In this document: positions 1-64,000 of the stretch, in pieces
How the letters are laid out: each line of letters starts with the position of its first letter
How positions within the stretch are numbered: position 1 is the first letter of the stretch
DNA from: Sulfuriferula plumbiphila
GTDB lineage: Bacteria > Pseudomonadota > Gammaproteobacteria > Burkholderiales > Sulfuriferulaceae
Direction of reading: 5' to 3'
NCBI RefSeq assembly: GCF_009938015.1
Contig: NZ_AP021884.1
Location: forward strand, 310,001 to 374,000
DNA length: 64,000 nucleotides
The notes under the pieces: model-generated
Told to the model about the DNA's origin: nothing
Seen by the model: the letters and a program-made list of their open reading frames with translations, nothing else
Databases searched by the model: none
Program-made: the position numbers and the translations under genes

Positions 1-46
1 GCAGAAAATGCTGACCGAAGCGTTTGCGCGGAATGTGTCGGGACAT
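1..46 (-). CDS. rsmA: 16S rRNA dimethyladenosine transferase RsmA (KsgA), N-terminal fragment
   Basis: Only the first 15 codons lie in the window. The minus-strand reading from the ATG at 46 gives MSRHIPRKRFGQHFL, the signature N-terminus of RsmA/KsgA, which dimethylates two adenines near the 3' end of 16S rRNA. It follows pdxA by about ten bases, matching the common lptD-surA-pdxA-rsmA order of proteobacteria. The gene runs off the left edge. Confidence 0.85.
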   Translation of the reverse strand, partial: MSRHIPRKRFGQHFL

Positions 47-56
47 GATGGTGTAC

Positions 57-1043
57 CTAGCTGGTCTGGCTGTGCGCCACCAGCTGCGCCGCAAGATCCA
101 GCGCGGCTTGCAGGCTGCCAGGTTGGGCGCGGCCGGTGCCAGCCAGCTCGAGTGCGGTACCATGGTCTACCGAGGTGCGGATGATGGGCAGCCCGAGGGT
201 AATATTCACACCGCCGCCAAAGCTGGCGTATTTGAGCACCGGCAAGCCCTGATCGTGATACATCGCCAGCACGCAATCGGCATCGGCCAGGCGCGCCGGG
301 TTGAACAGCGTATCGGCGGGCAACGGTCCGCTCAGGTGCATCCCGCGCGTGCGCAGCTCATCCAGCACCGGGCTGATGATGTCGGTTTCTTCACGCCCGA
401 GGTAGCCGGATTCGCCCGCGTGCGGATTGAGTCCGGCCACCAGGATATGGGGTTGCGGGATGCCGAAACGGTGCACCAGGTCGTGGTGCAGGATGTGCAA
501 TGTGGCGGCAATGGATTCGCGGGTGATGGCGGCGGCGACATGGGCGAGCGGCAGGTGGGTGGTGGCGAGTGCCACGCGCATCCCGCCGCCGGCCAGCAGC
601 ATCACCACGCGCCGGGTGTTGGTCTCCTCGGCGAGAAACTCGGTATGGCCGGTGAAGGGGATGCCGGCGTCATTGATGACGGCCTTGTTGATGGGGGCGG
701 TGACCATGGCGGCGAATTCGCCATCCATGCAGCCCTGCACGGCAAGTTTCAGGGTTTGCAGCACATACTGAGCATTGGCCGGGTTAAGCAGGCCAGGGGT
801 GGTATGCGCGTGCAGCGGCTCATGCAGGACGGTCAGCGTGCCCGCTGCATGGCTGACCGGTGTGCCGCCATAGCGCTGCAGCGCCAGCGGCAGGCCAAGT
901 ATGCCAGCACGCTGGGCCAGCAGATCGTGATCGGCGATGGCGACCCATGCCTGTTCACGCGGCTGCTGTGCCAGCATCACGCACAGGTCTGGGCCGATGC
1001 CAGCGGGTTCGCCGGCAGTGATGGCGATGACGGGTGCAGTCAC
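57..1043 (-). CDS. pdxA: 4-hydroxythreonine-4-phosphate dehydrogenase PdxA
   Basis: PdxA oxidises 4-phosphohydroxy-threonine in cytosolic pyridoxal phosphate synthesis. The protein opens with [19 protein letters not shown], typical of the family, so I start at the GTG at 1043 (328 residues, normal length) and not at an upstream ATG at 1106 that would run into surA. Metal-binding histidines are visible in [16 protein letters not shown] and MYHDQG, and the C-terminal [14 protein letters not shown] motif is present. It begins eight bases after the surA stop, so it is probably co-transcribed and coupled with lptD-surA and rsmA. Confidence 0.96.
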
Positions 1044-1051
1044 GGCCCTAT

Positions 1052-2419
1052 TTATTCCGCGTTGCGGTATTCGACGTAGGCGCTGTCGCGCAGCTGGCGC
1101 AGCCATTCTTGCTGTGCTTCCTCGATCTTGCGCTCGCGCAGTGCCTGGCGTGCCAACAGGCGCTGGCGTTCTTTGGTGACATCCTGATCGCGCCGCGCCA
1201 GCACCTGGATCAGATGAAGGCCGAACGGCGTCTGCACCGGCTGGCTGATCTCGCCCGGTTTCAGCGCATTCATCGCGCGTTCGAATTCGGGCACCGTCTC
1301 GCCTGGTGATACCCAGCCCAGATCGCCGCCCTTGGCAGCCGAACTATCGTCCGAGTACTGGCGTGCCATGTCTTCGAATTTGGCACCATTGAGGAGACGC
1401 TCGCGGATTTGCAGCAAGCGGTTTCTGGCATCGTCCTCGGATACCAGTTCGTTGGTCTTGATCAGGATATGGCGCACATGGGTCTGCTGGACCACCATTT
1501 TGGCGTTCTGGCCGCGCTTGTCGATCAGCTTGAGGATATGAAAGCCATTGCTGCTGCGGATAATGTCGGATATCTGGCCGGGTTGCATCCTGGCCAGGGC
1601 ATCGGCAAACAGGGTGGGCAATTGCGAACCGCGCCGCCAGCCCATGTTGCCGCCCTCCAGTGCATTGGAAGCGTCGGAATAGCTGGCTGACAGCTGGGCA
1701 AAATCGGCGCCTTTCCTGAGCTCGTCGAGTACCTTCTGCGCGCGTGCGCGCTGTTGCTGGATTTGTTCGGTGGTGGCAGCCTCGGGAATGCGGATGAGGA
1801 TGTGGGCAATGTTGTACTCGTCCTCCTGACCTTGTTTGGCCTGGTTTTCCAGATAGGCGTCCACCTCGGCTTCAGTGATGTTGATCTTGCTGTCCACTTC
1901 GCGCTCGCGCAGACGTTGCAGGATAATTTCATCGCGGATGTCGTCGCGGAATTTGTTGAACGCCATGCCTTCCTTGGCCAATGCAGTGCGGAACTGTTCC
2001 AGATTCATGTTGTTCTGCGCGGCGATGCGGTTCAGGGCGCGATCCAGTGTCGGGCCATCCACGCGGATGCCGGTCTGGCTGGCAAACTGCAGCTGGATGC
2101 GGTCGTTGATCATGCGTTCCAGCAATTGTTTTTCCAGCACCGCGCGCGACGGTAGCGGTATGTTGCGCGTCTTTAATTGTTGCACGGCGCGATCGTAGCG
2201 CTCGTCGAGATCGTGGCGGGTAATGACGTCGTCATTGACCACGGCGACGATGCTGTCGAGTGGTTTGATGGGGAGCGCGGTGCGCGTGGCATGGGTGCTG
2301 TTGCTTGTGCCGGACGGATGCTGGGGGGTGTCGTCTTGCGCCGCCTGCGCCGCGCCCGGTAACAAAGCGGCCAGCAGGGCAATGACATGCAGGGTGTGAT
2401 TAAGGATTTTGAAGTTCAT
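1052..2419 (-). CDS. surA: Periplasmic chaperone / peptidyl-prolyl isomerase SurA
   Basis: SurA escorts outer-membrane proteins, including LptD, through the periplasm. The 455-residue product has a signal peptide of about 26 residues ending GAAQA, an N-terminal chaperone domain ([22 protein letters not shown] is the usual opening of the mature domain) and two parvulin domains, roughly residues 195-300 and 310-410; each carries the HILI and GGD/GGN-LGW motifs. The start overlaps the lptD 3' end by 20 bases and the stop lies eight bases before pdxA, so the three genes form one operon. Confidence 0.96.
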
Positions 2420-4631
2420 TGGTATTCACGTAGCCGGAAATGCTTTGTTTGAGGACATCGAGCGGATTAGAGCCGAGTCGGCCAATACCGTTCAATTCGA
2501 GCTGGATGAAGAATGAATTGCTGGAAGTGCCGGTCGCTGTGGCAATGCGCTGCAGCACACCGCGCGCCGCCCAGCAGCCGGCATTGTATTCCAGCCCCGC
2601 CAAACCTTCCACCAGACGGCCGTCCACGAATGAGTAATTGTAACGCATCAGGCCATACCAGCGCGGCGCCAGGGGCCATTGCGCGGAGATATCCACCTGG
2701 CGGATGGCATCGAGGCTGGATGTGCCACGGATGATGCGATAACTCAAATTGAGTGTTTTGCCCGGCGCCGGGCGATAGTTGGCGGAGATGCTGTCCCGAA
2801 TGCTCGCGCCCAGATTGGTGTTGAACTGCACCGCCGCCTCGGCGCGCCACGCCTGGCTGATCTGGCCGCCGACACTGGCGAGGACGTCGCTGGATGTGCT
2901 GGCATTGGGGACGCCGCCTGGCAATACCACTCGCTGCGGCGCGAAATAGAAACGTTGGCCAAGGGAAACGCGCAGGCGCTCCAGGCCGCTATCGGGCTCG
3001 ATCAGGCGCGAGGTCACTGCCGCCGTAAGCTGGTTGGCGTCGTTGATGCGGTCGCCACCGGCAAAGCGGTTTTCGGTGAACATCTGGGCAAAGTTGAAAT
3101 CGATCTGACCGCTGTCGAAGTTGGGTATCTGGCTCTGATCCTGATACGGGATGTAAACGTAAAAGAATCGTGGTTCCAGCGTTTGCTGGTAGTTGCGACC
3201 AAACAACCGGGTATTGCGATCCATGTAAAAACCGCTGTCCACGCTGGTGATGGGCAGGGTGCGCACGGTATTGGGCAGCGTGCTCGAATCCAGATAGTAA
3301 TTGGTCTGGCTCACGCCGAATTTGGGGGTGAGGTAGGCGAAATTATTGGCCATCGGCATGCTGAAGCTGGGGTAGGCTGACACCCGCGTACCGGTGACCA
3401 GCGTCGGGTGATCAAAGTGCACGGCTTCACCGGTGAAGCTGAAATCCACCCCGTGCCAGTCATAGCGATTGGCGTTGAGGGTGAGCTGGGGCAGCAAATT
3501 ATAGGGCGGAACGATGGGTGCCAGCGGATCCTGCAGGGTCTGGAATTTTTGCGCGCGGATAGCGGCGCTCCACCAGCCTGCGGTGTAGTTGACGCCGCCT
3601 TCCTGCGACAGGTTGGTAATCGAAGTGATGCTGATCTGGTTGGACAGGTCGCGAAAATAGTTGTTGTCCGAGACCCGCTCATAATGCAGGTGGCCGCTCC
3701 ACCCTGGAGCGAAATTCTGTTGGTGGTTGACGAGCACGCTCCAGCGATTGGTATTGGTAGCCTTGTCCGCCAGAAATTCACCATTGAGTATGCCCCTGTA
3801 ACTGTCGGCCAGATAACGGAATTCACCTCCCAGCTGCAGGCCGCGTTTGGTCATGATGCGCGGACTGATGGTGGCGTCGTAATTCGGCGCGATGTTCCAG
3901 TAATACGGCAGACGCAGTTCCAGGCCGCTGCTGCCGGTGGTGCCGAAGGTGGGGGCGAGCAGACCGGATTTGCGCTGATTGTTGAGCGAGAAATCCATGA
4001 ATGGCGTGTACAGAATGGGCACGCCCTTGAATTCCAGATAGGCGTTGCGCGCGGTGCCGACTTCACGCCCGCGGTCAATGTTCAGATCCTTGACGTGCAG
4101 GTACCAGTCATCGTTGTTGACCGGGCAGGTGGTATAGGTAGCGTCTTTGAGGCGGTATTGTCCTTTGCCCTCAAAATCCAGTAGCCGCGCCGCGCCGCGT
4201 ATCTTGCGCGTCAATGCAGTGGCCTGGGTATGCGCGATCAGATCGGTCAGGCTATATACCGGCTGCTGCATCTGCCCCACCTGGTCGGCCAGGCGCACAC
4301 GCAGTTCCGGACCGCTGACCCTCAATCCCTGCTGCTGCAACGTGACATCGCCTGTGGCGTGGGCTTCATCGGTATCCAGGGTGTATTGCAGGTAATCGCT
4401 GGTCAGCACCGTGTCGTTGCGCTGCAGCTCAACGTTACCCCTGGCTTTCACCTGCTGGTTTGCGGTGCCCTCAATATGGTCGGCATGCAGGTATAGCGGA
4501 GTGTCTTCGGTTTTTTGCTGTGGCAACAGGACCGAGCTGGTTTGCGCAGCAGGCGTGTCTTCAGCCAGTGCGGCGTCGCAGAACAGCACCAGGCAGGCAG
4601 CAAAGCAGCACTTGAGATGGGATGGCGGCAT
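2400..4631 (-). CDS. lptD: LPS-assembly outer-membrane protein LptD
   Basis: LptD is the beta-barrel that, with LptE, inserts lipopolysaccharide into the outer leaflet. It has a signal peptide ending near AALAED, an N-terminal OstA/LptA-like jellyroll (periplasmic bridge end; about residues 45-180) and a long C-terminal barrel rich in alternating aromatic strands. Total length is 743 residues, normal for beta-proteobacteria. In the mature part I see one cysteine in TTCPV and one near the C-terminus in AGCWA, compatible with one long-range disulfide, where E. coli has two. It is first in the lptD-surA-pdxA-rsmA operon and divergent from amgK. Confidence 0.95.
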   Translation of the reverse strand: MPPSHLKCCFAACLVLFCDAALAEDTPAAQTSSVLLPQQKTEDTPLYLHADHIEGTANQQVKARGNVELQRNDTVLTSDYLQYTLDTDEAHATGDVTLQQQGLRVSGPELRVRLADQVGQMQQPVYSLTDLIAHTQATALTRKIRGAARLLDFEGKGQYRLKDATYTTCPVNNDDWYLHVKDLNIDRGREVGTARNAYLEFKGVPILYTPFMDFSLNNQRKSGLLAPTFGTTGSSGLELRLPYYWNIAPNYDATISPRIMTKRGLQLGGEFRYLADSYRGILNGEFLADKATNTNRWSVLVNHQQNFAPGWSGHLHYERVSDNNYFRDLSNQISITSITNLSQEGGVNYTAGWWSAAIRAQKFQTLQDPLAPIVPPYNLLPQLTLNANRYDWHGVDFSFTGEAVHFDHPTLVTGTRVSAYPSFSMPMANNFAYLTPKFGVSQTNYYLDSSTLPNTVRTLPITSVDSGFYMDRNTRLFGRNYQQTLEPRFFYVYIPYQDQSQIPNFDSGQIDFNFAQMFTENRFAGGDRINDANQLTAAVTSRLIEPDSGLERLRVSLGQRFYFAPQRVVLPGGVPNASTSSDVLASVGGQISQAWRAEAAVQFNTNLGASIRDSISANYRPAPGKTLNLSYRIIRGTSSLDAIRQVDISAQWPLAPRWYGLMRYNYSFVDGRLVEGLAGLEYNAGCWAARGVLQRIATATGTSSNSFFIQLELNGIGRLGSNPLDVLKQSISGYVNTNELQNP

Positions 4632-4692
4632 GGGGTCGGGTCAGCGAATAATGCTAGAATCGTGGCTCAATATATCATCGTCCGGAGATCGT

Positions 4693-6377
<1,685 letters not shown>

Positions 6378-6405
6378 AAAAATGTCTTTCATTTGAGATG
6401 CAGAT

Positions 6406-6843
6406 ATGGATATTGACGAAGTACGCCAGGCAGTCACCCTCGACCCGGTCTGGGTCGCGGAACTTCGCGCCCAATGGACGGCTCTGATGGAACTCGCGGT
6501 ATGGGGCGAGGTGAAATCCTCACGCATGGGCGCGGCGACGCGGATGCGCAAGCGCCTGCTGGACGTGGGCGAAAAGTTGCGTTCGCTGGCTGCCGGCCGC
6601 GACTGGATTCCGCACCCGCGCGAGCAGGTGAAAAACGCGCTGGGCTCCGCATTCAGCCTGAAAGACGCCTTGTTGCAGTTTGAACGTGCCGCGCAGGACA
6701 TGGACGGCGGCAACGATAGCGCCGTATTTGGCGCGCTGGCTGTGCAGTTGCACCAGTCTTTGCTGATCCGGCTGGCGGAACTGGAAAATATCTGGGCAGC
6801 CTTACTCGATTCACAATATCTCGACCAGGACACCGATGACTGA
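6406..6843 (+). CDS. Conserved hypothetical protein upstream of pepP
   Basis: This 145-residue soluble, mainly helical protein has no signal peptide, no membrane segment and no motif I recognise. Its stop codon overlaps the pepP start by eight bases and it lies 28 bases after murU, so it is probably a genuine operon member. The acidic C-terminus (YLDQDTDD) and conserved-looking basic stretch RMRKRLLDVGEK are the only visible features. I cannot assign a function. Confidence 0.75.
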   Translation: MDIDEVRQAVTLDPVWVAELRAQWTALMELAVWGEVKSSRMGAATRMRKRLLDVGEKLRSLAAGRDWIPHPREQVKNALGSAFSLKDALLQFERAAQDMDGGNDSAVFGALAVQLHQSLLIRLAELENIWAALLDSQYLDQDTDD

Positions 6844-8137
6844 CCCTACCCCTTTTAGCGCCCGCCGCCGCCGCCTGATGCAGCAAATGGGCAGCGGTAT
6901 CGCTGTGCTCGCCACCGCGCCCGAGCGTGTGCGTAACCGCGACAGCCATTATCCGTATCGCTTCGACAGCCATTTTTACTACCTCACCGGTTTCACCGAG
7001 CCGGAGGCCGTCGTGGTGTTGCTGGCAGGCACCCAACGCACGGTGCTGTTCTGCCGCGACAAGGATGGGGAGCGCGAAATCTGGGATGGTTTCCGTTACG
7101 GCCCGGAGGCGGCACGCGCCACTTTCAACTTCGACGAGGCGTATTCCATCAGCGAACTCGACACGCGCCTGCCTGAACTGCTGGCCGACCAGCCCACGCT
7201 GCATTACGCGCTCGGGCAGGATACCGCGTGGGATGCGCGCGTGCTGGGCTGGCTCAACAGCGTGCGCGAACAGGCGCGCAGCGGCGTGGCTGCGCCCACC
7301 AGCTTGCGGGATGTGCGCGAGCTGGTGGACGAAATGCGCCTGTTCAAAGACAGCGTGGAACAGGCCACCCTGCGCCGCGCTGCCGCGATTTCCTGCGCTG
7401 CCCACCGCCGCGCCATGCAGGCCGCCGCGCCGGGGTGTTTCGAGTACGAGATCGAAGCCGAACTGCTGCACCACTTCCGCGCCCACGGCAGCCAGGCGCC
7501 GGCCTACACTTCGATTGTTGCAGGCGGCGCCAATGCCTGCGTGCTGCACTATGTGGAAAATAATGCACAACTGCATGCCGGCGACTTGCTGCTGATCGAC
7601 GCCGGCTGCGAACTCGATGGCTACGCGTCCGACATCACCCGCACCTTCCCGGTGAGCGGCAGCTTCAGCGCCGCGCAAAAAGACGTGTACGAGATGGTGC
7701 TGGCCGCGCAATACGCCGCGCTGGATGCGGTGCAGCCCGGCAATCACTGGAACCAGCCGCATGAAGCCGCGCTGCGCGTGCTGGCGCAGGGCATGATCGA
7801 TCTGGGCCTGTGTGCAGGCAGCGTGGACGGGGTGCTGGAATCCGGCGACTACCGGCGCTTTTACATGCACCGTACCGGCCACTGGCTGGGGCTGGACGTG
7901 CACGACGCAGGCAGCTACAAGACCGATGGCGCCTGGCGCGCATTGCAGCCCGGCATGACCCTCACCGTCGAGCCCGGCTGTTATATCCGCCCCGCCGACG
8001 ACGTGCCGCAGGCATTGTGGAATATCGGTATCCGCATTGAAGACGACGTGCTGGTGACGGCGCGCGGTTGCGAGGTCATCACTGCCGCCGCGCCAAAAAC
8101 CGTGGCCGAGATCGAGGCCGCGATGCGTCATGCGTGA
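6836..8137 (+). CDS. pepP: Xaa-Pro aminopeptidase PepP
   Basis: PepP removes N-terminal residues preceding proline. It shows the aminopeptidase-P N-terminal domain (opening near RRRLMQQMGSGIAVLATAP) and the pita-bread metallopeptidase domain. The di-manganese ligands are visible: the two aspartates of IDAGCELDGYASDITRTFPV, the histidine of HRTGHWLGLDVHD, and the glutamates of TVEPGCY and IRIEDDVLV. At 433 residues it is full length. It overlaps the preceding hypothetical gene and ubiH. The pepP-ubiH-ubi hydroxylase order is a widespread proteobacterial arrangement. Confidence 0.95.
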   Translation: MTDPTPFSARRRRLMQQMGSGIAVLATAPERVRNRDSHYPYRFDSHFYYLTGFTEPEAVVVLLAGTQRTVLFCRDKDGEREIWDGFRYGPEAARATFNFDEAYSISELDTRLPELLADQPTLHYALGQDTAWDARVLGWLNSVREQARSGVAAPTSLRDVRELVDEMRLFKDSVEQATLRRAAAISCAAHRRAMQAAAPGCFEYEIEAELLHHFRAHGSQAPAYTSIVAGGANACVLHYVENNAQLHAGDLLLIDAGCELDGYASDITRTFPVSGSFSAAQKDVYEMVLAAQYAALDAVQPGNHWNQPHEAALRVLAQGMIDLGLCAGSVDGVLESGDYRRFYMHRTGHWLGLDVHDAGSYKTDGAWRALQPGMTLTVEPGCYIRPADDVPQALWNIGIRIEDDVLVTARGCEVITAAAPKTVAEIEAAMRHA

Positions 8138-9278
8138 ACACAGCGACATTGTCATCGCCGGGGGTGGACCGGTGGGCACCACGCTGGCGCTGCTGCTGGC
8201 CGATAGCGATTGCTCCATCCAGTTGCTGGAAGCGCGCGCGGATCTCGCCCGCCCGGCACATCGCCGCACCCTGGCGCTGTCTTACGGCAGCCGTCTGATA
8301 CTGGAACGGCTCGGGGTCTGGTCAGGCATAGGCGAAGTCACGCCGATCACCACCATTCACATCTCCCAGCGCGGCGGTCTGGGCATGGCCTGGCTGCGCG
8401 CAACCGAAGAAAAGCTGCCGGCGCTGGGTTATGTGGTGGACTATGCCGAACTCGATGCCGCATTGCACGCGCGCCTGCGCGACAGCGCGGTGGCCGTAGT
8501 GAGCGGCGCGCGCGTGGATGAGGTGCGCGTCGCCAGCGGCTATGCCATGCTGAAAGCCAGCCGTGCCGGTGTCGTTACTCCGGTTACCGCCCGTCTGGCG
8601 GTGGTGGCCGACGGCGGTGCCGCCACGACGCAGCGGGTGAGCCGCGACTACGACCAGCATGCCCTGATTGCCTCGGTGACCACCGAGTTGCCCCACAACG
8701 GCTGCGCTCACGAGCGTTTCACCCCTGATGGCCCTGCCGCGCTGTTGCCGCAAGGCGCGGGTTTTGCGCTGGTGTGGACGGCCGGCCCGGCGCGCGTGCA
8801 GGCCCTGCTGGCGCTGCCGGACGCCGAATTCCTGCGCGCCCTGCAGCAGCATTTCGGCGACCGCGTGGGCCGGTTTTTAAGTGTTGCGCAACGCGCGAGC
8901 TTTCCGCTGGGATTGCGCTATGCCGCTCAGGTCACGCGCCCGCACACGGTGTTGATCGGCAACGCCGCACAAATGCTGCACCCGGTGGCCGGACAGGGTT
9001 TCAATCTTGGGCTGCGCGACGCCTGGGAGCTGGCCGCCCGCATCCGCACCAGCACGCGCGAGGCATTGGGCGGCGCCGCCATGCTCGCCGCTTACACTAG
9101 CGCGCGGCGGCTGGACACGCGTGGCGGAATTTTTTTCACCGATTTGCTGGTGCGCCTGTTTTCCAACGACAACGCGCTGCTGCACCATGGCCGCAGCGTC
9201 GGTCTGGCGGCACTGCAGGCGCTGCCGCCGGTCAAGCGCTTTGTGGCGCGGCGCATGATCTTCGGGGCACGCGGATGA
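8130..9278 (+). CDS. ubiH: UbiH-type FAD-dependent ubiquinone-biosynthesis hydroxylase
   Basis: This is a class A flavoprotein monooxygenase of the UbiH/UbiF/Coq6 family, acting on the ring of octaprenylphenol intermediates. The Rossmann motif IVIAGGGPVGTTLAL is at the N-terminus and the second FAD site GNAAQMLHPVAGQGFNLGLRDA near residue 280. UbiH is favoured because it directly follows pepP, as in E. coli. It overlaps pepP by eight bases and the next hydroxylase by four (ATGA). The exact hydroxylated position cannot be proved from sequence. Confidence 0.88.
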   Translation: MREHSDIVIAGGGPVGTTLALLLADSDCSIQLLEARADLARPAHRRTLALSYGSRLILERLGVWSGIGEVTPITTIHISQRGGLGMAWLRATEEKLPALGYVVDYAELDAALHARLRDSAVAVVSGARVDEVRVASGYAMLKASRAGVVTPVTARLAVVADGGAATTQRVSRDYDQHALIASVTTELPHNGCAHERFTPDGPAALLPQGAGFALVWTAGPARVQALLALPDAEFLRALQQHFGDRVGRFLSVAQRASFPLGLRYAAQVTRPHTVLIGNAAQMLHPVAGQGFNLGLRDAWELAARIRTSTREALGGAAMLAAYTSARRLDTRGGIFFTDLLVRLFSNDNALLHHGRSVGLAALQALPPVKRFVARRMIFGARG

Positions 9279-10438
9279 CTGCCACGACATTCGACGTCGT
9301 CGTCGTCGGCGCAGGCATAGTCGGCGCCGCGTTCAGTGCAGCGCTCAAGGGGAGCGGGCTAGAGTTGGCGTTGGTGGAACCGCATCCGCCCGCTGTGCCC
9401 ACCCAGGATTGGGATGTGCGCATTTATGCCATCAGTCCCGGCAGTGCGCGTTTTCTGGACGAGCTGGGCGTGTGGCAAGGCCTTGACGCCGCGCGCATCG
9501 CCCCGGTATATGGCATGGAAATCAGCGGCGACAGCGGTGCACAGCTGGTGTTTGACGCCTACGCGGCAGGCTTGCCGCAGCTCGCCTGGATCATGGAGGG
9601 CAATCGCATCCAGCATGGTTTATGGGCTGCATTACAGCAGCAATCCAATCTGACGCTGTTTGCCGGAGCCCGGTGCGCCGAACTGGGCTGGTCGGCCTCG
9701 GGTGCGCGGCTGGCGCTGGCGGATGGTACGGTGTTGCACAGCAAGCTCATTGTGGCGGCGGATGGCGGCCATTCCTGGGTGCGCCAGCAGGCAGATGTCG
9801 CGGTGACGCGCCGCGAATACGGCCAGTTGGGCGTAGTCGCCAATTTTGAATGCAGCCGTCCCCACGCCCATATTGCGCGCCAGTGGTTCCGCGCTGATGG
9901 CGTGCTGGCGTGGCTGCCGCTGCCCGGCCGGCGCTTTTCCATGGTGTGGTCAACGGATGCAGCGCATGCGCAGACGCTGCTGGCATTGCCGGGTGCCGAA
10001 CTGGCAGAACGCGTGGCGCAGGCCGGCGGCCATGCGCTGGGTGCGCTGGGTGCGCCGGCTGTGCCGGCTGCGTTTCCGTTGGCTCTCAGCCGTGTGGATA
10101 CGCTGGTCAAGCCCGGCCTGGCACTGCTCGGCGACGCCGCCCACGGCGTGCATCCGCTGGCCGGACAGGGTGTCAACCTTGGCTTGCGCGATGCGCGCGA
10201 ACTGGCGCAAGTGTTGCGCGCGCGCGGTGCTGCAAGCTGCGGCGAGCTGCCGTTGCTGCGCCGTTATGAACGCGCGCGCAAGGAAGATATTCTCACCATG
10301 CAAGGCGTGACCGACGGGCTGCATACACTGTTTGGCAGCACCCATCCGGGATTGACCCGGTTGCGCAATAGCGGTCTCGACCTCACCAATCGGCTGGGCC
10401 TGGTCAAAAACCTGCTGATACGACACGCACTGGCCTGA
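9275..10438 (+). CDS. Second UbiH/UbiF-family FAD hydroxylase (probably UbiI or UbiF role)
   Basis: This 387-residue paralogue of the preceding gene has a VVVVGAGIVGAAFSAAL dinucleotide-binding motif and the FAD signature GDAAHGVHPLAGQGVNLG. It presumably carries out another ring hydroxylation in ubiquinone synthesis. Beta-proteobacteria use varied sets of UbiH/UbiI/UbiF/UbiL/UbiM, so I leave the symbol blank. The four-base overlap with ubiH implies coupled translation. dsbC follows after 30 bases. Confidence 0.85.
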   Translation: MTATTFDVVVVGAGIVGAAFSAALKGSGLELALVEPHPPAVPTQDWDVRIYAISPGSARFLDELGVWQGLDAARIAPVYGMEISGDSGAQLVFDAYAAGLPQLAWIMEGNRIQHGLWAALQQQSNLTLFAGARCAELGWSASGARLALADGTVLHSKLIVAADGGHSWVRQQADVAVTRREYGQLGVVANFECSRPHAHIARQWFRADGVLAWLPLPGRRFSMVWSTDAAHAQTLLALPGAELAERVAQAGGHALGALGAPAVPAAFPLALSRVDTLVKPGLALLGDAAHGVHPLAGQGVNLGLRDARELAQVLRARGAASCGELPLLRRYERARKEDILTMQGVTDGLHTLFGSTHPGLTRLRNSGLDLTNRLGLVKNLLIRHALA

Positions 10439-10468
10439 GCCATTTTCTTTCAAAACCCTGGAGTAGAC

Positions 10469-11191
10469 ATGCTCAAACGCACCCTGTTGTCCACCACCCT
10501 TCTGGCCACTCTGCTGGCGTGCACTGCCAACGCAGACGAAGCCGGCATCAAGAAAACCCTGCTGGAAAAATTTCCCGGTGCAGACATCACCAGTATCACT
10601 AAAACCCCGTATTCAGGGCTTTACGAGGTGCTGATAGACGGCCAGGTAGTGTATGCCGACGAAAACGCCAATTATCTGTTTGTGGGGAGTGTGGTGGACG
10701 TCAAAACCCGCCAGAACCTGACCAACGAGCGCCTGGAGAAGCTCAATGCAATCAGGTTCGACAGCCTGCCTTTCGCCGACGCGATCAAAACCGTGAAGGG
10801 CAACGGCAAGCGTCAGCTGGCGATTTTCTCCGATCCGGATTGCCCGTTCTGCAAAAGGCTGGAACAGGAGCTGACCAAGGTCAGCAACGTCACCATCTAT
10901 ACCTTCCTTTACCCCATCGTCAGCCTGCATCCGGATTCCGCTGCCAATGCCAAGGCCATCTGGTGCGCGCCGGACCGCAACCAGGCATGGGATGACGCCA
11001 TGCTGCGCGGCGTTATGCCGAAAAACAACGGCACCTGCAAAAATCCGGTCGAGTCCAATATCGCGCTCGGCAACAAATACCGCGTCACCGGCACCCCCAC
11101 GCTGATTTTTGCAAATGGGCAGCGCGTACCCGGCATGGTACCGGCGGACAAGGTCAACGAGCTGCTCGACGCGGCCGGAAAAGGCAAATAA
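10469..11191 (+). CDS. dsbC: Periplasmic thiol:disulfide isomerase DsbC
   Basis: DsbC reshuffles wrong disulfides in the periplasm. A signal peptide (MLKRTLLSTTLLATLLACTANADE) precedes the DsbC dimerisation domain (GADITSITKTPYSGLYEV) and the thioredoxin-fold domain with the active site DCPFC (cysteines 125 and 128). The usual second disulfide (WCAPD and GTCKNP) and the cis-proline TGTPTL are present. At 240 residues it is typical. Its TAA overlaps the ATG of the next gene by one base. Confidence 0.94.
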   Translation: MLKRTLLSTTLLATLLACTANADEAGIKKTLLEKFPGADITSITKTPYSGLYEVLIDGQVVYADENANYLFVGSVVDVKTRQNLTNERLEKLNAIRFDSLPFADAIKTVKGNGKRQLAIFSDPDCPFCKRLEQELTKVSNVTIYTFLYPIVSLHPDSAANAKAIWCAPDRNQAWDDAMLRGVMPKNNGTCKNPVESNIALGNKYRVTGTPTLIFANGQRVPGMVPADKVNELLDAAGKGK

Positions 11192-11805
11192 TGGCGACAT
11201 TCTGGGACCAGCGTTACGCAGTTGAAGGGTATATTTTCGGGACTTCACCCAATGCCTTTCTGGTGTCGCAGGCCGCGCGCCTGCAACCCGGCCAGTCTGC
11301 GCTGGCCGTGGCCGACGGCGAAGGCCGCAACGGCGTGTGGCTGGCGCAGCAGGGCCTGCATGTGCTGTCAGTGGACAGTTCCGGCGTGGCGCAAGCCAAA
11401 GCCGGAAAATTGGCAGCGCAACGCGGCGTGGCGCTGCAGTTTGAAACCGCCGACATGCTGGCGTGGGATTGGGGCGATGCACGCTTCGACGTCATCGTCG
11501 CCATTTTCATCCAGTTCGCGGATGCGCAGGGGCGTGCGCGCCAGTTCGATGGCATCCGCCGCGCGCTCAAGCCGGGCGGCCTGCTGCTGTTGCAGGGCTA
11601 TACGCCGCGCCAGATGGAATACAGGACTGGCGGGCCGTCAGCGCCGGAAAATCTCTACACCGGGTCGATGCTGCGCGAATGGTTTGGCGACTGGGATATT
11701 CAGCATCTGCGCGAGCACGATGACGTCATCAACGAGGGCAGCCACCATGCGGGGATGTCGGCGTTGATTGATCTGGTGGCGTATAAACCTGGAAAAAGCA
11801 GATAA
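11191..11805 (+). CDS. Class I SAM-dependent methyltransferase
   Basis: The 204-residue protein has a Rossmann-fold methyltransferase core: the SAM-binding region ALAVADGEGRNGVWLAQQG, an acidic end of strand 2 (VLSVDSS), and the motif IV-like FDVIVAIF followed by LKPGGLLLLQGYTP. It resembles TehB/UbiE-type small-molecule methyltransferases. The substrate is unknown. It is coupled to dsbC by an overlapping start codon, so it belongs to the same transcript. Its 3' end runs into a repeated palindromic element. Confidence 0.8.
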   Translation: MATFWDQRYAVEGYIFGTSPNAFLVSQAARLQPGQSALAVADGEGRNGVWLAQQGLHVLSVDSSGVAQAKAGKLAAQRGVALQFETADMLAWDWGDARFDVIVAIFIQFADAQGRARQFDGIRRALKPGGLLLLQGYTPRQMEYRTGGPSAPENLYTGSMLREWFGDWDIQHLREHDDVINEGSHHAGMSALIDLVAYKPGKSR

Positions 11806-11945
11806 CCACGGAGGTCACGGGGAACACGGAGGAACCCATCTCAAATTACAGTGCTGCTTGGTTTTCTCATTTCACTTATCGGCCGAGACGATTTGAATTC
11901 AGCTTTCCCGGTTTTCTCCGTGTTTCCCGTACCTCTGTGGTTGAC
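11803..11945. repeat. Imperfect inverted repeat with ACCACGGAGG/CCGTGTTTCCCGT arms
   Basis: The left arm (about 11805-11833, AACCACGGAGGTCACGGGG then AACACGGAGG) is complemented by the right arm (about 11914-11942, CTCCGTGTTTCCCGTACCTC then TGTGGTT). The arms are separated by roughly 80 bases. It lies between the convergent methyltransferase and trpC genes and may terminate transcription from both sides. Similar CACGGAG-type repeats are dispersed in many proteobacterial genomes. The right part overlaps the trpC 3' end. Confidence 0.7.
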
Positions 11946-12735
11946 TTGACCCAAACAACCGCGCCAGCTCGGCACCCGGGTCATCCGCGCGCATGAATGC
12001 CTCGCCCACCAGAAACGCGTTGACGCCATGTTCGCGCATCAGCCTCACATCGGCGCGGCTGTGGATGCCGCTCTCGGTAACGGCGATGTGCTGGTCGCCC
12101 AGCATGGTCAGCAGGTCGAGCGTGGCCTGCACTGAGGTTTCAAAAGTGCGCAGGTTGCGGTTGTTGATGCCTTGCAGCGGGGTGGCGAGCTGCAAGGCCT
12201 GTTCCAGCTCGGTGGCGTCATGCGATTCCACCAGCACTGCCATGCCAAGTTCATGCGCGATACCTTCCAGAGCCTGCATCTCGGCCAGGCCCAACGCCGC
12301 CACGATGAGCAGGATGCAATCCGCACCCAGTGCGCGCGCCTCGTACACCTGGTACGGGTCAATCATGAAATCCTTGCGCAACACCGGCAGGCTGCACGCG
12401 GCGCGGGCCTCGATCAGATATGCCGCGCTGCCCTGAAAATACGGCGCATCAGTGAGTACCGACAAACACGCCGCGCCATGCTGGGCATAGCTGGCGGCGA
12501 TTGCAGCGGGCTGGAAATTGGCGCGCAGCAGTCCTTTGGACGGGCTGGCTTTCTTGATCTCGGCGATGACCGCGGCTTGTCCTGCCCCAATCCGGCTGCG
12601 CATTGCGCCGCTGAAATCGCGCGTGGGCGGGGTATCGCGGGCGGCGGCCTGAATTTCGGCCAGGCTCGTGCGAGTCCGGGCTGCGCGGATTTCCTCACGC
12701 TTGCTGGCAAGGATGCGATTGAGAATGTCGGACAT
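11899..12735 (-). CDS. trpC: Indole-3-glycerol phosphate synthase TrpC
   Basis: TrpC closes the indole ring in tryptophan synthesis. It is a TIM barrel with [40 protein letters not shown] and AVTESGI motifs. The start is the ATG at 12735 ([16 protein letters not shown]), two bases after the trpD stop. The protein is 278 residues. The last dozen or so ([11 protein letters not shown]) are coded by the right arm of the palindromic repeat and probably replaced or extended the ancestral C-terminus, which normally stops soon after the ARLFG region. Confidence 0.95.
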
Positions 12736-12737
12736 GA

Positions 12738-13763
12738 TCAGGCGGGTCGCTGGGTAAATTCGATGAGCTGGTCGAGCTTGGCGCGCGCCGCACCAGAGAT
12801 GATTTGCCGGCGTGCCATGGCAATTCCGTCTGTCAGTGTGGGCGCCAGGTCGGCGATATAAATCGCCGCTCCGGCGTTGAGCACCACAATGTCGGTAGCG
12901 CCAGCGTGGCGATTTTCCAGCGCCGCCAGCAGCATGGCAGTGGCCTCGGTCACGCTGTGCACCGCCAGATCGGCTGCGTTGCAACGTGCGCACCCGAATT
13001 CTTCAGGTGTGACGGCGTATTCGCGAATCGCACCGTCCTTCAGTTCGGCGATGTAGGTCGCACTGCCCAGGCTGATTTCGTCCATCCCGTCGGCGGCATG
13101 CACCACCATCACATGCCGGCTGCCCAGGGTTTTCAGAACCTGGGCGAGCTTGCTGGTGAGGTCGCGGGCAAAGACGCCCATCACCTGGTTTGGCGCACCC
13201 GCCGGGTTGGTCAGCGGCCCCAGCAGGTTGAACAGGGTGCGCACGCCCAGCTCGCGCCGCACCGGGGCGGCGTGCTTCATCGCGCTGTGGTGGTTGGGCG
13301 CGAACATGAAGCCCACGCCGATTTCGCGCACCGCCTGTGCCACGTTTTCCGGGGTGAGATTCACGTTCACCCCGAGCGCCTCCAGCACATCCGCGCTGCC
13401 CGAGGTGGACGACACCGAGCGCCCGCCGTGTTTGGCGACTTTGGCCCCGGCCGCAGCCGCCACCAAAGCGGCGGCGGTGGAGATGTTGAAGGTATGCGCG
13501 CCGTCGCCGCCGGTGCCGCAGGTATCCACCAGATGCGCCACGTCCGTGAGCGGCACCTTGGTGGACAGCTCGCGCATCACCTCGGCGGCGGCAGCGATTT
13601 CGGTCACGCTCTCGCCCTTGCAGCGCAACGCCACCAGCAAACCGGCAATCTGCACCGGCGCGAGTTCGCCGCCCATGATGGTGTGCATCAGCGCGAGCAT
13701 GTCTTCGCGTTCGAGGTCGTGCTTTTCCAGCAGATGATCGAGCGCGTCGCGCGGGCTCATCAT
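12738..13763 (-). CDS. trpD: Anthranilate phosphoribosyltransferase TrpD
   Basis: TrpD joins anthranilate to PRPP. The PRPP-binding loop [17 protein letters not shown], the KHGGRSVSS motif and the anthranilate-site region [15 protein letters not shown] are all present in a normal 341-residue protein. It overlaps trpG by four bases and is followed at once by trpC, so trpG-D-C form one operon. Confidence 0.97.
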
Positions 13764-14356
13764 GCGCCCTCTCCGGTGGCGGGAAAGGGCGCTAGGTTAG
13801 CGAGGAAATTTGCCAGCATCTCGTGCCCGTATTCGGTGAGGATGGATTCCGGGTGAAACTGCACGCCCTCGACGAGCAAGGTCTTGTGGCGCACTCCCAT
13901 GATCTCGCCGTCCTCGGTCCAGGCAGTAATTTCCAGACAATCGGGCAGGCTGTCGCGCTCGATCACCAGCGAATGGTAGCGGGTGGCGCGAAACGGATTG
14001 GACAACCCGTGAAACACGCCGACATCCTTATGATGGATCAGCGAGGTCTTGCCGTGCATCAATTGCTTGGCGTGGACAATCCTGCCGCCGAACGCCTGGC
14101 CGATGCTCTGGTGGCCGAGGCATACGCCGAGCAGCGGAATTTTCCCGGCAAATTCCTTGATCAGCGGTACCGACACGCCCGCTTCATTGGGCGTACACGG
14201 GCCGGGTGAAATCACGATACGCTCGGGTTGCAGGGCAGCAATCGCGGCGAGGTCAATTTCGTCGTTGCGGAACACGCGCACGTCCTCACCCAGCTCGCCA
14301 AAATACTGCACCAGGTTGTAGGTGAAAGAGTCGTAATTATCGATCATCAGCAACAT
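13760..14356 (-). CDS. trpG: Anthranilate synthase glutamine amidotransferase subunit TrpG
   Basis: This class I glutamine amidotransferase supplies ammonia to TrpE (and often also serves as PabA). It opens with [20 protein letters not shown]. The nucleophile is Cys79 in [10 protein letters not shown], and the His/Glu pair lies in VQFHPES. It is a normal 198 residues. It is the first gene of the visible trp block. No trpE lies upstream, where foreign genes begin about 200 bases away. trpE must be elsewhere or beyond the inserted region. Confidence 0.95.
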
Positions 14357-14550
14357 ATTTGCACCAAATTATTGATTTTCAAGGAATTTACCTTGGATGC
14401 CGCCGATTGATACCCGCTTTTATACCCGCTATTTTTCGCGCTGCAAGTTTGCCGGTGCGGACGGCACCAGAGAACTTGACATTATCTCTTGTCTGCACTA
14501 CGCGGGCAAGAAAAACACAGAAAAATACGAAGAATGCAGCAGCATATCGC

Positions 14551-15096
14551 CTAACAGACCAACGGCGGTTTGCATTGCTGCCTGAAAGCGCACTGTTCGC
14601 ACAGACCGGACGAGCGGGCGTACCGCGCCTCTTTCCGATCGGCCAGAATGGCCTCTCGCCGTTTAGCCAGCGAGATTACTTCCTCGTGCGTCAGCAGTTG
14701 CACGCGATGGAGCGTCCTCCGCCCGCTTCCGGGTTGTTGGACGAGCACATAGCCGTGGGTCGCAATGAGTCCCTGGGTTTGTGCCGCCAACGCGGATCTT
14801 TGCGCAGATAGCTCGATCACGTCGGATAGATAGGGTCGATCGACGCGCCGTGTCTTGAGTTCTACCAAGGTGATGACACCTCGCACGTCACGATAGCCGC
14901 GATCCACCTTCGCAACCAGCGTTACCGGCCCGTTCGCTTTGAATATCCGCTCCGCATAAACCAATTCGGCGTCCTGCAGCTCCTTTGGTCGCCATGCTCT
15001 CTCCGATGCCACCAGGCGAGCACGCCGAACCCAACGAAGAAGGATCAACAGGGCGACAATAACGAATGCGAACGAGGTCAATTCGCTAGATGGCAT
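14551..15096 (-). CDS. Membrane-anchored Cas4/RecB-like nuclease subunit carrying the catalytic and C-terminal cysteine motifs
   Basis: An N-terminal transmembrane segment (about residues 8-23) is followed by a PD-(D/E)XK-like core: Asp65 in KVDRGYRD, Glu79-Leu-Lys81 in VELKTRR, and Gln99 in LSAQRSAL. The C-terminus carries Cys166, Cys169 and Cys175 (LCEQCAFRQQCKP), the three-cysteine pattern that holds an iron-sulfur cluster in Cas4. The missing first cysteine and GxxxH motif are in the gene just upstream. I start at the ATG at 15096, which has GGAGG five bases upstream; an ATG at 15114 is possible. It overlaps the upstream gene by 11 bases. No CRISPR or cas1 is present, so this is probably a plasmid or ICE nuclease. 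Confidence 0.6.
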   Translation of the reverse strand: MPSSELTSFAFVIVALLILLRWVRRARLVASERAWRPKELQDAELVYAERIFKANGPVTLVAKVDRGYRDVRGVITLVELKTRRVDRPYLSDVIELSAQRSALAAQTQGLIATHGYVLVQQPGSGRRTLHRVQLLTHEEVISLAKRREAILADRKEARYARSSGLCEQCAFRQQCKPPLVC

Positions 15097-15544
15097 GATC
15101 GCCTCCATTGCCACGTAGCGCGTGATCGACTATCCACACAATCGGTCTCAGCATCGTCCGGACAACGGGTTGCAGCCACGGACAGCGCTCCAGTACCATG
15201 CACACCCCGGGCGCCGTTCGATAGTACACCCCGATCAACCAGCGCCCCGTTGCGTTGGGACGCAATACCCGATCACGAAACATTCTGAGCGCGGTGACCT
15301 CACGACCCGGCCCGAAGGTGAGCGTTGCGATATAACAGCGCCCTTTCTTTTCAGACGTCCGGACTCCGTCCCGGTAAAACCGGTCGTGCTCTTTCAATCC
15401 GCGCCGGATCGCTGTGCGCTGAGATGCGGTGCTGCGCTTGCCATATCGGTGTTCAAAGACCACCAGACGTTCGCAAACCCCCATCTGCGCCAGCTCGGAC
15501 GCGCTCACGGCTCTCGATTTTTTCTGCCGGGTTTTCCTATTCAT
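15086..15544 (-). CDS. Protein with Cas4-like N-terminal motifs fused to a CFI-box-like domain
   Basis: From the ATG at 15544 (AAGGAAA upstream; the ATG at 15571 is the alternative) the 152-residue product begins SASELAQMGVCERLVVFEHRYG, with Cys24, then RRGLKEH with Gly49 and His53. These resemble the first cysteine and motif I (GxxxH) of Cas4/RecB nucleases. Residues 70-109 read CYIATLTFG, LRMFRD, GRWL, YY, the pattern of the CFI-box C-terminal domain seen in diverse bacterial proteins. It overlaps the next gene, which holds the remaining nuclease motifs, so the two probably act as a complex. The role is inferred. Confidence 0.55.
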   Translation of the reverse strand: MNRKTRQKKSRAVSASELAQMGVCERLVVFEHRYGKRSTASQRTAIRRGLKEHDRFYRDGVRTSEKKGRCYIATLTFGPGREVTALRMFRDRVLRPNATGRWLIGVYYRTAPGVCMVLERCPWLQPVVRTMLRPIVWIVDHALRGNGGDHAI

Positions 15545-15596
15545 GGAGAAAATTTCCTTGGCGCTTTCCATTTACTTTGGGGTCCACGTCCCACCG

Positions 15597-15875
15597 CTAT
15601 TCGGTGATGGGTTCGTCGAACACCTGGTTGGTGATCGAAGCGTCGCCCCTATCGCGAGGCGCCGTTTCACTCTTGGCTTCAGCCATGTGTCCGGCAAATC
15701 CTATCGGCCAGTGCTGGGCCAGCAACCCTTCCTGCGCCAAAGTCCGAAGCCGGTTCACCCGCTTGGTACCTTTCTTGAACCGGATCAGCTCGTCGTAAAG
15801 ACGCGGGTTGTCGGCACGCTCCAACTCAAATACCAGCCGGATAGGCTCTAGCGGAATCGATATGCCATCGTTCAT
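15597..15875 (-). CDS. Small hypothetical protein coupled to the ParM-like gene
   Basis: This 92-residue protein starts at the ATG overlapping the stop of the PRTRC-D/ParM-like gene (ATGA). It contains a charged helical stretch RFKKGTKRVNRLRTLAQEGL. By position it could be the DNA-binding or adaptor partner of the actin-like protein, as ParR/StbB genes usually follow parM/stbA. I recognise no family, so this is inference from position only. Confidence 0.6.
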   Translation of the reverse strand: MNDGISIPLEPIRLVFELERADNPRLYDELIRFKKGTKRVNRLRTLAQEGLLAQHWPIGFAGHMAEAKSETAPRDRGDASITNQVFDEPITE

Positions 15876-16921
15876 ATCGACTCTCCATCCATTTTGGATT
15901 CCGCCGCGTCGACACGCGCATCCTTTTCAAACGTGCTGCGGGCATAGTTCATTCCGGCGATCTGGAAGCCTTTCACGTTGGCGTAGATCGGATCCTTGAT
16001 CTCGTGAATCTTGTGCTTCGGGAACGCATCCTTGACCGCCTTCTTGAACAGGAATGCGCCACCGCCGACCAGGATAATGTTCTGGAAGCCGTAGGACGTC
16101 TCGATCCACTGCATCATCGATGAAACCGCCTGCTGTGCGATCGTCCGGGCAATGGGCATCAGGCGGGACATGTCGTATGGTTTCTGATAAATCACCGGAT
16201 TCCTGCCGGTGCGAAGTGCCATATCAATTGCATCGAAATCCCGATACGGCGTGCCGATGTCGTCGCTGATCTCAGTAGCGATCGCCTGCAGAACGTCGAA
16301 CATGCCACGATTGATCGAGTGGCTCTTTTTCTGAACGAGGCGCATCCCTCGCGTGACCAGCCAATCGAACGTGCGGGCACCGGGGTCGATGATCAGGCTC
16401 TGTTCGTTCTCGATCGCCTTGAGTTTCTGATGCAGCGATGCGTAGTAGACCAACGCACCTTGCGGCTGGGCCACCGCAAGAGCCTTCCGTACCATCACAG
16501 TCCGGCCACCGCCAACCTCGTGCTTGCCGGTCATTGCCTTTTCCAGCGCCGCCTTCTTCGCGGCAAATGCTGCAACCGGCAGCCCGACCACCAGCAAATC
16601 GATCGTGTTGACTTTCATCAGGTTGAGCGCGCCGCGCAACAGTGCCGCGTACTCGGGTGTCTCAATGTAGCGGTCATGCATCTGGGTCGCCCGGAAAGTG
16701 TCAGCGGCCAAATTCACTTCCGGCCCCACTTCATAAAACAGCCCGTTGATCGGTACTGCGACGGTCTTACGTCGCTCAGCCGCCGGCACGGCAGACAGGT
16801 CACGCGCGCTCGGATAAGCGATCGAGGGGAAGGTGGTGCAACGGATTTCGTTGCCGCTACAACCAGTCACGTACTTGGTGTTGCCAAATCCAACATCTAC
16901 TGCTCTAACGATCGTTTCCAT
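15872..16921 (-). CDS. Actin-like ATPase, PRTRC system protein D / ParM-StbA family
   Basis: This is an actin-fold plasmid-partition type protein. Phosphate-1 loop: AVDVGFGNTKYVTG. Phosphate-2 loop: LIIDPGARTFDWLV. Adenosine motif: IILVGGGAFLFKKAV. The sequence matches the PRTRC-system protein D type, which accompanies the ThiF, A and B genes found here at 23.4-25.5 kb. The start is the ATG at 16921 with GGAG upstream (349 residues). It heads a minus-strand operon with the small 15597 gene and the split nuclease. It probably forms filaments that move or stabilise the element. Confidence 0.82.
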   Translation of the reverse strand: METIVRAVDVGFGNTKYVTGCSGNEIRCTTFPSIAYPSARDLSAVPAAERRKTVAVPINGLFYEVGPEVNLAADTFRATQMHDRYIETPEYAALLRGALNLMKVNTIDLLVVGLPVAAFAAKKAALEKAMTGKHEVGGGRTVMVRKALAVAQPQGALVYYASLHQKLKAIENEQSLIIDPGARTFDWLVTRGMRLVQKKSHSINRGMFDVLQAIATEISDDIGTPYRDFDAIDMALRTGRNPVIYQKPYDMSRLMPIARTIAQQAVSSMMQWIETSYGFQNIILVGGGAFLFKKAVKDAFPKHKIHEIKDPIYANVKGFQIAGMNYARSTFEKDARVDAAESKMDGESI

Positions 16922-18064
16922 GTCATCTCCGGTCAGGTCGATTGAATGCGACCAGCATCGACTATTCGATGCCGCCGCTCCACGCGAAACGCACACGGTG
17001 CAGACCGCATTTCGACACCAGATCGATGCCTATTGCCCCCACAGTGTCATCCAGGTCAAGCCAGAGTCACACCGGCGGGTGCCTCCGCAGATCGGTGCGT
17101 CTTCGCGTATCACTACGGTCACACCAGAAATGCACACGTCAAGGGCGCGCTACATCGGTCAACTCGAGATGGGGAACCAGAGGCGACTATTCCTCCCGTC
17201 AACCCCGCCTATAGCCTCGCTGCGGCCTCCTATCGGAAGATAATTGCGCATCAAGCACCCTATCCGACGCCACACGAAACCGCCGGAAAGCGCTTGACGC
17301 ACGCTGCGCAATGCGGTCAACTGATCGTGCTCGAAAGGCTCCTTGCCCTGTTCCCATCGCGGGAACCAAAAGGCGTCGCGGTCGTTACCCGCCCTTGCAA
17401 GTCCGATCCTAGAATCGGTTTTGGCGCGACCCTCGAGGTCGTGCTGTGCAGTGAAACTCCCCGTAGTGCAATTCGCCTTTTGACTCTTCAGCAACACACC
17501 GCTGACTTTCCTCGAGAAAGCGTCAGGCCTTAGCAGATGGCTTATCCGGTGCCCGATGCCGGACCACTATTCCTCGTCACCCATTTTGAGCACGCGTTTC
17601 ACGCAACGCGCGGCTGTGTTTGCCTGCTTAGGCTCCCCGCGCGTTTTGGCTTGAACACCTGACACCACCCCGGACTATCGGTAAGGGGCGGGCCCATGCA
17701 GGTGGGGTAACGGCTACCAAGAACTGATCCCCCCAGAGCGCGAGACTCGATCTCGACGCTGATGCCTTGCTATGACCCTTGAGGTCTGGCGGCGTCTCCA
17801 ACCCCGTGCGGCGCAGAAATGCACAAGCGGGACGGATCAACAGAACCATTTTTAAGATTGACCGAGCTAGCCCCTCGCCCACGCATGGGGTTGGCGCATC
17901 TATGGGTAAGCGCAGCGACGCTCGTGGTCGCGCACTGCGCATTGAAATGACCACTGGACAGGTGTGGCGATGGAATCAGTCACCCTGGTCGACACTCTTT
18001 CGATTCCACGTTTGCTGGACCCGCCCGCTATTCGAGCGGCGGGCGGTCGACAACGGAGGACATC
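16922..18064. other. Stretch without a recognisable gene
   Basis: About 1.1 kb separates the ParM-like gene from the truncated integrase. Open frames here have no plausible start signals or recognisable protein content. It contains the first copy of a 24-base direct repeat (17372-17395). It may hold promoters for the divergent genes and eroded mobile-element DNA. I see no tRNA and no clear iteron array. Confidence 0.6.
17372..17395 (+). repeat. Direct repeat copy 1 (GGCGTCGCGGTCGTTACCCG...)
   Basis: A 24-base sequence recurs at 19089-19112 with one mismatch (GGCGTYGCGG then TCGTTACCCGCCCT). The two copies bracket the truncated integrase gene at 18065-18877 in the same orientation. This motif type is also dispersed between genes in other proteobacteria, so an attachment-site role is uncertain. 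Confidence 0.6.
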
Positions 18065-18877
18065 ATGTCCAAAGCAACAGTTCACACCCGTACCTCGCGT
18101 ACGGCGACCTCGCTCGTCCATCAACCGCGCCGCCGCCAGGAATGGAATGGACTCAGCGCACAGGAAATTCTTGCTCGCCACCCGACCGGTAAAACGCCAC
18201 CGCTCAAGGTGCTCGAACTCTTGATCGATCTTTTCAACAAGCAGCACACGGCCAGGCACAAGGAGGTGTCCTTCAAGACGCGGCAAGAACGGGCGGACTT
18301 CCTGCGGCGATTTTTTCGCGACCTCAAACATAAGGCCGGATTCAAGACGCTGCCCGATCCGCGCAATCTGGGTGAGCGTCACATCAAAGCGATGGTGGCT
18401 GTTTGGCAAAAAGAAAAACTCGCACCGGCGACGATTCAGACTTACCTGAGTTTCTTGCGGGGGCTCGCCCAGTGGCTCGGGAAACACGGGCTGGTGAGAC
18501 AGCCGCAGCACTATGGATTGAAACCCGATGAGTATGAGCGCCATGAGGCAGCCGAGCGAGACAAGAGTTGGTCTGCGCAACAGATCGATATCGATGGCCT
18601 CCTCGGGAAGATGTGCCGGTTCGACCCGTATGTGGGTGCGGCGATGTGGCTGGTTCGGACAATGGGCCTACGCAGGAAGGAGGCGATCATGTTCCGGCCC
18701 CACGTATGCGTCGTAGCGTTCGAAGCCACCGGACTGCCGCTCCACAAAAGGAAAGCCGACCTGTATGCGCGCATCAAGGGTGGCAGCAAGGGCGGTCGCG
18801 AGCGCTTCGTCGCATTGGACACACCGGAACGCGTTGCTGCGATCGAACATGCGCGGACGGTGGTCAACGAGGGATGA
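18065..18877 (+). pseudogene. Tyrosine-recombinase/integrase, truncated before the catalytic C-terminus
   Basis: The start has a strong GGAGGA seven bases upstream. The 270-residue product contains the SAM-like core-binding domain (about residues 30-150, ATIQTYLSFLRGLAQWLGKHG) and the first part of the catalytic domain with its first arginine (TMGLRRKEAIMFRPH) and RKADLYARIKGGSKGGRERFVAL. It stops at VVNEG before the expected HxxR box and nucleophilic tyrosine, which I do not find in any frame downstream. It is therefore a 3'-deleted integrase, probably inactive, and a relic of the element that brought in the PRTRC genes. Confidence 0.75.
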
Positions 18878-19269
18878 GGCTTGTCATAAGCGCCTCGACC
18901 CCTTCGCCATGCAAAAGCTGGCGGATAAAGGCAGGCTTGCGGGTGGCGTAGCGTCAAGAAGCCTCCCGTTCCCTTGAACGTGCCTGCGCACCGTGCAATA
19001 CTCGAATCGCTTATTGTGGGTATCGTACCTACACAGCCTTCACTCGGACCTGTCTTCAGGCCTTCTGTGAAGTCCGGCATTCACTGCTGGCGTTGCGGTC
19101 GTTACCCGCCCTGAAGCGACCGGAAGCAATTCCGGTCAAGCCGCGAAAGTGGCTTCGTATCCATTCAGCCTCACCGCTGAATATTGTACATACCGGCAGG
19201 CCTTCGGGTCTGATGGTGAGATCGAAGCCGACGATTTGGTTCACGTCGAGCGTATCGCCCGCCAATGGG
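18878..19269. other. Non-coding relic downstream of the truncated integrase
   Basis: No supported gene here. The stretch carries the second 24-base direct repeat and a short inverted repeat (GACCGGAAGCAATTCCGGTC, 19119-19138). Its position after the broken integrase suggests deletion or recombination debris. Confidence 0.55.
19089..19112 (+). repeat. Direct repeat copy 2
   Basis: This is the second copy of the 24-base repeat described at 17372, with one mismatch at the sixth base. A 20-base inverted repeat GACCGGAAGCAATTCCGGTC follows a few bases later. Confidence 0.6.
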
Positions 19270-19539
19270 TCAAGATTTCTCGGGATAATCTGAAGAAGGC
19301 ACGACGCTGAGTCGCGGTGGCAGTTTCGCACCCTTGGCCTTCGCCAGATCCTGAGCCAGCTTGTCCAGGAGATCCGGTCGTACTTCGCCCAACGCCTCGA
19401 TCCAAGGAACGAGCGCGTTGACGAAGTCGTCCGGAGATTTCACGCCACCGAGGTCGACACCGAATCCTTGGTGTTCTTCGACCTTCTTGGCCGTGAATCG
19501 TAGTGAGTTGCCTGAACGAAGCATCGTGATGGCCTCCAT
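19270..19539 (-). CDS. Hypothetical protein
   Basis: This 89-residue ORF (MEAITMLRSGNSLRFTAKKV at the N-terminus) is soluble and mixed charged. It has an acidic-hydrophobic middle (DDFVNALVPWIEALGEVRPDLLDKLAQDL) consistent with a helical small protein. It is divergent from the 19644 gene. I recognise no family, and coding status is supported only by length and amino-acid composition. Confidence 0.5.
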   Translation of the reverse strand: MEAITMLRSGNSLRFTAKKVEEHQGFGVDLGGVKSPDDFVNALVPWIEALGEVRPDLLDKLAQDLAKAKGAKLPPRLSVVPSSDYPEKS

Positions 19540-19643
19540 ATGAACGCTGGTCAGTTTATCAGTGTTTTACATCGCCGCAACCCTGGGGAGACTGCGCCGT
19601 TTCCCCACCGGGGATGGCGTTCCCCTTTTTTCCGGAGAACCCC

Positions 19644-20147
19644 ATGTCCCAAGAGAAAATCCATCGTTCCCGCTCCCGACGCTTCGGCGTCGACTTCGAA
19701 GAAGAGAAAGCCTGGGTCAGCTTCTACCGCCGTGTCGGAAACCCCGCCATCGCCACCGAAGTGATGAACCAGCTCGAATCCGATCCGGAGATGAAGCGGA
19801 CGCACCTCGCCCTCTATCTGCGCTGCAAGGAAACCCTGCGCACGCAGAAGGCACGGCTGGCGCGCAACAAGCGCATCGGCCAGTTCGTTCGCATGCTATC
19901 CAGTGCCATGTTTGTGGCGCCGGTCATCGCGATCCAGAGGTTGTTGCATCAAAGCGGCGAAATTGCCGTCGAGTGTCTGCCCAATGTCACCAGCGAACCC
20001 GCTGCGCGACGTGTCCGTAGCTTGACCAAGGAACACGGGTTCGCACAAGCGCAATCGGAATTCGGCAGTCGGGCTGCTGCACGACTTCCCAAGCAGGCCA
20101 GCGCTGAAGAGGCCAATGCATCTTCAACTGCCGCCAAGGCAGTGTGA
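19644..20147 (+). CDS. Hypothetical mobile-element protein
   Basis: The start is the ATG at 19644 with GGAGAA upstream, giving 167 residues beginning MSQEKIHRSRSRRFGVDFEEEKAWVSFYRR. It is basic and helical (RCKETLRTQKARLARNKRIGQFVRM) and has one moderately hydrophobic segment (SSAMFVAPVIAIQRLL). The C-terminal 40 residues are low complexity, rich in Ala and Glu. It may be a plasmid- or ICE-borne protein. No function can be assigned. Confidence 0.5.
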   Translation: MSQEKIHRSRSRRFGVDFEEEKAWVSFYRRVGNPAIATEVMNQLESDPEMKRTHLALYLRCKETLRTQKARLARNKRIGQFVRMLSSAMFVAPVIAIQRLLHQSGEIAVECLPNVTSEPAARRVRSLTKEHGFAQAQSEFGSRAAARLPKQASAEEANASSTAAKAV

Positions 20148-20330
20148 GTGCTAGCGGTCCACGGCGAGCGTAGAAACCGGGAGGTCTTTCGAGCCACGCC
20201 AGTAGCTGCAATACGCGTGATAGGTTGATTTGCATCGCAATTGACAATGCGGATTCTGAATGCTAGTTTCACCTTGCTACTCAGTGCATTGCGTGCCAGA
20301 AAAGCCACTACAAGGGTAGCATCGAAAAAA

Positions 20331-20377
20331 CCCAATCGGGGAACCCCGATTGGGGCGCCTCGGTTGTTAAAACAACC
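20331..20377. promoter_or_regulatory. Tandem perfect hairpins ahead of the DUF4258/DUF2283 pair
   Basis: Hairpin 1 has 11-base arms CCCAATCGGGG/CCCCGATTGGG with a 2-base loop (20331-20354). Hairpin 2 has 7-base arms GGTTGTT/AACAACC with a 2-base loop (20362-20377). They lie about 20 bases before the start of the DUF4258 gene and could be operators for an autoregulated pair or a transcription terminator for readthrough from the left. Confidence 0.65.
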
Positions 20378-20395
20378 AAATGGAAAGGTGGCGCA

Positions 20396-20665
20396 ATGGC
20401 CGATTTCTTTAGTCAGAGGTTCGGCAAAAACGTTTGGATCACTCGCCATGCCAGACAAAGTATGCAGCATCGAGGAATTGATGACGCAACGCTCGAGCAG
20501 ATAGTCGAGGCTGGTGATATCAAACGAAAAGACGACGTGCATCTGTGGGTTTACATGCACATCGACGGGCGAACGGACAACATGATTTGCGCGGCAGCCG
20601 TTGAGTCGGAAGCCATCATTATCCAGACCGTCATGATTAGCTGGGAACTGGAGGACGAAATATGA
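20396..20665 (+). CDS. DUF4258-type small protein, putative toxin
   Basis: The 89-residue protein has RHARQSMQHRGIDDATLEQIVEAGDI, the ARxRMxxRGI-like pattern of DUF4258 proteins, and a beta-rich C-terminus ending in ISWELEDEI. DUF4258 is commonly encoded with a DUF2283 partner, as here (four-base ATGA overlap), and the pair behaves genomically like a toxin-antitoxin module with an RNase-like (RelE-fold) first member. Function is not experimentally settled to my knowledge. Confidence 0.65.
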   Translation: MADFFSQRFGKNVWITRHARQSMQHRGIDDATLEQIVEAGDIKRKDDVHLWVYMHIDGRTDNMICAAAVESEAIIIQTVMISWELEDEI

Positions 20666-20865
20666 AAATAACATACGATGATCAGGATGACATCCTCCAC
20701 ATCGAGTTCTCGAAGGAACCGATAATCAAGGATGTATCCCATGGCTGGAATGTCAATATTGGCTTTGGCACAAAGGGAATCGTGGAAATCACGATTCTTG
20801 AGGCTAAGGCGGGCGGTTACTGGCCGTTGGAAAATGCCAAGGAATTGCTGCTACTGGCAGCGTAA
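20662..20865 (+). CDS. DUF2283 protein, putative antitoxin partner
   Basis: The 67-residue protein begins MKITYDDQDDILHIEFS, the diagnostic DUF2283 opening, followed by a short beta-rich domain with IVEITILEAK. The ATG overlaps the DUF4258 gene's stop. A clear terminator-like hairpin follows 21 bases after its stop, so the two genes form a closed bicistronic unit. Confidence 0.75.
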   Translation: MKITYDDQDDILHIEFSKEPIIKDVSHGWNVNIGFGTKGIVEITILEAKAGGYWPLENAKELLLLAA

Positions 20866-20886
20866 TTCCACGTATCGAATGGACTG

Positions 20887-20925
20887 AATGCCCTGTCACC
20901 TTTTTGGTGGCGGGGCATTTCTATT
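20887..20925 (+). terminator. Rho-independent-type terminator
   Basis: A 14-base stem AATGCCCTGTCACC/GGTGGCGGGGCATT (with two mismatches or wobbles) around a TTTTT loop is followed by TTCTATTTAT. It lies just after the DUF2283 gene. Confidence 0.65.
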
Positions 20926-21193
20926 TATGGGTATCCAACACAATTATCCGTTGATGGTGATCCATCCTTGACGCGAAGGCAATGCAGCGACGAAGGAGGG
21001 TGCTTATCTACCGCCACAGCAGCGCGAACGCTCGCGATCGCTTGTTAAGGCTGTGCGAAGGGCATTCCAACCCATCGCGGGTATGTCATGTACCCGCAAG
21101 AGTCGTGGTTCCGCGTTTCCGTTTAAGGTGACAAAATGACGCCACTAGTTATACTAAGCAAATCATAAAGATCGCTTAAGTCAGGAGGCTGAC

Positions 21194-21490
21194 ATGCTTG
21201 TTAATAAACGACTTACAGCCCGCATCACCGGCCATGTGCAGGATAAACTGCAAATGGCGGCAGATCTCGTGGGGGCGACGGTAAACCAGTTTGTTGTGCA
21301 GGCAGCCCTGGAAAAGGCGGAAAAGGTCATTGAAAGTGAATCGACGATTGTCCTGACTCGCAGGGAATCGTTGAGGCTGCTTGAATTGATCGAAAACCCG
21401 CCGCCCAGGAACGAAAAATTTCTTCAGGCAATGGCCCGGTATCAGAGGATGAAGAACAATGATCTTTCTACCACTGAACATCCGGCATGA
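21194..21490 (+). CDS. DUF1778 ribbon-helix-helix antitoxin (TacA-like)
   Basis: This 98-residue protein has an N-terminal ribbon-helix-helix fold (KRLTARITGHVQDKLQMAADLVGATVNQFVVQAALEKAE), the family's usual AA.L.G.T.S/N.FV..AA pattern, and a C-terminal toxin-neutralising tail (LTRRESLRLLELIENPPPRN). It is encoded just before, and overlapping by about 30 bases, a GNAT acetyltransferase gene. That is the standard arrangement of TacA-TacT modules that block or acetylate charged tRNA. AGGAGG precedes the ATG. Confidence 0.85.
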   Translation: MLVNKRLTARITGHVQDKLQMAADLVGATVNQFVVQAALEKAEKVIESESTIVLTRRESLRLLELIENPPPRNEKFLQAMARYQRMKNNDLSTTEHPA

Positions 21491-22019
21491 CAGGAAGGGA
21501 TTTGACTGCGGTGACGGTGATCTCAATAAGTGGTTTGCTCAAGTAGCGAGGCAGCACAAGGAAAAGGGAGTTTCCTCGACCTTCGTGGCTGTTGCCGAGG
21601 AATCCAGTACGGAAGTGCTCGGATTCTACGCAATCACTTTCGCAGAATTGGTCAATGCCGATCTTCCTACGCAGTACCGAAAGCAGTTGCCTGAAAAGGT
21701 GCCTGTATTTCGGCTGGGAAGGTTGGCGACAGCCAATAAGCATAAAGGGCGAAGGATCGGTGAATCCTTGCTGTTTGATGCGATAGATCGAGTCGCTCGC
21801 ATTTCCCAAGAGATCGGCGAAATTGGCCTTGTGTGGCACTTTTACCCTGAAAATTGGCCTATTCGCTTCGTTATGCCGTTAGCCCAGAGTGGTTGTACGG
21901 CTGTATCTGCTGATATTCCTGAATCGCCGTTCCCGCTGCTTATTCCGATGAAACCCGACCACCTACCGCTGATTCTAATTGCAAGCTCGCCACGCATTCC
22001 GAGGTATACCCCAAACTGA
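21459..22019 (+). CDS. GNAT-family toxin (TacT-like acetyltransferase) with an altered C-terminus
   Basis: The N-terminal two thirds match TacT-type toxins: IRHDRKGFDCGDGDLNKWF, EKGVSSTFVAV, VLGFYAITFAEL, and acetyl-CoA-binding VPVFRLGRLATANKHKGRRIGESLL. The usual C-terminus (VDAKDE..A..FY..FGF) is not seen after GEIGLV. Instead a proline-rich, unrelated-looking tail follows, suggesting a frameshift or recombination that may have inactivated the toxin. It forms a pair with the DUF1778 antitoxin. Confidence 0.75.
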   Translation: MIFLPLNIRHDRKGFDCGDGDLNKWFAQVARQHKEKGVSSTFVAVAEESSTEVLGFYAITFAELVNADLPTQYRKQLPEKVPVFRLGRLATANKHKGRRIGESLLFDAIDRVARISQEIGEIGLVWHFYPENWPIRFVMPLAQSGCTAVSADIPESPFPLLIPMKPDHLPLILIASSPRIPRYTPN

Positions 22020-22031
22020 CAATACGATCTT

Positions 22032-22050
22032 GATTTAATCGTATTAAATC
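22032..22050. promoter_or_regulatory. AT-rich palindrome, probable operator of the RHH/ParE module
   Basis: GATTTAAT-CGT-ATTAAATC has perfect 8-base arms, and a related GATTTAAATTAATTC follows at 22055-22069. It sits about 35 bases before the antitoxin start, the position expected for autoregulation by a ribbon-helix-helix antitoxin. Confidence 0.6.
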
Positions 22051-22084
22051 ACTATGATTTAAATTAATTCAAGAGGAGTCACTC

Positions 22085-22345
22085 ATGAACACCAAAGTAC
22101 TTACCGCCCATGTCCCACTACCGCTTGCCGAAAAGGTTGATCAGATGGCCGCTCGCTTGGAGCGCTCGCGTGGCTGGATTGTGAAGCAAGCATTGGCAGC
22201 CTGGATCGACCAGGAAGAAGAACGCAGCCGTTTGACACGGGAGGCACTAGCAGATGTTGATGCCGGGCACGTCATCGACCACCAAGCTGTGCAAGCGTGG
22301 GCTGATAGCCTCGGTACCGACAGGCCGCTGCCGGTGCCGCGCTGA
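22085..22345 (+). CDS. CopG/ParD-like ribbon-helix-helix antitoxin
   Basis: The 86-residue protein has an N-terminal beta strand and two helices, TAHVPLPLAEKVDQMAARLE then RSRGWIVKQALAAWI, the classic RHH pattern with the RS-G-W-I-V-K-Q-A-L motif of RelB/StbD/ParD-like antitoxins. The C-terminal tail is disordered and presumably toxin-binding. AGGAG precedes the ATG. Its TGA overlaps the toxin's ATG by one base. It likely binds the palindrome just upstream. Confidence 0.88.
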   Translation: MNTKVLTAHVPLPLAEKVDQMAARLERSRGWIVKQALAAWIDQEEERSRLTREALADVDAGHVIDHQAVQAWADSLGTDRPLPVPR

Positions 22346-22620
22346 TGGAACTGAAATGGACGAGCAAAGGGCTATCCGATCTCGCGCGGCTTTATGAGTT
22401 CCTGGCTCCGGTGAACGGGCAGGCCGCCGCGCGCACGGTGCAATCCCTGACCGCCGCGCCGGTCAGCCTACTGGCGAATCCACGCATCGGAGAGAAGTTG
22501 GAGGAGTTCGAGCCCCGCGAGGTGCGGCGCATTATGGTCGGGCACTATGAAATGCGCTACGAGATTCAGGAATCCACGCTTTACGTGCTGCGGTTCTGGC
22601 ACACGCGGGAAGACCGGTAG
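22345..22620 (+). CDS. RelE/ParE-family toxin
   Basis: The 91-residue protein has the RelE/ParE fold pattern: WTSKGLSDLARLYEFLAPVNGQAAARTVQSL, then PRIGEKLEEFEPREVRRIMVGHYEMRYEI and LYVLRFWHTREDR. The terminal xLRxWHTREDR is the signature of this family. It is full length and directly coupled to its antitoxin. Whether it acts on ribosome-bound mRNA (RelE) or gyrase (ParE) cannot be told from sequence. Confidence 0.88.
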   Translation: MELKWTSKGLSDLARLYEFLAPVNGQAAARTVQSLTAAPVSLLANPRIGEKLEEFEPREVRRIMVGHYEMRYEIQESTLYVLRFWHTREDR

Positions 22621-22711
22621 GGATGTTTGCCGGCGAGAAACCGAGAAACGATTTCTTACGTGAGGCTACCCCAATCGTTTCTGGTGGCAGGTTTTGCACG
22701 GAACAGGTGGC

Positions 22712-22906
22712 CTACTTTTCATTGTTATCGGTGGCGGGTTTGGAGTGGAATACGCATTCTGCTTCCAGCGCCAGAAGAGTACCCACGCCAGGTCGGTTGA
22801 CTCGGCCCCCATGCTTCGCGGCACCCGCTCCGCTGGTTGGCGCAACGGCCCACTTCGGCGCATGCATTCGGTAGACCGTCACGTTGTCCAGCCGCGCCAA
22901 GATCAT
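22712..22906 (-). pseudogene. RES-domain toxin, N-terminal remnant
   Basis: The reading frame begins in an ATGA overlap with the stop of the Xre-like antitoxin gene and encodes VYRMHAPKWAVAPTSGAGAA then KHGGRVNRPG. This is the NAD+-degrading RES toxin N-terminus (YR.H.P.WA..P.SG.GAA..GGR.NR.G). After about LALEAE the homology ends and the frame closes after 64 residues; complete RES toxins are about 150 or more. No continuation is visible in other frames. The toxin is therefore lost while the antitoxin remains. Confidence 0.8.
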
Positions 22907-23307
22907 CCCGCCGCCCCGGCTTCCAGCGACTCAATGTAGCGCAGCAAGTCTTCCGTACGTCCATCTGTCACCAAATGTTCGGCCGTTTTGTAGCCGAAGG
23001 TGGGTAGCGGTTCATTGCGATACCAGAAGATGGCGCGGTCGACATCGCCAGACAGGTCGGTTGCAGCGCGAAGCACTCTGAGCGCTTCGCGCAGAAAGCG
23101 CTGCACACTTTCGGACGCAGGGGCGCGGCTGAGGGTATTGCGGTGGACATGCGCCTGCGCGGCCAGCGTCTGCAGATCAATGCTCAATACCTCACTGAAC
23201 CGATTCGGCGAAAGCGTCGAGGCACCTGCCCCCTCCTCGCGGAGGAAATCCAGAAAGCCCTCGAAGTTTTTGCTGAACGTTGGAACGGCATGGGCGGCGG
23301 TTGTCAT
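22903..23307 (-). CDS. Xre/MbcA/ParS-type antitoxin of a RES-Xre module
   Basis: The 134-residue protein has an HTH-like segment (SPNRFSEVLSIDLQTLAAQAHVHRNTL) and a C-terminal toxin-binding domain (DVDRAIFWYRNEPLPTFGYKTAEHLVTDGRTEDLLRYIES) of the DUF2384 type. The FGYKTAEHLVTDGRTEDLLRYI element is characteristic. The RES toxin gene overlaps its stop but is truncated. The antitoxin probably represses its own promoter. Confidence 0.85.
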   Translation of the reverse strand: MTTAAHAVPTFSKNFEGFLDFLREEGAGASTLSPNRFSEVLSIDLQTLAAQAHVHRNTLSRAPASESVQRFLREALRVLRAATDLSGDVDRAIFWYRNEPLPTFGYKTAEHLVTDGRTEDLLRYIESLEAGAAG

Positions 23308-23409
23308 AGGGGTTAGCTCCGAAGCAAAGAACGAACTGTTTATGCATCATTTACGCACTTTTTATGAATCGTGTCAAGCGCACCTCTGTTCTGCCGTGTC
23401 TGCCGCACG

Positions 23410-24234
23410 TCATGCAGCTTGTTCCAATTGGCCGTCACCATCGTTGACCTGATAGCCGAACCGCCGCCACGCAACCACGTCCACCTCGATGGGGCCGCTG
23501 CGTTTGGAGTCGAGATTGACCAGCACGCCGTGCTGCCGAATCCGTCCGTTGGAAAACAGTTCATACAGCAGTTGGGCCGCAAACCGTACCGCCACATCGT
23601 TGATGAACAGGCCCTGCGAAGCCAATGACATGCGCACCGAGCACGAAGGGGTATTGTCATCCGGCACCGACTCGTCCAGCAGTTCCGGAAAAAGCTCCGT
23701 GACGCACGGCAAGCGCGGGGAACGACCGGTCTGGTGTCGCCCCCATCGCCGGGGCGCTTCGCCAAGCACCACCTGCGCCGTCGCTTCTGTATTGCCGAGA
23801 TCGAGCCAATAGCGGCAATGCCCGTTGCCCTCGAACACCCACGCATGGATTGCCTGCCGCGCCGTTCGCGTGTCCACGCAACTCACGATCAGATCGGCGC
23901 TCGGACGGTGCAGGCTGTTGCGCTGGCAATCCTCGTATCGATGGGGGTGAGCAATCCAGTCCAGCCCATAGAATTGGTTTAGCCGGTGGATGGTCACCAC
24001 GGACTTGAAACGCCCCACATCGACCGGACTGTAAAGCTGGCGACCTACGTTCGCCTCACTCACGCGGTCACCATCGAACGCAGTGACATGCAGGCCGTAA
24101 GGGTGTCCGAGCGCTTTCATCGCGATATCGAGCCGCGCCAGACATGCCGCCATTTGCGCACCATTGCCGCCAACGCCAATCAAGTGAATCTGCACCCGCT
24201 TATCCAGCAGGCTTGCATCGATCAAATGTTCCAT
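23410..24234 (-). CDS. PRTRC-system ThiF-family (E1-like) protein
   Basis: This E1/ThiF-fold adenylyltransferase-like protein has the nucleotide-binding loop LIGVGGNGAQ (glycines 20, 22, 25), FDGDRVSEANVGRQLYSPVD with the conserved SEANVGRQ, and LIVSCVDTRTARQAIH. I start at the ATG at 24234, with GAGGTGGG upstream, giving MEHLIDASLLDKRVQIHLIG, as in other PRTRC ThiF proteins; an upstream ATG at 24279 is possible. It overlaps protein A by 13 bases. With the JAMM-type protein A and protein B it forms the ubiquitin-like-conjugation part of the ParB-related, ThiF-related cassette. Confidence 0.88.
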   Translation of the reverse strand: MEHLIDASLLDKRVQIHLIGVGGNGAQMAACLARLDIAMKALGHPYGLHVTAFDGDRVSEANVGRQLYSPVDVGRFKSVVTIHRLNQFYGLDWIAHPHRYEDCQRNSLHRPSADLIVSCVDTRTARQAIHAWVFEGNGHCRYWLDLGNTEATAQVVLGEAPRRWGRHQTGRSPRLPCVTELFPELLDESVPDDNTPSCSVRMSLASQGLFINDVAVRFAAQLLYELFSNGRIRQHGVLVNLDSKRSGPIEVDVVAWRRFGYQVNDGDGQLEQAA

Positions 24235-24917
24235 TGCCCACCTCGCGCCAAACCCAACCACTTCAGTATCAGCCAGCACGAACCCGCCTCAAGGTCGTCC
24301 TCCGGCGGCTTTGCCGCTTCCCAGGGGTGACGCAGCGATTGGTAATACCCGTTCACCGCGAGCCGGAAGGCCGCACTCGGCCTTGCCTGATGCAAATGGC
24401 CGAATACCCCGGCGACTTTGACGCCTTGATCGTCCCGGTTGTCGGTCGGCGACCAGAATGCCGGTGACCGGCCATGCGTGTGCAAGTCGATGGCGATGGA
24501 TTCATCTTCCTCCAACTTCGGCATCCGGTAATCGATACCGTCCGGTGATGTCTGTAGCGCGTCATACATCTGCAGGCGCAGCCCATTGGTGCGGCGCGAA
24601 TAGATAAGACCGCCTGCGGCCTCGTTCGGCAGCCGCGCTCGTCCTGCCTCGATGAATGCTTCCAGCAGGCGCACCGGGATCACGCCGAACGCGAATGCAA
24701 TGCGCTCCTGAACCGTCCCATAGGGCAGCGGTGGGGCCGAAGCGACATCCGCAAGGCGCAGGGTGCAGTCCAGCCAGTCGAGCTTCATCTGGATGAACAC
24801 GCCGTTGGCAGCGACGACGACCCGTTGACCATTTTTCATCTCAGGCAGCACTCCGAAACGCGGCGCGGCCAAGATCGGACACGTTCTCTGCAACGCCACA
24901 TCACGCGGATCAATCAT
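24222..24917 (-). CDS. PRTRC system protein A, JAMM/JAB-type metalloprotease-like
   Basis: The C-terminal half carries a complete JAMM signature: Glu99 in LPNEAAGGL, His146 and His148 in LHTHGRS, then Ser156 and Asp159 (HxH-x7-S-x2-D). JAMM enzymes cleave ubiquitin-like proteins from targets, and pairing with an E1-like ThiF fits that role. The N-terminal 90 residues form a PRTRC-A specific domain. The 231-residue protein is full length and overlaps protein B by eight bases and ThiF by 13. Confidence 0.87.
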   Translation of the reverse strand: MIDPRDVALQRTCPILAAPRFGVLPEMKNGQRVVVAANGVFIQMKLDWLDCTLRLADVASAPPLPYGTVQERIAFAFGVIPVRLLEAFIEAGRARLPNEAAGGLIYSRRTNGLRLQMYDALQTSPDGIDYRMPKLEEDESIAIDLHTHGRSPAFWSPTDNRDDQGVKVAGVFGHLHQARPSAAFRLAVNGYYQSLRHPWEAAKPPEDDLEAGSCWLILKWLGLARGGQWNI

Positions 24918-25545
24918 CGTCCTGCGCTCCCATCCCTAACAATTTGCCGAGCGTAGTCTTGGCATCGATCAACACGCGCTCGGGAAATTTCTTGAATTTG
25001 CCGTCCAACATGTCGCGCCAGAACGGATAAGCGCCACCGCGATACCGAACCAGCTTTCCCTGGCTATTCGGATGCGTGAAAAACGAGCCCAGGAAGGCGG
25101 CGTTCCATGCGTCGATTTTTTCGGTGGCCGTCCCCTCGGGGACTTGGACATTGCCACGGCAAATATCGCCACCTTCCCATACGTTGAAATACGGCGACTG
25201 GAACAATGGGGTCTGCAAAGCAGGGCGGCTCCGCCCCTTGACCGCCCACACCTTCCATACGCGGCTCGACGCCGCGAACACCAGCCCCGGATGCGGCACG
25301 ACCTCACCACGTTCCGGCGCACCCAATTCCGGTGCGCGGAAAACGATATGGCGCTTGGCTGGTGGCACCCACCACAGCAGCAGATCGCCATCCATGTAGA
25401 GCACCGTCTCCGGCAGGAATCCGCCATGCGCGACGCTCTTCGACAAAGCACGGGCAAGTTGAATCGCCGCGCGCGGCGTCATCGCCTGACCGGCGAGAAT
25501 GACCGGCGCACCGTCCACTTCCTCGACCTGGTGTAGCTGCCCAAA
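24910..25545 (-). pseudogene. PRTRC system protein B, 5'-truncated
   Basis: The frame reads FGQLHQVEEVDGAPVILAGQ onward and contains ETVLYMDGDLLLWWVPP and EGGDICRGNVQVPEG, typical of PRTRC protein B. The cysteine in ICRGN is a candidate active residue, since this family has been described as E2-like. Its N-terminal domain is missing: reading upstream, a TGA occurs at 25546-25548 and the DNA becomes the luxR gene. About 202 residues could still be made from the GTG at 25518, but the start region is lost. Recombination at about 25537-25545 joined it to the lux cargo. Confidence 0.8.
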
Positions 25546-26227
25546 TCACCGCGGCGGTCTTGTTGGCGACGTGCAGTTTGACCATGGCATTATTGATATG
25601 GAAGTTGACCGTGCGCTCGGCGATATGGAGAATATCCGCAATCTCACCGGAGGTCTTGCCATCGCCGGTCCAACGGAGTACCTCGATCTCCCGATCAGAC
25701 AACTGCCCCCCAGCTTCCGGCAGCAGCTTGGGCGCCAGCAGGCGCGACATGCCCAGATGGGCCGCCTGGGCCAGCCAAGCCATTTTGAATCCTTTATCCT
25801 GCAGTTCGGCCGCGGACAGGGCTTCGCCCGAACGCGCCAACGTTAACATCCCGCGCACACCGTTTACATTGCGACAAGCCTGCGCCCAGCCTACCGCCAG
25901 CCCGAAGGAGCGGGCCTCTTCCCAGAAGGCGCGCTGGGGGGCGAACAGGCCATCAGACCAGAGGACGGACGACAGCGAACGCATGCCATGCTGCACGGTC
26001 GGGTCGACGGCAATATACCGCTGCTCTTGATAGCGTCTTTGCCAAGTGGCCGGGTAATTGTTGAACAGCGCTGTCTTGGGATGCGTAAGGGGGAGGGGCA
26101 TGCGCAGACCGTAGGCGCAGTAATCGAAGTTGAGTGGGCGCGCTAGCAACACGAGCAATGAAAATAACTGGTGTTCACATTGGACAGTCTGCAGCGCGTG
26201 CAGCTGCTCTTCCTGCCAGACATCCAT
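25304..26227 (-). CDS. luxR: LuxR-family quorum-sensing regulator with a chimeric C-terminal tail
   Basis: The ATG at 26227 has GGGGG upstream. The autoinducer-binding domain (residues about 15-165) contains LNFDYCAYGLRMP, NNYPATWQRRYQEQRYIAVDP and VLWSDGLF. The GerE/LuxR HTH is QLSDREIEVLRWTGDGKTSG to TVNFHINNAMVKLHVANKTAAVIWA. Native sequence ends there; the last 77 or so residues (from ATPGRGSG) are PRTRC-B DNA read out of frame. LuxR proteins normally stop within 5-10 residues of this point. It is divergent from rsaM and luxI, which it presumably activates with acyl-homoserine lactone. Confidence 0.88.
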   Translation of the reverse strand: MDVWQEEQLHALQTVQCEHQLFSLLVLLARPLNFDYCAYGLRMPLPLTHPKTALFNNYPATWQRRYQEQRYIAVDPTVQHGMRSLSSVLWSDGLFAPQRAFWEEARSFGLAVGWAQACRNVNGVRGMLTLARSGEALSAAELQDKGFKMAWLAQAAHLGMSRLLAPKLLPEAGGQLSDREIEVLRWTGDGKTSGEIADILHIAERTVNFHINNAMVKLHVANKTAAVIWAATPGRGSGRCAGHSRRSGDDAARGDSTCPCFVEERRAWRIPAGDGALHGWRSAAVVGATSQAPYRFPRTGIGCAGTW

Positions 26228-26308
26228 AATACCCCCTTTGTCTCCGGGCTTCAGCCCTCTGGACGCAATCGGTACACCGGGATCCAACTGTGAATATCTT
26301 ATACCTGC

Positions 26309-26324
26309 CTGTCAGGGTTGACAC
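26309..26324. promoter_or_regulatory. lux box upstream of rsaM
   Basis: CTGTCAGGGTTGACAC is a near-palindromic 16-base LuxR-type site. It is centred about 42 bases before a plausible start following a TATATC -10 element at 26346, the class II activator position. It also lies within the luxR-rsaM divergent region. Confidence 0.75.
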
Positions 26325-26388
26325 TAGCGTGCCACGAAACGGTCATATATCCTTTTTCACAAGCACTTTGCGAGAGAATGGAACGACC

Positions 26389-26823
26389 ATGAATGATCAG
26401 TCCGATACCGAGACACACACTCATGCCCAAGAGACCATGATGTACTTGTCCCGGGACGGCTATGTGCGCCTGACGCCGGAAACCCTGTTAGCAACCCCGT
26501 TGCGGCATCTCTTATCCGGCCTGGATGAAGATAAAGCCATGCCCTCCCACACGGGGGCGCGCCTGACCCGCATTGCCGGCTACACGGAGTGGGTCAGTAG
26601 CACGACACCGATCCTCACTCTGGGGTGGGACTGGCAGCTGGATGGGGCATCTAGTCAAGTGCACTACGCAAGCCTGGGTACCCCGCGAAGCAATGTCATG
26701 CTCGTGGATGCGGAGCAACACGACCTAGGGGCCGCCAGGACTTTGATGCTGCTTGAAACTGCCATTGATACGCTGGCCTGGCAGGAGGCTGTCCATCGGC
26801 ACCTCAGTACCCGATACGCCTGA
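26389..26823 (+). CDS. rsaM: RsaM-like quorum-sensing repressor (DUF4902)
   Basis: The 144-residue protein starting at the ATG at 26389 resembles RsaM/TofM proteins encoded between luxR and luxI in Burkholderia, Pseudomonas fuscovaginae and relatives: MMYLSRDGYVRLTPETLLATP, then AGYTEWVS, LGWDWQL and a C-terminal helix. RsaM proteins restrain acyl-homoserine lactone production. A longer frame upstream contains the lux box and is not the real start. The position luxR-rsaM-luxI supports the call. Confidence 0.8.
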   Translation: MNDQSDTETHTHAQETMMYLSRDGYVRLTPETLLATPLRHLLSGLDEDKAMPSHTGARLTRIAGYTEWVSSTTPILTLGWDWQLDGASSQVHYASLGTPRSNVMLVDAEQHDLGAARTLMLLETAIDTLAWQEAVHRHLSTRYA

Positions 26824-26827
26824 TCAC

Positions 26828-26843
26828 CTGTCAAGGTTGACAG
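26828..26843. promoter_or_regulatory. lux box upstream of luxI
   Basis: CTGTCAAGGTTGACAG is a perfect palindrome apart from the central GG. Its centre is about 43 bases before the transcription start predicted from a TAGAGT -10 element at 26868, and 71 bases before the luxI ATG. It closely matches the site before rsaM, so LuxR probably controls both. Confidence 0.85.
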
Positions 26844-26906
26844 TTATGCAGGCACTTAGGCCTTGCTAGAGTTCTCTCCAGTGACAAGATATTGTTCGGG
26901 GGAAAT

Positions 26907-27497
26907 ATGCAGGTCATATCCGGCACACTAGAGCATCTTCCACAGGATTTGTATGCGGAAGTAGCCTGTTATCGCCACCGGGTGTTTGTCGAGCAGCTCG
27001 GCTGGGCGCTTCGCTCGCAACAGTCCATGGAATCGGATCAGTTTGACCGTCCGGATACCGTGTACGTCGTGGCGCAGGATGACGCAGACCAGGTCCTCGG
27101 CTGCGCCCGCCTTCTTCCCACCACCCACCCCTATCTCCTGGGGGAAGTTTTTCCCCAGCTGCTCAATGGTTTGCCACCACCCTGCTCTTCGGAAGTCTGG
27201 GAGCTGTCACGTTTCGCGGCCGTGGATCTCAACAGTCAAACCCCAGCATCGGGCCAGTTTTCGTCGCCGGTTGCGATCAAGTTGCTGCAGGAAGCGATGG
27301 TGTGCGCCGCCGCGCTTGGCGCAAAGCGACTGATCACAGTATCACCGCTGGGTGTGGAAAGATTGTTGCATAGGGTGGGATTTCATGCACATCGAGCCGG
27401 GCCGCCAATGATTATTGACGACCATCCGGTATTCGCCTGCTGGATTGAGCTGGACGGCGTTTGTAATAATAAAGGCAATGCCGACTGGCGACAATGA
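26907..27497 (+). CDS. luxI: Acyl-homoserine lactone synthase LuxI
   Basis: The 196-residue protein carries the autoinducer-synthase invariants: CYRHRVFVEQLGW (the R-x-x-V-F and W), ESDQFDRPDTVYVV (E, D), LGCARLLPTT (RLLPT), WELSRFAAV (E and R) and KRLITVSPLGVERLLHRVGF. It makes an N-acyl-homoserine lactone from SAM and acyl-ACP. The start is the ATG at 26907 with GGGGGAAAT upstream; a TTG 15 bases earlier is less likely. A lux box precedes it, implying autoinduction. The acyl-chain length cannot be read off. Confidence 0.95.
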   Translation: MQVISGTLEHLPQDLYAEVACYRHRVFVEQLGWALRSQQSMESDQFDRPDTVYVVAQDDADQVLGCARLLPTTHPYLLGEVFPQLLNGLPPPCSSEVWELSRFAAVDLNSQTPASGQFSSPVAIKLLQEAMVCAAALGAKRLITVSPLGVERLLHRVGFHAHRAGPPMIIDDHPVFACWIELDGVCNNKGNADWRQ

Positions 27498-27826
27498 AAG
27501 CCATTTATGAGGGATATCTCCGGGTTAGACTGTTTCTCAAATTTAATGATGCCTCATTTTAAGGTGGAGAAAACGTTATGCGCTACTTGGATGTGATTCT
27601 GGATAAACCTATCCCCAAAGATGTGCTGAACAGGGCTGCTGGCAACGGTTTCATAACTGGCGCAAGGTGATCAGCATGCAAGCGACATTGAAGAAGGCCT
27701 GATACATATGCATATGGATGTGTCGCACCCAACGGATACCTACCGCGTCAACGAAGTGATCACGATCATAAAAATACGCAGTGGTGCCTTGATAATGTAT
27801 GCATGATGCAGAGAGGGATTAATTAA
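27498..27826 (+). other. Leader region of the LuxCDE/ThDP operon with two very short ORFs
   Basis: No recognisable gene. A 30-codon ORF at 27578-27670 has a good AAGGTGGAG ribosome site (MRYLDVILDKPIPKDVLNRA then AGNGF). A 32-codon ORF at 27708-27806 (MHMDVSHPTDTYRVNEVIT, then IIKIRS) ends just before the operon. Either could be a leader peptide or the worn end of a displaced gene. I found no lux-box-like palindrome in this stretch. Confidence 0.45.
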
Positions 27827-28570
27827 ATGCGCGTCGCTATCGTCAACGAAATCTCCACCATCGACAAGAATCCCGCGATCGTCGCGGCCCTGAGCTCGAG
27901 CGGGCACGAGATCATCAACGCCGGCATGGCGCCGGATCGACGGCCGCACGACCTGACATACATCCACACCGGGCTGCTTTCGGCTTTACTGCTCGACACG
28001 GGTGCCGCCGAATTCGTCGTCGGCGGCTGTGGTACTGGCATCGGCTACCTCAACTCGATCATGCAATACCCAGGCGTGGTCTGCGGGCTTGTCACGAACC
28101 CGCTCGATTCATGGTTGTTCGCGCGGATCAACGGCGGCAACGCGGCGGCGCTCCAATTGAATCAGGGCTACGGATGGGCGGGAGAGGTGAATCTTTCGTT
28201 TCTGCTGGAACCTTTGTTCGGCATCGATAGCCGCGAATGGGGCGTCGGCTATCCCGCTCACCGGCGCGAGTCACAGAATGCCAGCCGTGCGTGCCTGCGC
28301 GAATTGTCGCGGATATCGCATATGCCCATGGCGGAAATCGTTCGGCGAATACCGGACGATACTATGGCGCCTATACTCACGTTTCCGGGCATAGCCGATC
28401 TCCTCGACGCCCGCCAGAATGCCCGCTGCGAGACGAGTCGCGCGCTGCATCAAAAGCTCGTCGACTATGAGTACGCACGATCTCGGCCACTGATCGATTC
28501 GGATGGTAAGGATTCGCGTATTCGGGAATGTATGGAGCAGAAAGTTACTAAACGAGCACTTATATCATGA
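27827..28570 (+). CDS. RpiB/LacAB-family sugar-phosphate isomerase-like protein
   Basis: The N-terminal 150 residues have the RpiB fold: MRVAIVNEISTIDKNPAIVA, VVGGCGTGIGYLNSIMQYPG (the active-site cysteine region), then VCGLVTNPLDSWLFARINGGN. RpiB proteins interconvert ribose-5-P and ribulose-5-P or act on related sugars. The C-terminal 90 residues extend beyond the usual 150-residue enzyme. It opens the plus-strand operon and overlaps the next gene (ATGA). It may supply a ketose phosphate donor for the ThDP enzymes downstream, or have a new substrate. Confidence 0.75.
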   Translation: MRVAIVNEISTIDKNPAIVAALSSSGHEIINAGMAPDRRPHDLTYIHTGLLSALLLDTGAAEFVVGGCGTGIGYLNSIMQYPGVVCGLVTNPLDSWLFARINGGNAAALQLNQGYGWAGEVNLSFLLEPLFGIDSREWGVGYPAHRRESQNASRACLRELSRISHMPMAEIVRRIPDDTMAPILTFPGIADLLDARQNARCETSRALHQKLVDYEYARSRPLIDSDGKDSRIRECMEQKVTKRALIS

Positions 28571-29931
28571 CGGAAAGTAATTCGTTGGCGCAAAAGTTGG
28601 ATTGCCTGTGGATGCCCTTCACCGACATGCAGGCGTTTGCACGAGATCCCTTGGTGCTGCAGAAGGCGGAGGGCCCGTATGTCTACGACATCGACGGAAA
28701 CGAGTATTTGGATTGCATATCCTCGCTTTGGCACGTCGGGGTCGGCCACGGTAACCGCCACTATCTCGACCGGATCAAAGCGCAACTCGATGGCGCCCTG
28801 ACGTCGGCATCACTGTTCGGTTCGGCGCACATGGCAGCGTTGGATCTGGCCTCCCGGCTGGTCGCCTTCGTGGACGACGCGCGGCTGAGGAAGGTATTTT
28901 TTTCCTCGGGCGGGTCGGAGGCCGTCGAGACCGCCCTGAAGGTCGCCATCCAGTACAACAAGATTCGCGGCCGCGGAGGCGACAAGGTCGTGTATCTCAA
29001 GCGCGCTTACCACGGCGTGACGCTCGGCGCGCTGTCCGCCATGGGCATCGAAGGCGATCGCATGGGATTCGAGGCGCATCTGTCGCGCGAGTTTATCGCC
29101 GCGGAGAGTCCGCATTGTTACCGCTGCCCCTACGGCCTTTCGCGCCCCCGGTGCGAGCTCGCATGCGCGAAATCGCTGGAGCGGCTCATAGCACAGCACC
29201 CTGGCGAGATCACGACGTTGATCGTCGAGCCGGTGCAAGGGGCGGGCGGGATCATCGTGCCGCCGCCTGATTATTTGCGCGAGCTGCACCGCATTTGCCG
29301 CGAGCATGACATCGTCTTCATCCTCGACGAAGTCGTGACCGGCTATTGGCGTACCGGAGCGCGGTTCGCATTCCAGGCGGAGGGCGTGGCGCCCGATATC
29401 TTGGTGTTGTCGAAAGGTATGAGCGGCGGCGTGCTACCTCTGGGCGCGACGGTGGTGAGCCGCGAAATCTTCGACACGTTCACCGCTGCCGACGAGGTGT
29501 TCATGCACGGCAATACGTACGGCGGGAATCCACTCTCGTGCGCGGCCGGGATCGCCCACCTGGAGTTCGTGTCGCGGCCGGAGTTCGCGGCGCGGGTGCA
29601 CGCCCTCGTGGGGGAATTCGCTGCCGGTCTCGAGGCCCTCAAACACCATGACCTGGTCGGCGATATTCGCCAAAAGGGGTTGATGGCGGGGATCGAGCTT
29701 GTCACTGACCGCGTGACCAAGGAGCCGTACAAGCCGCAGCGGCCGCTCGCGCTCTTGGCAAGACGCCACGGCCTGTTGTTGCGTCCGCTGGGCAATGTGA
29801 TCACGCTGTTTCCGATGATGACGGTCACGCCATCCGCGCTCGTGGATATGTTTGTGCGGCTCGACGCGTTTTTGCATGATCTCGGGCGCATGTCGAAGCG
29901 CGGCGGCCCGCGCCTGGCGGCAGGTGGGTGA
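28567..29931 (+). CDS. Class III PLP-dependent aminotransferase
   Basis: This 454-residue fold-type I enzyme related to BioA/omega-aminotransferases has LWMPFTDMQAF and LDCISSLWHVGVGHGN near the N-terminus, FFSSGGSEAVETALK, FILDEVVTGYWRTG, and the PLP lysine at position 283 (VLSKGMSGGVLPL). The opening LWMPFT is BioA-like, but no other biotin genes are present. It also has a cysteine-rich insertion (SPHCYRCPYGLSRPRCELAC, about residues 179-198), unusual for BioA. In this operon it probably aminates a ketone or aldehyde intermediate. Confidence 0.85.
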   Translation: MTESNSLAQKLDCLWMPFTDMQAFARDPLVLQKAEGPYVYDIDGNEYLDCISSLWHVGVGHGNRHYLDRIKAQLDGALTSASLFGSAHMAALDLASRLVAFVDDARLRKVFFSSGGSEAVETALKVAIQYNKIRGRGGDKVVYLKRAYHGVTLGALSAMGIEGDRMGFEAHLSREFIAAESPHCYRCPYGLSRPRCELACAKSLERLIAQHPGEITTLIVEPVQGAGGIIVPPPDYLRELHRICREHDIVFILDEVVTGYWRTGARFAFQAEGVAPDILVLSKGMSGGVLPLGATVVSREIFDTFTAADEVFMHGNTYGGNPLSCAAGIAHLEFVSRPEFAARVHALVGEFAAGLEALKHHDLVGDIRQKGLMAGIELVTDRVTKEPYKPQRPLALLARRHGLLLRPLGNVITLFPMMTVTPSALVDMFVRLDAFLHDLGRMSKRGGPRLAAGG

Positions 29932-29971
29932 TTCGCGAGGACATACTTGGGTGCGAGCAACGAGGGATATT

Positions 29972-30706
29972 ATGAACGTGCTACGAAGGTTGTTTGGCCT
30001 GGCTCCCATGACGGGCGGCTATCCAGCACCCGTATTGCCAGAAATGGACTATGAGCGGTATTGGGAGGTCAGGGCGGCGAGGCCACTACCACCGCGGGTG
30101 TGCGCAATTACCGAGCTTCTCTGCCCCAATTCCAGCGTGCTCGACATCGGTTGCGGGGACGGTGAGCTGTACTCGTACGCCACGCGCAAGGTCGATAGTC
30201 TCGATTGGTTCGGCCTCGACGTATCGACGATCGCGCTCGAAAAGGCGAGGAAGAAGGGTATGCGCTGCATGCAGGTGGACATCACCCGCCCGGGGTTCGA
30301 GGTCCCGGACCAGTACGACTACATCGTCATCACGGAAGTGCTCGAGCACATCCTCAACCCGGAACAGGTGTTGCGCAAGGTGGCTTCGCACTTCCGCTTG
30401 GCGCTGATATTGACGATTCCCAACATTGCCTACTACAAGCATCGCTGGCGCATGCTCACGGGACGCTTTCCCATCCAATGGCAGTGGCATCCCAGCGAGC
30501 ACGTGCGCTACTGGTCGTTCACGGACTTCGGCGCGACGTTGGAAACGCTCGGGTTCGCGCGCTACTGCATGCTCACGACCAACGGCTTCCCGTTCGAGAA
30601 CGCGAGCGAGCCCGGCTGGCATCGCGCGTGGCCCAATATGTTGGCGGAAGGCGCCGTATTCTATATTCCCGCCCCGGCCAGCGGCGCAGCGGGGGTGGAA
30701 GCGTGA
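29972..30706 (+). CDS. SAM-dependent methyltransferase (Methyltransf_11 type)
   Basis: The ATG at 29972 is chosen since the preceding in-frame codons overlap the aminotransferase. The 244-residue protein has SVLDIGCGDGELYSYATRK as SAM motif I, WFGLDVSTIALEKARKKGM as motif II and YDYIVITEVLEHILNPEQVL as the post-motif region. A tail with WHPSEHVRYWSF resembles methyltransferases acting on polar head groups or sugars. Its TGA overlaps the GTG of the luxE-like gene. Confidence 0.8.
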   Translation: MNVLRRLFGLAPMTGGYPAPVLPEMDYERYWEVRAARPLPPRVCAITELLCPNSSVLDIGCGDGELYSYATRKVDSLDWFGLDVSTIALEKARKKGMRCMQVDITRPGFEVPDQYDYIVITEVLEHILNPEQVLRKVASHFRLALILTIPNIAYYKHRWRMLTGRFPIQWQWHPSEHVRYWSFTDFGATLETLGFARYCMLTTNGFPFENASEPGWHRAWPNMLAEGAVFYIPAPASGAAGVEA

Positions 30707-31857
30707 GCGAGACAATGGGCGCGACACTAAAGATGTCTTACGCGCATCCCGAGCGGGTAATTACGCCGGACGCATTCGACTTCAACGCATACCAAGACGA
30801 AACCATATTCCACTGGGACGAGCGTCGGCGCACTGCATTCCAGCAGGAATATGTACGCACTGCCTTCGCCTGGCATTTCGAGCGCTGCCGCGACTACCGG
30901 CGCTATGCCGAGGGGCAAGGAATAGGCCCAGAGGCGCTGCGCCGCGGGAATATCCTGAACCGGGTGCCGCAGATACCGACGATTCTGTTCAAGAGCACCG
31001 AGATTCTAAGCGTGGCGCGAGACGACATCGCAAAGACGTGCGAGAGCAGTGGGACGCGTGGTCGCGTCAGCCGCGTATTCCGCGACGAGGTCACGCTGGA
31101 CCGGCTGCTGTGCTCGATCATCGCGGGCATGAAGTACATCTACGACATCGACAACGATAGGGCCATCGTCCTCAATCTCGGCCCGAGCACCGAGGAGGCC
31201 GGAGACATATGGTTCTCGTATGTCACGAGCATCGCCGATCTCTTGTACAAAACATACTACTTCGTGGCCGAGCAAAAGTACCTTTTGCCGCAACTTGTTG
31301 ACTTCCTCGCGGAGTATCGGAGCGAAAAGACGCCGATCTTGCTCGGCGCGCCCATCATGTTCAAGCACCTGCTCGCATACATGGAGGAAAAGAACCTGCG
31401 TCTGCGCATGCCGCTTGGCGCGCTTGTCATTACCGCGGGCGGATGGAAGAAGTACTCGGGCGAAGCTATACAGCGTGATCGTCTGGAACTCCTGCTGAGC
31501 GAGCGGCTGGGCGTGCGCGCCGAAAACGTGCGTGACTCGTTCAACCAGGTCGAACTCAATACGGTCATATTCGAATGTCAACATAAACGCAAGCACGTGC
31601 CGCCGTGGCTCAAGGTGATCGCGCGCAATCCGACCACCTTGATGGACGTCGGGGAGGATCGCTCGGGCATTCTGTCCTATCTGGACGCCAGCAACGTGAG
31701 CTATCCCTGCTTCATCATCTCCGAGGATATAGGTCGTGTGATCGGCGGGTGCCCGTGCGGGCGCACGGGTCAGGTGATCGAGGTAGAGCGGCGCGTGAAC
31801 CGAGTTGAGTCGCGCGGTTGCGCGATCAAGATGGACAGCTACGTGGCGGAGGCATAG
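30703..31857 (+). CDS. luxE: LuxE-like acyl-protein synthetase
   Basis: LuxE activates a fatty acid as acyl-AMP and transfers it through its own cysteine to LuxC. The 384-residue protein, from the GTG at 30703, has TILFKSTEIL, CESSGTRGRVSR (adenylate-binding loop, about residues 113-124), PILLGAPIMFKHLL, VITAGGWKKYSGE, DSFNQVELNTVIFECQ and CPCGRTGQVIEVE, all features of the LuxE family and unlike ordinary acyl-CoA ligases. luxD- and luxC-like genes follow, so a complete fatty-acid reductase complex is encoded. Confidence 0.87.
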   Translation: MSETMGATLKMSYAHPERVITPDAFDFNAYQDETIFHWDERRRTAFQQEYVRTAFAWHFERCRDYRRYAEGQGIGPEALRRGNILNRVPQIPTILFKSTEILSVARDDIAKTCESSGTRGRVSRVFRDEVTLDRLLCSIIAGMKYIYDIDNDRAIVLNLGPSTEEAGDIWFSYVTSIADLLYKTYYFVAEQKYLLPQLVDFLAEYRSEKTPILLGAPIMFKHLLAYMEEKNLRLRMPLGALVITAGGWKKYSGEAIQRDRLELLLSERLGVRAENVRDSFNQVELNTVIFECQHKRKHVPPWLKVIARNPTTLMDVGEDRSGILSYLDASNVSYPCFIISEDIGRVIGGCPCGRTGQVIEVERRVNRVESRGCAIKMDSYVAEA

Positions 31858-31861
31858 CGAA

Positions 31862-32764
31862 ATGATTACGATCGAGCCAGCACAGATCGAGGTTGCCGGT
31901 CACCGCATTCAACTCGCGATAGATCGGCCGAAATCGGCACAGACCGAAGAGCTGCCGGTCATCGTCATGCCACCGGCGTTCAACAAGACCATGCGGGACT
32001 ATTTCCTGCTGTCACTTTATTTCGTCTACAACGACTTCCTCGTCATCCGCTACGATAACGTCAACCATCTAGGCCGCAGCTCCGGCAGCATCTACGACTT
32101 CAACCTGTCCGATTGCCTATTCACCCTCGAACAGGTCACCGCCTTCGTGCGGGATCGCTTCCAGTCACGCGTTTCTGTGCTCGCCACCAGCCTCATGGGG
32201 CGGGTGATGCTCAGGCACCTGCGCTCTCCTCTGGCCGGGATTTACGAGCTGGTCGGGCTCCTTCTCCCAGTCGTCAATGTCGAACATACGATAAACCACA
32301 TCGTCGGTATTGACCTTTTCGAGCGCGAACGGGCCGGCGATCCTGTTATCGAGGTGGATATCCTAGGCAACCGTGTGCGAGCCGAGCGTTTCGTTCGCGA
32401 TGTGATACAGCAGCAGTACGACTCGGTGACTAGTGTCATGGACGATCTCCGGCATGCTGACCGCGACCTCCTTGTGTTCGCGGCCCCGAAGGACGAATGG
32501 GTGCGGTACGACGAGGTCCTGAGCCTTTTCTCGCGATACGAACGCACGCAACAGATGGTGGTGTTAGAAAATTCATCGCACCAACTCGACCGGAATCTCG
32601 TCGCGTGCAAGCAACTTTTTCGGGAGGTGGTAGGCAGCTATATGCGCGCGATCGACGTGAAAAAACGCGATCCGCGATTCCCATCGTTTCGCGAGATCGT
32701 CGCGAACAGTCGTATCGATCGCGCGCACGAGGAAGCGGACAGCCTCACGGTGGCGGGCGTGTAA
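31862..32764 (+). CDS. luxD: LuxD-like acyl transferase (acyl-ACP thioesterase)
   Basis: This alpha/beta-hydrolase takes acyl groups from ACP or CoA and releases fatty acid for LuxE. Near Ser110 it has VLATSLMGRVMLRHL, corresponding to the ASLSAR nucleophile loop of LuxD (Ser114), in place of a classical GxSxG. Aspartate (LLVFAAPKDEWV) and histidine (LENSSHQLDRN) partners are visible. Length is 300 residues, matching LuxD. The start is the ATG at 31862, four bases after the luxE stop. Confidence 0.85.
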   Translation: MITIEPAQIEVAGHRIQLAIDRPKSAQTEELPVIVMPPAFNKTMRDYFLLSLYFVYNDFLVIRYDNVNHLGRSSGSIYDFNLSDCLFTLEQVTAFVRDRFQSRVSVLATSLMGRVMLRHLRSPLAGIYELVGLLLPVVNVEHTINHIVGIDLFERERAGDPVIEVDILGNRVRAERFVRDVIQQQYDSVTSVMDDLRHADRDLLVFAAPKDEWVRYDEVLSLFSRYERTQQMVVLENSSHQLDRNLVACKQLFREVVGSYMRAIDVKKRDPRFPSFREIVANSRIDRAHEEADSLTVAGV

Positions 32765-32778
32765 ACGAGGGCGAGACG

Positions 32779-34209
32779 ATGCAGCATTACGAGTTACCGT
32801 TGATCGCTGCGGGGCGATTGATCGAAGCCGCGGATGGCGGGGAGCGCTACGTGTTCTACAACGACGACGTGGAGTTCGCCATACCGAGGCTGGACGACCT
32901 GTCGTTTCAGGCGATCAGGGACGCCGACGGTATTCCGTTGCGCAACTGTTCGGTTAACGACATTATCGGCTTCCTGAGCCGCATCGGAAAACTGTGGCGC
33001 GACGACGACTATCCGCTGCGCCGGCTGCTACTTGACCTCGGCCCCAAGGCAACGGGCGAATCCGTGGATACCTATCGTCACAGCCTTGACCTCTTCATTG
33101 GCCTCATCTCGACCAAAGCCTATCTCGGTGACATCATTGACGCTGAACTCCGAAACCGCCTTTACCTCGACGAGTGGGTGCCATACCACAACGTATACCT
33201 GCGCGCGGAACCGCTCGGGCGGCTGCTGCACATCATCGTTGGCAACGTGCCGGTTGCGAGCGTGTACTCGTTGGTGCGGGGCATACTGACCAAGAACGTG
33301 AACATCGCTAAGCTCCCGAGCCGGGATGTGGTCACACTTTCGTTGTTCGCGCGCTCGTTCTTCGATCTTGCGCCCGAGCACCCCATTACGAAGACTACGT
33401 CCGTAGTCTACTGGGACCGCAACGAGGACCAATGGATAGACAGATTCATGGACATCGCCCACGGGCTCTGCATCTGGGGAGGCGAGAAATCGGTGGAGAT
33501 ATACAAGTCGAAGGCGCGCATCGGTGTGGAGGTCATCGAGTATGGACCGAAGCTGGGCGCACAGATCATACGCTGGAATGAGGCCGACGCGGGTAACTTG
33601 CCGATACGCGTGGCGCACGACATCGCCGTATTCGACCAAGAGGCTTGCTTCTGCCCGCAAATCATTTACCTGGAGGGCAATATCGATTCGTTCATAGAGG
33701 CGCTGTCCGAGGCGCTCGAACGCTACACTAAGATATGGCCGAAGGGCCAGTACGAGGTCGACCATTATGCGCACATGAATTACGTCAAGCTCGCGCACCT
33801 ATACAAGGGCGGTGACGTGCGGGCGTGCGAACGTCTGAGTTGGCTGATTGTCAAGCTGCCGGTGGGGCACGATATCGCGTTGGAGCATCCGCTCGGCAGA
33901 ACGATATACGTGCGCCCGGTGCACGATGTGCGCGAGTGCGTGCAATTCTTAGATTGCCGGAACCAGACCGTCGGCGTCGATCCCATTGAAGTCGGGCATG
34001 AGTTGAAGGACGCGCTCGCGGAACGCGGCGTGCAGCGCATATCGAACATAGGGTACGTCGACATACCGCGGCTCGGGCTCGGGCACGATGGAAAGTATCT
34101 GGATAGGCTGGTTCGCTGGGCGGCATTGGAGCGGGAGCGCGACTTCAATTGCAAGATTTACGACGTGCCGTACGAAGAGAAGCTGCACAATACCTTGGTC
34201 GCGGACTAG
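32779..34209 (+). CDS. luxC: LuxC-like acyl-CoA/acyl-protein reductase
   Basis: LuxC is the NADPH-dependent aldehyde-forming subunit. Cys290 in DQEACFCPQIIYLEG aligns with the acyl-accepting cysteine of bacterial luciferase LuxC (Cys286). GNVPVASVYSLVRGILTKN is the cofactor-binding region characteristic of the family. The 476-residue length is normal. The start is the ATG at 32779, with GAGGGCGAG upstream. No luxA or luxB genes are present, so the fatty aldehyde must be used for something other than light. Confidence 0.92.
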   Translation: MQHYELPLIAAGRLIEAADGGERYVFYNDDVEFAIPRLDDLSFQAIRDADGIPLRNCSVNDIIGFLSRIGKLWRDDDYPLRRLLLDLGPKATGESVDTYRHSLDLFIGLISTKAYLGDIIDAELRNRLYLDEWVPYHNVYLRAEPLGRLLHIIVGNVPVASVYSLVRGILTKNVNIAKLPSRDVVTLSLFARSFFDLAPEHPITKTTSVVYWDRNEDQWIDRFMDIAHGLCIWGGEKSVEIYKSKARIGVEVIEYGPKLGAQIIRWNEADAGNLPIRVAHDIAVFDQEACFCPQIIYLEGNIDSFIEALSEALERYTKIWPKGQYEVDHYAHMNYVKLAHLYKGGDVRACERLSWLIVKLPVGHDIALEHPLGRTIYVRPVHDVRECVQFLDCRNQTVGVDPIEVGHELKDALAERGVQRISNIGYVDIPRLGLGHDGKYLDRLVRWAALERERDFNCKIYDVPYEEKLHNTLVAD

Positions 34210-34232
34210 CGCGACTAGACACGGAGGGACGC

Positions 34233-36026
34233 ATGGGTGAGAACGTAGAATTTTCCTTGATGGACATAGAGCGGCGCTCTTACAAGGAGCTGCCTACCTA
34301 CGCCGCGCGCGTGCGCGAACATCTTATCGAGCATTTCTCGAAGAACGGCGGTCACGTCGGCTCCAACCTGGGCATCGTCGAACTGCTGTTGTCAGTGCTG
34401 AAGGAGTTCGATTACACGCGTGATTACGTGATCTTCGATACTGGTCACCAGAGCTATCTGATGAAGCTCTTCACGCCGCGCCCCAAGGAGTTCGCGTCGA
34501 TTCGCAAGCTCGGCGGCCTGAGCGGGTTCATGGACAAGCACGAAAACCGCTTCGACCGCTACATCTCTGGCCACGGTGGCGCCGGTTTTTCCACGGCGGT
34601 TGCCTTGTCCCAGGCGCTGGAGCGCGACGATGGCGCGGGCACGAAGAACGTGGTGTGCGTCATCGGCGACGCCGCCCTGGCCGAGGGCGTCGCTCTCGAA
34701 GCCTTGAACAACATACGTGTGGCGGGGGGCGCAAGACTCATCGTCGTTCTCAACGACAACGGCTACTCCATAGAGCAGAACGTGGGCAACATAAACGGCC
34801 TGCTGCGCGATCCCGCGCTGGCCGAGCGGTTTTTCACCCTGTTCGGCCTCGAGTACGTCTACTGCGAGGACGGGCACGATTTGGCCGCGCTTGCATCTGC
34901 GTGGGCACATGTCAAACGATCGCGGGCGAATTGCGTGCTGCATGCGCGTACGCGCAAGGGCCACGGGCTCCCGGTCGCTGAAGGCGACGTAGCCCGCAAG
35001 ATGCACTACACCGAGCCGTTCTTCCCTGACACCGGCGCGCGTAGAACGCCGGTGTCAGGGACGATCCGGTATGTCGATGTGAACTCCATCACCTTGGCGG
35101 AGCTGCGCGAGGAGGGAAAGGACGTCGTGGTGGTTACGCAGGCCATGCGTGGCGGCAACGGGCTCGACGAGTTTCACGCACGGTTCCCGGAGAGCTTCGT
35201 CGATGTGGGTATGTGCGAGCAGCACGCGTTAAGCAGTGCCAACGGCATCAGCATCGCAGGCAAGATCCCGATAATCGCATTGCATTCGGCGTTTCTCCCG
35301 CGCGCGTTCGATCAAATTTTTCAAGATATATGCCTGCAGAATATCCATGCGGTCATTCTCGTCGCACGCAGCGGCCTCGCGGGGCCGGATGGTCCCACGC
35401 ACCATGGCGTATTCGATATGTCGTATCTGCGCTGTCTGCCAAACTTGCAGATGATCGGGCCCAAGAGCGGTGAGGAGTACTTTGCGGCGATACGCCATGC
35501 AGTGATGCAGGCGCGAGGCCCGATAGCAGTGCTCACCCCGCACGCGAACACGACGTTCTCGCTGAACGACGCGCGCGCGACGGTGGTGGATGAGCCACTA
35601 GATTGCATGCAGCGCGGCCACGATGTTCTGATCGTCGCCACCGGCCCGCTCATCGATGACGCCAAGCGTCTGATACAGCACATCACCGCGAACGGATACT
35701 CGTGCGGGCTCGTGCACCTACGCTGGATAAAGCCGCTGGCGGTGGATGCGTTGAAGGATCATATGCAGCACTATGCGTTCATTGTGGTTCTCGAGGAGAA
35801 CACCGTCATCGGCGGCATTGGCAGCGAGATCGCGAAGTTGAGCGCGGAGGACAAAACCATGCCGCCAGTGCGGTTGTTCGGCGTGAACGACTGCTTCCTG
35901 CCGCACGGCGACATTCCGGGGCTGCGGCGGCTCGCCGGCCTGGCGCCCGAGGATATCTTCGCGCAGTTGCCCCTGTGGACAAGGGAGCCGCGTGGCCGTG
36001 CGCCGGCGTCTGGTGCGAACGTATGA
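34233..36026 (+). CDS. 1-deoxy-D-xylulose-5-phosphate synthase-like ThDP enzyme
   Basis: The 597-residue protein (slightly shorter than typical 620-residue Dxs) has GGHVGSNLGIVELLLSVL, the ThDP motif VIGDAALAEGVALEALNN, the catalytic glutamate in DVGMCEQHALSSANG, and a C-terminal transketolase-type domain (VATGPLIDDAKRL). Dxs condenses pyruvate with glyceraldehyde-3-P by decarboxylative acyloin formation. Here the DXS-like enzyme sits between luxC and transketolase halves, so it may use the LuxCDE aldehyde as acceptor. AGGGAC precedes the ATG. It overlaps the next gene by four bases. Confidence 0.85.
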   Translation: MGENVEFSLMDIERRSYKELPTYAARVREHLIEHFSKNGGHVGSNLGIVELLLSVLKEFDYTRDYVIFDTGHQSYLMKLFTPRPKEFASIRKLGGLSGFMDKHENRFDRYISGHGGAGFSTAVALSQALERDDGAGTKNVVCVIGDAALAEGVALEALNNIRVAGGARLIVVLNDNGYSIEQNVGNINGLLRDPALAERFFTLFGLEYVYCEDGHDLAALASAWAHVKRSRANCVLHARTRKGHGLPVAEGDVARKMHYTEPFFPDTGARRTPVSGTIRYVDVNSITLAELREEGKDVVVVTQAMRGGNGLDEFHARFPESFVDVGMCEQHALSSANGISIAGKIPIIALHSAFLPRAFDQIFQDICLQNIHAVILVARSGLAGPDGPTHHGVFDMSYLRCLPNLQMIGPKSGEEYFAAIRHAVMQARGPIAVLTPHANTTFSLNDARATVVDEPLDCMQRGHDVLIVATGPLIDDAKRLIQHITANGYSCGLVHLRWIKPLAVDALKDHMQHYAFIVVLEENTVIGGIGSEIAKLSAEDKTMPPVRLFGVNDCFLPHGDIPGLRRLAGLAPEDIFAQLPLWTREPRGRAPASGANV

Positions 36027-36922
36027 CGGCGCGCGAGGGTGTTTCCGGCCGCGCGGTGGTTGGGGTCGAACCCGAATCGCCCGACACGACGGCGACAACG
36101 GAGTGGAAGCAGGCGCTCAGCGATATTGCGCGGGAGGTTCGTTATCGGGCGCTTGAAATGATACATTGGGCGGGTGCGGGCCATCCAGGCGGCAGCCTGT
36201 CGGTTATTGACATCCTAGTACATCTGTATTTCCGCGCAATGAATGTGCGACCTGAGACGCCGCAGTGGGACGCCCGCGATCGCCTAATCCTGGGAAAGGG
36301 GCATGCGACCGCCGCGCTCTATGCGGTCCTCAGCCGGCGCGGTTACATGCATGACCATGTATTGCATCAGTACGGCGAAGTGCGCGGGCCGCTGCAGTGT
36401 CATCCCGACATGCACAAAACGCCCGGCGTTGATTTTTCGACGGGCTCCCTCGGTCAGGCGCTGTCCGTAGCCGCTGGAATGACGCTGGCCGGATGCCTCC
36501 GGGCCGCGCGGTTCCATGTATACGCTGTCCTTGGCGACGGCGAGATGCAAGAGGGGCAGGTGTGGGAAGCGATGCGCTTCACCGCCGAGCGGTCACTCTC
36601 GCGGCTAATCTGCATCGTCGATTACAACGGTTACCAACAGTCGCGGGCGACACCGGAAGCACTCCCGCTTGAGCGCCTCGCGAAACAGGTCGAGGCGTTC
36701 GGTTGGGAAGTAGCGGTCATCAACGGCCATAACTTCGAGGAGCTGGAGGAGGGCATCGCATGGGCACGGCGAACCAAGGACCAGCCGCGTTGTATCATCG
36801 CGCGTACTGTCAAGGGCAAAGGCGTCTCCTTCATGGAAGGAGATCTCAGTTGGCACGTGCGTCACCCTACCCATGCCGAGCTGATGGTCGCGCGCCAAGA
36901 GCTCCTCGGACAGCGGCACTGA
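36023..36922 (+). CDS. Transketolase N-terminal-half subunit
   Basis: The 299-residue protein holds the ThDP pyrophosphate-binding half: HWAGAGHPGGSLSVIDILVHLYF, DRLILGKGHATAALY, GSLGQALSVAAGM, and GDGEMQEGQVWEAMRF with the later DYNGYQ. Split transketolases are known in archaea and in secondary-metabolite clusters. The partner is the next gene. The N-terminal 30 residues are a non-conserved extension. The ATGA overlap with the DXS-like gene implies coupled translation. Confidence 0.87.
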   Translation: MTAREGVSGRAVVGVEPESPDTTATTEWKQALSDIAREVRYRALEMIHWAGAGHPGGSLSVIDILVHLYFRAMNVRPETPQWDARDRLILGKGHATAALYAVLSRRGYMHDHVLHQYGEVRGPLQCHPDMHKTPGVDFSTGSLGQALSVAAGMTLAGCLRAARFHVYAVLGDGEMQEGQVWEAMRFTAERSLSRLICIVDYNGYQQSRATPEALPLERLAKQVEAFGWEVAVINGHNFEELEEGIAWARRTKDQPRCIIARTVKGKGVSFMEGDLSWHVRHPTHAELMVARQELLGQRH

Positions 36923-36930
36923 GGTCGGAC

Positions 36931-37884
36931 ATGCGCGAGGCGTTCGGTAGAGCATTGGTGGCACTGGGCGAGCAGAACGAACGCGTCATCGTGCTCGACG
37001 GTGACGTGTGCGGCTCTACCAAGGCGGTGTATTTCAAGGAGCGGTTCCCCAACCGGTTCGTGCAAGCGGGAATCGCGGAGCAGAATATGGTCGGCGTCGC
37101 GGCTGGTTTGGCGGCGACGGGCCTCCTACCTTACGTCACGACCTTCGCGGTGTTCGCGACCAAGCGCGCATGCGAACAAATAAGCGTAGCCGTTGCGCAC
37201 GCGAATACGAACGTGCGCATCTGCGGCGGATACAGCGGGCTCTCGAGCGGCAAGGCGGGGGCCACGCACCAGGCGATTGAGGACATCGCCATCATGCGCG
37301 CGATGCCCAATATGGCGGTGTTTGCGCCGGGCGACGACGCTGAGCTCGCGCAAGTGATGGAGGCGAGTCTGACGTTTCCAGGGCCACTCTACGTGCGGGT
37401 CGGGCGCAACGAGGTCCCCGCGATCTTCGATCGGTGCCACCGTTTCCGTCCGGGCGAGGTGTACTGTCTGCGGCAGGGCGGCGACGTCGCGTTGATCGGC
37501 ACTGGCGGCAGTACCTTCGTGGTGCTCGAGGCCGCGGAGCTGCTGGCGGCGGAAGGCATCGACGCGGCCGTGCTCCACGCGCCCAGCCTCAAACCGCTCG
37601 AAGCGGAGGAGATCGTCGCGGCGGTGTCGGCGACTGAACGCGTCATTACCGTCGAAGATCACAACGTGATCGGCGGCCTAGGCGATGCCGTGGCCTCAGT
37701 TCTGGCGCAAGCCCATGTGCATGCGCGCTTGGTCAAGCTCGGGATGCAGGACACGTTCGGGGAATCGGGGCTAGAGCACGAGCTGCGAGAGGTCTACGGC
37801 CTGTCGCCGCGGGCGGTCGCGCGCGTAGGCGCTGCCCTGTGCGCGGCGCGAGGCGCGGGCATGACCGGTGCGTGGCAGATATGA
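36931..37884 (+). CDS. Transketolase C-terminal-half subunit
   Basis: The 317-residue protein has the pyrimidine-binding domain with the catalytic glutamate in FVQAGIAEQNMVGVAAGLA, then GATHQAIEDIAIMRAMPNM and a C-terminal transketolase domain (VALIGTGGSTFVVLEAAELL). Together with the preceding subunit it should move a two-carbon ketol unit between sugars or onto another aldehyde. It begins nine bases after the N-half gene and overlaps the decarboxylase alpha gene by four. Confidence 0.87.
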   Translation: MREAFGRALVALGEQNERVIVLDGDVCGSTKAVYFKERFPNRFVQAGIAEQNMVGVAAGLAATGLLPYVTTFAVFATKRACEQISVAVAHANTNVRICGGYSGLSSGKAGATHQAIEDIAIMRAMPNMAVFAPGDDAELAQVMEASLTFPGPLYVRVGRNEVPAIFDRCHRFRPGEVYCLRQGGDVALIGTGGSTFVVLEAAELLAAEGIDAAVLHAPSLKPLEAEEIVAAVSATERVITVEDHNVIGGLGDAVASVLAQAHVHARLVKLGMQDTFGESGLEHELREVYGLSPRAVARVGAALCAARGAGMTGAWQI

Positions 37885-38402
37885 CCGCGCGTGTGCCGGA
37901 CACGATGACGAAATCCATGCTTCGTGCGGGCTATGATTTTTTTGCGAGCGTGCCCTGCGGAATGCTCAGCCCAATCATCCGCCAGGTCGACATCACATCG
38001 AGGGATCGCGGCCTGCCGCATGTCCTCGCCCCGCGAGAGGACATCGCCCTGGGCGTGGCGTGCGGCGCTTTCCTGGCGGGCCGGCGTCCTCTTGTGCTCA
38101 TGCAGAACTCGGGCCTCGGCCAGTCGGTGAACGCGATCGCATCGTTGATCAAGCCGTTCCATTTACCGATCAGCATGGTGGTGAGCATTCGCGGTTACAA
38201 GGGCGGCGACACAGAGGAGAATCGGATGATGGGCGAGATCACCAAAAAACTGCTGGACGACATGCGTGTGCCGACAACTATACTGACGACCGAGAACGTC
38301 GAGCAGGCGGTCGACTGGGCGCGAGCCATGACCGACACAGGAATGCCGTGCGCGATACTCGTCACGCCACACAGCCTCGGGGGTCCCAGTGACGCGTACT
38401 GA
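37881..38402 (+). CDS. Sulfopyruvate/phosphonopyruvate decarboxylase-like alpha subunit (ComD type)
   Basis: The 173-residue protein contains the ThDP pyrimidine-binding domain: VPCGMLSPIIR, then HVLAPREDIALGVACGAFLA (the glutamate that activates ThDP) and VLMQNSGLGQSVNAIASL. Split ComD/ComE enzymes decarboxylate sulfopyruvate in coenzyme M synthesis; related single-chain enzymes decarboxylate phosphonopyruvate. No PEP mutase or sulfolactate genes are nearby, so the substrate is probably different, for example pyruvate or another 2-oxo acid. Confidence 0.83.
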   Translation: MTARVPDTMTKSMLRAGYDFFASVPCGMLSPIIRQVDITSRDRGLPHVLAPREDIALGVACGAFLAGRRPLVLMQNSGLGQSVNAIASLIKPFHLPISMVVSIRGYKGGDTEENRMMGEITKKLLDDMRVPTTILTTENVEQAVDWARAMTDTGMPCAILVTPHSLGGPSDAY

Positions 38403-39012
38403 TTGCCTGAAGGCGATCTTCGCCGCCGCGCCTGAGGCACCGGTCGTGCTTACGACCGGGTACACCTGTCGCGATGCCTTCGCATTTAACGATAGAGAGG
38501 GAAGCTTTTACATGGTGGGATCGATGGGGCTCGCGGGATCAATCGGTATCGGTGTCGCGTTGTGCACGCGTTTGCCGACTATTGTCGTGGACGGTGACGG
38601 CGCTCTCCTCATGAATCCCGGGAACCTATTTCTCGCCGCCCATTTGCGTCTCGCGAACCTCGTCCACCTCGTGCTTGACAACCGCTCTTACGAGTCGACG
38701 GGTGGCCAAAAAAGTATTGCCGACAGCGTGGACTTCGCCAAGGTCGCACTGCACAGCGGCTACAGATTCGGTGAAACGGTAACCACGTTGCCTGACTTTG
38801 AACGGCTGCTCAAACGCGTGTTGGTCTCTGGTTCTGGACCTGCTCTCATCCACGCCGTGCTGGACGGCGTCGCGGCACCGATCGCGCCCCGCATCCCGAT
38901 TCCCTTGCGCGAAATCAGCAAACGGTTCCGCCGCTTCCTGACCGAACGGGCGCATTTGCACGCGCAATCCCACTCGCACTATGCCTGCAACGTCAGATCT
39001 GGATCAGAATAA
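38389..39012 (+). CDS. Sulfopyruvate/phosphonopyruvate decarboxylase-like beta subunit (ComE type)
   Basis: The 207-residue protein, from the GTG at 38389, has the ThDP-binding motif VDGDGALLMNPGNLFLAAHL with NLVHLVLDNRSYESTGGQ following, and SFYMVGSMGLAGSIGIGVAL at the N-side. It is the partner of the alpha subunit, overlapping it by 14 bases. The C-terminus beyond about 180 (LHAQSHSHYACNV) is not conserved. It closes the overlapping operon. IS30 debris follows. Confidence 0.83.
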   Translation: MTRTDCLKAIFAAAPEAPVVLTTGYTCRDAFAFNDREGSFYMVGSMGLAGSIGIGVALCTRLPTIVVDGDGALLMNPGNLFLAAHLRLANLVHLVLDNRSYESTGGQKSIADSVDFAKVALHSGYRFGETVTTLPDFERLLKRVLVSGSGPALIHAVLDGVAAPIAPRIPIPLREISKRFRRFLTERAHLHAQSHSHYACNVRSGSE

Positions 39013-39146
39013 AGCCGGGATAAACCGGGGCGGTGACCACCAGAAAATCTGGTTCGGTACAGGCGGCTGGATTGACCACATAATGGAACGATGTCCCACC
39101 TTCTTTAGCTAATGCGAACTAGCCTTTAACTCTATACCGAGCAGGA

Positions 39147-39617
39147 TCAGTACATTGTTTCCTGTACTGCTGTCTTCCAAACGCACATCTGGGAAACTCT
39201 GAGGTGACGTACGAAACGATAAGTCTGAGACTTGTTCTGAGCCTCCCAGACGGATCTCATTGAGTTCAGCGGCTCGACAACATTGTTCCCGATCTTGATC
39301 CCCAACGCACTGTTGAAGCTGAAGAGATCCATGGCGATAGAGTCCAGGGAAGTGGTGTAATGGATAGCCGACAGGGATGGCATGGGGGGTTGCTGCGGCC
39401 GGTAGCCACGCCTCCCGCTATTGCGCGAAAGTTCTCGGCTGATCGTCGATTTGTTCCAGCCTATCACTTTGGCAATCTCGCTGGGCTTGTGACCTGTTTT
39501 TTTCAGTATGTAAATCTGGTATCGTTCTTCTTGGGTGAGATGTGTGTATGTCATTCCTGTAACTTCGGCGTGGTGGTCAAGGGGCTCGTATGCTACTGCA
39601 TCCACCTTCTTAACCAT
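39147..39617 (-). pseudogene. IS30-family transposase fragment joined to unrelated sequence
   Basis: Residues about 22-78 are the IS30 N-terminal helix-turn-helix (YTHLTQEERYQIYILKKTGH, KPSEIAKVIGWNKSTISREL, then SRNSGRRGYRPQQ). The catalytic DDE domain is absent; downstream codons (SLDSIAMDLFSFNSALGIK) are unrelated to IS30 and may be another broken gene. This is a relic at the end of the cargo operon. Confidence 0.7.
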
Positions 39618-39767
39618 AGCTACTCAAAGTTGCATTTCATCCTTGAATCCGCTGTTGCAATAGCCACAAAGGGCCAACAGCCCTCTGTTATGTAAGGTGT
39701 CTCGAGGAGACGCGTACACGTCTGGAGGCGCGACTATGGATCAGCATACGGGGCGAGCCAGAACCAA

Positions 39768-40844
39768 ATGAATATTCGTGTGGGAATTATTTACGGCGGG
39801 CGAAGCTGCGAACACGAGGTGTCTATCAGCTCGGCCGCCAGCATCGCGAGCGCGCTCGACCGTAGCCGATACGATGTCACGCTCATCGGCATCGACAAGC
39901 GCGGGCATTGGCGACTCGAGAGCGAAGAGCACCTCCGTCTCGGAAAGATATCGGACTCCGGGTCACGCGAGATCGTGCCGGTGATGCAAGGCAAGCGCGC
40001 CGCGCTCCTGGAGCGCGGCGCGCGTTCGCATACGCTGGAGATCGACGTCTTTTTTCCAGTCGTTCACGGTACCTTCGGCGAAGACGGCTCCTTGCAGGGA
40101 TTTCTGCGGTTGCTCGACGTGCCATTCGTCGGATCGGGGGTGCTAGGATCGGCCGTCGGCATGGACAAGGACGTAATGAAGCGGTTGCTGCGAGACGCGG
40201 GTATCCCAATCGCCCGCTTCGTCACGGTGCGGGATCAGGATCGGCGCGGCCTTTCCTACGCAAGCGTCGCGCGCGAGCTCGGGCGCATGGTCTTCGTCAA
40301 ACCCTGCAACCTTGGCTCATCGGTCGGCGTGGCTAAGGCAGCGAGCGAGGCGGAGTTCGTGCGCGCAGTGGACGGCGCATTCGGTTACGACCGCAAGATC
40401 CTCATCGAAGAGGCGGTACATGGCCGGGAAATCGAATGCTCCGTCATGGGTAACGATCATCCTATCGCATCCGTACCGGGAGAAATCAGGCTGAACACCG
40501 ATTACTACTCCTACGAGGCGAAGTATCTAAACGTCGACGACGCGATTTTGGAGATTCCCGCCAAGATCAGCGCCGAGGCCAGTGCTAAGGTACGCGAGCT
40601 CTCGGTGAAGGTGTTCGAGACGCTGGAGTGCTCGGGCCTTGCGCGCGTGGATTTCTTCCTCAAGGATGATGACGATGTGCTGGTGAACGAGATCAATACA
40701 TTGCCCGGCTTCACGTCGATAAGTATGTACCCCAAGTTGTGGGAGGCGTCGGGCGTGAGTTACACCGAATTACTCCATCGCCTCGTGCAATTGGCGATAG
40801 AACGGCACGAGCAGGAGGGGCACCTCAGGCATTCCTTGCCTTAG
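39768..40844 (+). CDS. ddl: D-alanine--D-alanine ligase-type ATP-grasp enzyme
   Basis: The 358-residue protein carries Ddl features: VGIIYGGRSCEHEVSISSA, the VHGTFGEDGSLQGFLRLLDVPFVGSG motif region, PCNLGSSVGVAKA, HGREIECSVMGND, ARVDFFLKDDDDVLVNEINTLPGF and the usual STP-like SISMYPKLWEASG. Ddl makes the D-Ala-D-Ala dipeptide of peptidoglycan. Its placement beside a biosynthetic operon, away from mur genes, suggests a second copy serving self-resistance or a dipeptide ligation step. An IS5-family element is inserted exactly at its stop codon, which was preserved by target duplication. Confidence 0.88.
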   Translation: MNIRVGIIYGGRSCEHEVSISSAASIASALDRSRYDVTLIGIDKRGHWRLESEEHLRLGKISDSGSREIVPVMQGKRAALLERGARSHTLEIDVFFPVVHGTFGEDGSLQGFLRLLDVPFVGSGVLGSAVGMDKDVMKRLLRDAGIPIARFVTVRDQDRRGLSYASVARELGRMVFVKPCNLGSSVGVAKAASEAEFVRAVDGAFGYDRKILIEEAVHGREIECSVMGNDHPIASVPGEIRLNTDYYSYEAKYLNVDDAILEIPAKISAEASAKVRELSVKVFETLECSGLARVDFFLKDDDDVLVNEINTLPGFTSISMYPKLWEASGVSYTELLHRLVQLAIERHEQEGHLRHSLP

Positions 40845-42173
40845 CAGTTTGTTGAAAATCACCCCTAAAAATGCGGATGCGTAATTTCAAAATTCGTTTT
40901 TCTGATCCAGGTCACTGCTTGATGACCCGTGGAGCGTTTTTATCTGCGCCGCTTTGTCGATTCACCGCTGATTCGCGGTGCCCTGGTGCAAGTGACGCAC
41001 CTGTCCTTATGCCGCCTGCGGCGGCCCCAGCAGGCGCGCCATGCGCACCAGGTCGGTCACCGCCCCGCCCAGCGTGAACACGAAGTCCACCTTGGCCAGG
41101 CTGCGCACCTTCACCTGCCTGCCGCCGCGATGCTGTTTCTTGTCGCCGAAGTGGGTCTCGATCAATTTACGAATGACTTGAGAAATACCGTAACCCGCAT
41201 GCCGGGTGGTGCGTCCATCGATGGCGCTGCCGCCGCGCCGCGCCGTGTTGCGCGCCACATGCGGCGTGATGCCGTGTTCACGGCAGGCTGCCACGAAACC
41301 GTGCGTGTCGTAGTTCTTGTCCGCCCCCACGGTCTGGGCACGCGCTTGATCCTTGAGCATGTCCAGCGCGGCCTCGCGCTCCGCGCGGCCGGTGGCCTGG
41401 GTGAGCCGCACATCGACCGCGAGTCCGTTGCGGTTCTCCATCAGCACGTGCCCGGTATAGGACGGATACGCTCCCTCGTTCTTGCTCTTCCGCGCGAGCA
41501 GGGCGTCCGGATCCGTCTTGCTCACATGAGTGTCGTTGTTGCGCCGCTGGCCTTTGAAATCAACCTCGGGGTTGTGCTTGGCGCCACCGCTGGGCGGAGG
41601 CTCGCCATCGCGCGGCACCAGGCTCTTGTTGCTGGCCCAGGCGCGGATCAGGGTGCCGTCCACCGAGAAGTGCTCGTCGGACAACAATCCTGCCGCGTCA
41701 GCCTGCGCCACGATCTGGCCAAACAGGCTGCGTACCGCATCGTGCTCGATCAGCCGGTCGCGGTTGGTGGTGAAGCTGGAGTGGTCCCAGACCGCGTCGT
41801 CCATGGACAGCCCGACGAACCAGCGGTAGAGGAGGTTGTATTCCAGGTGCTCGCACAACTGCCGTTCGCTGCGGATGCCGTAGAGTGTTTGCAGGACGAG
41901 GGCGCGCAGCAGTTTCTCCGGAGCAATCGAGTAGCGGCCGCTGGCGGCATACATGGCGTTGAAGCCGGCATCCATTTGCCGTAGCGCGGTGTTGAGAATA
42001 TCGCGTATGTCGCGCAGGGGATGCGCCTTCGGCACAAAGTCCTCCAGCCGTTTCACCGTGAACAACGATCCTTGCATCCATCGGCACCGCGCATCACATG
42101 TCTCCGCAACAAAACTTACTGTTTTTATGACCCGACATGCTTCCATTGGTTGCGGGAGAAATTCAACAAACTG
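40845..42173 (-). mobile_element. Complete IS5-family insertion sequence
   Basis: Terminal inverted repeats begin CAGTTTGTTGAA on the left and end TTCAACAAACTG on the right, with further partial match inwards. A 4-base TTAG flanks both ends (40841-40844 and 42174-42177), the YTAR-type target duplication expected of IS5. The element is 1329 bp with a single transposase gene on the minus strand. Perfect ends and target duplication suggest a recent, possibly still active, insertion. Confidence 0.9.
41007..42146 (-). CDS. IS5-family transposase (DDE)
   Basis: The protein of 379 residues has conserved sequence beginning near the internal ATG at 42077 (MQGSLFTVKRLEDFVPKAHP). DDE elements include the aspartate in SVDGTLIRAWASNKS, the aspartate in TVGADKNYDTHGFV and the C-terminal IRKLIETHFGDKK glutamate region. 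GRYSIAPEKLLRALVLQ and YNLLYRWFVGLSMDD are typical of this IS5 subgroup. The frame is intact, so the enzyme is probably functional. Confidence 0.93.
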   Translation of the reverse strand: MEACRVIKTVSFVAETCDARCRWMQGSLFTVKRLEDFVPKAHPLRDIRDILNTALRQMDAGFNAMYAASGRYSIAPEKLLRALVLQTLYGIRSERQLCEHLEYNLLYRWFVGLSMDDAVWDHSSFTTNRDRLIEHDAVRSLFGQIVAQADAAGLLSDEHFSVDGTLIRAWASNKSLVPRDGEPPPSGGAKHNPEVDFKGQRRNNDTHVSKTDPDALLARKSKNEGAYPSYTGHVLMENRNGLAVDVRLTQATGRAEREAALDMLKDQARAQTVGADKNYDTHGFVAACREHGITPHVARNTARRGGSAIDGRTTRHAGYGISQVIRKLIETHFGDKKQHRGGRQVKVRSLAKVDFVFTLGGAVTDLVRMARLLGPPQAA

Positions 42174-42265
42174 TTAGTCAACTGATAATCTGCACGTACT
42201 GCCTAGGGGATTTTGAAGTGGCAAACGGGGAAAAGCTTTCATCTTCCATCAGTGCCCCGGTGTTT

Positions 42266-44716
42266 TCACACCTCCAATGATTCACGCATGGCCATCGCAT
42301 CCAGATCGATTACCGCATCCGCCACCGCAGTCAGTTCCGGCGTCTGCGACACAAAGAACTCCTGATCGTAGCCACCCAGCCGCAACACCTCCCGCTTCAT
42401 TTCCATGAACATCCGCTTGCGCTCCGGGTCGAGTGGGCCGTCCGCTTCGTCAGAGAACAATGTCGCATAGCGCCGCCCGGTGTTCTGCGCCAGATACAAG
42501 GCCACCGCGCGGACCAGGCACTCGTTGATCCAGACCCGCTCGCCCCCGCTCATGAGGCTGACGCTCTTGCTCTCGGTCGATTCGGCATCGTGCACCACGA
42601 TGTCGAAACCCTCTCGCTGCTCTCCCTTGCCGGTTTCCACCAGTGTTTTGATCGAAACCGTAAACCGCGCCCCGTAGCAGGCCAGCAGCAGATCGTTCGC
42701 CAGTCCGGACAGGACCGGCCCCGCATCATCGATCGCCAGCGCGATCACGCCGTCGTTGCTCAAGCACTTGGCAAACAGCGTCCAGCCCCCGAGCTCCGTT
42801 TCCACGGCGACTACCCGCGCCATGACCCGTGCCTTGCGCACGGCCAGTTCGGATGCCTGCCGATCTGCCATATCCAGCGCCTGCGCCTCCTGCACAGCGG
42901 CGACATGCGCCTGCTCCGCTGCCGTAACGGCGGTCGCCGCCCGCTCTACTGCACGTCCGGCTGCGACCAGTCGCTGCTCGTCGTAGGCTGCGGGCAGCGC
43001 GGCAACGGCGGTCTCGATGCGTTGCAGCGCATTCCGAACCTGCGCTGCTTGCCGTTCCCGCTGCGCGGCAATGGCCTGACATGTGGTCGCGATTTGCCGA
43101 CGCTCTACGGTCTCTTCCGCCGTTTCGCCTCCGGCATCGGTTTGAGCGACCGAAGCCAGTTCCTGGTCCACGCTGGACAAGGCTGCACGGGCCTGTTCGA
43201 TCTCGCCAGCCTTCGCCGCCAACACGGCGAGCCGGGATACGCGCGCACGGGCCTTTTCGAGCCGATGTTCCGCATCATCGAGGCGGACTGTGGCATCGGC
43301 AAGAACCGCGCGTTGCGCACGGATTGCGACCAGTTTGCTGCTGACGCCGCTTTGCTGCTGCGCCAGCTTGGCGATTTGCAGGTCGGCACTCGGTATCAGT
43401 ATCTTCGCTTCGCGGGCGTCGCCCAGGAGCTTGCAACGTCCTTGCAGTTCCGTGCCAAAGCACGGTACTTCCTCCGTCAGATTGAGGCGCCGCGCCAACT
43501 CCGCAGCCTTCAGGGACGCATGGCCCGCCTCGCGCTCGATGGCCGCCAGTTTCTGCAGCGCCGCCTTCTCGTTGCCCTGGAGTTCTGCCAGCCGCTGCAC
43601 GCTGTGGCGAAGTTGCGTGACGCGTACCGTGCGGGCGGCGACCACGCGCACGGCCAAGGGCTGACGCCGGCCGGCCCGCATCACGGCAGCGGCTCCGGAC
43701 ACAATGCGTTCGAGGTCCCCGCGTCTTCCCTCCAGGAACCGCCGCCGCGCCCGCGCCTGCTCGGTCCGCGCCGCGATCCGCTGTTGCAACTGGGCCAGTC
43801 GCTGCCGCTCACGGGCATCCTGTGCATCCAGCGATTGGCCTGCATCCCGTCCGGTCTGGATCAGCGCTTGCCGCTCCGCACGCAATTCCGAACGCCGGGC
43901 CTCGGTTCGCTGTGCCAGATTCCGTTCCGCAGCGAGTTGCGTCTGCGTCGCCCTGGCTGCGTCGAGCGCCTGTTGTGCGGCCTGCCTGGCCGCAACAGCG
44001 GTTTCCACGCGCGCTCTTGCACCAATCAGCCGGCTGCGCTCGGTTTCTATCCGATGCGACTCGTCATCGAATCCCGCCTGCTCGTGGCGCATGGCCGTGA
44101 GCCCGGCTTTCAGAAGCTTGGCCGTCTCCGTCGCCTTCTGGCCCAAGACACGAATCTCGTCCAGCCCGAGCAGGTCCGCCAGCAGCGTCTTGATCTCGGC
44201 GTTCTTGTACGCGGTGAGTTGGCGTTTCCCCTGCGCCGAGAAGACCGACGTGAAGAACGTCTCGGCGTTCCCCAAGATGGCTTCCACACACCGCTCGTAC
44301 GTCTCGACCCTGCCATCGGACGTGGTGCCGTCTTCCAGCCGCACGGGCTCCCAGCCCGTCGCGCCGTGCACGAACAGGAAGGCCTCGGTCTTGCGCTTGC
44401 CGTTGAGCCGGAATACGGTCTGCGACCGATAACACCGGCCACCGTATACCCAGATCAGATCCTTTTCGTTCTCGGGCAGATATACGTGGTCGTAATAGGA
44501 AAACCCGCCCGGACCGCCGATTGCCGCCCGCGACGGCATGGTCAGGTAAGGGTGCATGTTGTCCATGAGGGTGGTCTTGCCGCGGCCGTTCGGTCCCGCG
44601 ATGGCAATCAGTTGCGCATCGCCGGCAAGGCGCTCGAAATCGAGCGTCAGTTCGTCGCGTCCCAGACCATCGCGGATGCCGCGAAACCCTTTGAGCGTCA
44701 GCGAGAGCGGTTTCAT
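42266..44716 (-). CDS. SbcC/Rad50-like ATPase
   Basis: This 816-residue SMC-like protein has a Walker A at residues 41-49 (IAGPNGRGKTTLMDN), long Arg/Gln/Ala-rich coiled-coil arms, a central PCFGTELQGRC in the place of a zinc hook (two cysteines nine apart, not CxxC), the signature SLMSGGERVWINECL and Walker B YATLFSDEADGPLD. With the SbcD-like nuclease upstream it should form an SbcCD/Mre11-Rad50 type end-processing complex. The start is the ATG at 44716; a longer frame to 45526 runs through sbcD and is spurious. SbcC proteins are usually over 1000 residues, so the arms are short. Confidence 0.85.
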   Translation of the reverse strand: MKPLSLTLKGFRGIRDGLGRDELTLDFERLAGDAQLIAIAGPNGRGKTTLMDNMHPYLTMPSRAAIGGPGGFSYYDHVYLPENEKDLIWVYGGRCYRSQTVFRLNGKRKTEAFLFVHGATGWEPVRLEDGTTSDGRVETYERCVEAILGNAETFFTSVFSAQGKRQLTAYKNAEIKTLLADLLGLDEIRVLGQKATETAKLLKAGLTAMRHEQAGFDDESHRIETERSRLIGARARVETAVAARQAAQQALDAARATQTQLAAERNLAQRTEARRSELRAERQALIQTGRDAGQSLDAQDARERQRLAQLQQRIAARTEQARARRRFLEGRRGDLERIVSGAAAVMRAGRRQPLAVRVVAARTVRVTQLRHSVQRLAELQGNEKAALQKLAAIEREAGHASLKAAELARRLNLTEEVPCFGTELQGRCKLLGDAREAKILIPSADLQIAKLAQQQSGVSSKLVAIRAQRAVLADATVRLDDAEHRLEKARARVSRLAVLAAKAGEIEQARAALSSVDQELASVAQTDAGGETAEETVERRQIATTCQAIAAQRERQAAQVRNALQRIETAVAALPAAYDEQRLVAAGRAVERAATAVTAAEQAHVAAVQEAQALDMADRQASELAVRKARVMARVVAVETELGGWTLFAKCLSNDGVIALAIDDAGPVLSGLANDLLLACYGARFTVSIKTLVETGKGEQREGFDIVVHDAESTESKSVSLMSGGERVWINECLVRAVALYLAQNTGRRYATLFSDEADGPLDPERKRMFMEMKREVLRLGGYDQEFFVSQTPELTAVADAVIDLDAMAMRESLEV

Positions 44717-44856
44717 GTCTGAGTCCTCGCGATGGCCGGCGCGGGCCAGTGGCCGGTATGCCCGAGCATGACCCGGCCCACCTTCTGATCTGCCGGGTTG
44801 CCGGGAATGGCGATGTAGCACCCGTCCGGCAGTTGTTCTTGTCTGAATGTCAGCAT
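44713..44856 (-). CDS. Small ORF between sbcD and sbcC
   Basis: The 47-codon ORF, from the ATG at 44856 with CGGAGA upstream, reads MLTFRQEQLPDGCYIAIPGN, then PADQKVGRVMLGHTGHWPAP, and overlaps the sbcC-like ATG by four bases. Its length, ribosome site and coupling suggest a translated peptide. The product is unrecognised. It could serve mainly to couple translation into sbcC. Confidence 0.55.
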   Translation of the reverse strand: MLTFRQEQLPDGCYIAIPGNPADQKVGRVMLGHTGHWPAPAIARTQT

Positions 44857-44916
44857 TTCGATCTCCGTTGTTGATCTTGATCCAGTGTCGCGCGCTCGTC
44901 GTGCGCTTCAACCCGC

Positions 44917-46227
44917 CTAAAACAATTTCGGCGTGGCGTCGGCGATGGCACGTTCGCGCAGCGCTGGCAGTGCAATGGCCACCGCGCTTACCAGAACCGG
45001 GGCCGCCGTCTCGATCTGCCGTTCCAGGATGTCCGATGCGATCGCTTCCGGCGCGCGCACCTGCAGGGCTTCCAGACAAGCCAACAGCGGGCCAGCCTTC
45101 GCTTCGGTCGCTTGCGCCCACGCCCGCACTTTGTCGGCGATCGTCGCGGCCTGCGAAATACCGGCTGCGCGTGTCCTCACGACCGGCACGATGCGCCCCT
45201 CGAGCTTCACTTCCGCCGCTGCATGGAGCATCCGCTGAATCGCCCCGCGGTCGACTTCGTGCCGGTCTTCGTCGGGCACGTTCCAGCGCACCCGCACGAA
45301 GGCGCCTTCGATACCCTGCGCGTGCACGGCGGCCTGGATCGCTTCGAGGTCCGGCTTGCCATCGAAACAGATGTCGATGGTTCGCCGCGCCGGCGTGGGT
45401 TCGAGCGTGAAGCGTGCCGTCGCCGCGCCGATCTCCCACAGCAGGAAGCCCTTGTCGCCTTCCTCGCCGTAATGGAAGCGCCCGATCGAGCCCGCATACG
45501 CGACCCTCCGGCCATTCGCCTCCCATCCCTGGTGGCGGTGGATGTGACCGAGCATGAACGCCTGCGCCTGCGCACCAAACAACGTCCCCGTCGTGAACTC
45601 ATGATCGAACCCGGCCATCGGTACGCCGTGCTCGGTCAGGCATCCATAGACGGTGCCGTGCGAGACGCCGATGGTCGGCACAGCCGTTTCCCGCGCCGCC
45701 TGATTGGACGGTGCAAACCCGCGTAGCAGTATCCCGAGCTGCTCGCCGACGGCTTCCGCAGCCGCGCTCGCGCCCACCGCCGCTGCGACGGCCGCCTTGT
45801 TCACCGTCGGCACGCAGGAGAACAGCGCCCGCATGGCGTTCGGCGCCTGATCGAAGCGCCAGCCATCGGAGGCGATCCAGCGGCCGTCGGGCGTCAGGGC
45901 CACCTGGCCGATGCGATCCGCGACGTGCACGGGATAGCGCCCGCCCAGCAGGCGGAAGATCGACAGCGTTCCCGGCGGTTCATGCGAGTAGGTTCCCTGC
46001 AACATCAGGATCGGGCAATGGTCCGCCAGCCGCCTGACGTTGCGCGCCAGGCGTTCCACCGCCGGCGCATGCACGTCGAGCGCATGGTCGGTCGCATCGC
46101 CCGAGATGACCGCCGCGTCGACCTTGATAGCGATGGCGCGATCGATGGCGTAGGTGAAGCAGCGATCGGCTTCCGTCAGGTGCTTCTCGCTATAGTGCAG
46201 GTCGGAAAACTGCGCGATTCGGATCAT
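44917..46227 (-). CDS. SbcD/Mre11-like metallophosphoesterase
   Basis: The 436-residue protein has phosphoesterase motifs: SDLHYSEKHL (D-x-H), AAVISGDATDHA (GDxxD), LMLQGTYSHE (in place of GNHD/E), VSHGTVYG and AFMLGHIHRH (GHxH). The altered GTYSHE still offers a histidine. The C-terminal third is a divergent capping domain. It overlaps the small upstream gene (ATGA) and lies upstream of the SbcC-like ATPase, as in sbcDC operons. It is probably a nuclease acting on replication or transfer intermediates of the element. Confidence 0.85.
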   Translation of the reverse strand: MIRIAQFSDLHYSEKHLTEADRCFTYAIDRAIAIKVDAAVISGDATDHALDVHAPAVERLARNVRRLADHCPILMLQGTYSHEPPGTLSIFRLLGGRYPVHVADRIGQVALTPDGRWIASDGWRFDQAPNAMRALFSCVPTVNKAAVAAAVGASAAAEAVGEQLGILLRGFAPSNQAARETAVPTIGVSHGTVYGCLTEHGVPMAGFDHEFTTGTLFGAQAQAFMLGHIHRHQGWEANGRRVAYAGSIGRFHYGEEGDKGFLLWEIGAATARFTLEPTPARRTIDICFDGKPDLEAIQAAVHAQGIEGAFVRVRWNVPDEDRHEVDRGAIQRMLHAAAEVKLEGRIVPVVRTRAAGISQAATIADKVRAWAQATEAKAGPLLACLEALQVRAPEAIASDILERQIETAAPVLVSAVAIALPALRERAIADATPKLF

Positions 46228-46457
46228 GGCCGATCCTCCCCGGTTTCCGAATCGCTGTCGTCGAAGCGCGCGATTAGCTTGTTGATTGCCGGAACCGCGA
46301 AGTCGCGTTCCTCGAACGGGCGGCTTCCTGCCTGCAGACCTTCGCCATCGAGAACGGCCATCGCTTCGAGCTTCACTTTGCGGAGGCCGTACAGGGCCTC
46401 CAGCACCAGCGCGGCTTCCTCATCGGAAAACAGGTCTTTCATGCTTGATGCGTTCAT
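46224..46457 (-). CDS. Hypothetical 77-residue protein coupled to the sbcD-like gene
   Basis: MNASSMKDLFSDEEAALVLE begins an acidic, largely helical small protein. Its TGA overlaps the SbcD-like start by four bases. Nearby helices contain ALYGLRKVKLEAM. No family is recognised. It belongs to the same minus-strand operon, which runs from the DUF1173 gene to the SbcC-like gene. Confidence 0.65.
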   Translation of the reverse strand: MNASSMKDLFSDEEAALVLEALYGLRKVKLEAMAVLDGEGLQAGSRPFEERDFAVPAINKLIARFDDSDSETGEDRP

Positions 46458-46570
46458 CGTTTTCTCCTTGTGCGCTTGAAGGGGGGCGCACGACTATCGT
46501 CTCGCCGCGCGCCCGTGCTTCAAGCCCTCGGCGACTGAGTTCGCCCTGCCGCCTTCGGGGTCGGTCACCC

Positions 46571-47944
46571 TCAGGAAAACACCTTCAATTCGGTATCGAT
46601 CTTGTCGAGGTAGCCGCGCGGGTCATTGCGGTAACGCTCCAGTTCCTCCAGCGCCCCCCGACGTCCGCCCGCGTTGATCTTCCAACCGCTGCCCCAGCGT
46701 CGGTCCGCGTACTCCTCATAGCGCGCCGCATCGATGCCATAGGAGTGTGCTGCCTCGATCACCTGCTCCAAGCTGGGGCCGGAATTTATTCCCGCTACGC
46801 GTGTGCGACTGGGCGTTTTTGGAGCCTGGGGGGACTTGCTGTCCGCCCGCGCCGTGGCCGACTGCACCGGCACCTCGTTGCCGCCGTTCTCGGGCCAGAT
46901 CTGCGTCGCCGGCATGTCGATGGGGGCCAACGCGTGCGGTGCATCGCCCACAGTGGCCGGGCCTTCGAGAATCTGGCTCGCCATCTGCGCGTTGACGATC
47001 GCCGTTTCCTCGTCGTCGTTCGCACGCAGCAGCGCGGTCACGTCGACCGGCGCATCGAGCTCGATGATCCATTGCTTGACCCGAACCGCATGCCCGGTTT
47101 CATCGATGTGCGGCACTTCCATCAGCTTCTTGGTGATGTAGAACGGCGTCTGCTTGGCGTCGAGAAAGCCCGAGATCCGTCCGCCGCGCATGAAGGCGAT
47201 GGTTTCGAATTTCTGGATTGCAGCGTTCATCGCGTAAAAACTGTTGGTGTGCAGCTCGAACGCGCTGATCGACTTGATGCCAGGGATGAAGAAGATGAAG
47301 CGACCCGACAGGTTGCATTGCCGCTGCTGATACTCGCCGCAGCTTTCCGGATCGCACAACCCGCCATTCTCGCTGCGCAGCGTGGTCTTGCGCCCGCCGA
47401 AAACGCGGATCACGCGTTTGCCCGTGTCGTCGAGCGGAACCGGTGCGTAGCACTTGCAGTAGCGCACACGTCCGTCCGGCGCATATTCCGACCAGAATTT
47501 CTTCTCGCTCGCGCCCCAGGCGGCCAGTTCGTGCGGCATCACCGCTTGCCACATGTCGGACGGGAACACCACCGGAAACCGGTACAGGCGCTTGACGCCG
47601 TCGCCCCGGTCCTCGCCGCAGGCATCGAGAATCTGTTTGGCGATTTCCGGGTTCGGGAAGTCCTGTCCACGCACCGTGAACCATGGCACGTTCTTGGGTA
47701 CCAGCGGCGTCTTCAGGTTCGGCAGTGCTTCGCTGAGAATTTTTTCGATCTGCTCGAAAGACTGCCCGGCGGCCACGCCCTGATCGTAGATTTCCTTGGC
47801 TTTCGGATTCTCCGCCGCCTTCTTCGTAAGGACTTTGATGCCAGCGCGAATCTTGCCGCCGGTTGAAATACGCGCTGGGCCTTGCCCTAGCAGCGTGGGC
47901 CACGCCGCGCCATTGCCCTTGATAGCCACTATTGCATTCGTCAT
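46571..47944 (-). CDS. Recombination-directionality-factor-like / 'hydrolase or metal-binding' protein of mobile elements
   Basis: The 457-residue protein opens MTNAIVAIKGNGAAWPTLLG and continues GGKIRAGIKVLTKKAA. It has FPSDMWQAVMPHELAAWG, a cysteine cluster CKCYAPVPL to LCDPESCGEYQQRQC (possible metal site, about residues 170-215), and a structured C-terminal helix region. Similar proteins are annotated 'hydrolase or metal-binding protein' in ICEs and plasmids and share outline with gp3-like recombination directionality factors. That last link is tentative. GGAG precedes the ATG. Confidence 0.6.
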   Translation of the reverse strand: MTNAIVAIKGNGAAWPTLLGQGPARISTGGKIRAGIKVLTKKAAENPKAKEIYDQGVAAGQSFEQIEKILSEALPNLKTPLVPKNVPWFTVRGQDFPNPEIAKQILDACGEDRGDGVKRLYRFPVVFPSDMWQAVMPHELAAWGASEKKFWSEYAPDGRVRYCKCYAPVPLDDTGKRVIRVFGGRKTTLRSENGGLCDPESCGEYQQRQCNLSGRFIFFIPGIKSISAFELHTNSFYAMNAAIQKFETIAFMRGGRISGFLDAKQTPFYITKKLMEVPHIDETGHAVRVKQWIIELDAPVDVTALLRANDDEETAIVNAQMASQILEGPATVGDAPHALAPIDMPATQIWPENGGNEVPVQSATARADSKSPQAPKTPSRTRVAGINSGPSLEQVIEAAHSYGIDAARYEEYADRRWGSGWKINAGGRRGALEELERYRNDPRGYLDKIDTELKVFS

Positions 47945-48130
47945 GGATGCGCTCCTTCATGAAATGCGAGACATCTCGCCCATTCATGATCTCGTGCATC
48001 CTCACCGCTTCAAGGGCATGCGTTTGCGACTTGGATCGTGTTACGCACATCGAGCACGACGGTTTGCAGCATTGCTGCGAAATTCCGCGTATCAACGGCT
48101 GCAACAGCAAGCGTCATGCGGACGATGGCT

Positions 48131-49357
48131 TCAACGATGCACTGCGTCCCATTTCATCACAGCGGGTAAGGCGGGCATCGGCTTATCGGTGTACCAGACC
48201 CATTGCGCCCCATCGTTCGACCTGAGTGCCTTTTCCTTTATTCCCCGTTCCTTCGGGTCCATGAACCCACTCAAGACGTGCAAGGCCATCGGCGTCTCGC
48301 CGACGTCGAGCAGCAACGCGTTTGGAAAGAGAGCGGCGCTCTTCGCGTCGTACCGTAGCGGTTTCATGAAACCGCGCTTGTGCTCGATCAGCGCATAGAT
48401 GAGATCGAGTTCGTGCATGCCTTCGATCGGAATCCAGTGGTCGGTCGTCAGCATGAAGCTCGCCGTGTCGATCTGATACGTATGCTCCCGCCTGGCGTAG
48501 ATCAGGGCGCACATCACCACGCGCGGCTTATGGGCGGTATCGGCATCGCGCGCCTCAAATAGATTGCCGTATACCCGCTCGATCCGTTCCCAAGCCTTGG
48601 CATTGATGAGTAATGGCGCATCGGGCATGTGCTTGACCCAAACCCTGCGCCCCAAAGCCGTGGCTTCGCTGCCTTTGAACTCCCCCAGCACCAATGCCAT
48701 CTTGAACTGCGTATCGTCCTCGGCTGACTGAAGTACCGCGAGCTTGCTGCGCCGCCGTTCCGCAGTCTGCGATTTGGTCGCCTCGCTAAACGGTTCCGGA
48801 ACGTACAAGCGTTCCGATAGCCGCAGCCCTTTGGTCATCACGTCTTCGGCCGCCTCCGTCAGATACTTATGCAGCACAGCCTGGTTACGCTTGCCTTCCA
48901 TCGCCGGATACCACCGGTTCATCCCCGCGCGTTCGAACAGAAAGTGCATGACGGCGCGCAGACTCATCCGGCGTCTGGGAACATTGACGTCCGAAGGTTC
49001 CTGTTGCTCGCCACGCGGGACCGCCCGGCCGGATATCCGTGCAAACGGAAAATCCACCCGTAGTTCCACGAATTCGGGAGAATGCTCGATCACCGACTCG
49101 CCCATCAATTCCCCGAGCCCGGATTGATGCAGCTCCGGCTCGAACGAAGTGCAAGTGGGGTGGTGTTTGGATCCCGTATCAGGCATGCGCTTGACCACGA
49201 ACAGCCTGTGCTTGGCGACGTACATCTCGACTCCGCCCCGGACGCACATGCAGCGGGGGCGTTCGGGCATCTCGTAGATCCGCGCGAGCGCATCCTGCAA
49301 CTGCCCATCAGTCGCCGAGTAGGTGCGTCCATTGATGAAAAAGCGCTGTTCTTCCAT
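48131..49357 (-). CDS. DUF1173 family protein
   Basis: The 408-residue protein, from the ATG at 49357 with AAAGG upstream, has the DUF1173 hallmarks: RCMCVRGGVEMYVAKHRLFV, VKRMPDTGSKHHPTCTSFEP and SGLGELMG. Later parts contain RAVMHFLFERAGMNRWYPAM and EHTYQIDTASFMLTTDHWIP. DUF1173 proteins occur on conjugative elements and plasmids; function is unknown. The conserved cysteines and histidines near the N-terminus could bind metal. It heads the minus-strand operon that leads to SbcC. Confidence 0.8.
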   Translation of the reverse strand: MEEQRFFINGRTYSATDGQLQDALARIYEMPERPRCMCVRGGVEMYVAKHRLFVVKRMPDTGSKHHPTCTSFEPELHQSGLGELMGESVIEHSPEFVELRVDFPFARISGRAVPRGEQQEPSDVNVPRRRMSLRAVMHFLFERAGMNRWYPAMEGKRNQAVLHKYLTEAAEDVMTKGLRLSERLYVPEPFSEATKSQTAERRRSKLAVLQSAEDDTQFKMALVLGEFKGSEATALGRRVWVKHMPDAPLLINAKAWERIERVYGNLFEARDADTAHKPRVVMCALIYARREHTYQIDTASFMLTTDHWIPIEGMHELDLIYALIEHKRGFMKPLRYDAKSAALFPNALLLDVGETPMALHVLSGFMDPKERGIKEKALRSNDGAQWVWYTDKPMPALPAVMKWDAVHR

Positions 49358-49865
49358 GGTCTGCCTTTCGTAAGTCCAGGTGCTAGCCTGTCGGGCCACC
49401 TGATTGGGCAACATAAATCCGACCATGGTGCGGCCGACCACGCCCAATTGCCAATTGAAAGCCGCCGGAAAAGGGGAGGGTTTCGTTCTTAGCTGGAAGG
49501 ATGCCCGGCGTCACAAGAAACCCTGTATTGTTGACGCCCGCGCTGGATTGACCGGTTTGTGCGTTTTCGAGTGATCGGGGTGGCTTAGCGAAGGCCACAC
49601 TGGCACTGGATTCGGATGGTCTTAGGCAGGGCGGCGAGCGAACTGGTCAATTCCCGGTGAGCGCCGACAGCATCAAGAAATTGCCCGCTCCGATGAGGTT
49701 TTGAGCGGTTGACCAACAGCGCTCACCGCCGCTGGCGTTTCCGACCAGGTCACGGCAACGCACCAGTGAGCTTGCTCAGCCCTTCACCCTCCGAAGACGC
49801 CCTCTGAGCCCGGTTTTTCCGTGGGCCTGGCCCGCACAAGACGTAATAGCTGCGCGCGACTTAGA
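49358..49865. other. Intergenic region between the element backbone and the copper locus
   Basis: I find no supported gene in this 500-base stretch. It probably contains the promoter of the DUF1173 operon and marks the junction between the PRTRC-type backbone and the metal-resistance block. A small palindrome CAATTGCCAATTG occurs at 49445-49457. No tRNA or clear attachment site is visible. Confidence 0.55.
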
Positions 49866-50303
49866 TCAGTAACGGGCATAGGTGCGGGTCGAACCATCAC
49901 GATTGACCAGCAACACATCAAACGCGTCCTTGCGACCACCTTCCATGCCAGGCGAACCCATGGGCATGGCGGGTACCACCAGCCCCCGGGCACGAGGCTG
50001 CTCTTTTAGCAGGCGCCGGATATCCTTGGCCGGTACGTGGCCTTCCACCAGGTAGCCTCCTACCTCGGCGGTGTGGCAGGAACCCATGCCGGGTGGCACG
50101 CCCAGCCGCTGTTTGTGCGCCACCACGTTGTTGGTGTCGTGGGCGATGACCTGGAAACCGTTGGCCTTTAGATGCTTCACCCACTGGTTGCAGCACCCGC
50201 AGGTGGGACTCTTGTAGACTTCCACAACCGGGATGCCTGAAGCCGCCCATGCCGCCGGCGCCATAAGGCCGATGAGGAGGATCTTGAGGATCGATGTGTT
50301 CAC
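49866..50303 (-). CDS. DUF411 metal-binding periplasmic protein
   Basis: The 145-residue product from the GTG at 50303 (AGGAGAACGAC upstream) has a signal peptide (ILKILLIGLMAPAAWA) and the DUF411 motif VYKSPTCGCCNQWVKHLKAN. GMGSCHTAEVGGYLVEGHVP and a Met-rich PAMPMGSPGME segment follow. DUF411 proteins are common in copper and silver resistance loci and probably chelate Cu(I) through the CGCC thiols. It is the last gene of the copA-copB-cupredoxin-DUF411 set. Confidence 0.87.
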   Translation of the reverse strand: MNTSILKILLIGLMAPAAWAASGIPVVEVYKSPTCGCCNQWVKHLKANGFQVIAHDTNNVVAHKQRLGVPPGMGSCHTAEVGGYLVEGHVPAKDIRRLLKEQPRARGLVVPAMPMGSPGMEGGRKDAFDVLLVNRDGSTRTYARY

Positions 50304-50438
50304 GTCGTTCTCCTGGATTCGATTCGCACGCCGCGAGCAAAGACGTTGCAGGCGGTACTTAAGTGGTGATCGGCTACCGGTTTCAACGCTCGGCCCCGAA
50401 GAGCGTGTAACGGCCATGGCGACCCATCGGCTGACGGG

Positions 50439-50963
50439 TCATTCGACTTCGATTTTCCCCACCATGCCGGCTTCCATATGTCCCGGCACCAGGCAGGCAA
50501 AGTTAACGGAGCCTGCCTTGTCGAATTGCCAGACGATGCCACCACGCTGGCCGGGCTTCAGCGTGATCATGTTGGGCTCGGCGTGCTGCATGCCGGGCAT
50601 CTTGCGCATCTCCTCAGCGTGCTCCTTGAGTTCGTCAGCGGTTCCGATCACCATTTCGTGGGGTATCTTGCCAGTGTTCTTGACGAAGAAACGAACAGTT
50701 TCACCCGCCTTGACCTTGATCTCGTCCGGCGTGAATCGCATGGTGTCAGCCATTGTGACCTCGATGGTGCGGCTGACCTTGGCCGGATCGCCGGCTTGCC
50801 CCATGGCGCCATCGTGTCCGCTGCGGGACATGCCTTCCATGCCGGACATCTGCGACATGTCGTGCCCACCCCCCCGCATGTCATGACCGCCAGCATGCTC
50901 ACCGCTTGCCAGTGCCAGGCCGGGCAATACCGCCAAAATCAGAATCGAAAGTGTCTTCTTCAT
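50439..50963 (-). CDS. Periplasmic cupredoxin-type copper-binding protein
   Basis: The 174-residue protein has a signal peptide (MKKTLSILILAVLPGLALAS), a His/Met-rich linker (GGHDMRGGGHDMSQMSGMEG), and a cupredoxin domain (about residues 65-174) with copper ligands in IPHEMVIG (His) and NFACLVPGHMEAGM (Cys, His, Met). The start is the ATG at 50963 with AGAGG upstream. It resembles CopI-like cupredoxins. It presumably carries or oxidises periplasmic copper beside the CopA multicopper oxidase. Confidence 0.88.
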   Translation of the reverse strand: MKKTLSILILAVLPGLALASGEHAGGHDMRGGGHDMSQMSGMEGMSRSGHDGAMGQAGDPAKVSRTIEVTMADTMRFTPDEIKVKAGETVRFFVKNTGKIPHEMVIGTADELKEHAEEMRKMPGMQHAEPNMITLKPGQRGGIVWQFDKAGSVNFACLVPGHMEAGMVGKIEVE

Positions 50964-51024
50964 AAATAACCTCTTCAGTTGAGTTGAAAGATCGGGAGCA
51001 TCCAGCGGGATACACCCGGAACAT

Positions 51025-52149
51025 CTAGAACCAGAAACGCATACCGGCGACCCAGCGAGCCTCATCGGTTTTCTTGCCCGCGGCGCGGGCGAAGTCGGCA
51101 GTCTCACTAAACTTGCCTGCCCACTCGACCCCTACGTAGGGGGCGATCTGGCGGGTAATTTCGTACCTCAGACGCAAGCCGGCCGCGCCATCGGAAAGCC
51201 CGCCGCCGATGGCGCGCGCCACATCGCGTTTGCCGTAGAGGTTGGCTTCGACGCGGGGTTGTAGAATGAGCTTTTGGGTCAGCAGCAGGTCATAGCTCGC
51301 GGCGAGCCGCAGCGCACTGCGGCCCTGTTCGCCGAGGTATGCGGTGGCTTCGACATCGAACCAGTAAGGCGCCAGTCCCTGGATGCCCAAAGCCAGCCAG
51401 CCACGACCCGCCCCCACACCGCTGTCGTAGCGCGCACCCAGTTGCGTATCCCAGAAGGTGGCTACCGCATGTCCCCAGAGCAACTCTGTCCTGGCATCTT
51501 GAAGCTTGCCGCCGGCGATGTCGCCCTCGGCCTTGAGCACCAAGCGGTTGTAGTCGCGACCAAACCAAGCCAGCGCGTCATAGGCCGTGACGTTACCGTC
51601 GTTGGTGTTCATGCGTTCCAGCCGATCGACCAGCAGTGCGCCGAAGTTATGTTCGTCGGCCAGACGGAGCTGTCGCTGCCCAGGCAGGGCATAGGGGCCC
51701 GAATCGAGGGTATAGCCCCCTGACCAGGCGTGCGGGTCGCGGGCATCAGGTGGCGCCGAACCACCCTGCATCTGCATGTCGCCCTGATCCATCCCGCCAC
51801 TGCCATGATCCATGCCACTCATGTCCTGCTTTGGTGTAGATGCATCGCCGCTGGGCGCGTCATGGTTCATTCCCGGCATCGACCCGGCCATCGCGGGCGT
51901 GGCCTCGTGACTCATCCCGCCGCTGCCCATCCCAGGCATCATTTCCTTGCCTCCACCAGCCTTGGGCGGCGTTTTGGCCGGCTTCTTTTTGCCATGCTGC
52001 GCGTGCGCCTGTGCTTTGGAACCGTTGACTTGATCCGTGGGAGCGGACTCTTGCATGCTCCCGGCAGACATTTGGTCCTGCCCCCACGCGGAAGAAATAC
52101 TGAGGGCGGTCACAGCGGCGACCATCAACTTCACTCGATTGTTCGTCAT
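51025..52149 (-). CDS. copB: Outer-membrane copper resistance protein CopB
   Basis: The 374-residue product from the ATG at 52149 has a signal peptide ending SSAWGQ. A Met/His-rich, Gly-rich domain (GMNHDAP, SGMDHGSGGMDQGDM) probably binds copper. The C-terminal CopB domain (from FGALLVDRLERM to the terminal MRFWF) has the alternating strands of an outer-membrane barrel and ends in phenylalanine. It lies 33 bases after copA in the same orientation. Confidence 0.92.
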   Translation of the reverse strand: MTNNRVKLMVAAVTALSISSAWGQDQMSAGSMQESAPTDQVNGSKAQAHAQHGKKKPAKTPPKAGGGKEMMPGMGSGGMSHEATPAMAGSMPGMNHDAPSGDASTPKQDMSGMDHGSGGMDQGDMQMQGGSAPPDARDPHAWSGGYTLDSGPYALPGQRQLRLADEHNFGALLVDRLERMNTNDGNVTAYDALAWFGRDYNRLVLKAEGDIAGGKLQDARTELLWGHAVATFWDTQLGARYDSGVGAGRGWLALGIQGLAPYWFDVEATAYLGEQGRSALRLAASYDLLLTQKLILQPRVEANLYGKRDVARAIGGGLSDGAAGLRLRYEITRQIAPYVGVEWAGKFSETADFARAAGKKTDEARWVAGMRFWF

Positions 52150-52182
52150 CGTTGCTTTCTCCGTTATTCGATTACACCACAC

Positions 52183-53994
52183 TCAGGCCACCACCACTTC
52201 GCGGAACATGCCCGCATCCATATGCAAGAGCAGATGACAATGCCATGCCCAGCGGCCCAGGGCGTCAACGGTCACGAGAAAGGTGATACGTTGTGCCGGC
52301 TGCACGCTGATGACGTTCTTGCGCACCTGGAAGCGCCCGTCGGGGCTTTCCAACTCACTCCACATACCGTGCAAATGCATGGGGTGGGTCATCATCGTGT
52401 CGTTGACGAAGACCACGCGCAGTCGTTCGCCATAGCGGAAATGCACGGGCGTGGACTTGCCGAACTCGAGGCCGTCGAGCGACCAGGTGTAGCGCCCCAT
52501 GTTGCCGGTGAGATGCAGCTCAATCTCGCGCTCCGCGCCGCGTGGGTCCATCGGCCCGCCGATGGTGTGCAGATCGGCATAGGTCAGCACGCGGCGACCG
52601 TTGTTGCGCAGGCCGATGCCGGGGTCGTCCAGATTAGTGCGGGGGGTGTCGACGTGCATATCAACGCTGGGGCCGTACTCCGTTTTGGCGTGGCGCACGC
52701 GCACGTTTCCACCACCCATGGCCATGCCGCCATGGTTCATTCCCGCCATACCGGTCATGCCGCCGTGATCCATCCCCGCCATCCCCCCCATACCACCGTC
52801 ATCCATCCCCGCCATGCCCGACATCCCGCCGCCCATGTCGCCCATCATATCCCCCATGCTGAGCGGTTCGGCTTTGTCCGGCACGGGGACCGGCGCCGTC
52901 ATGCCGGCGCGCGGCGCCAGGGTGCCGCGAGAGAAGCCGGTGCGATCCATCGACTGGGCGAAGATGGTGTAGGCCTCGTCCTTAGGGCTAACGATCACGT
53001 CGAAGATTTCGGCCACCCCGATGCGGATCTCATCCACCGTCACCGGCTCGACGTCCTGACCGTCGGTCTGGACCACCGTCATCTTGAGCCCCGGTATGCG
53101 GACGTCGAAGAAGGTCATCGCGCCGGAGTTGATGAAGCGCAGCCGCACTTTCTCACCGGGACGGAACAGCCCGGTCCAGTTGCCGGCCGGCGTAGTGCCG
53201 TTCATCAGGTAGGTGTACGTGTAAGCGGAGATGTCGGCCAGATCGGTCGGGTTCATGCGCATCTGGTTCCACATCTTCCGCTTGCTGATAGCGGTACTGA
53301 AACCCTCGTTGGCGACGTCGCGAAAAAAATCGACGGCGGTCGGCTGGTTGAAGTTGTAGTAGTCACTCTGCATCTTGAGCTTGGAAAAAACCATCATTGG
53401 ATCTTCGTCGGTCCAGTCGGACAACTGCACCACGTAATCGCGATCGGCGCGGATCGGATCACGGTCGGCCGGGTCGATGATGATGGCGCCGTACATGCCG
53501 GTCTGTTCCTGCATGCCGGAATGGGAGTGGTACCAGTAGGTGCCGGTCTGCATGACCTTGAAACAGTAGGTAAAAGTTTCCCCGGGCGGGATGCCTTTGA
53601 AGCTGATGCCCGGCACGCCGTCCATCTGGAACGGCAGGAGAATGCCGTGCCAGTGAATGGAGGTGTCCTCGGCAAGCCGGTTGGTGACCCGCAGGGTCAC
53701 CATATCGCCCTCGCGCCAGCGCAAGGTGGGCGCCGGAATGGAGCCGTTGATGGTGGTAGCCATGCGCGGCGCGCCGGTGAAATTGACCGGCGTTTCCGCA
53801 ATCGTGAGGTCAAATTCGGTGCCGGTGAGCACCTTGGCCGTTCCGATGGCCGTCCCATCGGCCTCCCGTGCCCAGGCGGGAGTGATCAATGGACCCAGGC
53901 CCAGCATGACTCCCCCTGCGGCAAGCCCCTGAAGGAATTGTCGACGCGGCAAGTCCGGCAAAATCAAACGGGATCGGGAATGAGGCTTCATCAT
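52183..53994 (-). CDS. copA: Multicopper oxidase CopA
   Basis: CopA oxidises periplasmic Cu(I). A twin-arginine signal (PRRQFLQGLAAGGVMLGLG) is followed by three cupredoxin domains with copper-ligand boxes TSIHWHGILLP, TYWYHSHSGMQEQ, MTHPMHLHGMWS and AWHCHLLLHMDAGMF. A Met-rich insertion (MGDMMGDMGGGMSGMAGMDD and repeats, about residues 365-420) is typical of CopA/PcoA. The start is the ATG at 53994 (or 53991). It is full length, 603 residues. A CopR-type box lies 124 bases upstream. Confidence 0.95.
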   Translation of the reverse strand: MMKPHSRSRLILPDLPRRQFLQGLAAGGVMLGLGPLITPAWAREADGTAIGTAKVLTGTEFDLTIAETPVNFTGAPRMATTINGSIPAPTLRWREGDMVTLRVTNRLAEDTSIHWHGILLPFQMDGVPGISFKGIPPGETFTYCFKVMQTGTYWYHSHSGMQEQTGMYGAIIIDPADRDPIRADRDYVVQLSDWTDEDPMMVFSKLKMQSDYYNFNQPTAVDFFRDVANEGFSTAISKRKMWNQMRMNPTDLADISAYTYTYLMNGTTPAGNWTGLFRPGEKVRLRFINSGAMTFFDVRIPGLKMTVVQTDGQDVEPVTVDEIRIGVAEIFDVIVSPKDEAYTIFAQSMDRTGFSRGTLAPRAGMTAPVPVPDKAEPLSMGDMMGDMGGGMSGMAGMDDGGMGGMAGMDHGGMTGMAGMNHGGMAMGGGNVRVRHAKTEYGPSVDMHVDTPRTNLDDPGIGLRNNGRRVLTYADLHTIGGPMDPRGAEREIELHLTGNMGRYTWSLDGLEFGKSTPVHFRYGERLRVVFVNDTMMTHPMHLHGMWSELESPDGRFQVRKNVISVQPAQRITFLVTVDALGRWAWHCHLLLHMDAGMFREVVVA

Positions 53995-54117
53995 CTTGGT
54001 ATATCCTCCAGGCAAAAAATCGCGTTTGGCTTGGGCTGCCTGCAATGCCCATGGCCGTTGAACTTAGTACAGGATCAAATAATAACAGCGGGCTACTGTC
54101 CCAAGCATGACCGATCC

Positions 54118-54133
54118 ATTACAATTTTGTAAT
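54118..54133. promoter_or_regulatory. CopR/CusR-type box
   Basis: ATTACAATTTTGTAAT is a perfect palindrome apart from its central TT, matching the cop-box consensus of CusR/CopR-type regulators. It is in the divergent region between copA (minus) and copR (plus) and probably controls both. Confidence 0.8.
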
Positions 54134-54262
54134 CGAGTCGTCACTTTATCGACAGACTCTCGCGAGTATCCTAATCAGCAATAACCCCATGGAGCATATT
54201 CGGTATCCAATCAGGAGCCGCGCCTCGCACCGGCTCCAGGTCAGAACGGGTAGGAATTGCAC

Positions 54263-54958
54263 ATGAAACTTCTCGTTGTCGAAGACGAAACCAAAACGGG
54301 TGAATATCTGCGGCAAGGGCTGACGGAAGCTGGCTTCGTGGTCGATCTGGCACGCAACGGGCTGGACGGCCACCACCTCGTCATGACCGAGACCTACGAT
54401 TTGATCGTTCTGGACGTCATGCTGCCGGACGTCGATGGCTGGCGCATCGTGAAGTCGCTGCGCGAGGCCGGCAAGCGTATGCCCGTTCTGTTTTTGACCG
54501 CACGCGACAGCGTGGATGATCGCGTCAAGGGGCTGGAACTGGGCGCAGACGATTACCTCGTCAAACCCTTTGCGTTCGCGGAGTTGCTGGCACGGGTACG
54601 CACCCTGCTGCGCCGGGGCAACACTCCCGCATCAATGGACCAGCTCCAGGTGGCGGATCTCGAGTTCGACGTAGTGCGCCACTGCGTGATGCGCGCTGGC
54701 AGGCGTATCCACCTGACCACCAAGGAGTTCGCCCTGCTTGAACTCCTGGTGCGCCGTCGGGGCGAGGTGCTACCGCGCACGCTCATCGCCTCCCAGGTAT
54801 GGGACATGAACTTCGACAGCGACACCAACACCAACACCAACATTATCGACGTGGCCATCCGCCGCCTGCGGGCGAAGATCGACAAAGAGTTCGAGCCCAA
54901 ACTAATCCACACGGTACGCGGCATGGGCTACATGCTGGATGTGCCGGACGCGCCCTGA
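54263..54958 (+). CDS. copR: Copper-responsive response regulator (CusR/CopR)
   Basis: This OmpR-family regulator of 231 residues has receiver acidic residues Glu7-Asp8, the phospho-acceptor Asp51 in [13 protein letters not shown] and Lys in DYLVKPFAF, then a C-terminal winged helix ([42 protein letters not shown]). The start is the ATG at 54263 with AGGAATT upstream. It is divergent from copABC-like genes, with a cop box between, and is followed by its cognate but broken kinase gene. Confidence 0.93.
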
Positions 54959-54966
54959 TCCGCAAA

Positions 54967-56395
54967 ATGCGCCGGCCCGCCTCGCTCGCGCTGCGCCTGA
55001 CGGGGTTCATCGGTATAGCGATCACGCTGGTGCTGCTCGCCTTCGGTTGGGTTATCGGGCGTTCGGTCGAGAATCACTTCGCCGAACAGGACGCCGGAGA
55101 ACTCAGGGCTCTTGCGCAGGCGGTACAGCAGCCGCTTGCCGCCGCATCATCCGACGGTGATATCGAGGTGTTACAACGCAGCCTCGCCGCCTCTCTGGCG
55201 GGGCATCATGGAATGTTCCTTTACGTCGCCGGTGCCGATGGTCAAACACTGTTTTCCAGCCCTGGCCTCGACCTGACGGCGATCGCCCGGTCAATTCCGC
55301 CGGCGCCACGCATCGAGACCGACGCATTCCGCGTCTGGCAAGACCCGCCACGAACCTTATGCGGAATCATCTTGCGCATGGGGCCGAACGCGAGTTCGGC
55401 AGAACAGCCATTCCTCGTGGTGCTTGCCACGGCGATCGATTTTCACCTGCATTACCTGACGGACTTTCGCCGGACATTGTGGATCACGGCACTGGGCGCC
55501 ATAGCGCTCACGATCGTCGCGGTTTGGTTCGCCGTGCATCACGGTCACGCGCCGCTGCGCCGGATCACCGCCCAAGTCCAAAGAATAACTTCAGATCAAC
55601 TACACGTTCGTCTGTCTCCAGAGACGGTGCCGATCGAACTCACAGAGCTTGCTACGTCATTCAACAACATGCTCGGCCGACTGGAGGATGCGTTTCACCG
55701 GCTCTCGAATTTTTCCGCCGATATCGCACACGAACTGCGCACGCCGGTGACCAACCTGATGACGCAAACGCAGGTCGCCCTTTCCAGCGTGCGGAGCAAC
55801 GACGAATACCGCGAGATTCTCTACTCAAACCTCGAAGAATATGAACGCATGGCCCAGATGATCGGCGATATGCTGTTTCTGGCACGGGCCGACAACGGTC
55901 TGTTGAAGCCAAGTCTGGCTGATGTAGACCTGGTTGCAGAGGTACGGGCGCTCTTCAGACTACTTTGAGGCATGGGCAGAAGAGCGCAGCGTCGCACTCG
56001 TGCTGAAAGGTGCGCCAGCTAACGTACCAGGCGATCGGCTGATGTTGCGCCGGGCATTGAGTAACCTCCTTTCGAACGCCATCCGCCACACACCCTCCGA
56101 TCAAGCGGTGCAAGTAAGGTTGGAAGCATGCACAGACGGAACCCGTGTTGTTGTTGTTGACAATCCCGGAAAAGAGATTCCGCCGCAACACCTCCCGCGA
56201 TTGTTTGATCGTTTTTACCGCGTCGATTCTTCGCGTCATCGTCAAGGCGATGGAGCCGGACTGGGGCTTGCCATCGTCAAAGCCATCATCGATGCGCATG
56301 GCGGGACCGTCACGGCAAGTTCCACTAACGGCAGGACGCGGTTTCAGATCACATTGCCCAATACGGCAACCCCATCGACGGTTTCAAGGGGATAA
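54967..56395 (+). pseudogene. copS: Copper sensor histidine kinase (CusS/CopS), frameshifted
   Basis: The first frame (54967-55968) encodes two membrane segments, a periplasmic sensor domain, HAMP and the H-box SADIAHELRTPVTNL. The ATPase domain (N-box LSNLLSNAIRHTP, GDGAGLGLAIVKAI) continues in another frame from about 55958 to 56395. Deleting one base near 55957 (TTC A GAC) restores the natural join EVRALF-DYFEAWAEERS. Either this is a real single-base insertion that kills the kinase, or a sequencing error. Everything else in both halves is normal. Confidence 0.9.
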
Positions 56396-56399
56396 AGCG

Positions 56400-56694
56400 A
56401 TGCATACTCAGAACCTCTTTGATTGAACCCACGATCACGTCTTTGACGAAGGCAAGCGCGTGGCAGAACGAGGCACTCGCATCGTCATGTGGATTGCAGC
56501 CGCCATGATGGCCGTGAAAATCGTCGCCGGATGGTAGTTTAACTCGATGGCACTGCTCGCCGGCGGCGGGCATATGAGCTCACACGCCGTCGCCATTGGG
56601 CTGAGCGCCTTTACTTATTTACTTACGCCGTCGTGCGCCATTATGCCCGCCCCCTGGTTCGCCTTCACACCTGGAAGATTGAGGTCGAAATCAT
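56400..56694 (+). pseudogene. Remnant of a DmeF-like cation diffusion facilitator
   Basis: Ignoring stops, the frame reads MHTQNLFD, THDHVFDEGKRVAERGTRIV, MWIAAAMMAVKIVAGW, FNSMALLAGGGHMSSHAVAI, the start of a DmeF/CDF transporter. TGG codons appear to have become TGA at 56424-56426 and TAG at 56535-56537. The reading then shifts frame after about 56600 (another frame shows TYAVVRHYA and, later, TWKIEVEIM). Homology stops at the recombinase gene. The gene is decayed and 3'-truncated. Confidence 0.85.
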
Positions 56695-56702
56695 GAGCGG
56701 GA

Positions 56703-57620
56703 TCAGACCAGTTCGCGCACGATCGACTGCAACGGTTGGCGCAGCTTGGGCAACAGCTCCCGCACCGACTTCATCTCGCTGATACCCAATACCTCTCCAA
56801 TCTGGTCCTCTGCGGCGCCACGCTCGAACAGCCGGGCGGCTACCGTACGCCGTACGTTTAACGCCGACACGCCCTCCAGACCAACGCGCCGGAAGATCTT
56901 GCGGTACGTATCGAGGATGCCTCTGCACAGAAAACGCGTCTGCCCCTGCTCGCCGTAGCTCACGATCTCGAACGGCGCACCCGTCTCAGTCAAGAACAGT
57001 CGACTGAAAGGATTGAGCCCCCGAGAATCGGCATGACTTCCCGTGCAAAAACCTCGACGCAGTCTCTCGATCAAGTAGCCGTCGATCGACTCATTGGCTT
57101 TCCCGCTAGCAAAGAACAGCGGCCTGGTTTTGCGGTTGACTGCCACGTCCGTACGCATCACCGACTCTTCCCTGACGCTACCATCGGCATTCAGGTAGTC
57201 GCGCACCTCCAATCGCGCAATCTCCAGCGGCCGCGCTCCCGTGGTCAACAACACATAAAGAAGCGCCACATCGCGATTTGGGCAGGCGCTGCGCGTTCGT
57301 GTCCTCTGGACAGCGAGCCGAATATCTTCATCCGTCAGTATTCGCCCGACACGCTTTTCCTGGGATACCTGCGGCTCATACCGTTCGAGCGCAGTCGTAA
57401 TCGCCGACCTGCAGGTTCTGAGCCGCTGCACGAAGGCAAGCCCTTGTTCATTTAGTCCATCGATCCCGACTTCCCTGCTCAGTCTCAGTGCCAGCGCTTT
57501 TATGCGCCGCTCTATGGCTGTACGCGTTACCCCATGTTGTGCCGCGACGGCATCGTAGGTCTTTCCGGCAATGACTTCCTTGAGCATCGCGATCGAGATC
57601 AAGATCGAATCTGTTTCCAT
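56703..57620 (-). CDS. Site-specific recombinase-like protein without an obvious catalytic tyrosine
   Basis: The 305-residue protein has an N-terminal HTH-like segment (TYDAVAAQHGVTRTAIERRI) and a tyrosine-recombinase-like domain with TTGARPLEIARLEVRDYL (first Arg). The second box reads LNVRRTVAARLFERGA: Asn replaces the usual His of HxxR. Near the C-terminus (IGEVLGISEMKSVRELLPKL) I see no tyrosine. It may be a degenerate or unconventional integrase. Proteins of this general type often sit in beta-proteobacterial metal-resistance regions. It abuts the dmeF remnant, consistent with insertion. Confidence 0.7.
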   Translation of the reverse strand: METDSILISIAMLKEVIAGKTYDAVAAQHGVTRTAIERRIKALALRLSREVGIDGLNEQGLAFVQRLRTCRSAITTALERYEPQVSQEKRVGRILTDEDIRLAVQRTRTRSACPNRDVALLYVLLTTGARPLEIARLEVRDYLNADGSVREESVMRTDVAVNRKTRPLFFASGKANESIDGYLIERLRRGFCTGSHADSRGLNPFSRLFLTETGAPFEIVSYGEQGQTRFLCRGILDTYRKIFRRVGLEGVSALNVRRTVAARLFERGAAEDQIGEVLGISEMKSVRELLPKLRQPLQSIVRELV

Positions 57621-58069
57621 ATCGAGTGCACACCTTGTTGATGGTGCACCCGATGTTCCCGTCTCGGCCTTTCACTCGCCAGGCAAAATCGCTCTTAAAA
57701 CCAGGTGCTTTCGGCATTAGCCGCTGCATCCGCAGGTTTAGCGACGGCCCACAACAAATCAGCCTGGTCTTCAGCAGGGACGAGGAGCGAATCGGAATTT
57801 GCATAACCACCCTCACAATTTAAAAACTCAAAGCTTGACCCTGTACTTGCTATAAGGTTTTTAATGGAAATATATATGTTTTCTGGAGCTACGATATCCG
57901 TATCGCGACTGTTCACCTTGCATTGAACACATCCCGGTGCGCGCTGACGATGCAAATCGATAAGTTTAAAGCCGGGCTGAAAGATCGTTGTATCTGCAAA
58001 CATATCAAGAGGTGACAAGCGTTGACAATCTGGATTTCAATTTGATGCGGTGACTGCTTGGTCTGAGGC
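57621..58069. other. Region without a gene ahead of the ZIP transporter
   Basis: No protein I can support is encoded here. Minus-strand frames show no recognisable family. The stretch contains a MerR-type promoter (57837-57867) reading rightward to the ZIP/CDF genes after a leader of about 200 bases, which is long and may hold further control elements. Confidence 0.55.
57837..57867 (+). promoter_or_regulatory. MerR-family-type promoter/operator
   Basis: TTGACC (57837-57842) is followed by a 19-base spacer and TTTAAT (57862-57867). Within the spacer the dyad ACCCTGTA-cttgc-TATAAGGT (57840-57860) resembles CueR/ZntR/CadR sites. Long 19-base spacing is the hallmark of MerR-controlled metal promoters. 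No merR-type gene is in the window. Confidence 0.65.
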
Positions 58070-58795
58070 ATGATGCAAACCTTGTTCGATATATTGCAGT
58101 TCGCGCTGTATCCAGCCACGGCAGTCTTTGCCGGAGGTGCGATATCACTTTGGCGGCCTCCTGGCCCACGATTGAGCAGCGCGATTCAACATTTCACTGC
58201 GGGCGTATTATTTTGTGCGCTGGCAACTGAGCTGTTGCCGGACTTGCTTCACTGGCGCCTGCCATGGATTACGCTCGGCGGTTTTGTCCTGGGTGTGGCG
58301 GTGATGCTTGCCCTGAAGCATTTCACGGAAAAGTTTGGCCAAAAAGGAGTAACGAAAACCAGACGGCCTACCAGCCTAATCGCCACTCTGGCCGTTGATA
58401 TTACGCTCGATGGTGTACTCATTGGGCTAGGATTTGCGGCAGGCCAGAAGCAGGGGCTGTTGCTGACGATTGCGTTGACGCTTGAAGTGATCTTTCTCGG
58501 CTTATCAGGAGGGGCGGCGCTTAGAGGCTCGGGGGTATCTCGTGGCACGGTCATTGCAATCACTTTCGGTTTCGGTGCTTTGCTTTTAACGGGGGCAGCA
58601 GCGGGTACAGTATTGCTGGCGGGGGCGTCTGGCGCACTGTTGGATGCTGTACTTGCGTTCGGTCTTGCAGCGTTACTTTATCTGGTGACGGAAGAGTTGC
58701 TGGTTGAAGCGCATGAGGTGCCTGAAACCGCTACCCAAACTGCTATGTTTTTTGTTGGTTTTATTGTCTTGCTCATCATTGAGATGATGCTATGA
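58070..58795 (+). CDS. ZIP-family metal transporter
   Basis: The 241-residue membrane protein has about eight transmembrane segments. Conserved ZIP-like features are HFTAGVLFCALATELLPDL in the first half, and LAVDITLDGVLIGLGFAAGQ and LTLEVIFLGLSGG in the TM4-TM5 metal-site region (normally H-x3-D/E motifs; here D replaces H in several). The YLVTEELLVEAHE element near the C-terminus is typical of ZIP proteins. It probably moves Zn2+ or another divalent metal. It lies downstream of a MerR-type promoter and is followed by a CDF gene. Confidence 0.82.
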   Translation: MMQTLFDILQFALYPATAVFAGGAISLWRPPGPRLSSAIQHFTAGVLFCALATELLPDLLHWRLPWITLGGFVLGVAVMLALKHFTEKFGQKGVTKTRRPTSLIATLAVDITLDGVLIGLGFAAGQKQGLLLTIALTLEVIFLGLSGGAALRGSGVSRGTVIAITFGFGALLLTGAAAGTVLLAGASGALLDAVLAFGLAALLYLVTEELLVEAHEVPETATQTAMFFVGFIVLLIIEMML

Positions 58796-58855
58796 CATGT
58801 CCAACTAAAGAACCGCTGCACCGTGCACCTCTTCTCGTAAAAGGACGTATTCATC

Positions 58856-59818
58856 ATGGCCCATGACCATCCGCATCACGACCACCCTCACCACGACGAG
58901 CATGACCACCACGATCACGCGCCTGGGCATACGCATGCACCGAAGGATTTTGGCCGTGCATTTTTATTTGGCATCATCCTGAATTCAAGCTTTGTCGTTG
59001 CCGAAGCCGTCTATGGCATTCTCGGCAATTCGCTGGCGCTGCTGGCTGACGCCGGACACAATTTGAGCGACGTGCTAGGCCTATTGCTCGCATGGGGTGC
59101 CAGTACCCTGGTAAAACGTATTCCATCGAAGCGCTTCACCTATGGGTTGCGCAGTACGTCGATCCTCGCTGCGCTGATCAATGCGGTATTACTGTTGGTG
59201 GTCACCGGTGGCATCGCTTGGGAGGCCGTGTTGCGTTTCCGCCATCCGAGCGATGTTGAAGGCATGACGGTCATTGTCGTTGCCGCGTTTGGTGTAGCAA
59301 TCAATCTGGGTACCGCCTTGTTATTCATGGCCGGGCGTAAAGGCGATTTGAATGTGCGCGGAGCGTTCACGCATATGGCCGCTGATGCAGCCATATCATT
59401 AGGCGTGGTCATTGCCGGTTTCGTGATCATATACACCGGCTGGCACTGGCTTGATCCAGCCGTGAGCCTGATTATTTCAATTCTCATTGTGATCGGAACA
59501 TGGGGTCTGTTGCGCGATTCGGTCAACCTTGCCTTGCATGCGGTGCCGGAAGGAATCGACTCGGACAAGGTTCGCGCTTACTTAACGTCTGTTGAGGGTG
59601 TCAGCGAAGTGCATGATTTGCATATCTGGGCCATGAGTACGACCGAAACGGCGTTGACGGTCCATTTGGTGATGCCGGCGGGCTATCCGAGTGACGCATT
59701 CCGCAGCACGGTGGTCGACACATTGCATGAGCGGTTTAAGATCGCGCATTCCACTATCCAGATAGAAATTAATGACTCGCCCCATCCATGCAAATTGGCA
59801 CCGGCTGAAGTTGTCTGA
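58856..59818 (+). CDS. czcD: Cation diffusion facilitator (CzcD-like)
   Basis: This 320-residue CDF efflux protein has a His-rich N-terminus (HDHPHHDHPHHDEHDHHDHA) followed by six transmembrane helices. Metal-site motifs HNLSD (in LADAGHNLSDVLG) and HMAAD (in FTHMAADAAISLG) are the two transport-site pairs. The cytoplasmic C-terminal domain contains VHDLHIWAMSTTETALTVHL. It exports Zn2+/Co2+/Cd2+ by proton antiport. It follows the ZIP gene and probably shares its transcript. Confidence 0.93.
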   Translation: MAHDHPHHDHPHHDEHDHHDHAPGHTHAPKDFGRAFLFGIILNSSFVVAEAVYGILGNSLALLADAGHNLSDVLGLLLAWGASTLVKRIPSKRFTYGLRSTSILAALINAVLLLVVTGGIAWEAVLRFRHPSDVEGMTVIVVAAFGVAINLGTALLFMAGRKGDLNVRGAFTHMAADAAISLGVVIAGFVIIYTGWHWLDPAVSLIISILIVIGTWGLLRDSVNLALHAVPEGIDSDKVRAYLTSVEGVSEVHDLHIWAMSTTETALTVHLVMPAGYPSDAFRSTVVDTLHERFKIAHSTIQIEINDSPHPCKLAPAEVV

Positions 59819-59903
59819 TTTAAAATTCGGGTTCAGTATTCAGATCAGGCTTATGCCTCGCGGCGAAAGCGCACAGCACACCATGGTTTCCAGGAGATTC
59901 CTC

Positions 59904-60344
59904 ATGTCGCAACAAAGAAAACAGGATATGTTGAAAAATAATCGTGATTGGAAGCGCGCTTGCATAACAATTATGGCGCTCGCGGCGTTGGCAACCCCGC
60001 CATGGGCGAATGCACAGTCTGGGCCAGTGCCTGCCGACGGCGCAACCAGAGCATTGGAGCCTGCCGCCGACACTGTGGAGGGGAAATCCGCTACGGAGAT
60101 GCAAAAATCCATCGACAGCCTAAAAGAAAAAACGGCCGCCTTTCAGGTGACCGGCAATACCGACTTTGACTTTGCGATGATGGCGCGCATGCAGCGCCAA
60201 GCGGAGCTCGACATTGCCAAGGCTGAACTGGAACACGGAAAAGAACCCATGTTACGCAGCATGGCAAATAGAATCATTGAGTCGCAAAAAAATGAAATCA
60301 AGCAATTGGATCAATGGCTGGCGCTGTTTCATAAATTTGATTAA
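59904..60344 (+). CDS. Periplasmic DUF305-like protein
   Basis: The 146-residue product from the ATG at 59904 (AGGAG eight bases upstream) has a signal peptide-like segment (ACITIMALAALATPPWANAQ) and a DUF305-like helical domain: TDFDFAMMARMQRQAELDIA, then KAELEHGKEPMLRSMANRII and SQKNEIKQLDQWL. The usual DUF305 HH pair is replaced by ARMQRQ, so metal binding may be weak. Such proteins frequently accompany copper and zinc loci. Confidence 0.75.
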   Translation: MSQQRKQDMLKNNRDWKRACITIMALAALATPPWANAQSGPVPADGATRALEPAADTVEGKSATEMQKSIDSLKEKTAAFQVTGNTDFDFAMMARMQRQAELDIAKAELEHGKEPMLRSMANRIIESQKNEIKQLDQWLALFHKFD

Positions 60345-60543
60345 TTCTTGGTACTTCTCGTAATATTTGCCAAGTATCTATCGATGGTATTTTTGGCGAT
60401 GGGGGGCGATTTTGATCGTGGTATTCATTGGGTTGCGGCGATTGCGTGCAAATCGCTCATGAATTGCCATAGCCTGAAAGTGACCGCCCGACAAAGATCG
60501 ACGATAACCATACTCTTTTTGACGAGCATTCTCGGATATTCTC

Positions 60544-61374
60544 ATGCCCATTTTTGAAGCCATCTTGTTCGCGATACTGCAAGGCGTGACCGAACTCTTC
60601 CCCATCAGTAGTCTCGGACATGGCGTCATTGTGCCAGACCTGTTCCGCTGGCAGATGGACCGTAATAGCGAAGCTTTTCTGCCTTTCATGGTGGTGCTGC
60701 ACCTTGGCACTGCGACGGCGCTGCTTGTGTATTTCCATCGCGACTGGATTGACCTGTTTCGTGGTTTTTTCCGCGCCAGCGGCAAGCCGGACAATCCGCA
60801 ATCGCGGTTATTGTGGCAGCTCGCCGTCGGGACATTGCCAGCGGGTTTATTGGGCCTACTGTTCGAAAAGAAACTGCGTCTTCTGTTCGGCAACACCACA
60901 CTCGTATTGGTCTTTCTCAGCGTCAATGGCGTGATACTGCTGGTTGGTGATCGGCTCAAACGACGTGGTGGTGGCAAGCCACTGGACGCACTGGGCTATG
61001 GCAGTGCACTGCGCATCGGTTTTGCGCAAGCGCTGGCGTTGTTTCCCGGCATTTCACGCTCAGGCAGTACGCTGGTGGCAGGGCTTGGGAGCGGGCTTGA
61101 CTATGCAAGTGCAGCACGGTTTTCCTTTTTGCTTGCGACCCCGATCATCCTTGCGGCTGGTTTGCTGGAAATTCCGAAACTGATGCACATGACGGGTGAC
61201 ATTCCGTTTGCATTGATTGGTGTGAGTGGTGTCATTTCAGGTGTATGTGCTTATCTCAGTATCTGGTTCTTGATGCGTTACTTTAACCGGCACGATGTCG
61301 AGGCGCTTCGTCCGTTCGGCTGGTACTGCTTGATGGTCGGCATCCTGGGTCTGATCTGGAAGTTAGCGAAGTAA
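60544..61374 (+). CDS. uppP: Undecaprenyl-diphosphate phosphatase UppP (BacA)
   Basis: This 276-residue integral membrane enzyme recycles undecaprenyl pyrophosphate for peptidoglycan synthesis and gives bacitracin tolerance. The active-site motifs are AILQGVTELFPISSLGH near the N-terminus and LFPGISRSGSTLVAGL around residue 165. The length is normal. It is isolated from cell-wall genes and sits within the metal-resistance block, so it may be a second, accessory copy. An IS110 element begins soon after its stop codon. Confidence 0.93.
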   Translation: MPIFEAILFAILQGVTELFPISSLGHGVIVPDLFRWQMDRNSEAFLPFMVVLHLGTATALLVYFHRDWIDLFRGFFRASGKPDNPQSRLLWQLAVGTLPAGLLGLLFEKKLRLLFGNTTLVLVFLSVNGVILLVGDRLKRRGGGKPLDALGYGSALRIGFAQALALFPGISRSGSTLVAGLGSGLDYASAARFSFLLATPIILAAGLLEIPKLMHMTGDIPFALIGVSGVISGVCAYLSIWFLMRYFNRHDVEALRPFGWYCLMVGILGLIWKLAK

Positions 61375-61631
61375 TCGGCCCCATGCCGCAAATCGCGCCG
61401 AAGAAACACGTGGCGGCCACGTTGTGGCAAAGTGGAATGCGGCGCTGCGGAAGACCGATGTAGCAATGGTGCATATTGCCCGCGGGTTAGCGTGGTCCTG
61501 GGAGACGTCATCGACATTGGTGAATCGTCCTGGTGGTTCAGAGCCGCCGAGCCGATATCCCGTTTGAGAGAGTGAGCTAGACGACGTACCCGATGCAGCG
61601 CCACATTCCAACCTGAATGATGGAGCAAGCC
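61375..61631 (+). ncRNA. 5' non-coding region of the IS110 element, candidate bridge RNA locus
   Basis: About 240 bases separate uppP from the IS110 transposase gene, with no supported ORF. In IS110-group elements a structured guide (bridge) RNA is transcribed from the non-coding end beside the transposase start. Several short inverted segments occur here (for example CACGTGGCGGCCACG, 61407-61421). The left boundary of the element is not certain. The RNA call is by analogy, not by demonstrated structure. Confidence 0.4.
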
Positions 61632-63008
61632 ATGTCCCGACGCAACGCAAAAATCAGTCTCGCAAAAACCAATCTCAAACCCCGCAAATCCCGAGCCGCC
61701 CTGACGATCACCCACCCCAACGCCGCCGGCATCGACATCGGCAGCGCCAGCCACTTTGTCGCCGTGCCGCCGGACCGGGACGACGAACCGGTGCGCGAGT
61801 TTCCCAGCTTCACCGTCGACCTCCATGCCCTGGCCGACTGGCTGCGTGCCTCCGGCGTCGACACCGTCGCGATGGAATCCACCGGCGTGTACTGGATTCC
61901 CCTGTTCGAGCTGCTGGAATCGCGCGGCTTCACCGTGCTGCTGGTTAATGCGCGGCATGTGAAGAACGTCTCGGGCCGCAAGTCCGATGTGCTGGACTGC
62001 CAGTGGCTGCAACAGCTCATGACCTACGGCTTGCTCAATGGCGCGTTTCGCCCGGCCGACGCGGTGTGCGCATTGCGCTCGCTGTGGCGCCAGCGCGGGA
62101 TGCTCCTGTGCAGCCAGGGGCGGCATGTGCAACACATGCAAAAGGCGCTCACCCAGATGAACATCCAGCTTGCCAACGTCATCTCTGACGTGGTGGGCGA
62201 GACCGGCCAGAAGATATTGCGTGCCATCGTCAATGGCGAGCGCGACGGTCAGGTGCTGGCCGCGATGAAGAACGTGCGCATTCGTGCCAGTCAGGACGAG
62301 ATCGCCAAGAGCCTCTCAGGCAACTGGCGCGCCGAGCATCTGTTTGCGCTGAAGCAGGCGTTGGCCATGTTCGACTTCATTGTCACGCAACTGGCCGAGT
62401 GCGACCGGGAGATCGAGCAACAGTTGCAAAGCCTGCAAGCTCATGACGGTGAACCGGCGAAGGGAAAAAAGCGTGGCCGCGCCCGCAACGCACCGAAGTT
62501 TGATCTGCGCACGCAACTGTTCAGGATGTGCGGGGTTGACCTGACACGCATCGACGGCATCGACGTGACCACCGCGCTCGCGGTGATCTCCGAGACTGGC
62601 GCGGACATGTCACGCTTCGCCACGGTCGGGCACTTCACCAGTTGGCTGGGGCTGTGCCCGGGCACCAAGATCACCGGCGGCAAGGTGATGAGCGGCAAGA
62701 CCAGTCGCGTCGCCAACCGTGCGGCCCAGGCTTTGAGATTGGCTGCGGCGGCGCTGCGCAGCAGCCAATCGGCGCTGGGCGCGTACTTCCGTCGAATGTG
62801 TTCACGCATGGACAAGCCCAAGGCCGTAACTGCGGCTGCGCACAAGTTGGCGCGGCTGATCTACACCATGCTTACCAAGGGCGAGGAATACACCGACCAA
62901 GGTCAGGACTACTACGAGGAACGCTACCGCCAACGGGTGCTGCGGCAACTGGCCCAGCGCGCCGAAAAAATGGGCATGAAACTCGTCGCCACTGAACAGC
63001 CAGCCTGA
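61632..63008 (+). CDS. IS110-family transposase
   Basis: The 458-residue protein has an N-terminal RuvC-like DEDD domain: GIDIGSASHFVAVP (Asp), AMESTGVYWIPLFE (Glu) and KSDVLDCQWLQQL (Asp pair), and a C-terminal Tnp domain ending in LPGTK-type GLCPGTKITGGKVMSGKT followed by the Ser-containing AAAALRSSQSALGAYFRRM. The start is the ATG at 61632 with GGAG upstream. It is full length and intact, so mobile in principle. Confidence 0.93.
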   Translation: MSRRNAKISLAKTNLKPRKSRAALTITHPNAAGIDIGSASHFVAVPPDRDDEPVREFPSFTVDLHALADWLRASGVDTVAMESTGVYWIPLFELLESRGFTVLLVNARHVKNVSGRKSDVLDCQWLQQLMTYGLLNGAFRPADAVCALRSLWRQRGMLLCSQGRHVQHMQKALTQMNIQLANVISDVVGETGQKILRAIVNGERDGQVLAAMKNVRIRASQDEIAKSLSGNWRAEHLFALKQALAMFDFIVTQLAECDREIEQQLQSLQAHDGEPAKGKKRGRARNAPKFDLRTQLFRMCGVDLTRIDGIDVTTALAVISETGADMSRFATVGHFTSWLGLCPGTKITGGKVMSGKTSRVANRAAQALRLAAAALRSSQSALGAYFRRMCSRMDKPKAVTAAAHKLARLIYTMLTKGEEYTDQGQDYYEERYRQRVLRQLAQRAEKMGMKLVATEQPA

Positions 63009-63177
63009 AAACATCATTTATAACCAGTTACTTGGGACGTGTTTCTTGAGAGCTTGATCACTTTATTGCGATTTTTCGTGACAACGATGAAGATGCTGAA
63101 GTTGAGGTCAAGATCGGGACTAACTCCTGGATACATACAAGAGATCGTAGCCATTCAAAACTTCAGAGGCATCAATC

Positions 63178-63792
63178 ATGGCCAGTTGCTGCGAGGATAA
63201 AAGTTGTGAGGTGAGCGCACTGCGGGAGAGTCATGGCCGTGTGCTGTGGATCGTTTTGTCCATCAACGCCGCGATGTTTGTTTTCGAAGGCGGGGCGGGC
63301 CTATTCGCTCATTCCACGGCGCTGCTTGCGGATGCCCTGGATATGCTGGGTGATGCGCTCGTGTATGGATTCAGTCTGTTCGTGCTCGCGCGTTCCGCGC
63401 GCTGGCAGGTAGGTGCGGCGCTGGCGAAGGGCAGTTTCATGCTGCTATTTGGCCTGGGCGTGCTTGCTGAAGCCGTGTACAAAATATTGCACCCGGTCAT
63501 GCCCAGGGCGGAAATAATGGGCGTGGTGGGCGCAATCGCCTTGGCCGCAAACCTGATTTGCTTCTTTTTGCTGTATCGCCATCGCGCAGACAACCTGAAT
63601 ATGTCTTCGACCTGGCTTTGTTCGCGGAATGACTTGATCGCCAACGCCGGGGTGCTGGCCGCAGCAGGTGGAAGTTATATGCTTACTTCCCGATGGCCGG
63701 ACATTGGGGTTGGCGTCATGATCGCTGGCCTTTTCTTGATCTCAGCATTCAGTGTCATTCGGCAATCTTTCAGTGCGCTGCGGGTTAGTTAG
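63178..63792 (+). CDS. Short CDF-type cation transporter
   Basis: The 204-residue protein has a cysteine-rich N-terminus (MASCCEDKSCEV) and transmembrane helices related to CDF transporters: AMFVFEGGAGLFAHSTALLA, then DALDMLGDALVYGFSLFVLA (metal-site Asp pairs), and SSTWLCSRNDLIANAGVLAA in the fifth-helix site where Cys replaces the usual His. It has no C-terminal cytoplasmic domain. This compact subfamily often accompanies czc/cop clusters. Its end overlaps the flgB-like stop on the opposite strand. Confidence 0.85.
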   Translation: MASCCEDKSCEVSALRESHGRVLWIVLSINAAMFVFEGGAGLFAHSTALLADALDMLGDALVYGFSLFVLARSARWQVGAALAKGSFMLLFGLGVLAEAVYKILHPVMPRAEIMGVVGAIALAANLICFFLLYRHRADNLNMSSTWLCSRNDLIANAGVLAAAGGSYMLTSRWPDIGVGVMIAGLFLISAFSVIRQSFSALRVS

Positions 63793-64000
63793 TAAGGAGT
63801 GCTTTTGAGCAGATCATCCATGTCCTTGTAATGGCCTTTAACTCTGTCCACTTCATATTCATACATAATCGCGTTTTCCGTAAATTTTGCCCGTTCGCTA
63901 TCCATATCCACGGTGTTCCCATCCACACTCCCTTGGCTTGGAACAGCGTATTTTATGTCCACTGATTGGGGCGTCTTTCCTGTGCGCAGCGCTTCTTGAA
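63789..64000 (-). CDS. flgB: FlgB-like flagellar rod protein, C-terminal fragment
   Basis: The minus strand from the right edge encodes ALRTGKTPQSVDIKYAVPSQ, then GSVDGNTVDMDSERAKFTEN, then AIMYEYEVDRVKGHYKDMDD and ends LLKSTPY. The DGNTVDMDxERAKFxENA segment is the FlgB C-terminal signature. Only the last 70 codons are inside. This marks a return to core chromosome. The final 25 residues differ from E. coli FlgB. Confidence 0.7.
   Translation of the reverse strand, partial: QEALRTGKTPQSVDIKYAVPSQGSVDGNTVDMDSERAKFTENAIMYEYEVDRVKGHYKDMDDLLKSTPY

What the first reader, a model, noticed from the sequence alone, without database searches (positions are those of the whole stretch)
27827..39012. 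Luciferase-free LuxCDE operon fused with ThDP, aminotransferase and methyltransferase genes
Eleven genes in one direction, almost all overlapping, combine a complete fatty-acid reductase set (LuxE, LuxD, LuxC) with RpiB-like, class III aminotransferase, methyltransferase, DXS-like, split transketolase and split ComDE-like decarboxylase. No luxAB exist. The simplest reading is an unknown pathway: fatty aldehyde made by LuxCDE, carbon-carbon bond formation by a ThDP enzyme (acyloin or amino-ketone type), then amination and methylation. Established: family functions. Inference: the pathway and product. I recall no described pathway with this gene set.
Basis: partly seen in the sequence, partly recalled or inferred. 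Interest (0 to 1): 0.88.

Follow-up and report, generated by a model that had tools for sequence, protein, structure and literature searches.

The report
Luciferase-free LuxCDE operon, three ThDP enzymes
A bacterium carries the fatty-aldehyde-making genes of glowing bacteria without the light enzyme, in one operon with three carbon-joining (thiamine) enzymes, an isomerase, an aminotransferase and a methyltransferase, which together look like an undescribed pathway that turns a fatty acid into an amino-lipid.

Summary
Eleven intact genes (27827-39012, + strand, gaps of 40 bp or less, 4 of 10 junctions overlapping) encode a DhuI/RpiB-like isomerase, a class III aminotransferase, a MetW-like methyltransferase, LuxE-LuxD-LuxC, a DXS paralogue, a split transketolase and a split ComDE/Ppd-like decarboxylase. 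LuxE, LuxD and LuxC keep their catalytic residues. The genome has a separate DXS and two full-length transketolases, so the operon copies are extra. The DXS-like enzyme has His at Y392 and R478, two of three named GAP-pocket residues, unchanged in 29 of 29 relatives; a non-phosphorylated acceptor is therefore likely. The transketolase changes are common in split transketolases and prove little. luxR-luxI with a perfect lux box lies upstream. No second copy of the set was found; LuxE-LuxC with split transketolase occurs in 3 of 16 related loci. Best reading: a probably quorum-sensing-linked accessory pathway, on a plasmid-like island, making a long-chain amino-ketol or amino-polyol lipid from fatty aldehyde. 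Enzyme classes and residues are shown; step order and product are inferred.

The parts
25304..26287 (-). LuxR-type autoinducer-binding regulator; after the HTH the frame runs on into an unrelated tail
   Evidence: NCBIfam SdiA/TraR models, below their cut-offs; 48% identity to a LuxR beside LuxEDC in another genome; tail seen
26309..26324 (+). lux-box-like palindrome, 2 mismatches to the perfect site
26290..26823 (+). DUF4902 ORF between luxR and luxI
   Evidence: PF16245, 129.6 bits, on the 26407-26820 stretch
26828..26843 (+). perfect lux-box-like palindrome CTGTCAAGGTTGACAG upstream of luxI
26907..27497 (+). LuxI-type acyl-homoserine-lactone synthase
   Evidence: NF010408/NF052393, 88 and 85 bits, below their cut-offs
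27827..28570 (+). RpiB/LacAB-family isomerase of the NF006753 (DhuI-like) subfamily
   Evidence: NF006753 172.9 bits, cut-off 137; best solved structure 4u8e
28567..29931 (+). class III PLP aminotransferase
   Evidence: PF00202 305 bits
29972..30706 (+). MetW-like SAM methyltransferase
   Evidence: PF07021 70.7 bits
30715..31857 (+). LuxE acyl-protein synthetase, invariant Cys369
31862..32764 (+). LuxD acyl transferase/thioesterase, invariant Ser110, Asp211, His240
32779..34209 (+). LuxC acyl reductase, invariant Cys290
34233..36026 (+). DXS paralogue; His at E. coli positions Y392 and R478, internal loop missing
36023..36922 (+). split transketolase, N-terminal subunit
36931..37884 (+). split transketolase, C-terminal subunit
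37881..38402 (+). ComD-like alpha subunit of a ThDP decarboxylase
   Evidence: TIGR03845 113.3 bits, cut-off 147.95
38389..39012 (+). ComE-like beta subunit of a ThDP decarboxylase
   Evidence: TIGR03297 137 and TIGR03846 126.7 bits, both under cut-off; best solved relative 9iz3

Best explanation
A probably horizontally acquired and probably quorum-sensing-linked biosynthetic operon for a long-chain amino-ketol or amino-polyol lipid. Steps: (1) LuxD releases a fatty acid, LuxE activates it on a cysteine, LuxC reduces it to a fatty aldehyde (enzyme classes and conserved catalytic residues shown; chemistry recalled from the lux system; chain length unknown). (2) The DXS-like enzyme adds an acetyl unit from pyruvate, and/or the split transketolase adds a ketol unit, to this or a derived aldehyde (inferred). 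(3) The DhuI/RpiB-like isomerase interconverts hydroxyketone and hydroxyaldehyde, so that a second ThDP enzyme can extend the chain again (inferred). (4) The aminotransferase turns the ketone into an amine and the methyltransferase methylates it (inferred). The ComDE-like enzyme decarboxylates a 3-substituted pyruvate as a further donor or to give a small aldehyde (least certain).
For: One transcription unit by spacing: 11 genes, gaps of 40 bp or less. LuxE Cys369, LuxD Ser110/Asp211/His240 and LuxC Cys290 are invariant with a lab-plasmid LuxCDE set and three other loci. A separate DXS and two full-length transketolases exist in the genome. DXS-like: H49, H80, E370, R398, R420, D427, H431 kept, but Y392H and R478H, while 29 of 29 relatives keep Y and R; PMC11019550 (passages) calls R420, R478 and Y392 the conserved GAP-binding pocket and quotes Km 1400 uM for GAP in R478A. 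The isomerase's nearest solved structure is 4u8e, by recall the DhuI structure; DhuI isomerises DHU and is an RpiB-family member (PMC12838403, passages). The nearest solved split transketolase accepts phenylacetaldehyde and cyclohexanecarboxaldehyde (PMC7661550, passages). LuxE-LuxC near split transketolase recurs in 3 of 16 loci. luxR-luxI and a perfect lux box precede the operon, and no + strand terminator-like site was listed between luxI and gene 1.
Against: The DXS-like protein passes one NCBIfam DXS equivalog cut-off (448.3 vs 395) and just misses another (444 vs 465.95), and keeps R420. The transketolase keeps R358, S385 and R520, which only 5 of 29 split relatives do together, and its loss of H461/D469 is shared by 29 of 29 of them, so it says nothing special about fatty aldehydes. 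No lux box lies directly upstream of gene 1. LuxE, LuxD and LuxC all score below their NCBIfam equivalog cut-offs. GC and GC3 of the operon are like those of three housekeeping genes of the genome, so composition gives no sign of recent transfer. The searches run found no second copy of the set. No product is known.
Confidence: 0.4

Rival explanations
1. The LuxEDC module and the sugar-type module (isomerase, DXS-like, transketolase, ComDE-like) make two separate building blocks that are joined by enzymes outside the operon, for example a fatty amine or aldehyde plus a deoxysugar-derived headgroup.
For: Transketolase keeps R358, S385, R520, so phosphorylated ketoses remain possible substrates; DXS-like keeps R420 and passes one DXS cut-off.
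Against: None of the 11 genes is a glycosyltransferase, condensation-type or amide-forming enzyme that would join two blocks; DXS-like lost Y392 and R478.
Confidence: 0.25
2. The operon builds an unusual acyl or branched-chain sugar for a surface glycan, like the LuxE-LuxC-split-transketolase cassettes.
For: LuxE, LuxC and split transketolase occur together in L021, L022 and L023; L023 lies beside glycosyltransferase, sugar-transferase and polysaccharide-biosynthesis genes, and L021 beside a TPR/GT41-type protein and a DegT-type aminotransferase. Aeromonas flagellin glycosylation islands contain luxE and luxC (PMC7874193, passages).
Against: Those three cassettes show no LuxD, DXS, RpiB or ComDE homologue beyond cross-matches to the transketolase halves and carry genes absent here; GMC oxidoreductase, FabA-like and AMP-binding were confirmed for L022. 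None of the 11 window genes is a glycosyltransferase.
Confidence: 0.12
3. The operon makes a Ddl-targeting antimicrobial, with the extra D-Ala-D-Ala ligase at 39768-40844 as self-resistance.
For: A Ddl over the D-Ala-D-Ala ligase cut-off lies 755 bp downstream on the same strand; another strong Ddl match is at 3131642.
Against: A transposase-like fragment (HTH_38, IS30-type by eye) lies between them; Ddl may be unrelated cargo.
Confidence: 0.06
4. LuxEDC feeds aldehyde to the LuxA-like monooxygenase elsewhere in the genome (a dispersed luminescence or aldehyde-oxidising system).
For: A LuxA-like LLM exists at about 1.033 Mb; luciferase alpha chains are among its best solved matches.
Against: 101 bits vs a cut-off of 600; no LuxB recognised beside it, among ordinary chromosomal genes by eye; it does not explain the ThDP genes.
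Confidence: 0.04
5. Chance assembly of mobile cargo genes with no common pathway.
For: The window holds plasmid-like and IS genes; the full set was not seen elsewhere.
Against: Tight spacing, all ORFs intact, GC3 0.69-0.81 throughout; both split ThDP enzymes are kept as complete pairs.
Confidence: 0.13

Closest known systems
luxCDABE bioluminescence operon (fatty acid reductase part)
   Same: LuxC, LuxD and LuxE homologues with invariant catalytic residues; luxR-luxI nearby
   Different: No LuxA/LuxB among the genes; order E-D-C; below the NCBIfam LuxC/D/E equivalog cut-offs
Prodigiosin MAP pathway PigD/PigE (recalled)
   Same: By recall: activated fatty acyl to aldehyde, ThDP carboligation, aminotransferase; the window aminotransferase matches the PigE model over positions 398-729
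   Different: Separate LuxEDC instead of a PigE reductase domain; DXS/transketolase/ComDE-type ThDP enzymes instead of PigD; PigE cut-off not met (250 vs 850)
LuxE-LuxC-split transketolase cassettes (L021-L023; L023 in a polysaccharide-type locus)
   Same: LuxE, LuxC and split transketolase within one cassette
   Different: No LuxD, DXS, RpiB or ComDE homologue; extra oxidoreductase and dehydratase genes
DhuI (RpiB-family isomerase of glycosaminoglycan catabolism)
   Same: NF006753 subfamily; nearest solved structure 4u8e
   Different: None of the 11 genes is a DhuD-type reductase or uronate gene
ComDE sulfopyruvate / Ppd phosphonopyruvate decarboxylases
   Same: Split alpha and beta ThDP subunits
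   Different: All scores under the curated cut-offs; none of the 11 genes is a PEP mutase or ComABC enzyme (the rest of the genome was not searched for these)

Membership tests
Bacterial bioluminescence operon | LuxC, LuxD, LuxE present with catalytic residues | tested here: met
   (residue roles recalled)
Bacterial bioluminescence operon | Luciferase subunits LuxA and LuxB | tested here: not met
   No luciferase-family match in the window; best LuxA-like protein in the genome 101 bits vs cut-off 600
LuxCDE equivalogs (NCBIfam) | Scores above curated cut-offs | tested here: not met
   LuxE 275/550, LuxD 111/420, LuxC 285/750
DXP synthase | Family score | tested here: inconclusive
   NF003933 448.3 over 395; TIGR00204 444 under 465.95
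DXP synthase | GAP-binding pocket Y392, R420, R478 | tested here: not met
   R420 kept; Y392H and R478H; 29 of 29 relatives keep Y and R
Transketolase | Active-site His 26, 66, 100, 261, 473 and Glu 411 | tested here: met
Transketolase | Acceptor-side H461 and D469 | tested here: not met
   Y or G at 461, depending on the alignment, and A at 469; also absent in 29 of 29 split relatives
Sulfopyruvate / phosphonopyruvate decarboxylase | Curated score cut-off | tested here: not met
   ComE-like 126.7/221.5 and 137/312.5; ComD-like 113.3/147.95; the two-part query was scanned half by half against the one-piece Ppd model
NF006753 isomerase (DhuI-like) | Curated score cut-off | tested here: met
   172.9 over 137
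Prodigiosin MAP (PigE) | PigE equivalog score | tested here: not met
   250.3 vs 850, aminotransferase part only
Quorum-sensing-controlled operon | luxR-luxI and lux box upstream | tested here: met
   (LuxR and LuxI models matched below their equivalog cut-offs)
Quorum-sensing-controlled operon | Transcription of the operon depends on the signal | not testable with these tools
   no lux box directly upstream of gene 1

The most novel reading that the evidence does not exclude
A sphingoid-like amino-diol or amino-polyol made without serine palmitoyltransferase: LuxDEC gives a fatty aldehyde, the split transketolase adds a two-carbon ketol (a 1,3-dihydroxy-2-ketone), the DhuI/RpiB-like enzyme moves the carbonyl to the end so that the DXS-like or ComDE-like enzyme can add another unit, and the aminotransferase and methyltransferase finish an amino-polyol: pentose-phosphate chemistry run on a fatty tail.
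Probability: 0.12. Interest if true: 0.87.

Novelty: new variant of a known kind. Interest (0 to 1): 0.62.

Why it matters
If right, it shows the luminescence fatty-acid-reductase module reused as the starter of a natural-product pathway, and sugar-type ThDP enzymes (DXS, transketolase) retuned to build on fatty aldehydes. That would give a new route to amino-lipids and new carboligases. The DXS paralogue with both Y392 and R478 replaced makes the acceptor question directly testable.

Tried and rejected
Rejected: the D469/H461 change of the transketolase as evidence for fatty aldehydes. At first it looked decisive, but 29 of 29 split-transketolase relatives lack both residues. Two DXS relatives that matched in one long stretch were examined. 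G434 (L128) keeps Y392/R478, lies near ispG and ispH, and shares no other operon gene within 20 kb beyond cross-matches to the same protein. G504 (L129) also keeps Y392/R478 and shares no other operon gene within 19 kb.

Plasmids: LuxC matched 55 plasmid records, all under 60% identity; I looked at the annotation of 3 of them, where LuxC stood with other oxidoreductases or a ligase and none of the other operon genes was annotated. LuxD matched 1 record, a lab plasmid. ComE-like, RpiB-like and transketolase-C matched 80, 35 and 498 records; their neighbourhoods were not examined.

Led nowhere: megablast of 16001-41000 in plasmids, no match; viral contigs with LuxC, none confirmed; Rfam, no match at gathering score. 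Seven paper searches aimed at this gene set or pathway gave listings in which I saw no description of such an operon; three more sought background on single enzymes. Most subscription journals are not held. No structure was predicted: the tool admits too few relatives for a useful alignment. The organism was not identified.
Full report
What is there. Eleven ORFs on the + strand between 27827 and 39012 each have one terminal stop; junctions run from a 14-bp overlap to a 40-bp gap, 4 of 10 overlapping. Pfam and NCBIfam assign: RpiB/LacAB-family isomerase (NF006753 over its cut-off), class III aminotransferase, MetW-like methyltransferase, LuxE, LuxD, LuxC, DXS-like, transketolase N and C halves, and the two halves of a ComDE/Ppd-like ThDP decarboxylase, under their cut-offs. 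So three kinds of ThDP enzyme stand beside a fatty-acid-reductase set.

Fatty-acid reductase. I aligned window LuxD, LuxC and LuxE with a LuxCDE set from a lab plasmid (the record does not name its source, Photorhabdus-type by recall) and with three loci found here (L020, L030, L031). LuxD Ser110, Asp211 and His240, LuxC Cys290 and LuxE Cys369 are invariant in all 5 sequences of each alignment; their roles as catalytic residues are recalled. Identities to the window proteins are 23-29% (LuxD), 30-34% (LuxC) and 36-40% (LuxE). All three are below the NCBIfam equivalog cut-offs, so they are intact homologues, not certified luminescence enzymes. Aldehyde formation is a strong inference; chain length is unknown.

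Extra copies. The own genome (3.45 Mb, one contig) gave one LuxC match, a separate full DXS at 2718246 and two full-length transketolases at 3272390 and 1243194.

Acceptor pockets. Against E. coli DXS the operon enzyme keeps H49, H80, E370, R398, R420, D427 and H431, but has His at Y392 and R478 and lacks an internal loop. In 29 of 29 relatives from a 299-genome search (the loci given for the best matches after the window's own; 4 lack the N-terminal part) Y392 and R478 are unchanged. PMC11019550 (passages only) describes R420, R478 and Y392 as the conserved GAP-binding pocket and quotes Km(GAP) 1400 uM for R478A. I infer a weakened phosphate site and another acceptor. Against this, R420 is kept and one DXS model is passed. 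For the transketolase, the His residues and Glu411 are intact; R358, S385 and R520 are kept; D469 is Ala and H461 is Tyr or Gly depending on the alignment. PMC5073344 (abstract start and passages) reports engineered D469 variants with shifted acceptor range. As a control, none of 29 split relatives has H461 or D469, so I draw no specific conclusion from it; the solved Carboxydothermus enzyme does keep both by the printed alignment.

Isomerase. The nearest solved structure is 4u8e (by recall the DhuI structure). PMC12838403 (passages) places DhuI in the RpiB/LacA/LacB family and says that it isomerises DHU, which is made from glycosaminoglycans and pectin. Action on a non-phosphorylated hydroxycarbonyl is thus precedented for DhuI (that DHU carries no phosphate is recalled).

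Regulation and setting. luxR (-) and luxI (+) lie just upstream with a perfect CTGTCAAGGTTGACAG palindrome at 26828-26843 and a second site with 2 mismatches at 26309-26324. The pattern scan gave 3 matches (the perfect site counts on both strands) against 0.38 expected by shuffling, and 3 of 100 shuffles reached 3. No such site lies directly before gene 1, and no + strand terminator-like or promoter-like site was listed between luxI and gene 1, so control would be by read-through (inferred). The flanks hold PRTRC genes, an actin/ParM-like gene, an integrase, DUF1173, an IS5/IS1182-type transposase and copper genes: a plasmid-like island. GC3 of the operon (0.69-0.81) is like that of three housekeeping genes (0.75-0.78), so composition does not mark it as foreign.

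Distribution. LuxD: in 41 genomes (17 of the same genus besides the own) only the own matched strongly; two others reached 26 bits or less. Of 398 phylum genomes 86 matched, but above 100 bits only the own and two of one other genus. Of 369 class genomes 3 matched at E 1e-15 or better, above 100 bits only the own. These samples overlap. One scan of genome contigs with LuxE found 3 loci, one of them (L032) evidently the same contig as L020 by its length. LuxE in 300 order genomes: 15 with a match, the own included. I examined 16 LuxE/LuxC neighbourhoods, namely the other 14 of those 15 plus L030 and L031: LuxC beside LuxE, or one gene (LuxD) away, in 16 of 16; split transketolase in 3 of 16; LuxD in 3 of 16; none of the remaining operon genes at E 1e-5, except cross-matches of the DXS and ComE queries to the transketolase halves. 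L020 and L030 are cut by contig ends close to LuxE, so absence there is weak. Of the three loci with transketolase, L023 is a polysaccharide-type locus and L021 has a TPR/GT41-type and a DegT-type gene nearby; L022 was not shown to be one.

Conclusion. The gene set is real, intact, extra to the genome's other DXS and transketolases, and not seen a second time in the searches run. The best mechanism is fatty aldehyde formation followed by ThDP carboligation, isomerisation, amination and methylation (confidence 0.4). The logic resembles PigD/PigE (recalled) and the LuxE-LuxC-transketolase cassettes, so I call it a new variant of a known kind. The product is unknown.

Noticed in passing
L030:583-5875: Solirubrobacterales MAG: LuxE-LuxD-LuxC followed by a 220-aa protein without Pfam or NCBIfam match and a luciferase-like monooxygenase (PF00296 203 bits): a possible actinobacterial lux-like operon.
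   Followed up: partly
L020:23-5390: LuxE-LuxD-LuxC, a phosphopantetheinyl transferase and a LuxR (48% to the window's) on a contig with ParA- and relaxase-like genes, the last two by eye.
   Followed up: partly
39768-40844: A D-Ala-D-Ala ligase just downstream, besides another strong Ddl match at 3131642 of the genome; possible self-resistance or unrelated cargo.
   Followed up: partly
G000:C1:1032784-1033836 (L138, L142): LuxA-like monooxygenase (101 bits to the LuxA model, cut-off 600) among ordinary chromosomal genes by eye, no LuxB recognised beside it.
   Followed up: partly
25304-25600: The LuxR reading frame runs on past the HTH into an unrelated tail overlapping the neighbouring minus-strand ORF on the PRTRC side: a likely junction of two DNA segments.
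   Followed up: no
L021, L022, L023: Recurring cassette with AMP-binding ligase, LuxE, LuxC, FabA/FabZ-like, GMC oxidoreductase, a small protein and split transketolase (SDR seen in two of three); its transketolase has lost H461, D469 and R520 (ligase, FabA and GMC confirmed for L022 and SDR for L021 and L023, the rest by eye).
   Followed up: partly
52186-55968: Copper genes (multicopper oxidase, CusS/CopS-type sensor kinase) in the same window.
   Followed up: no
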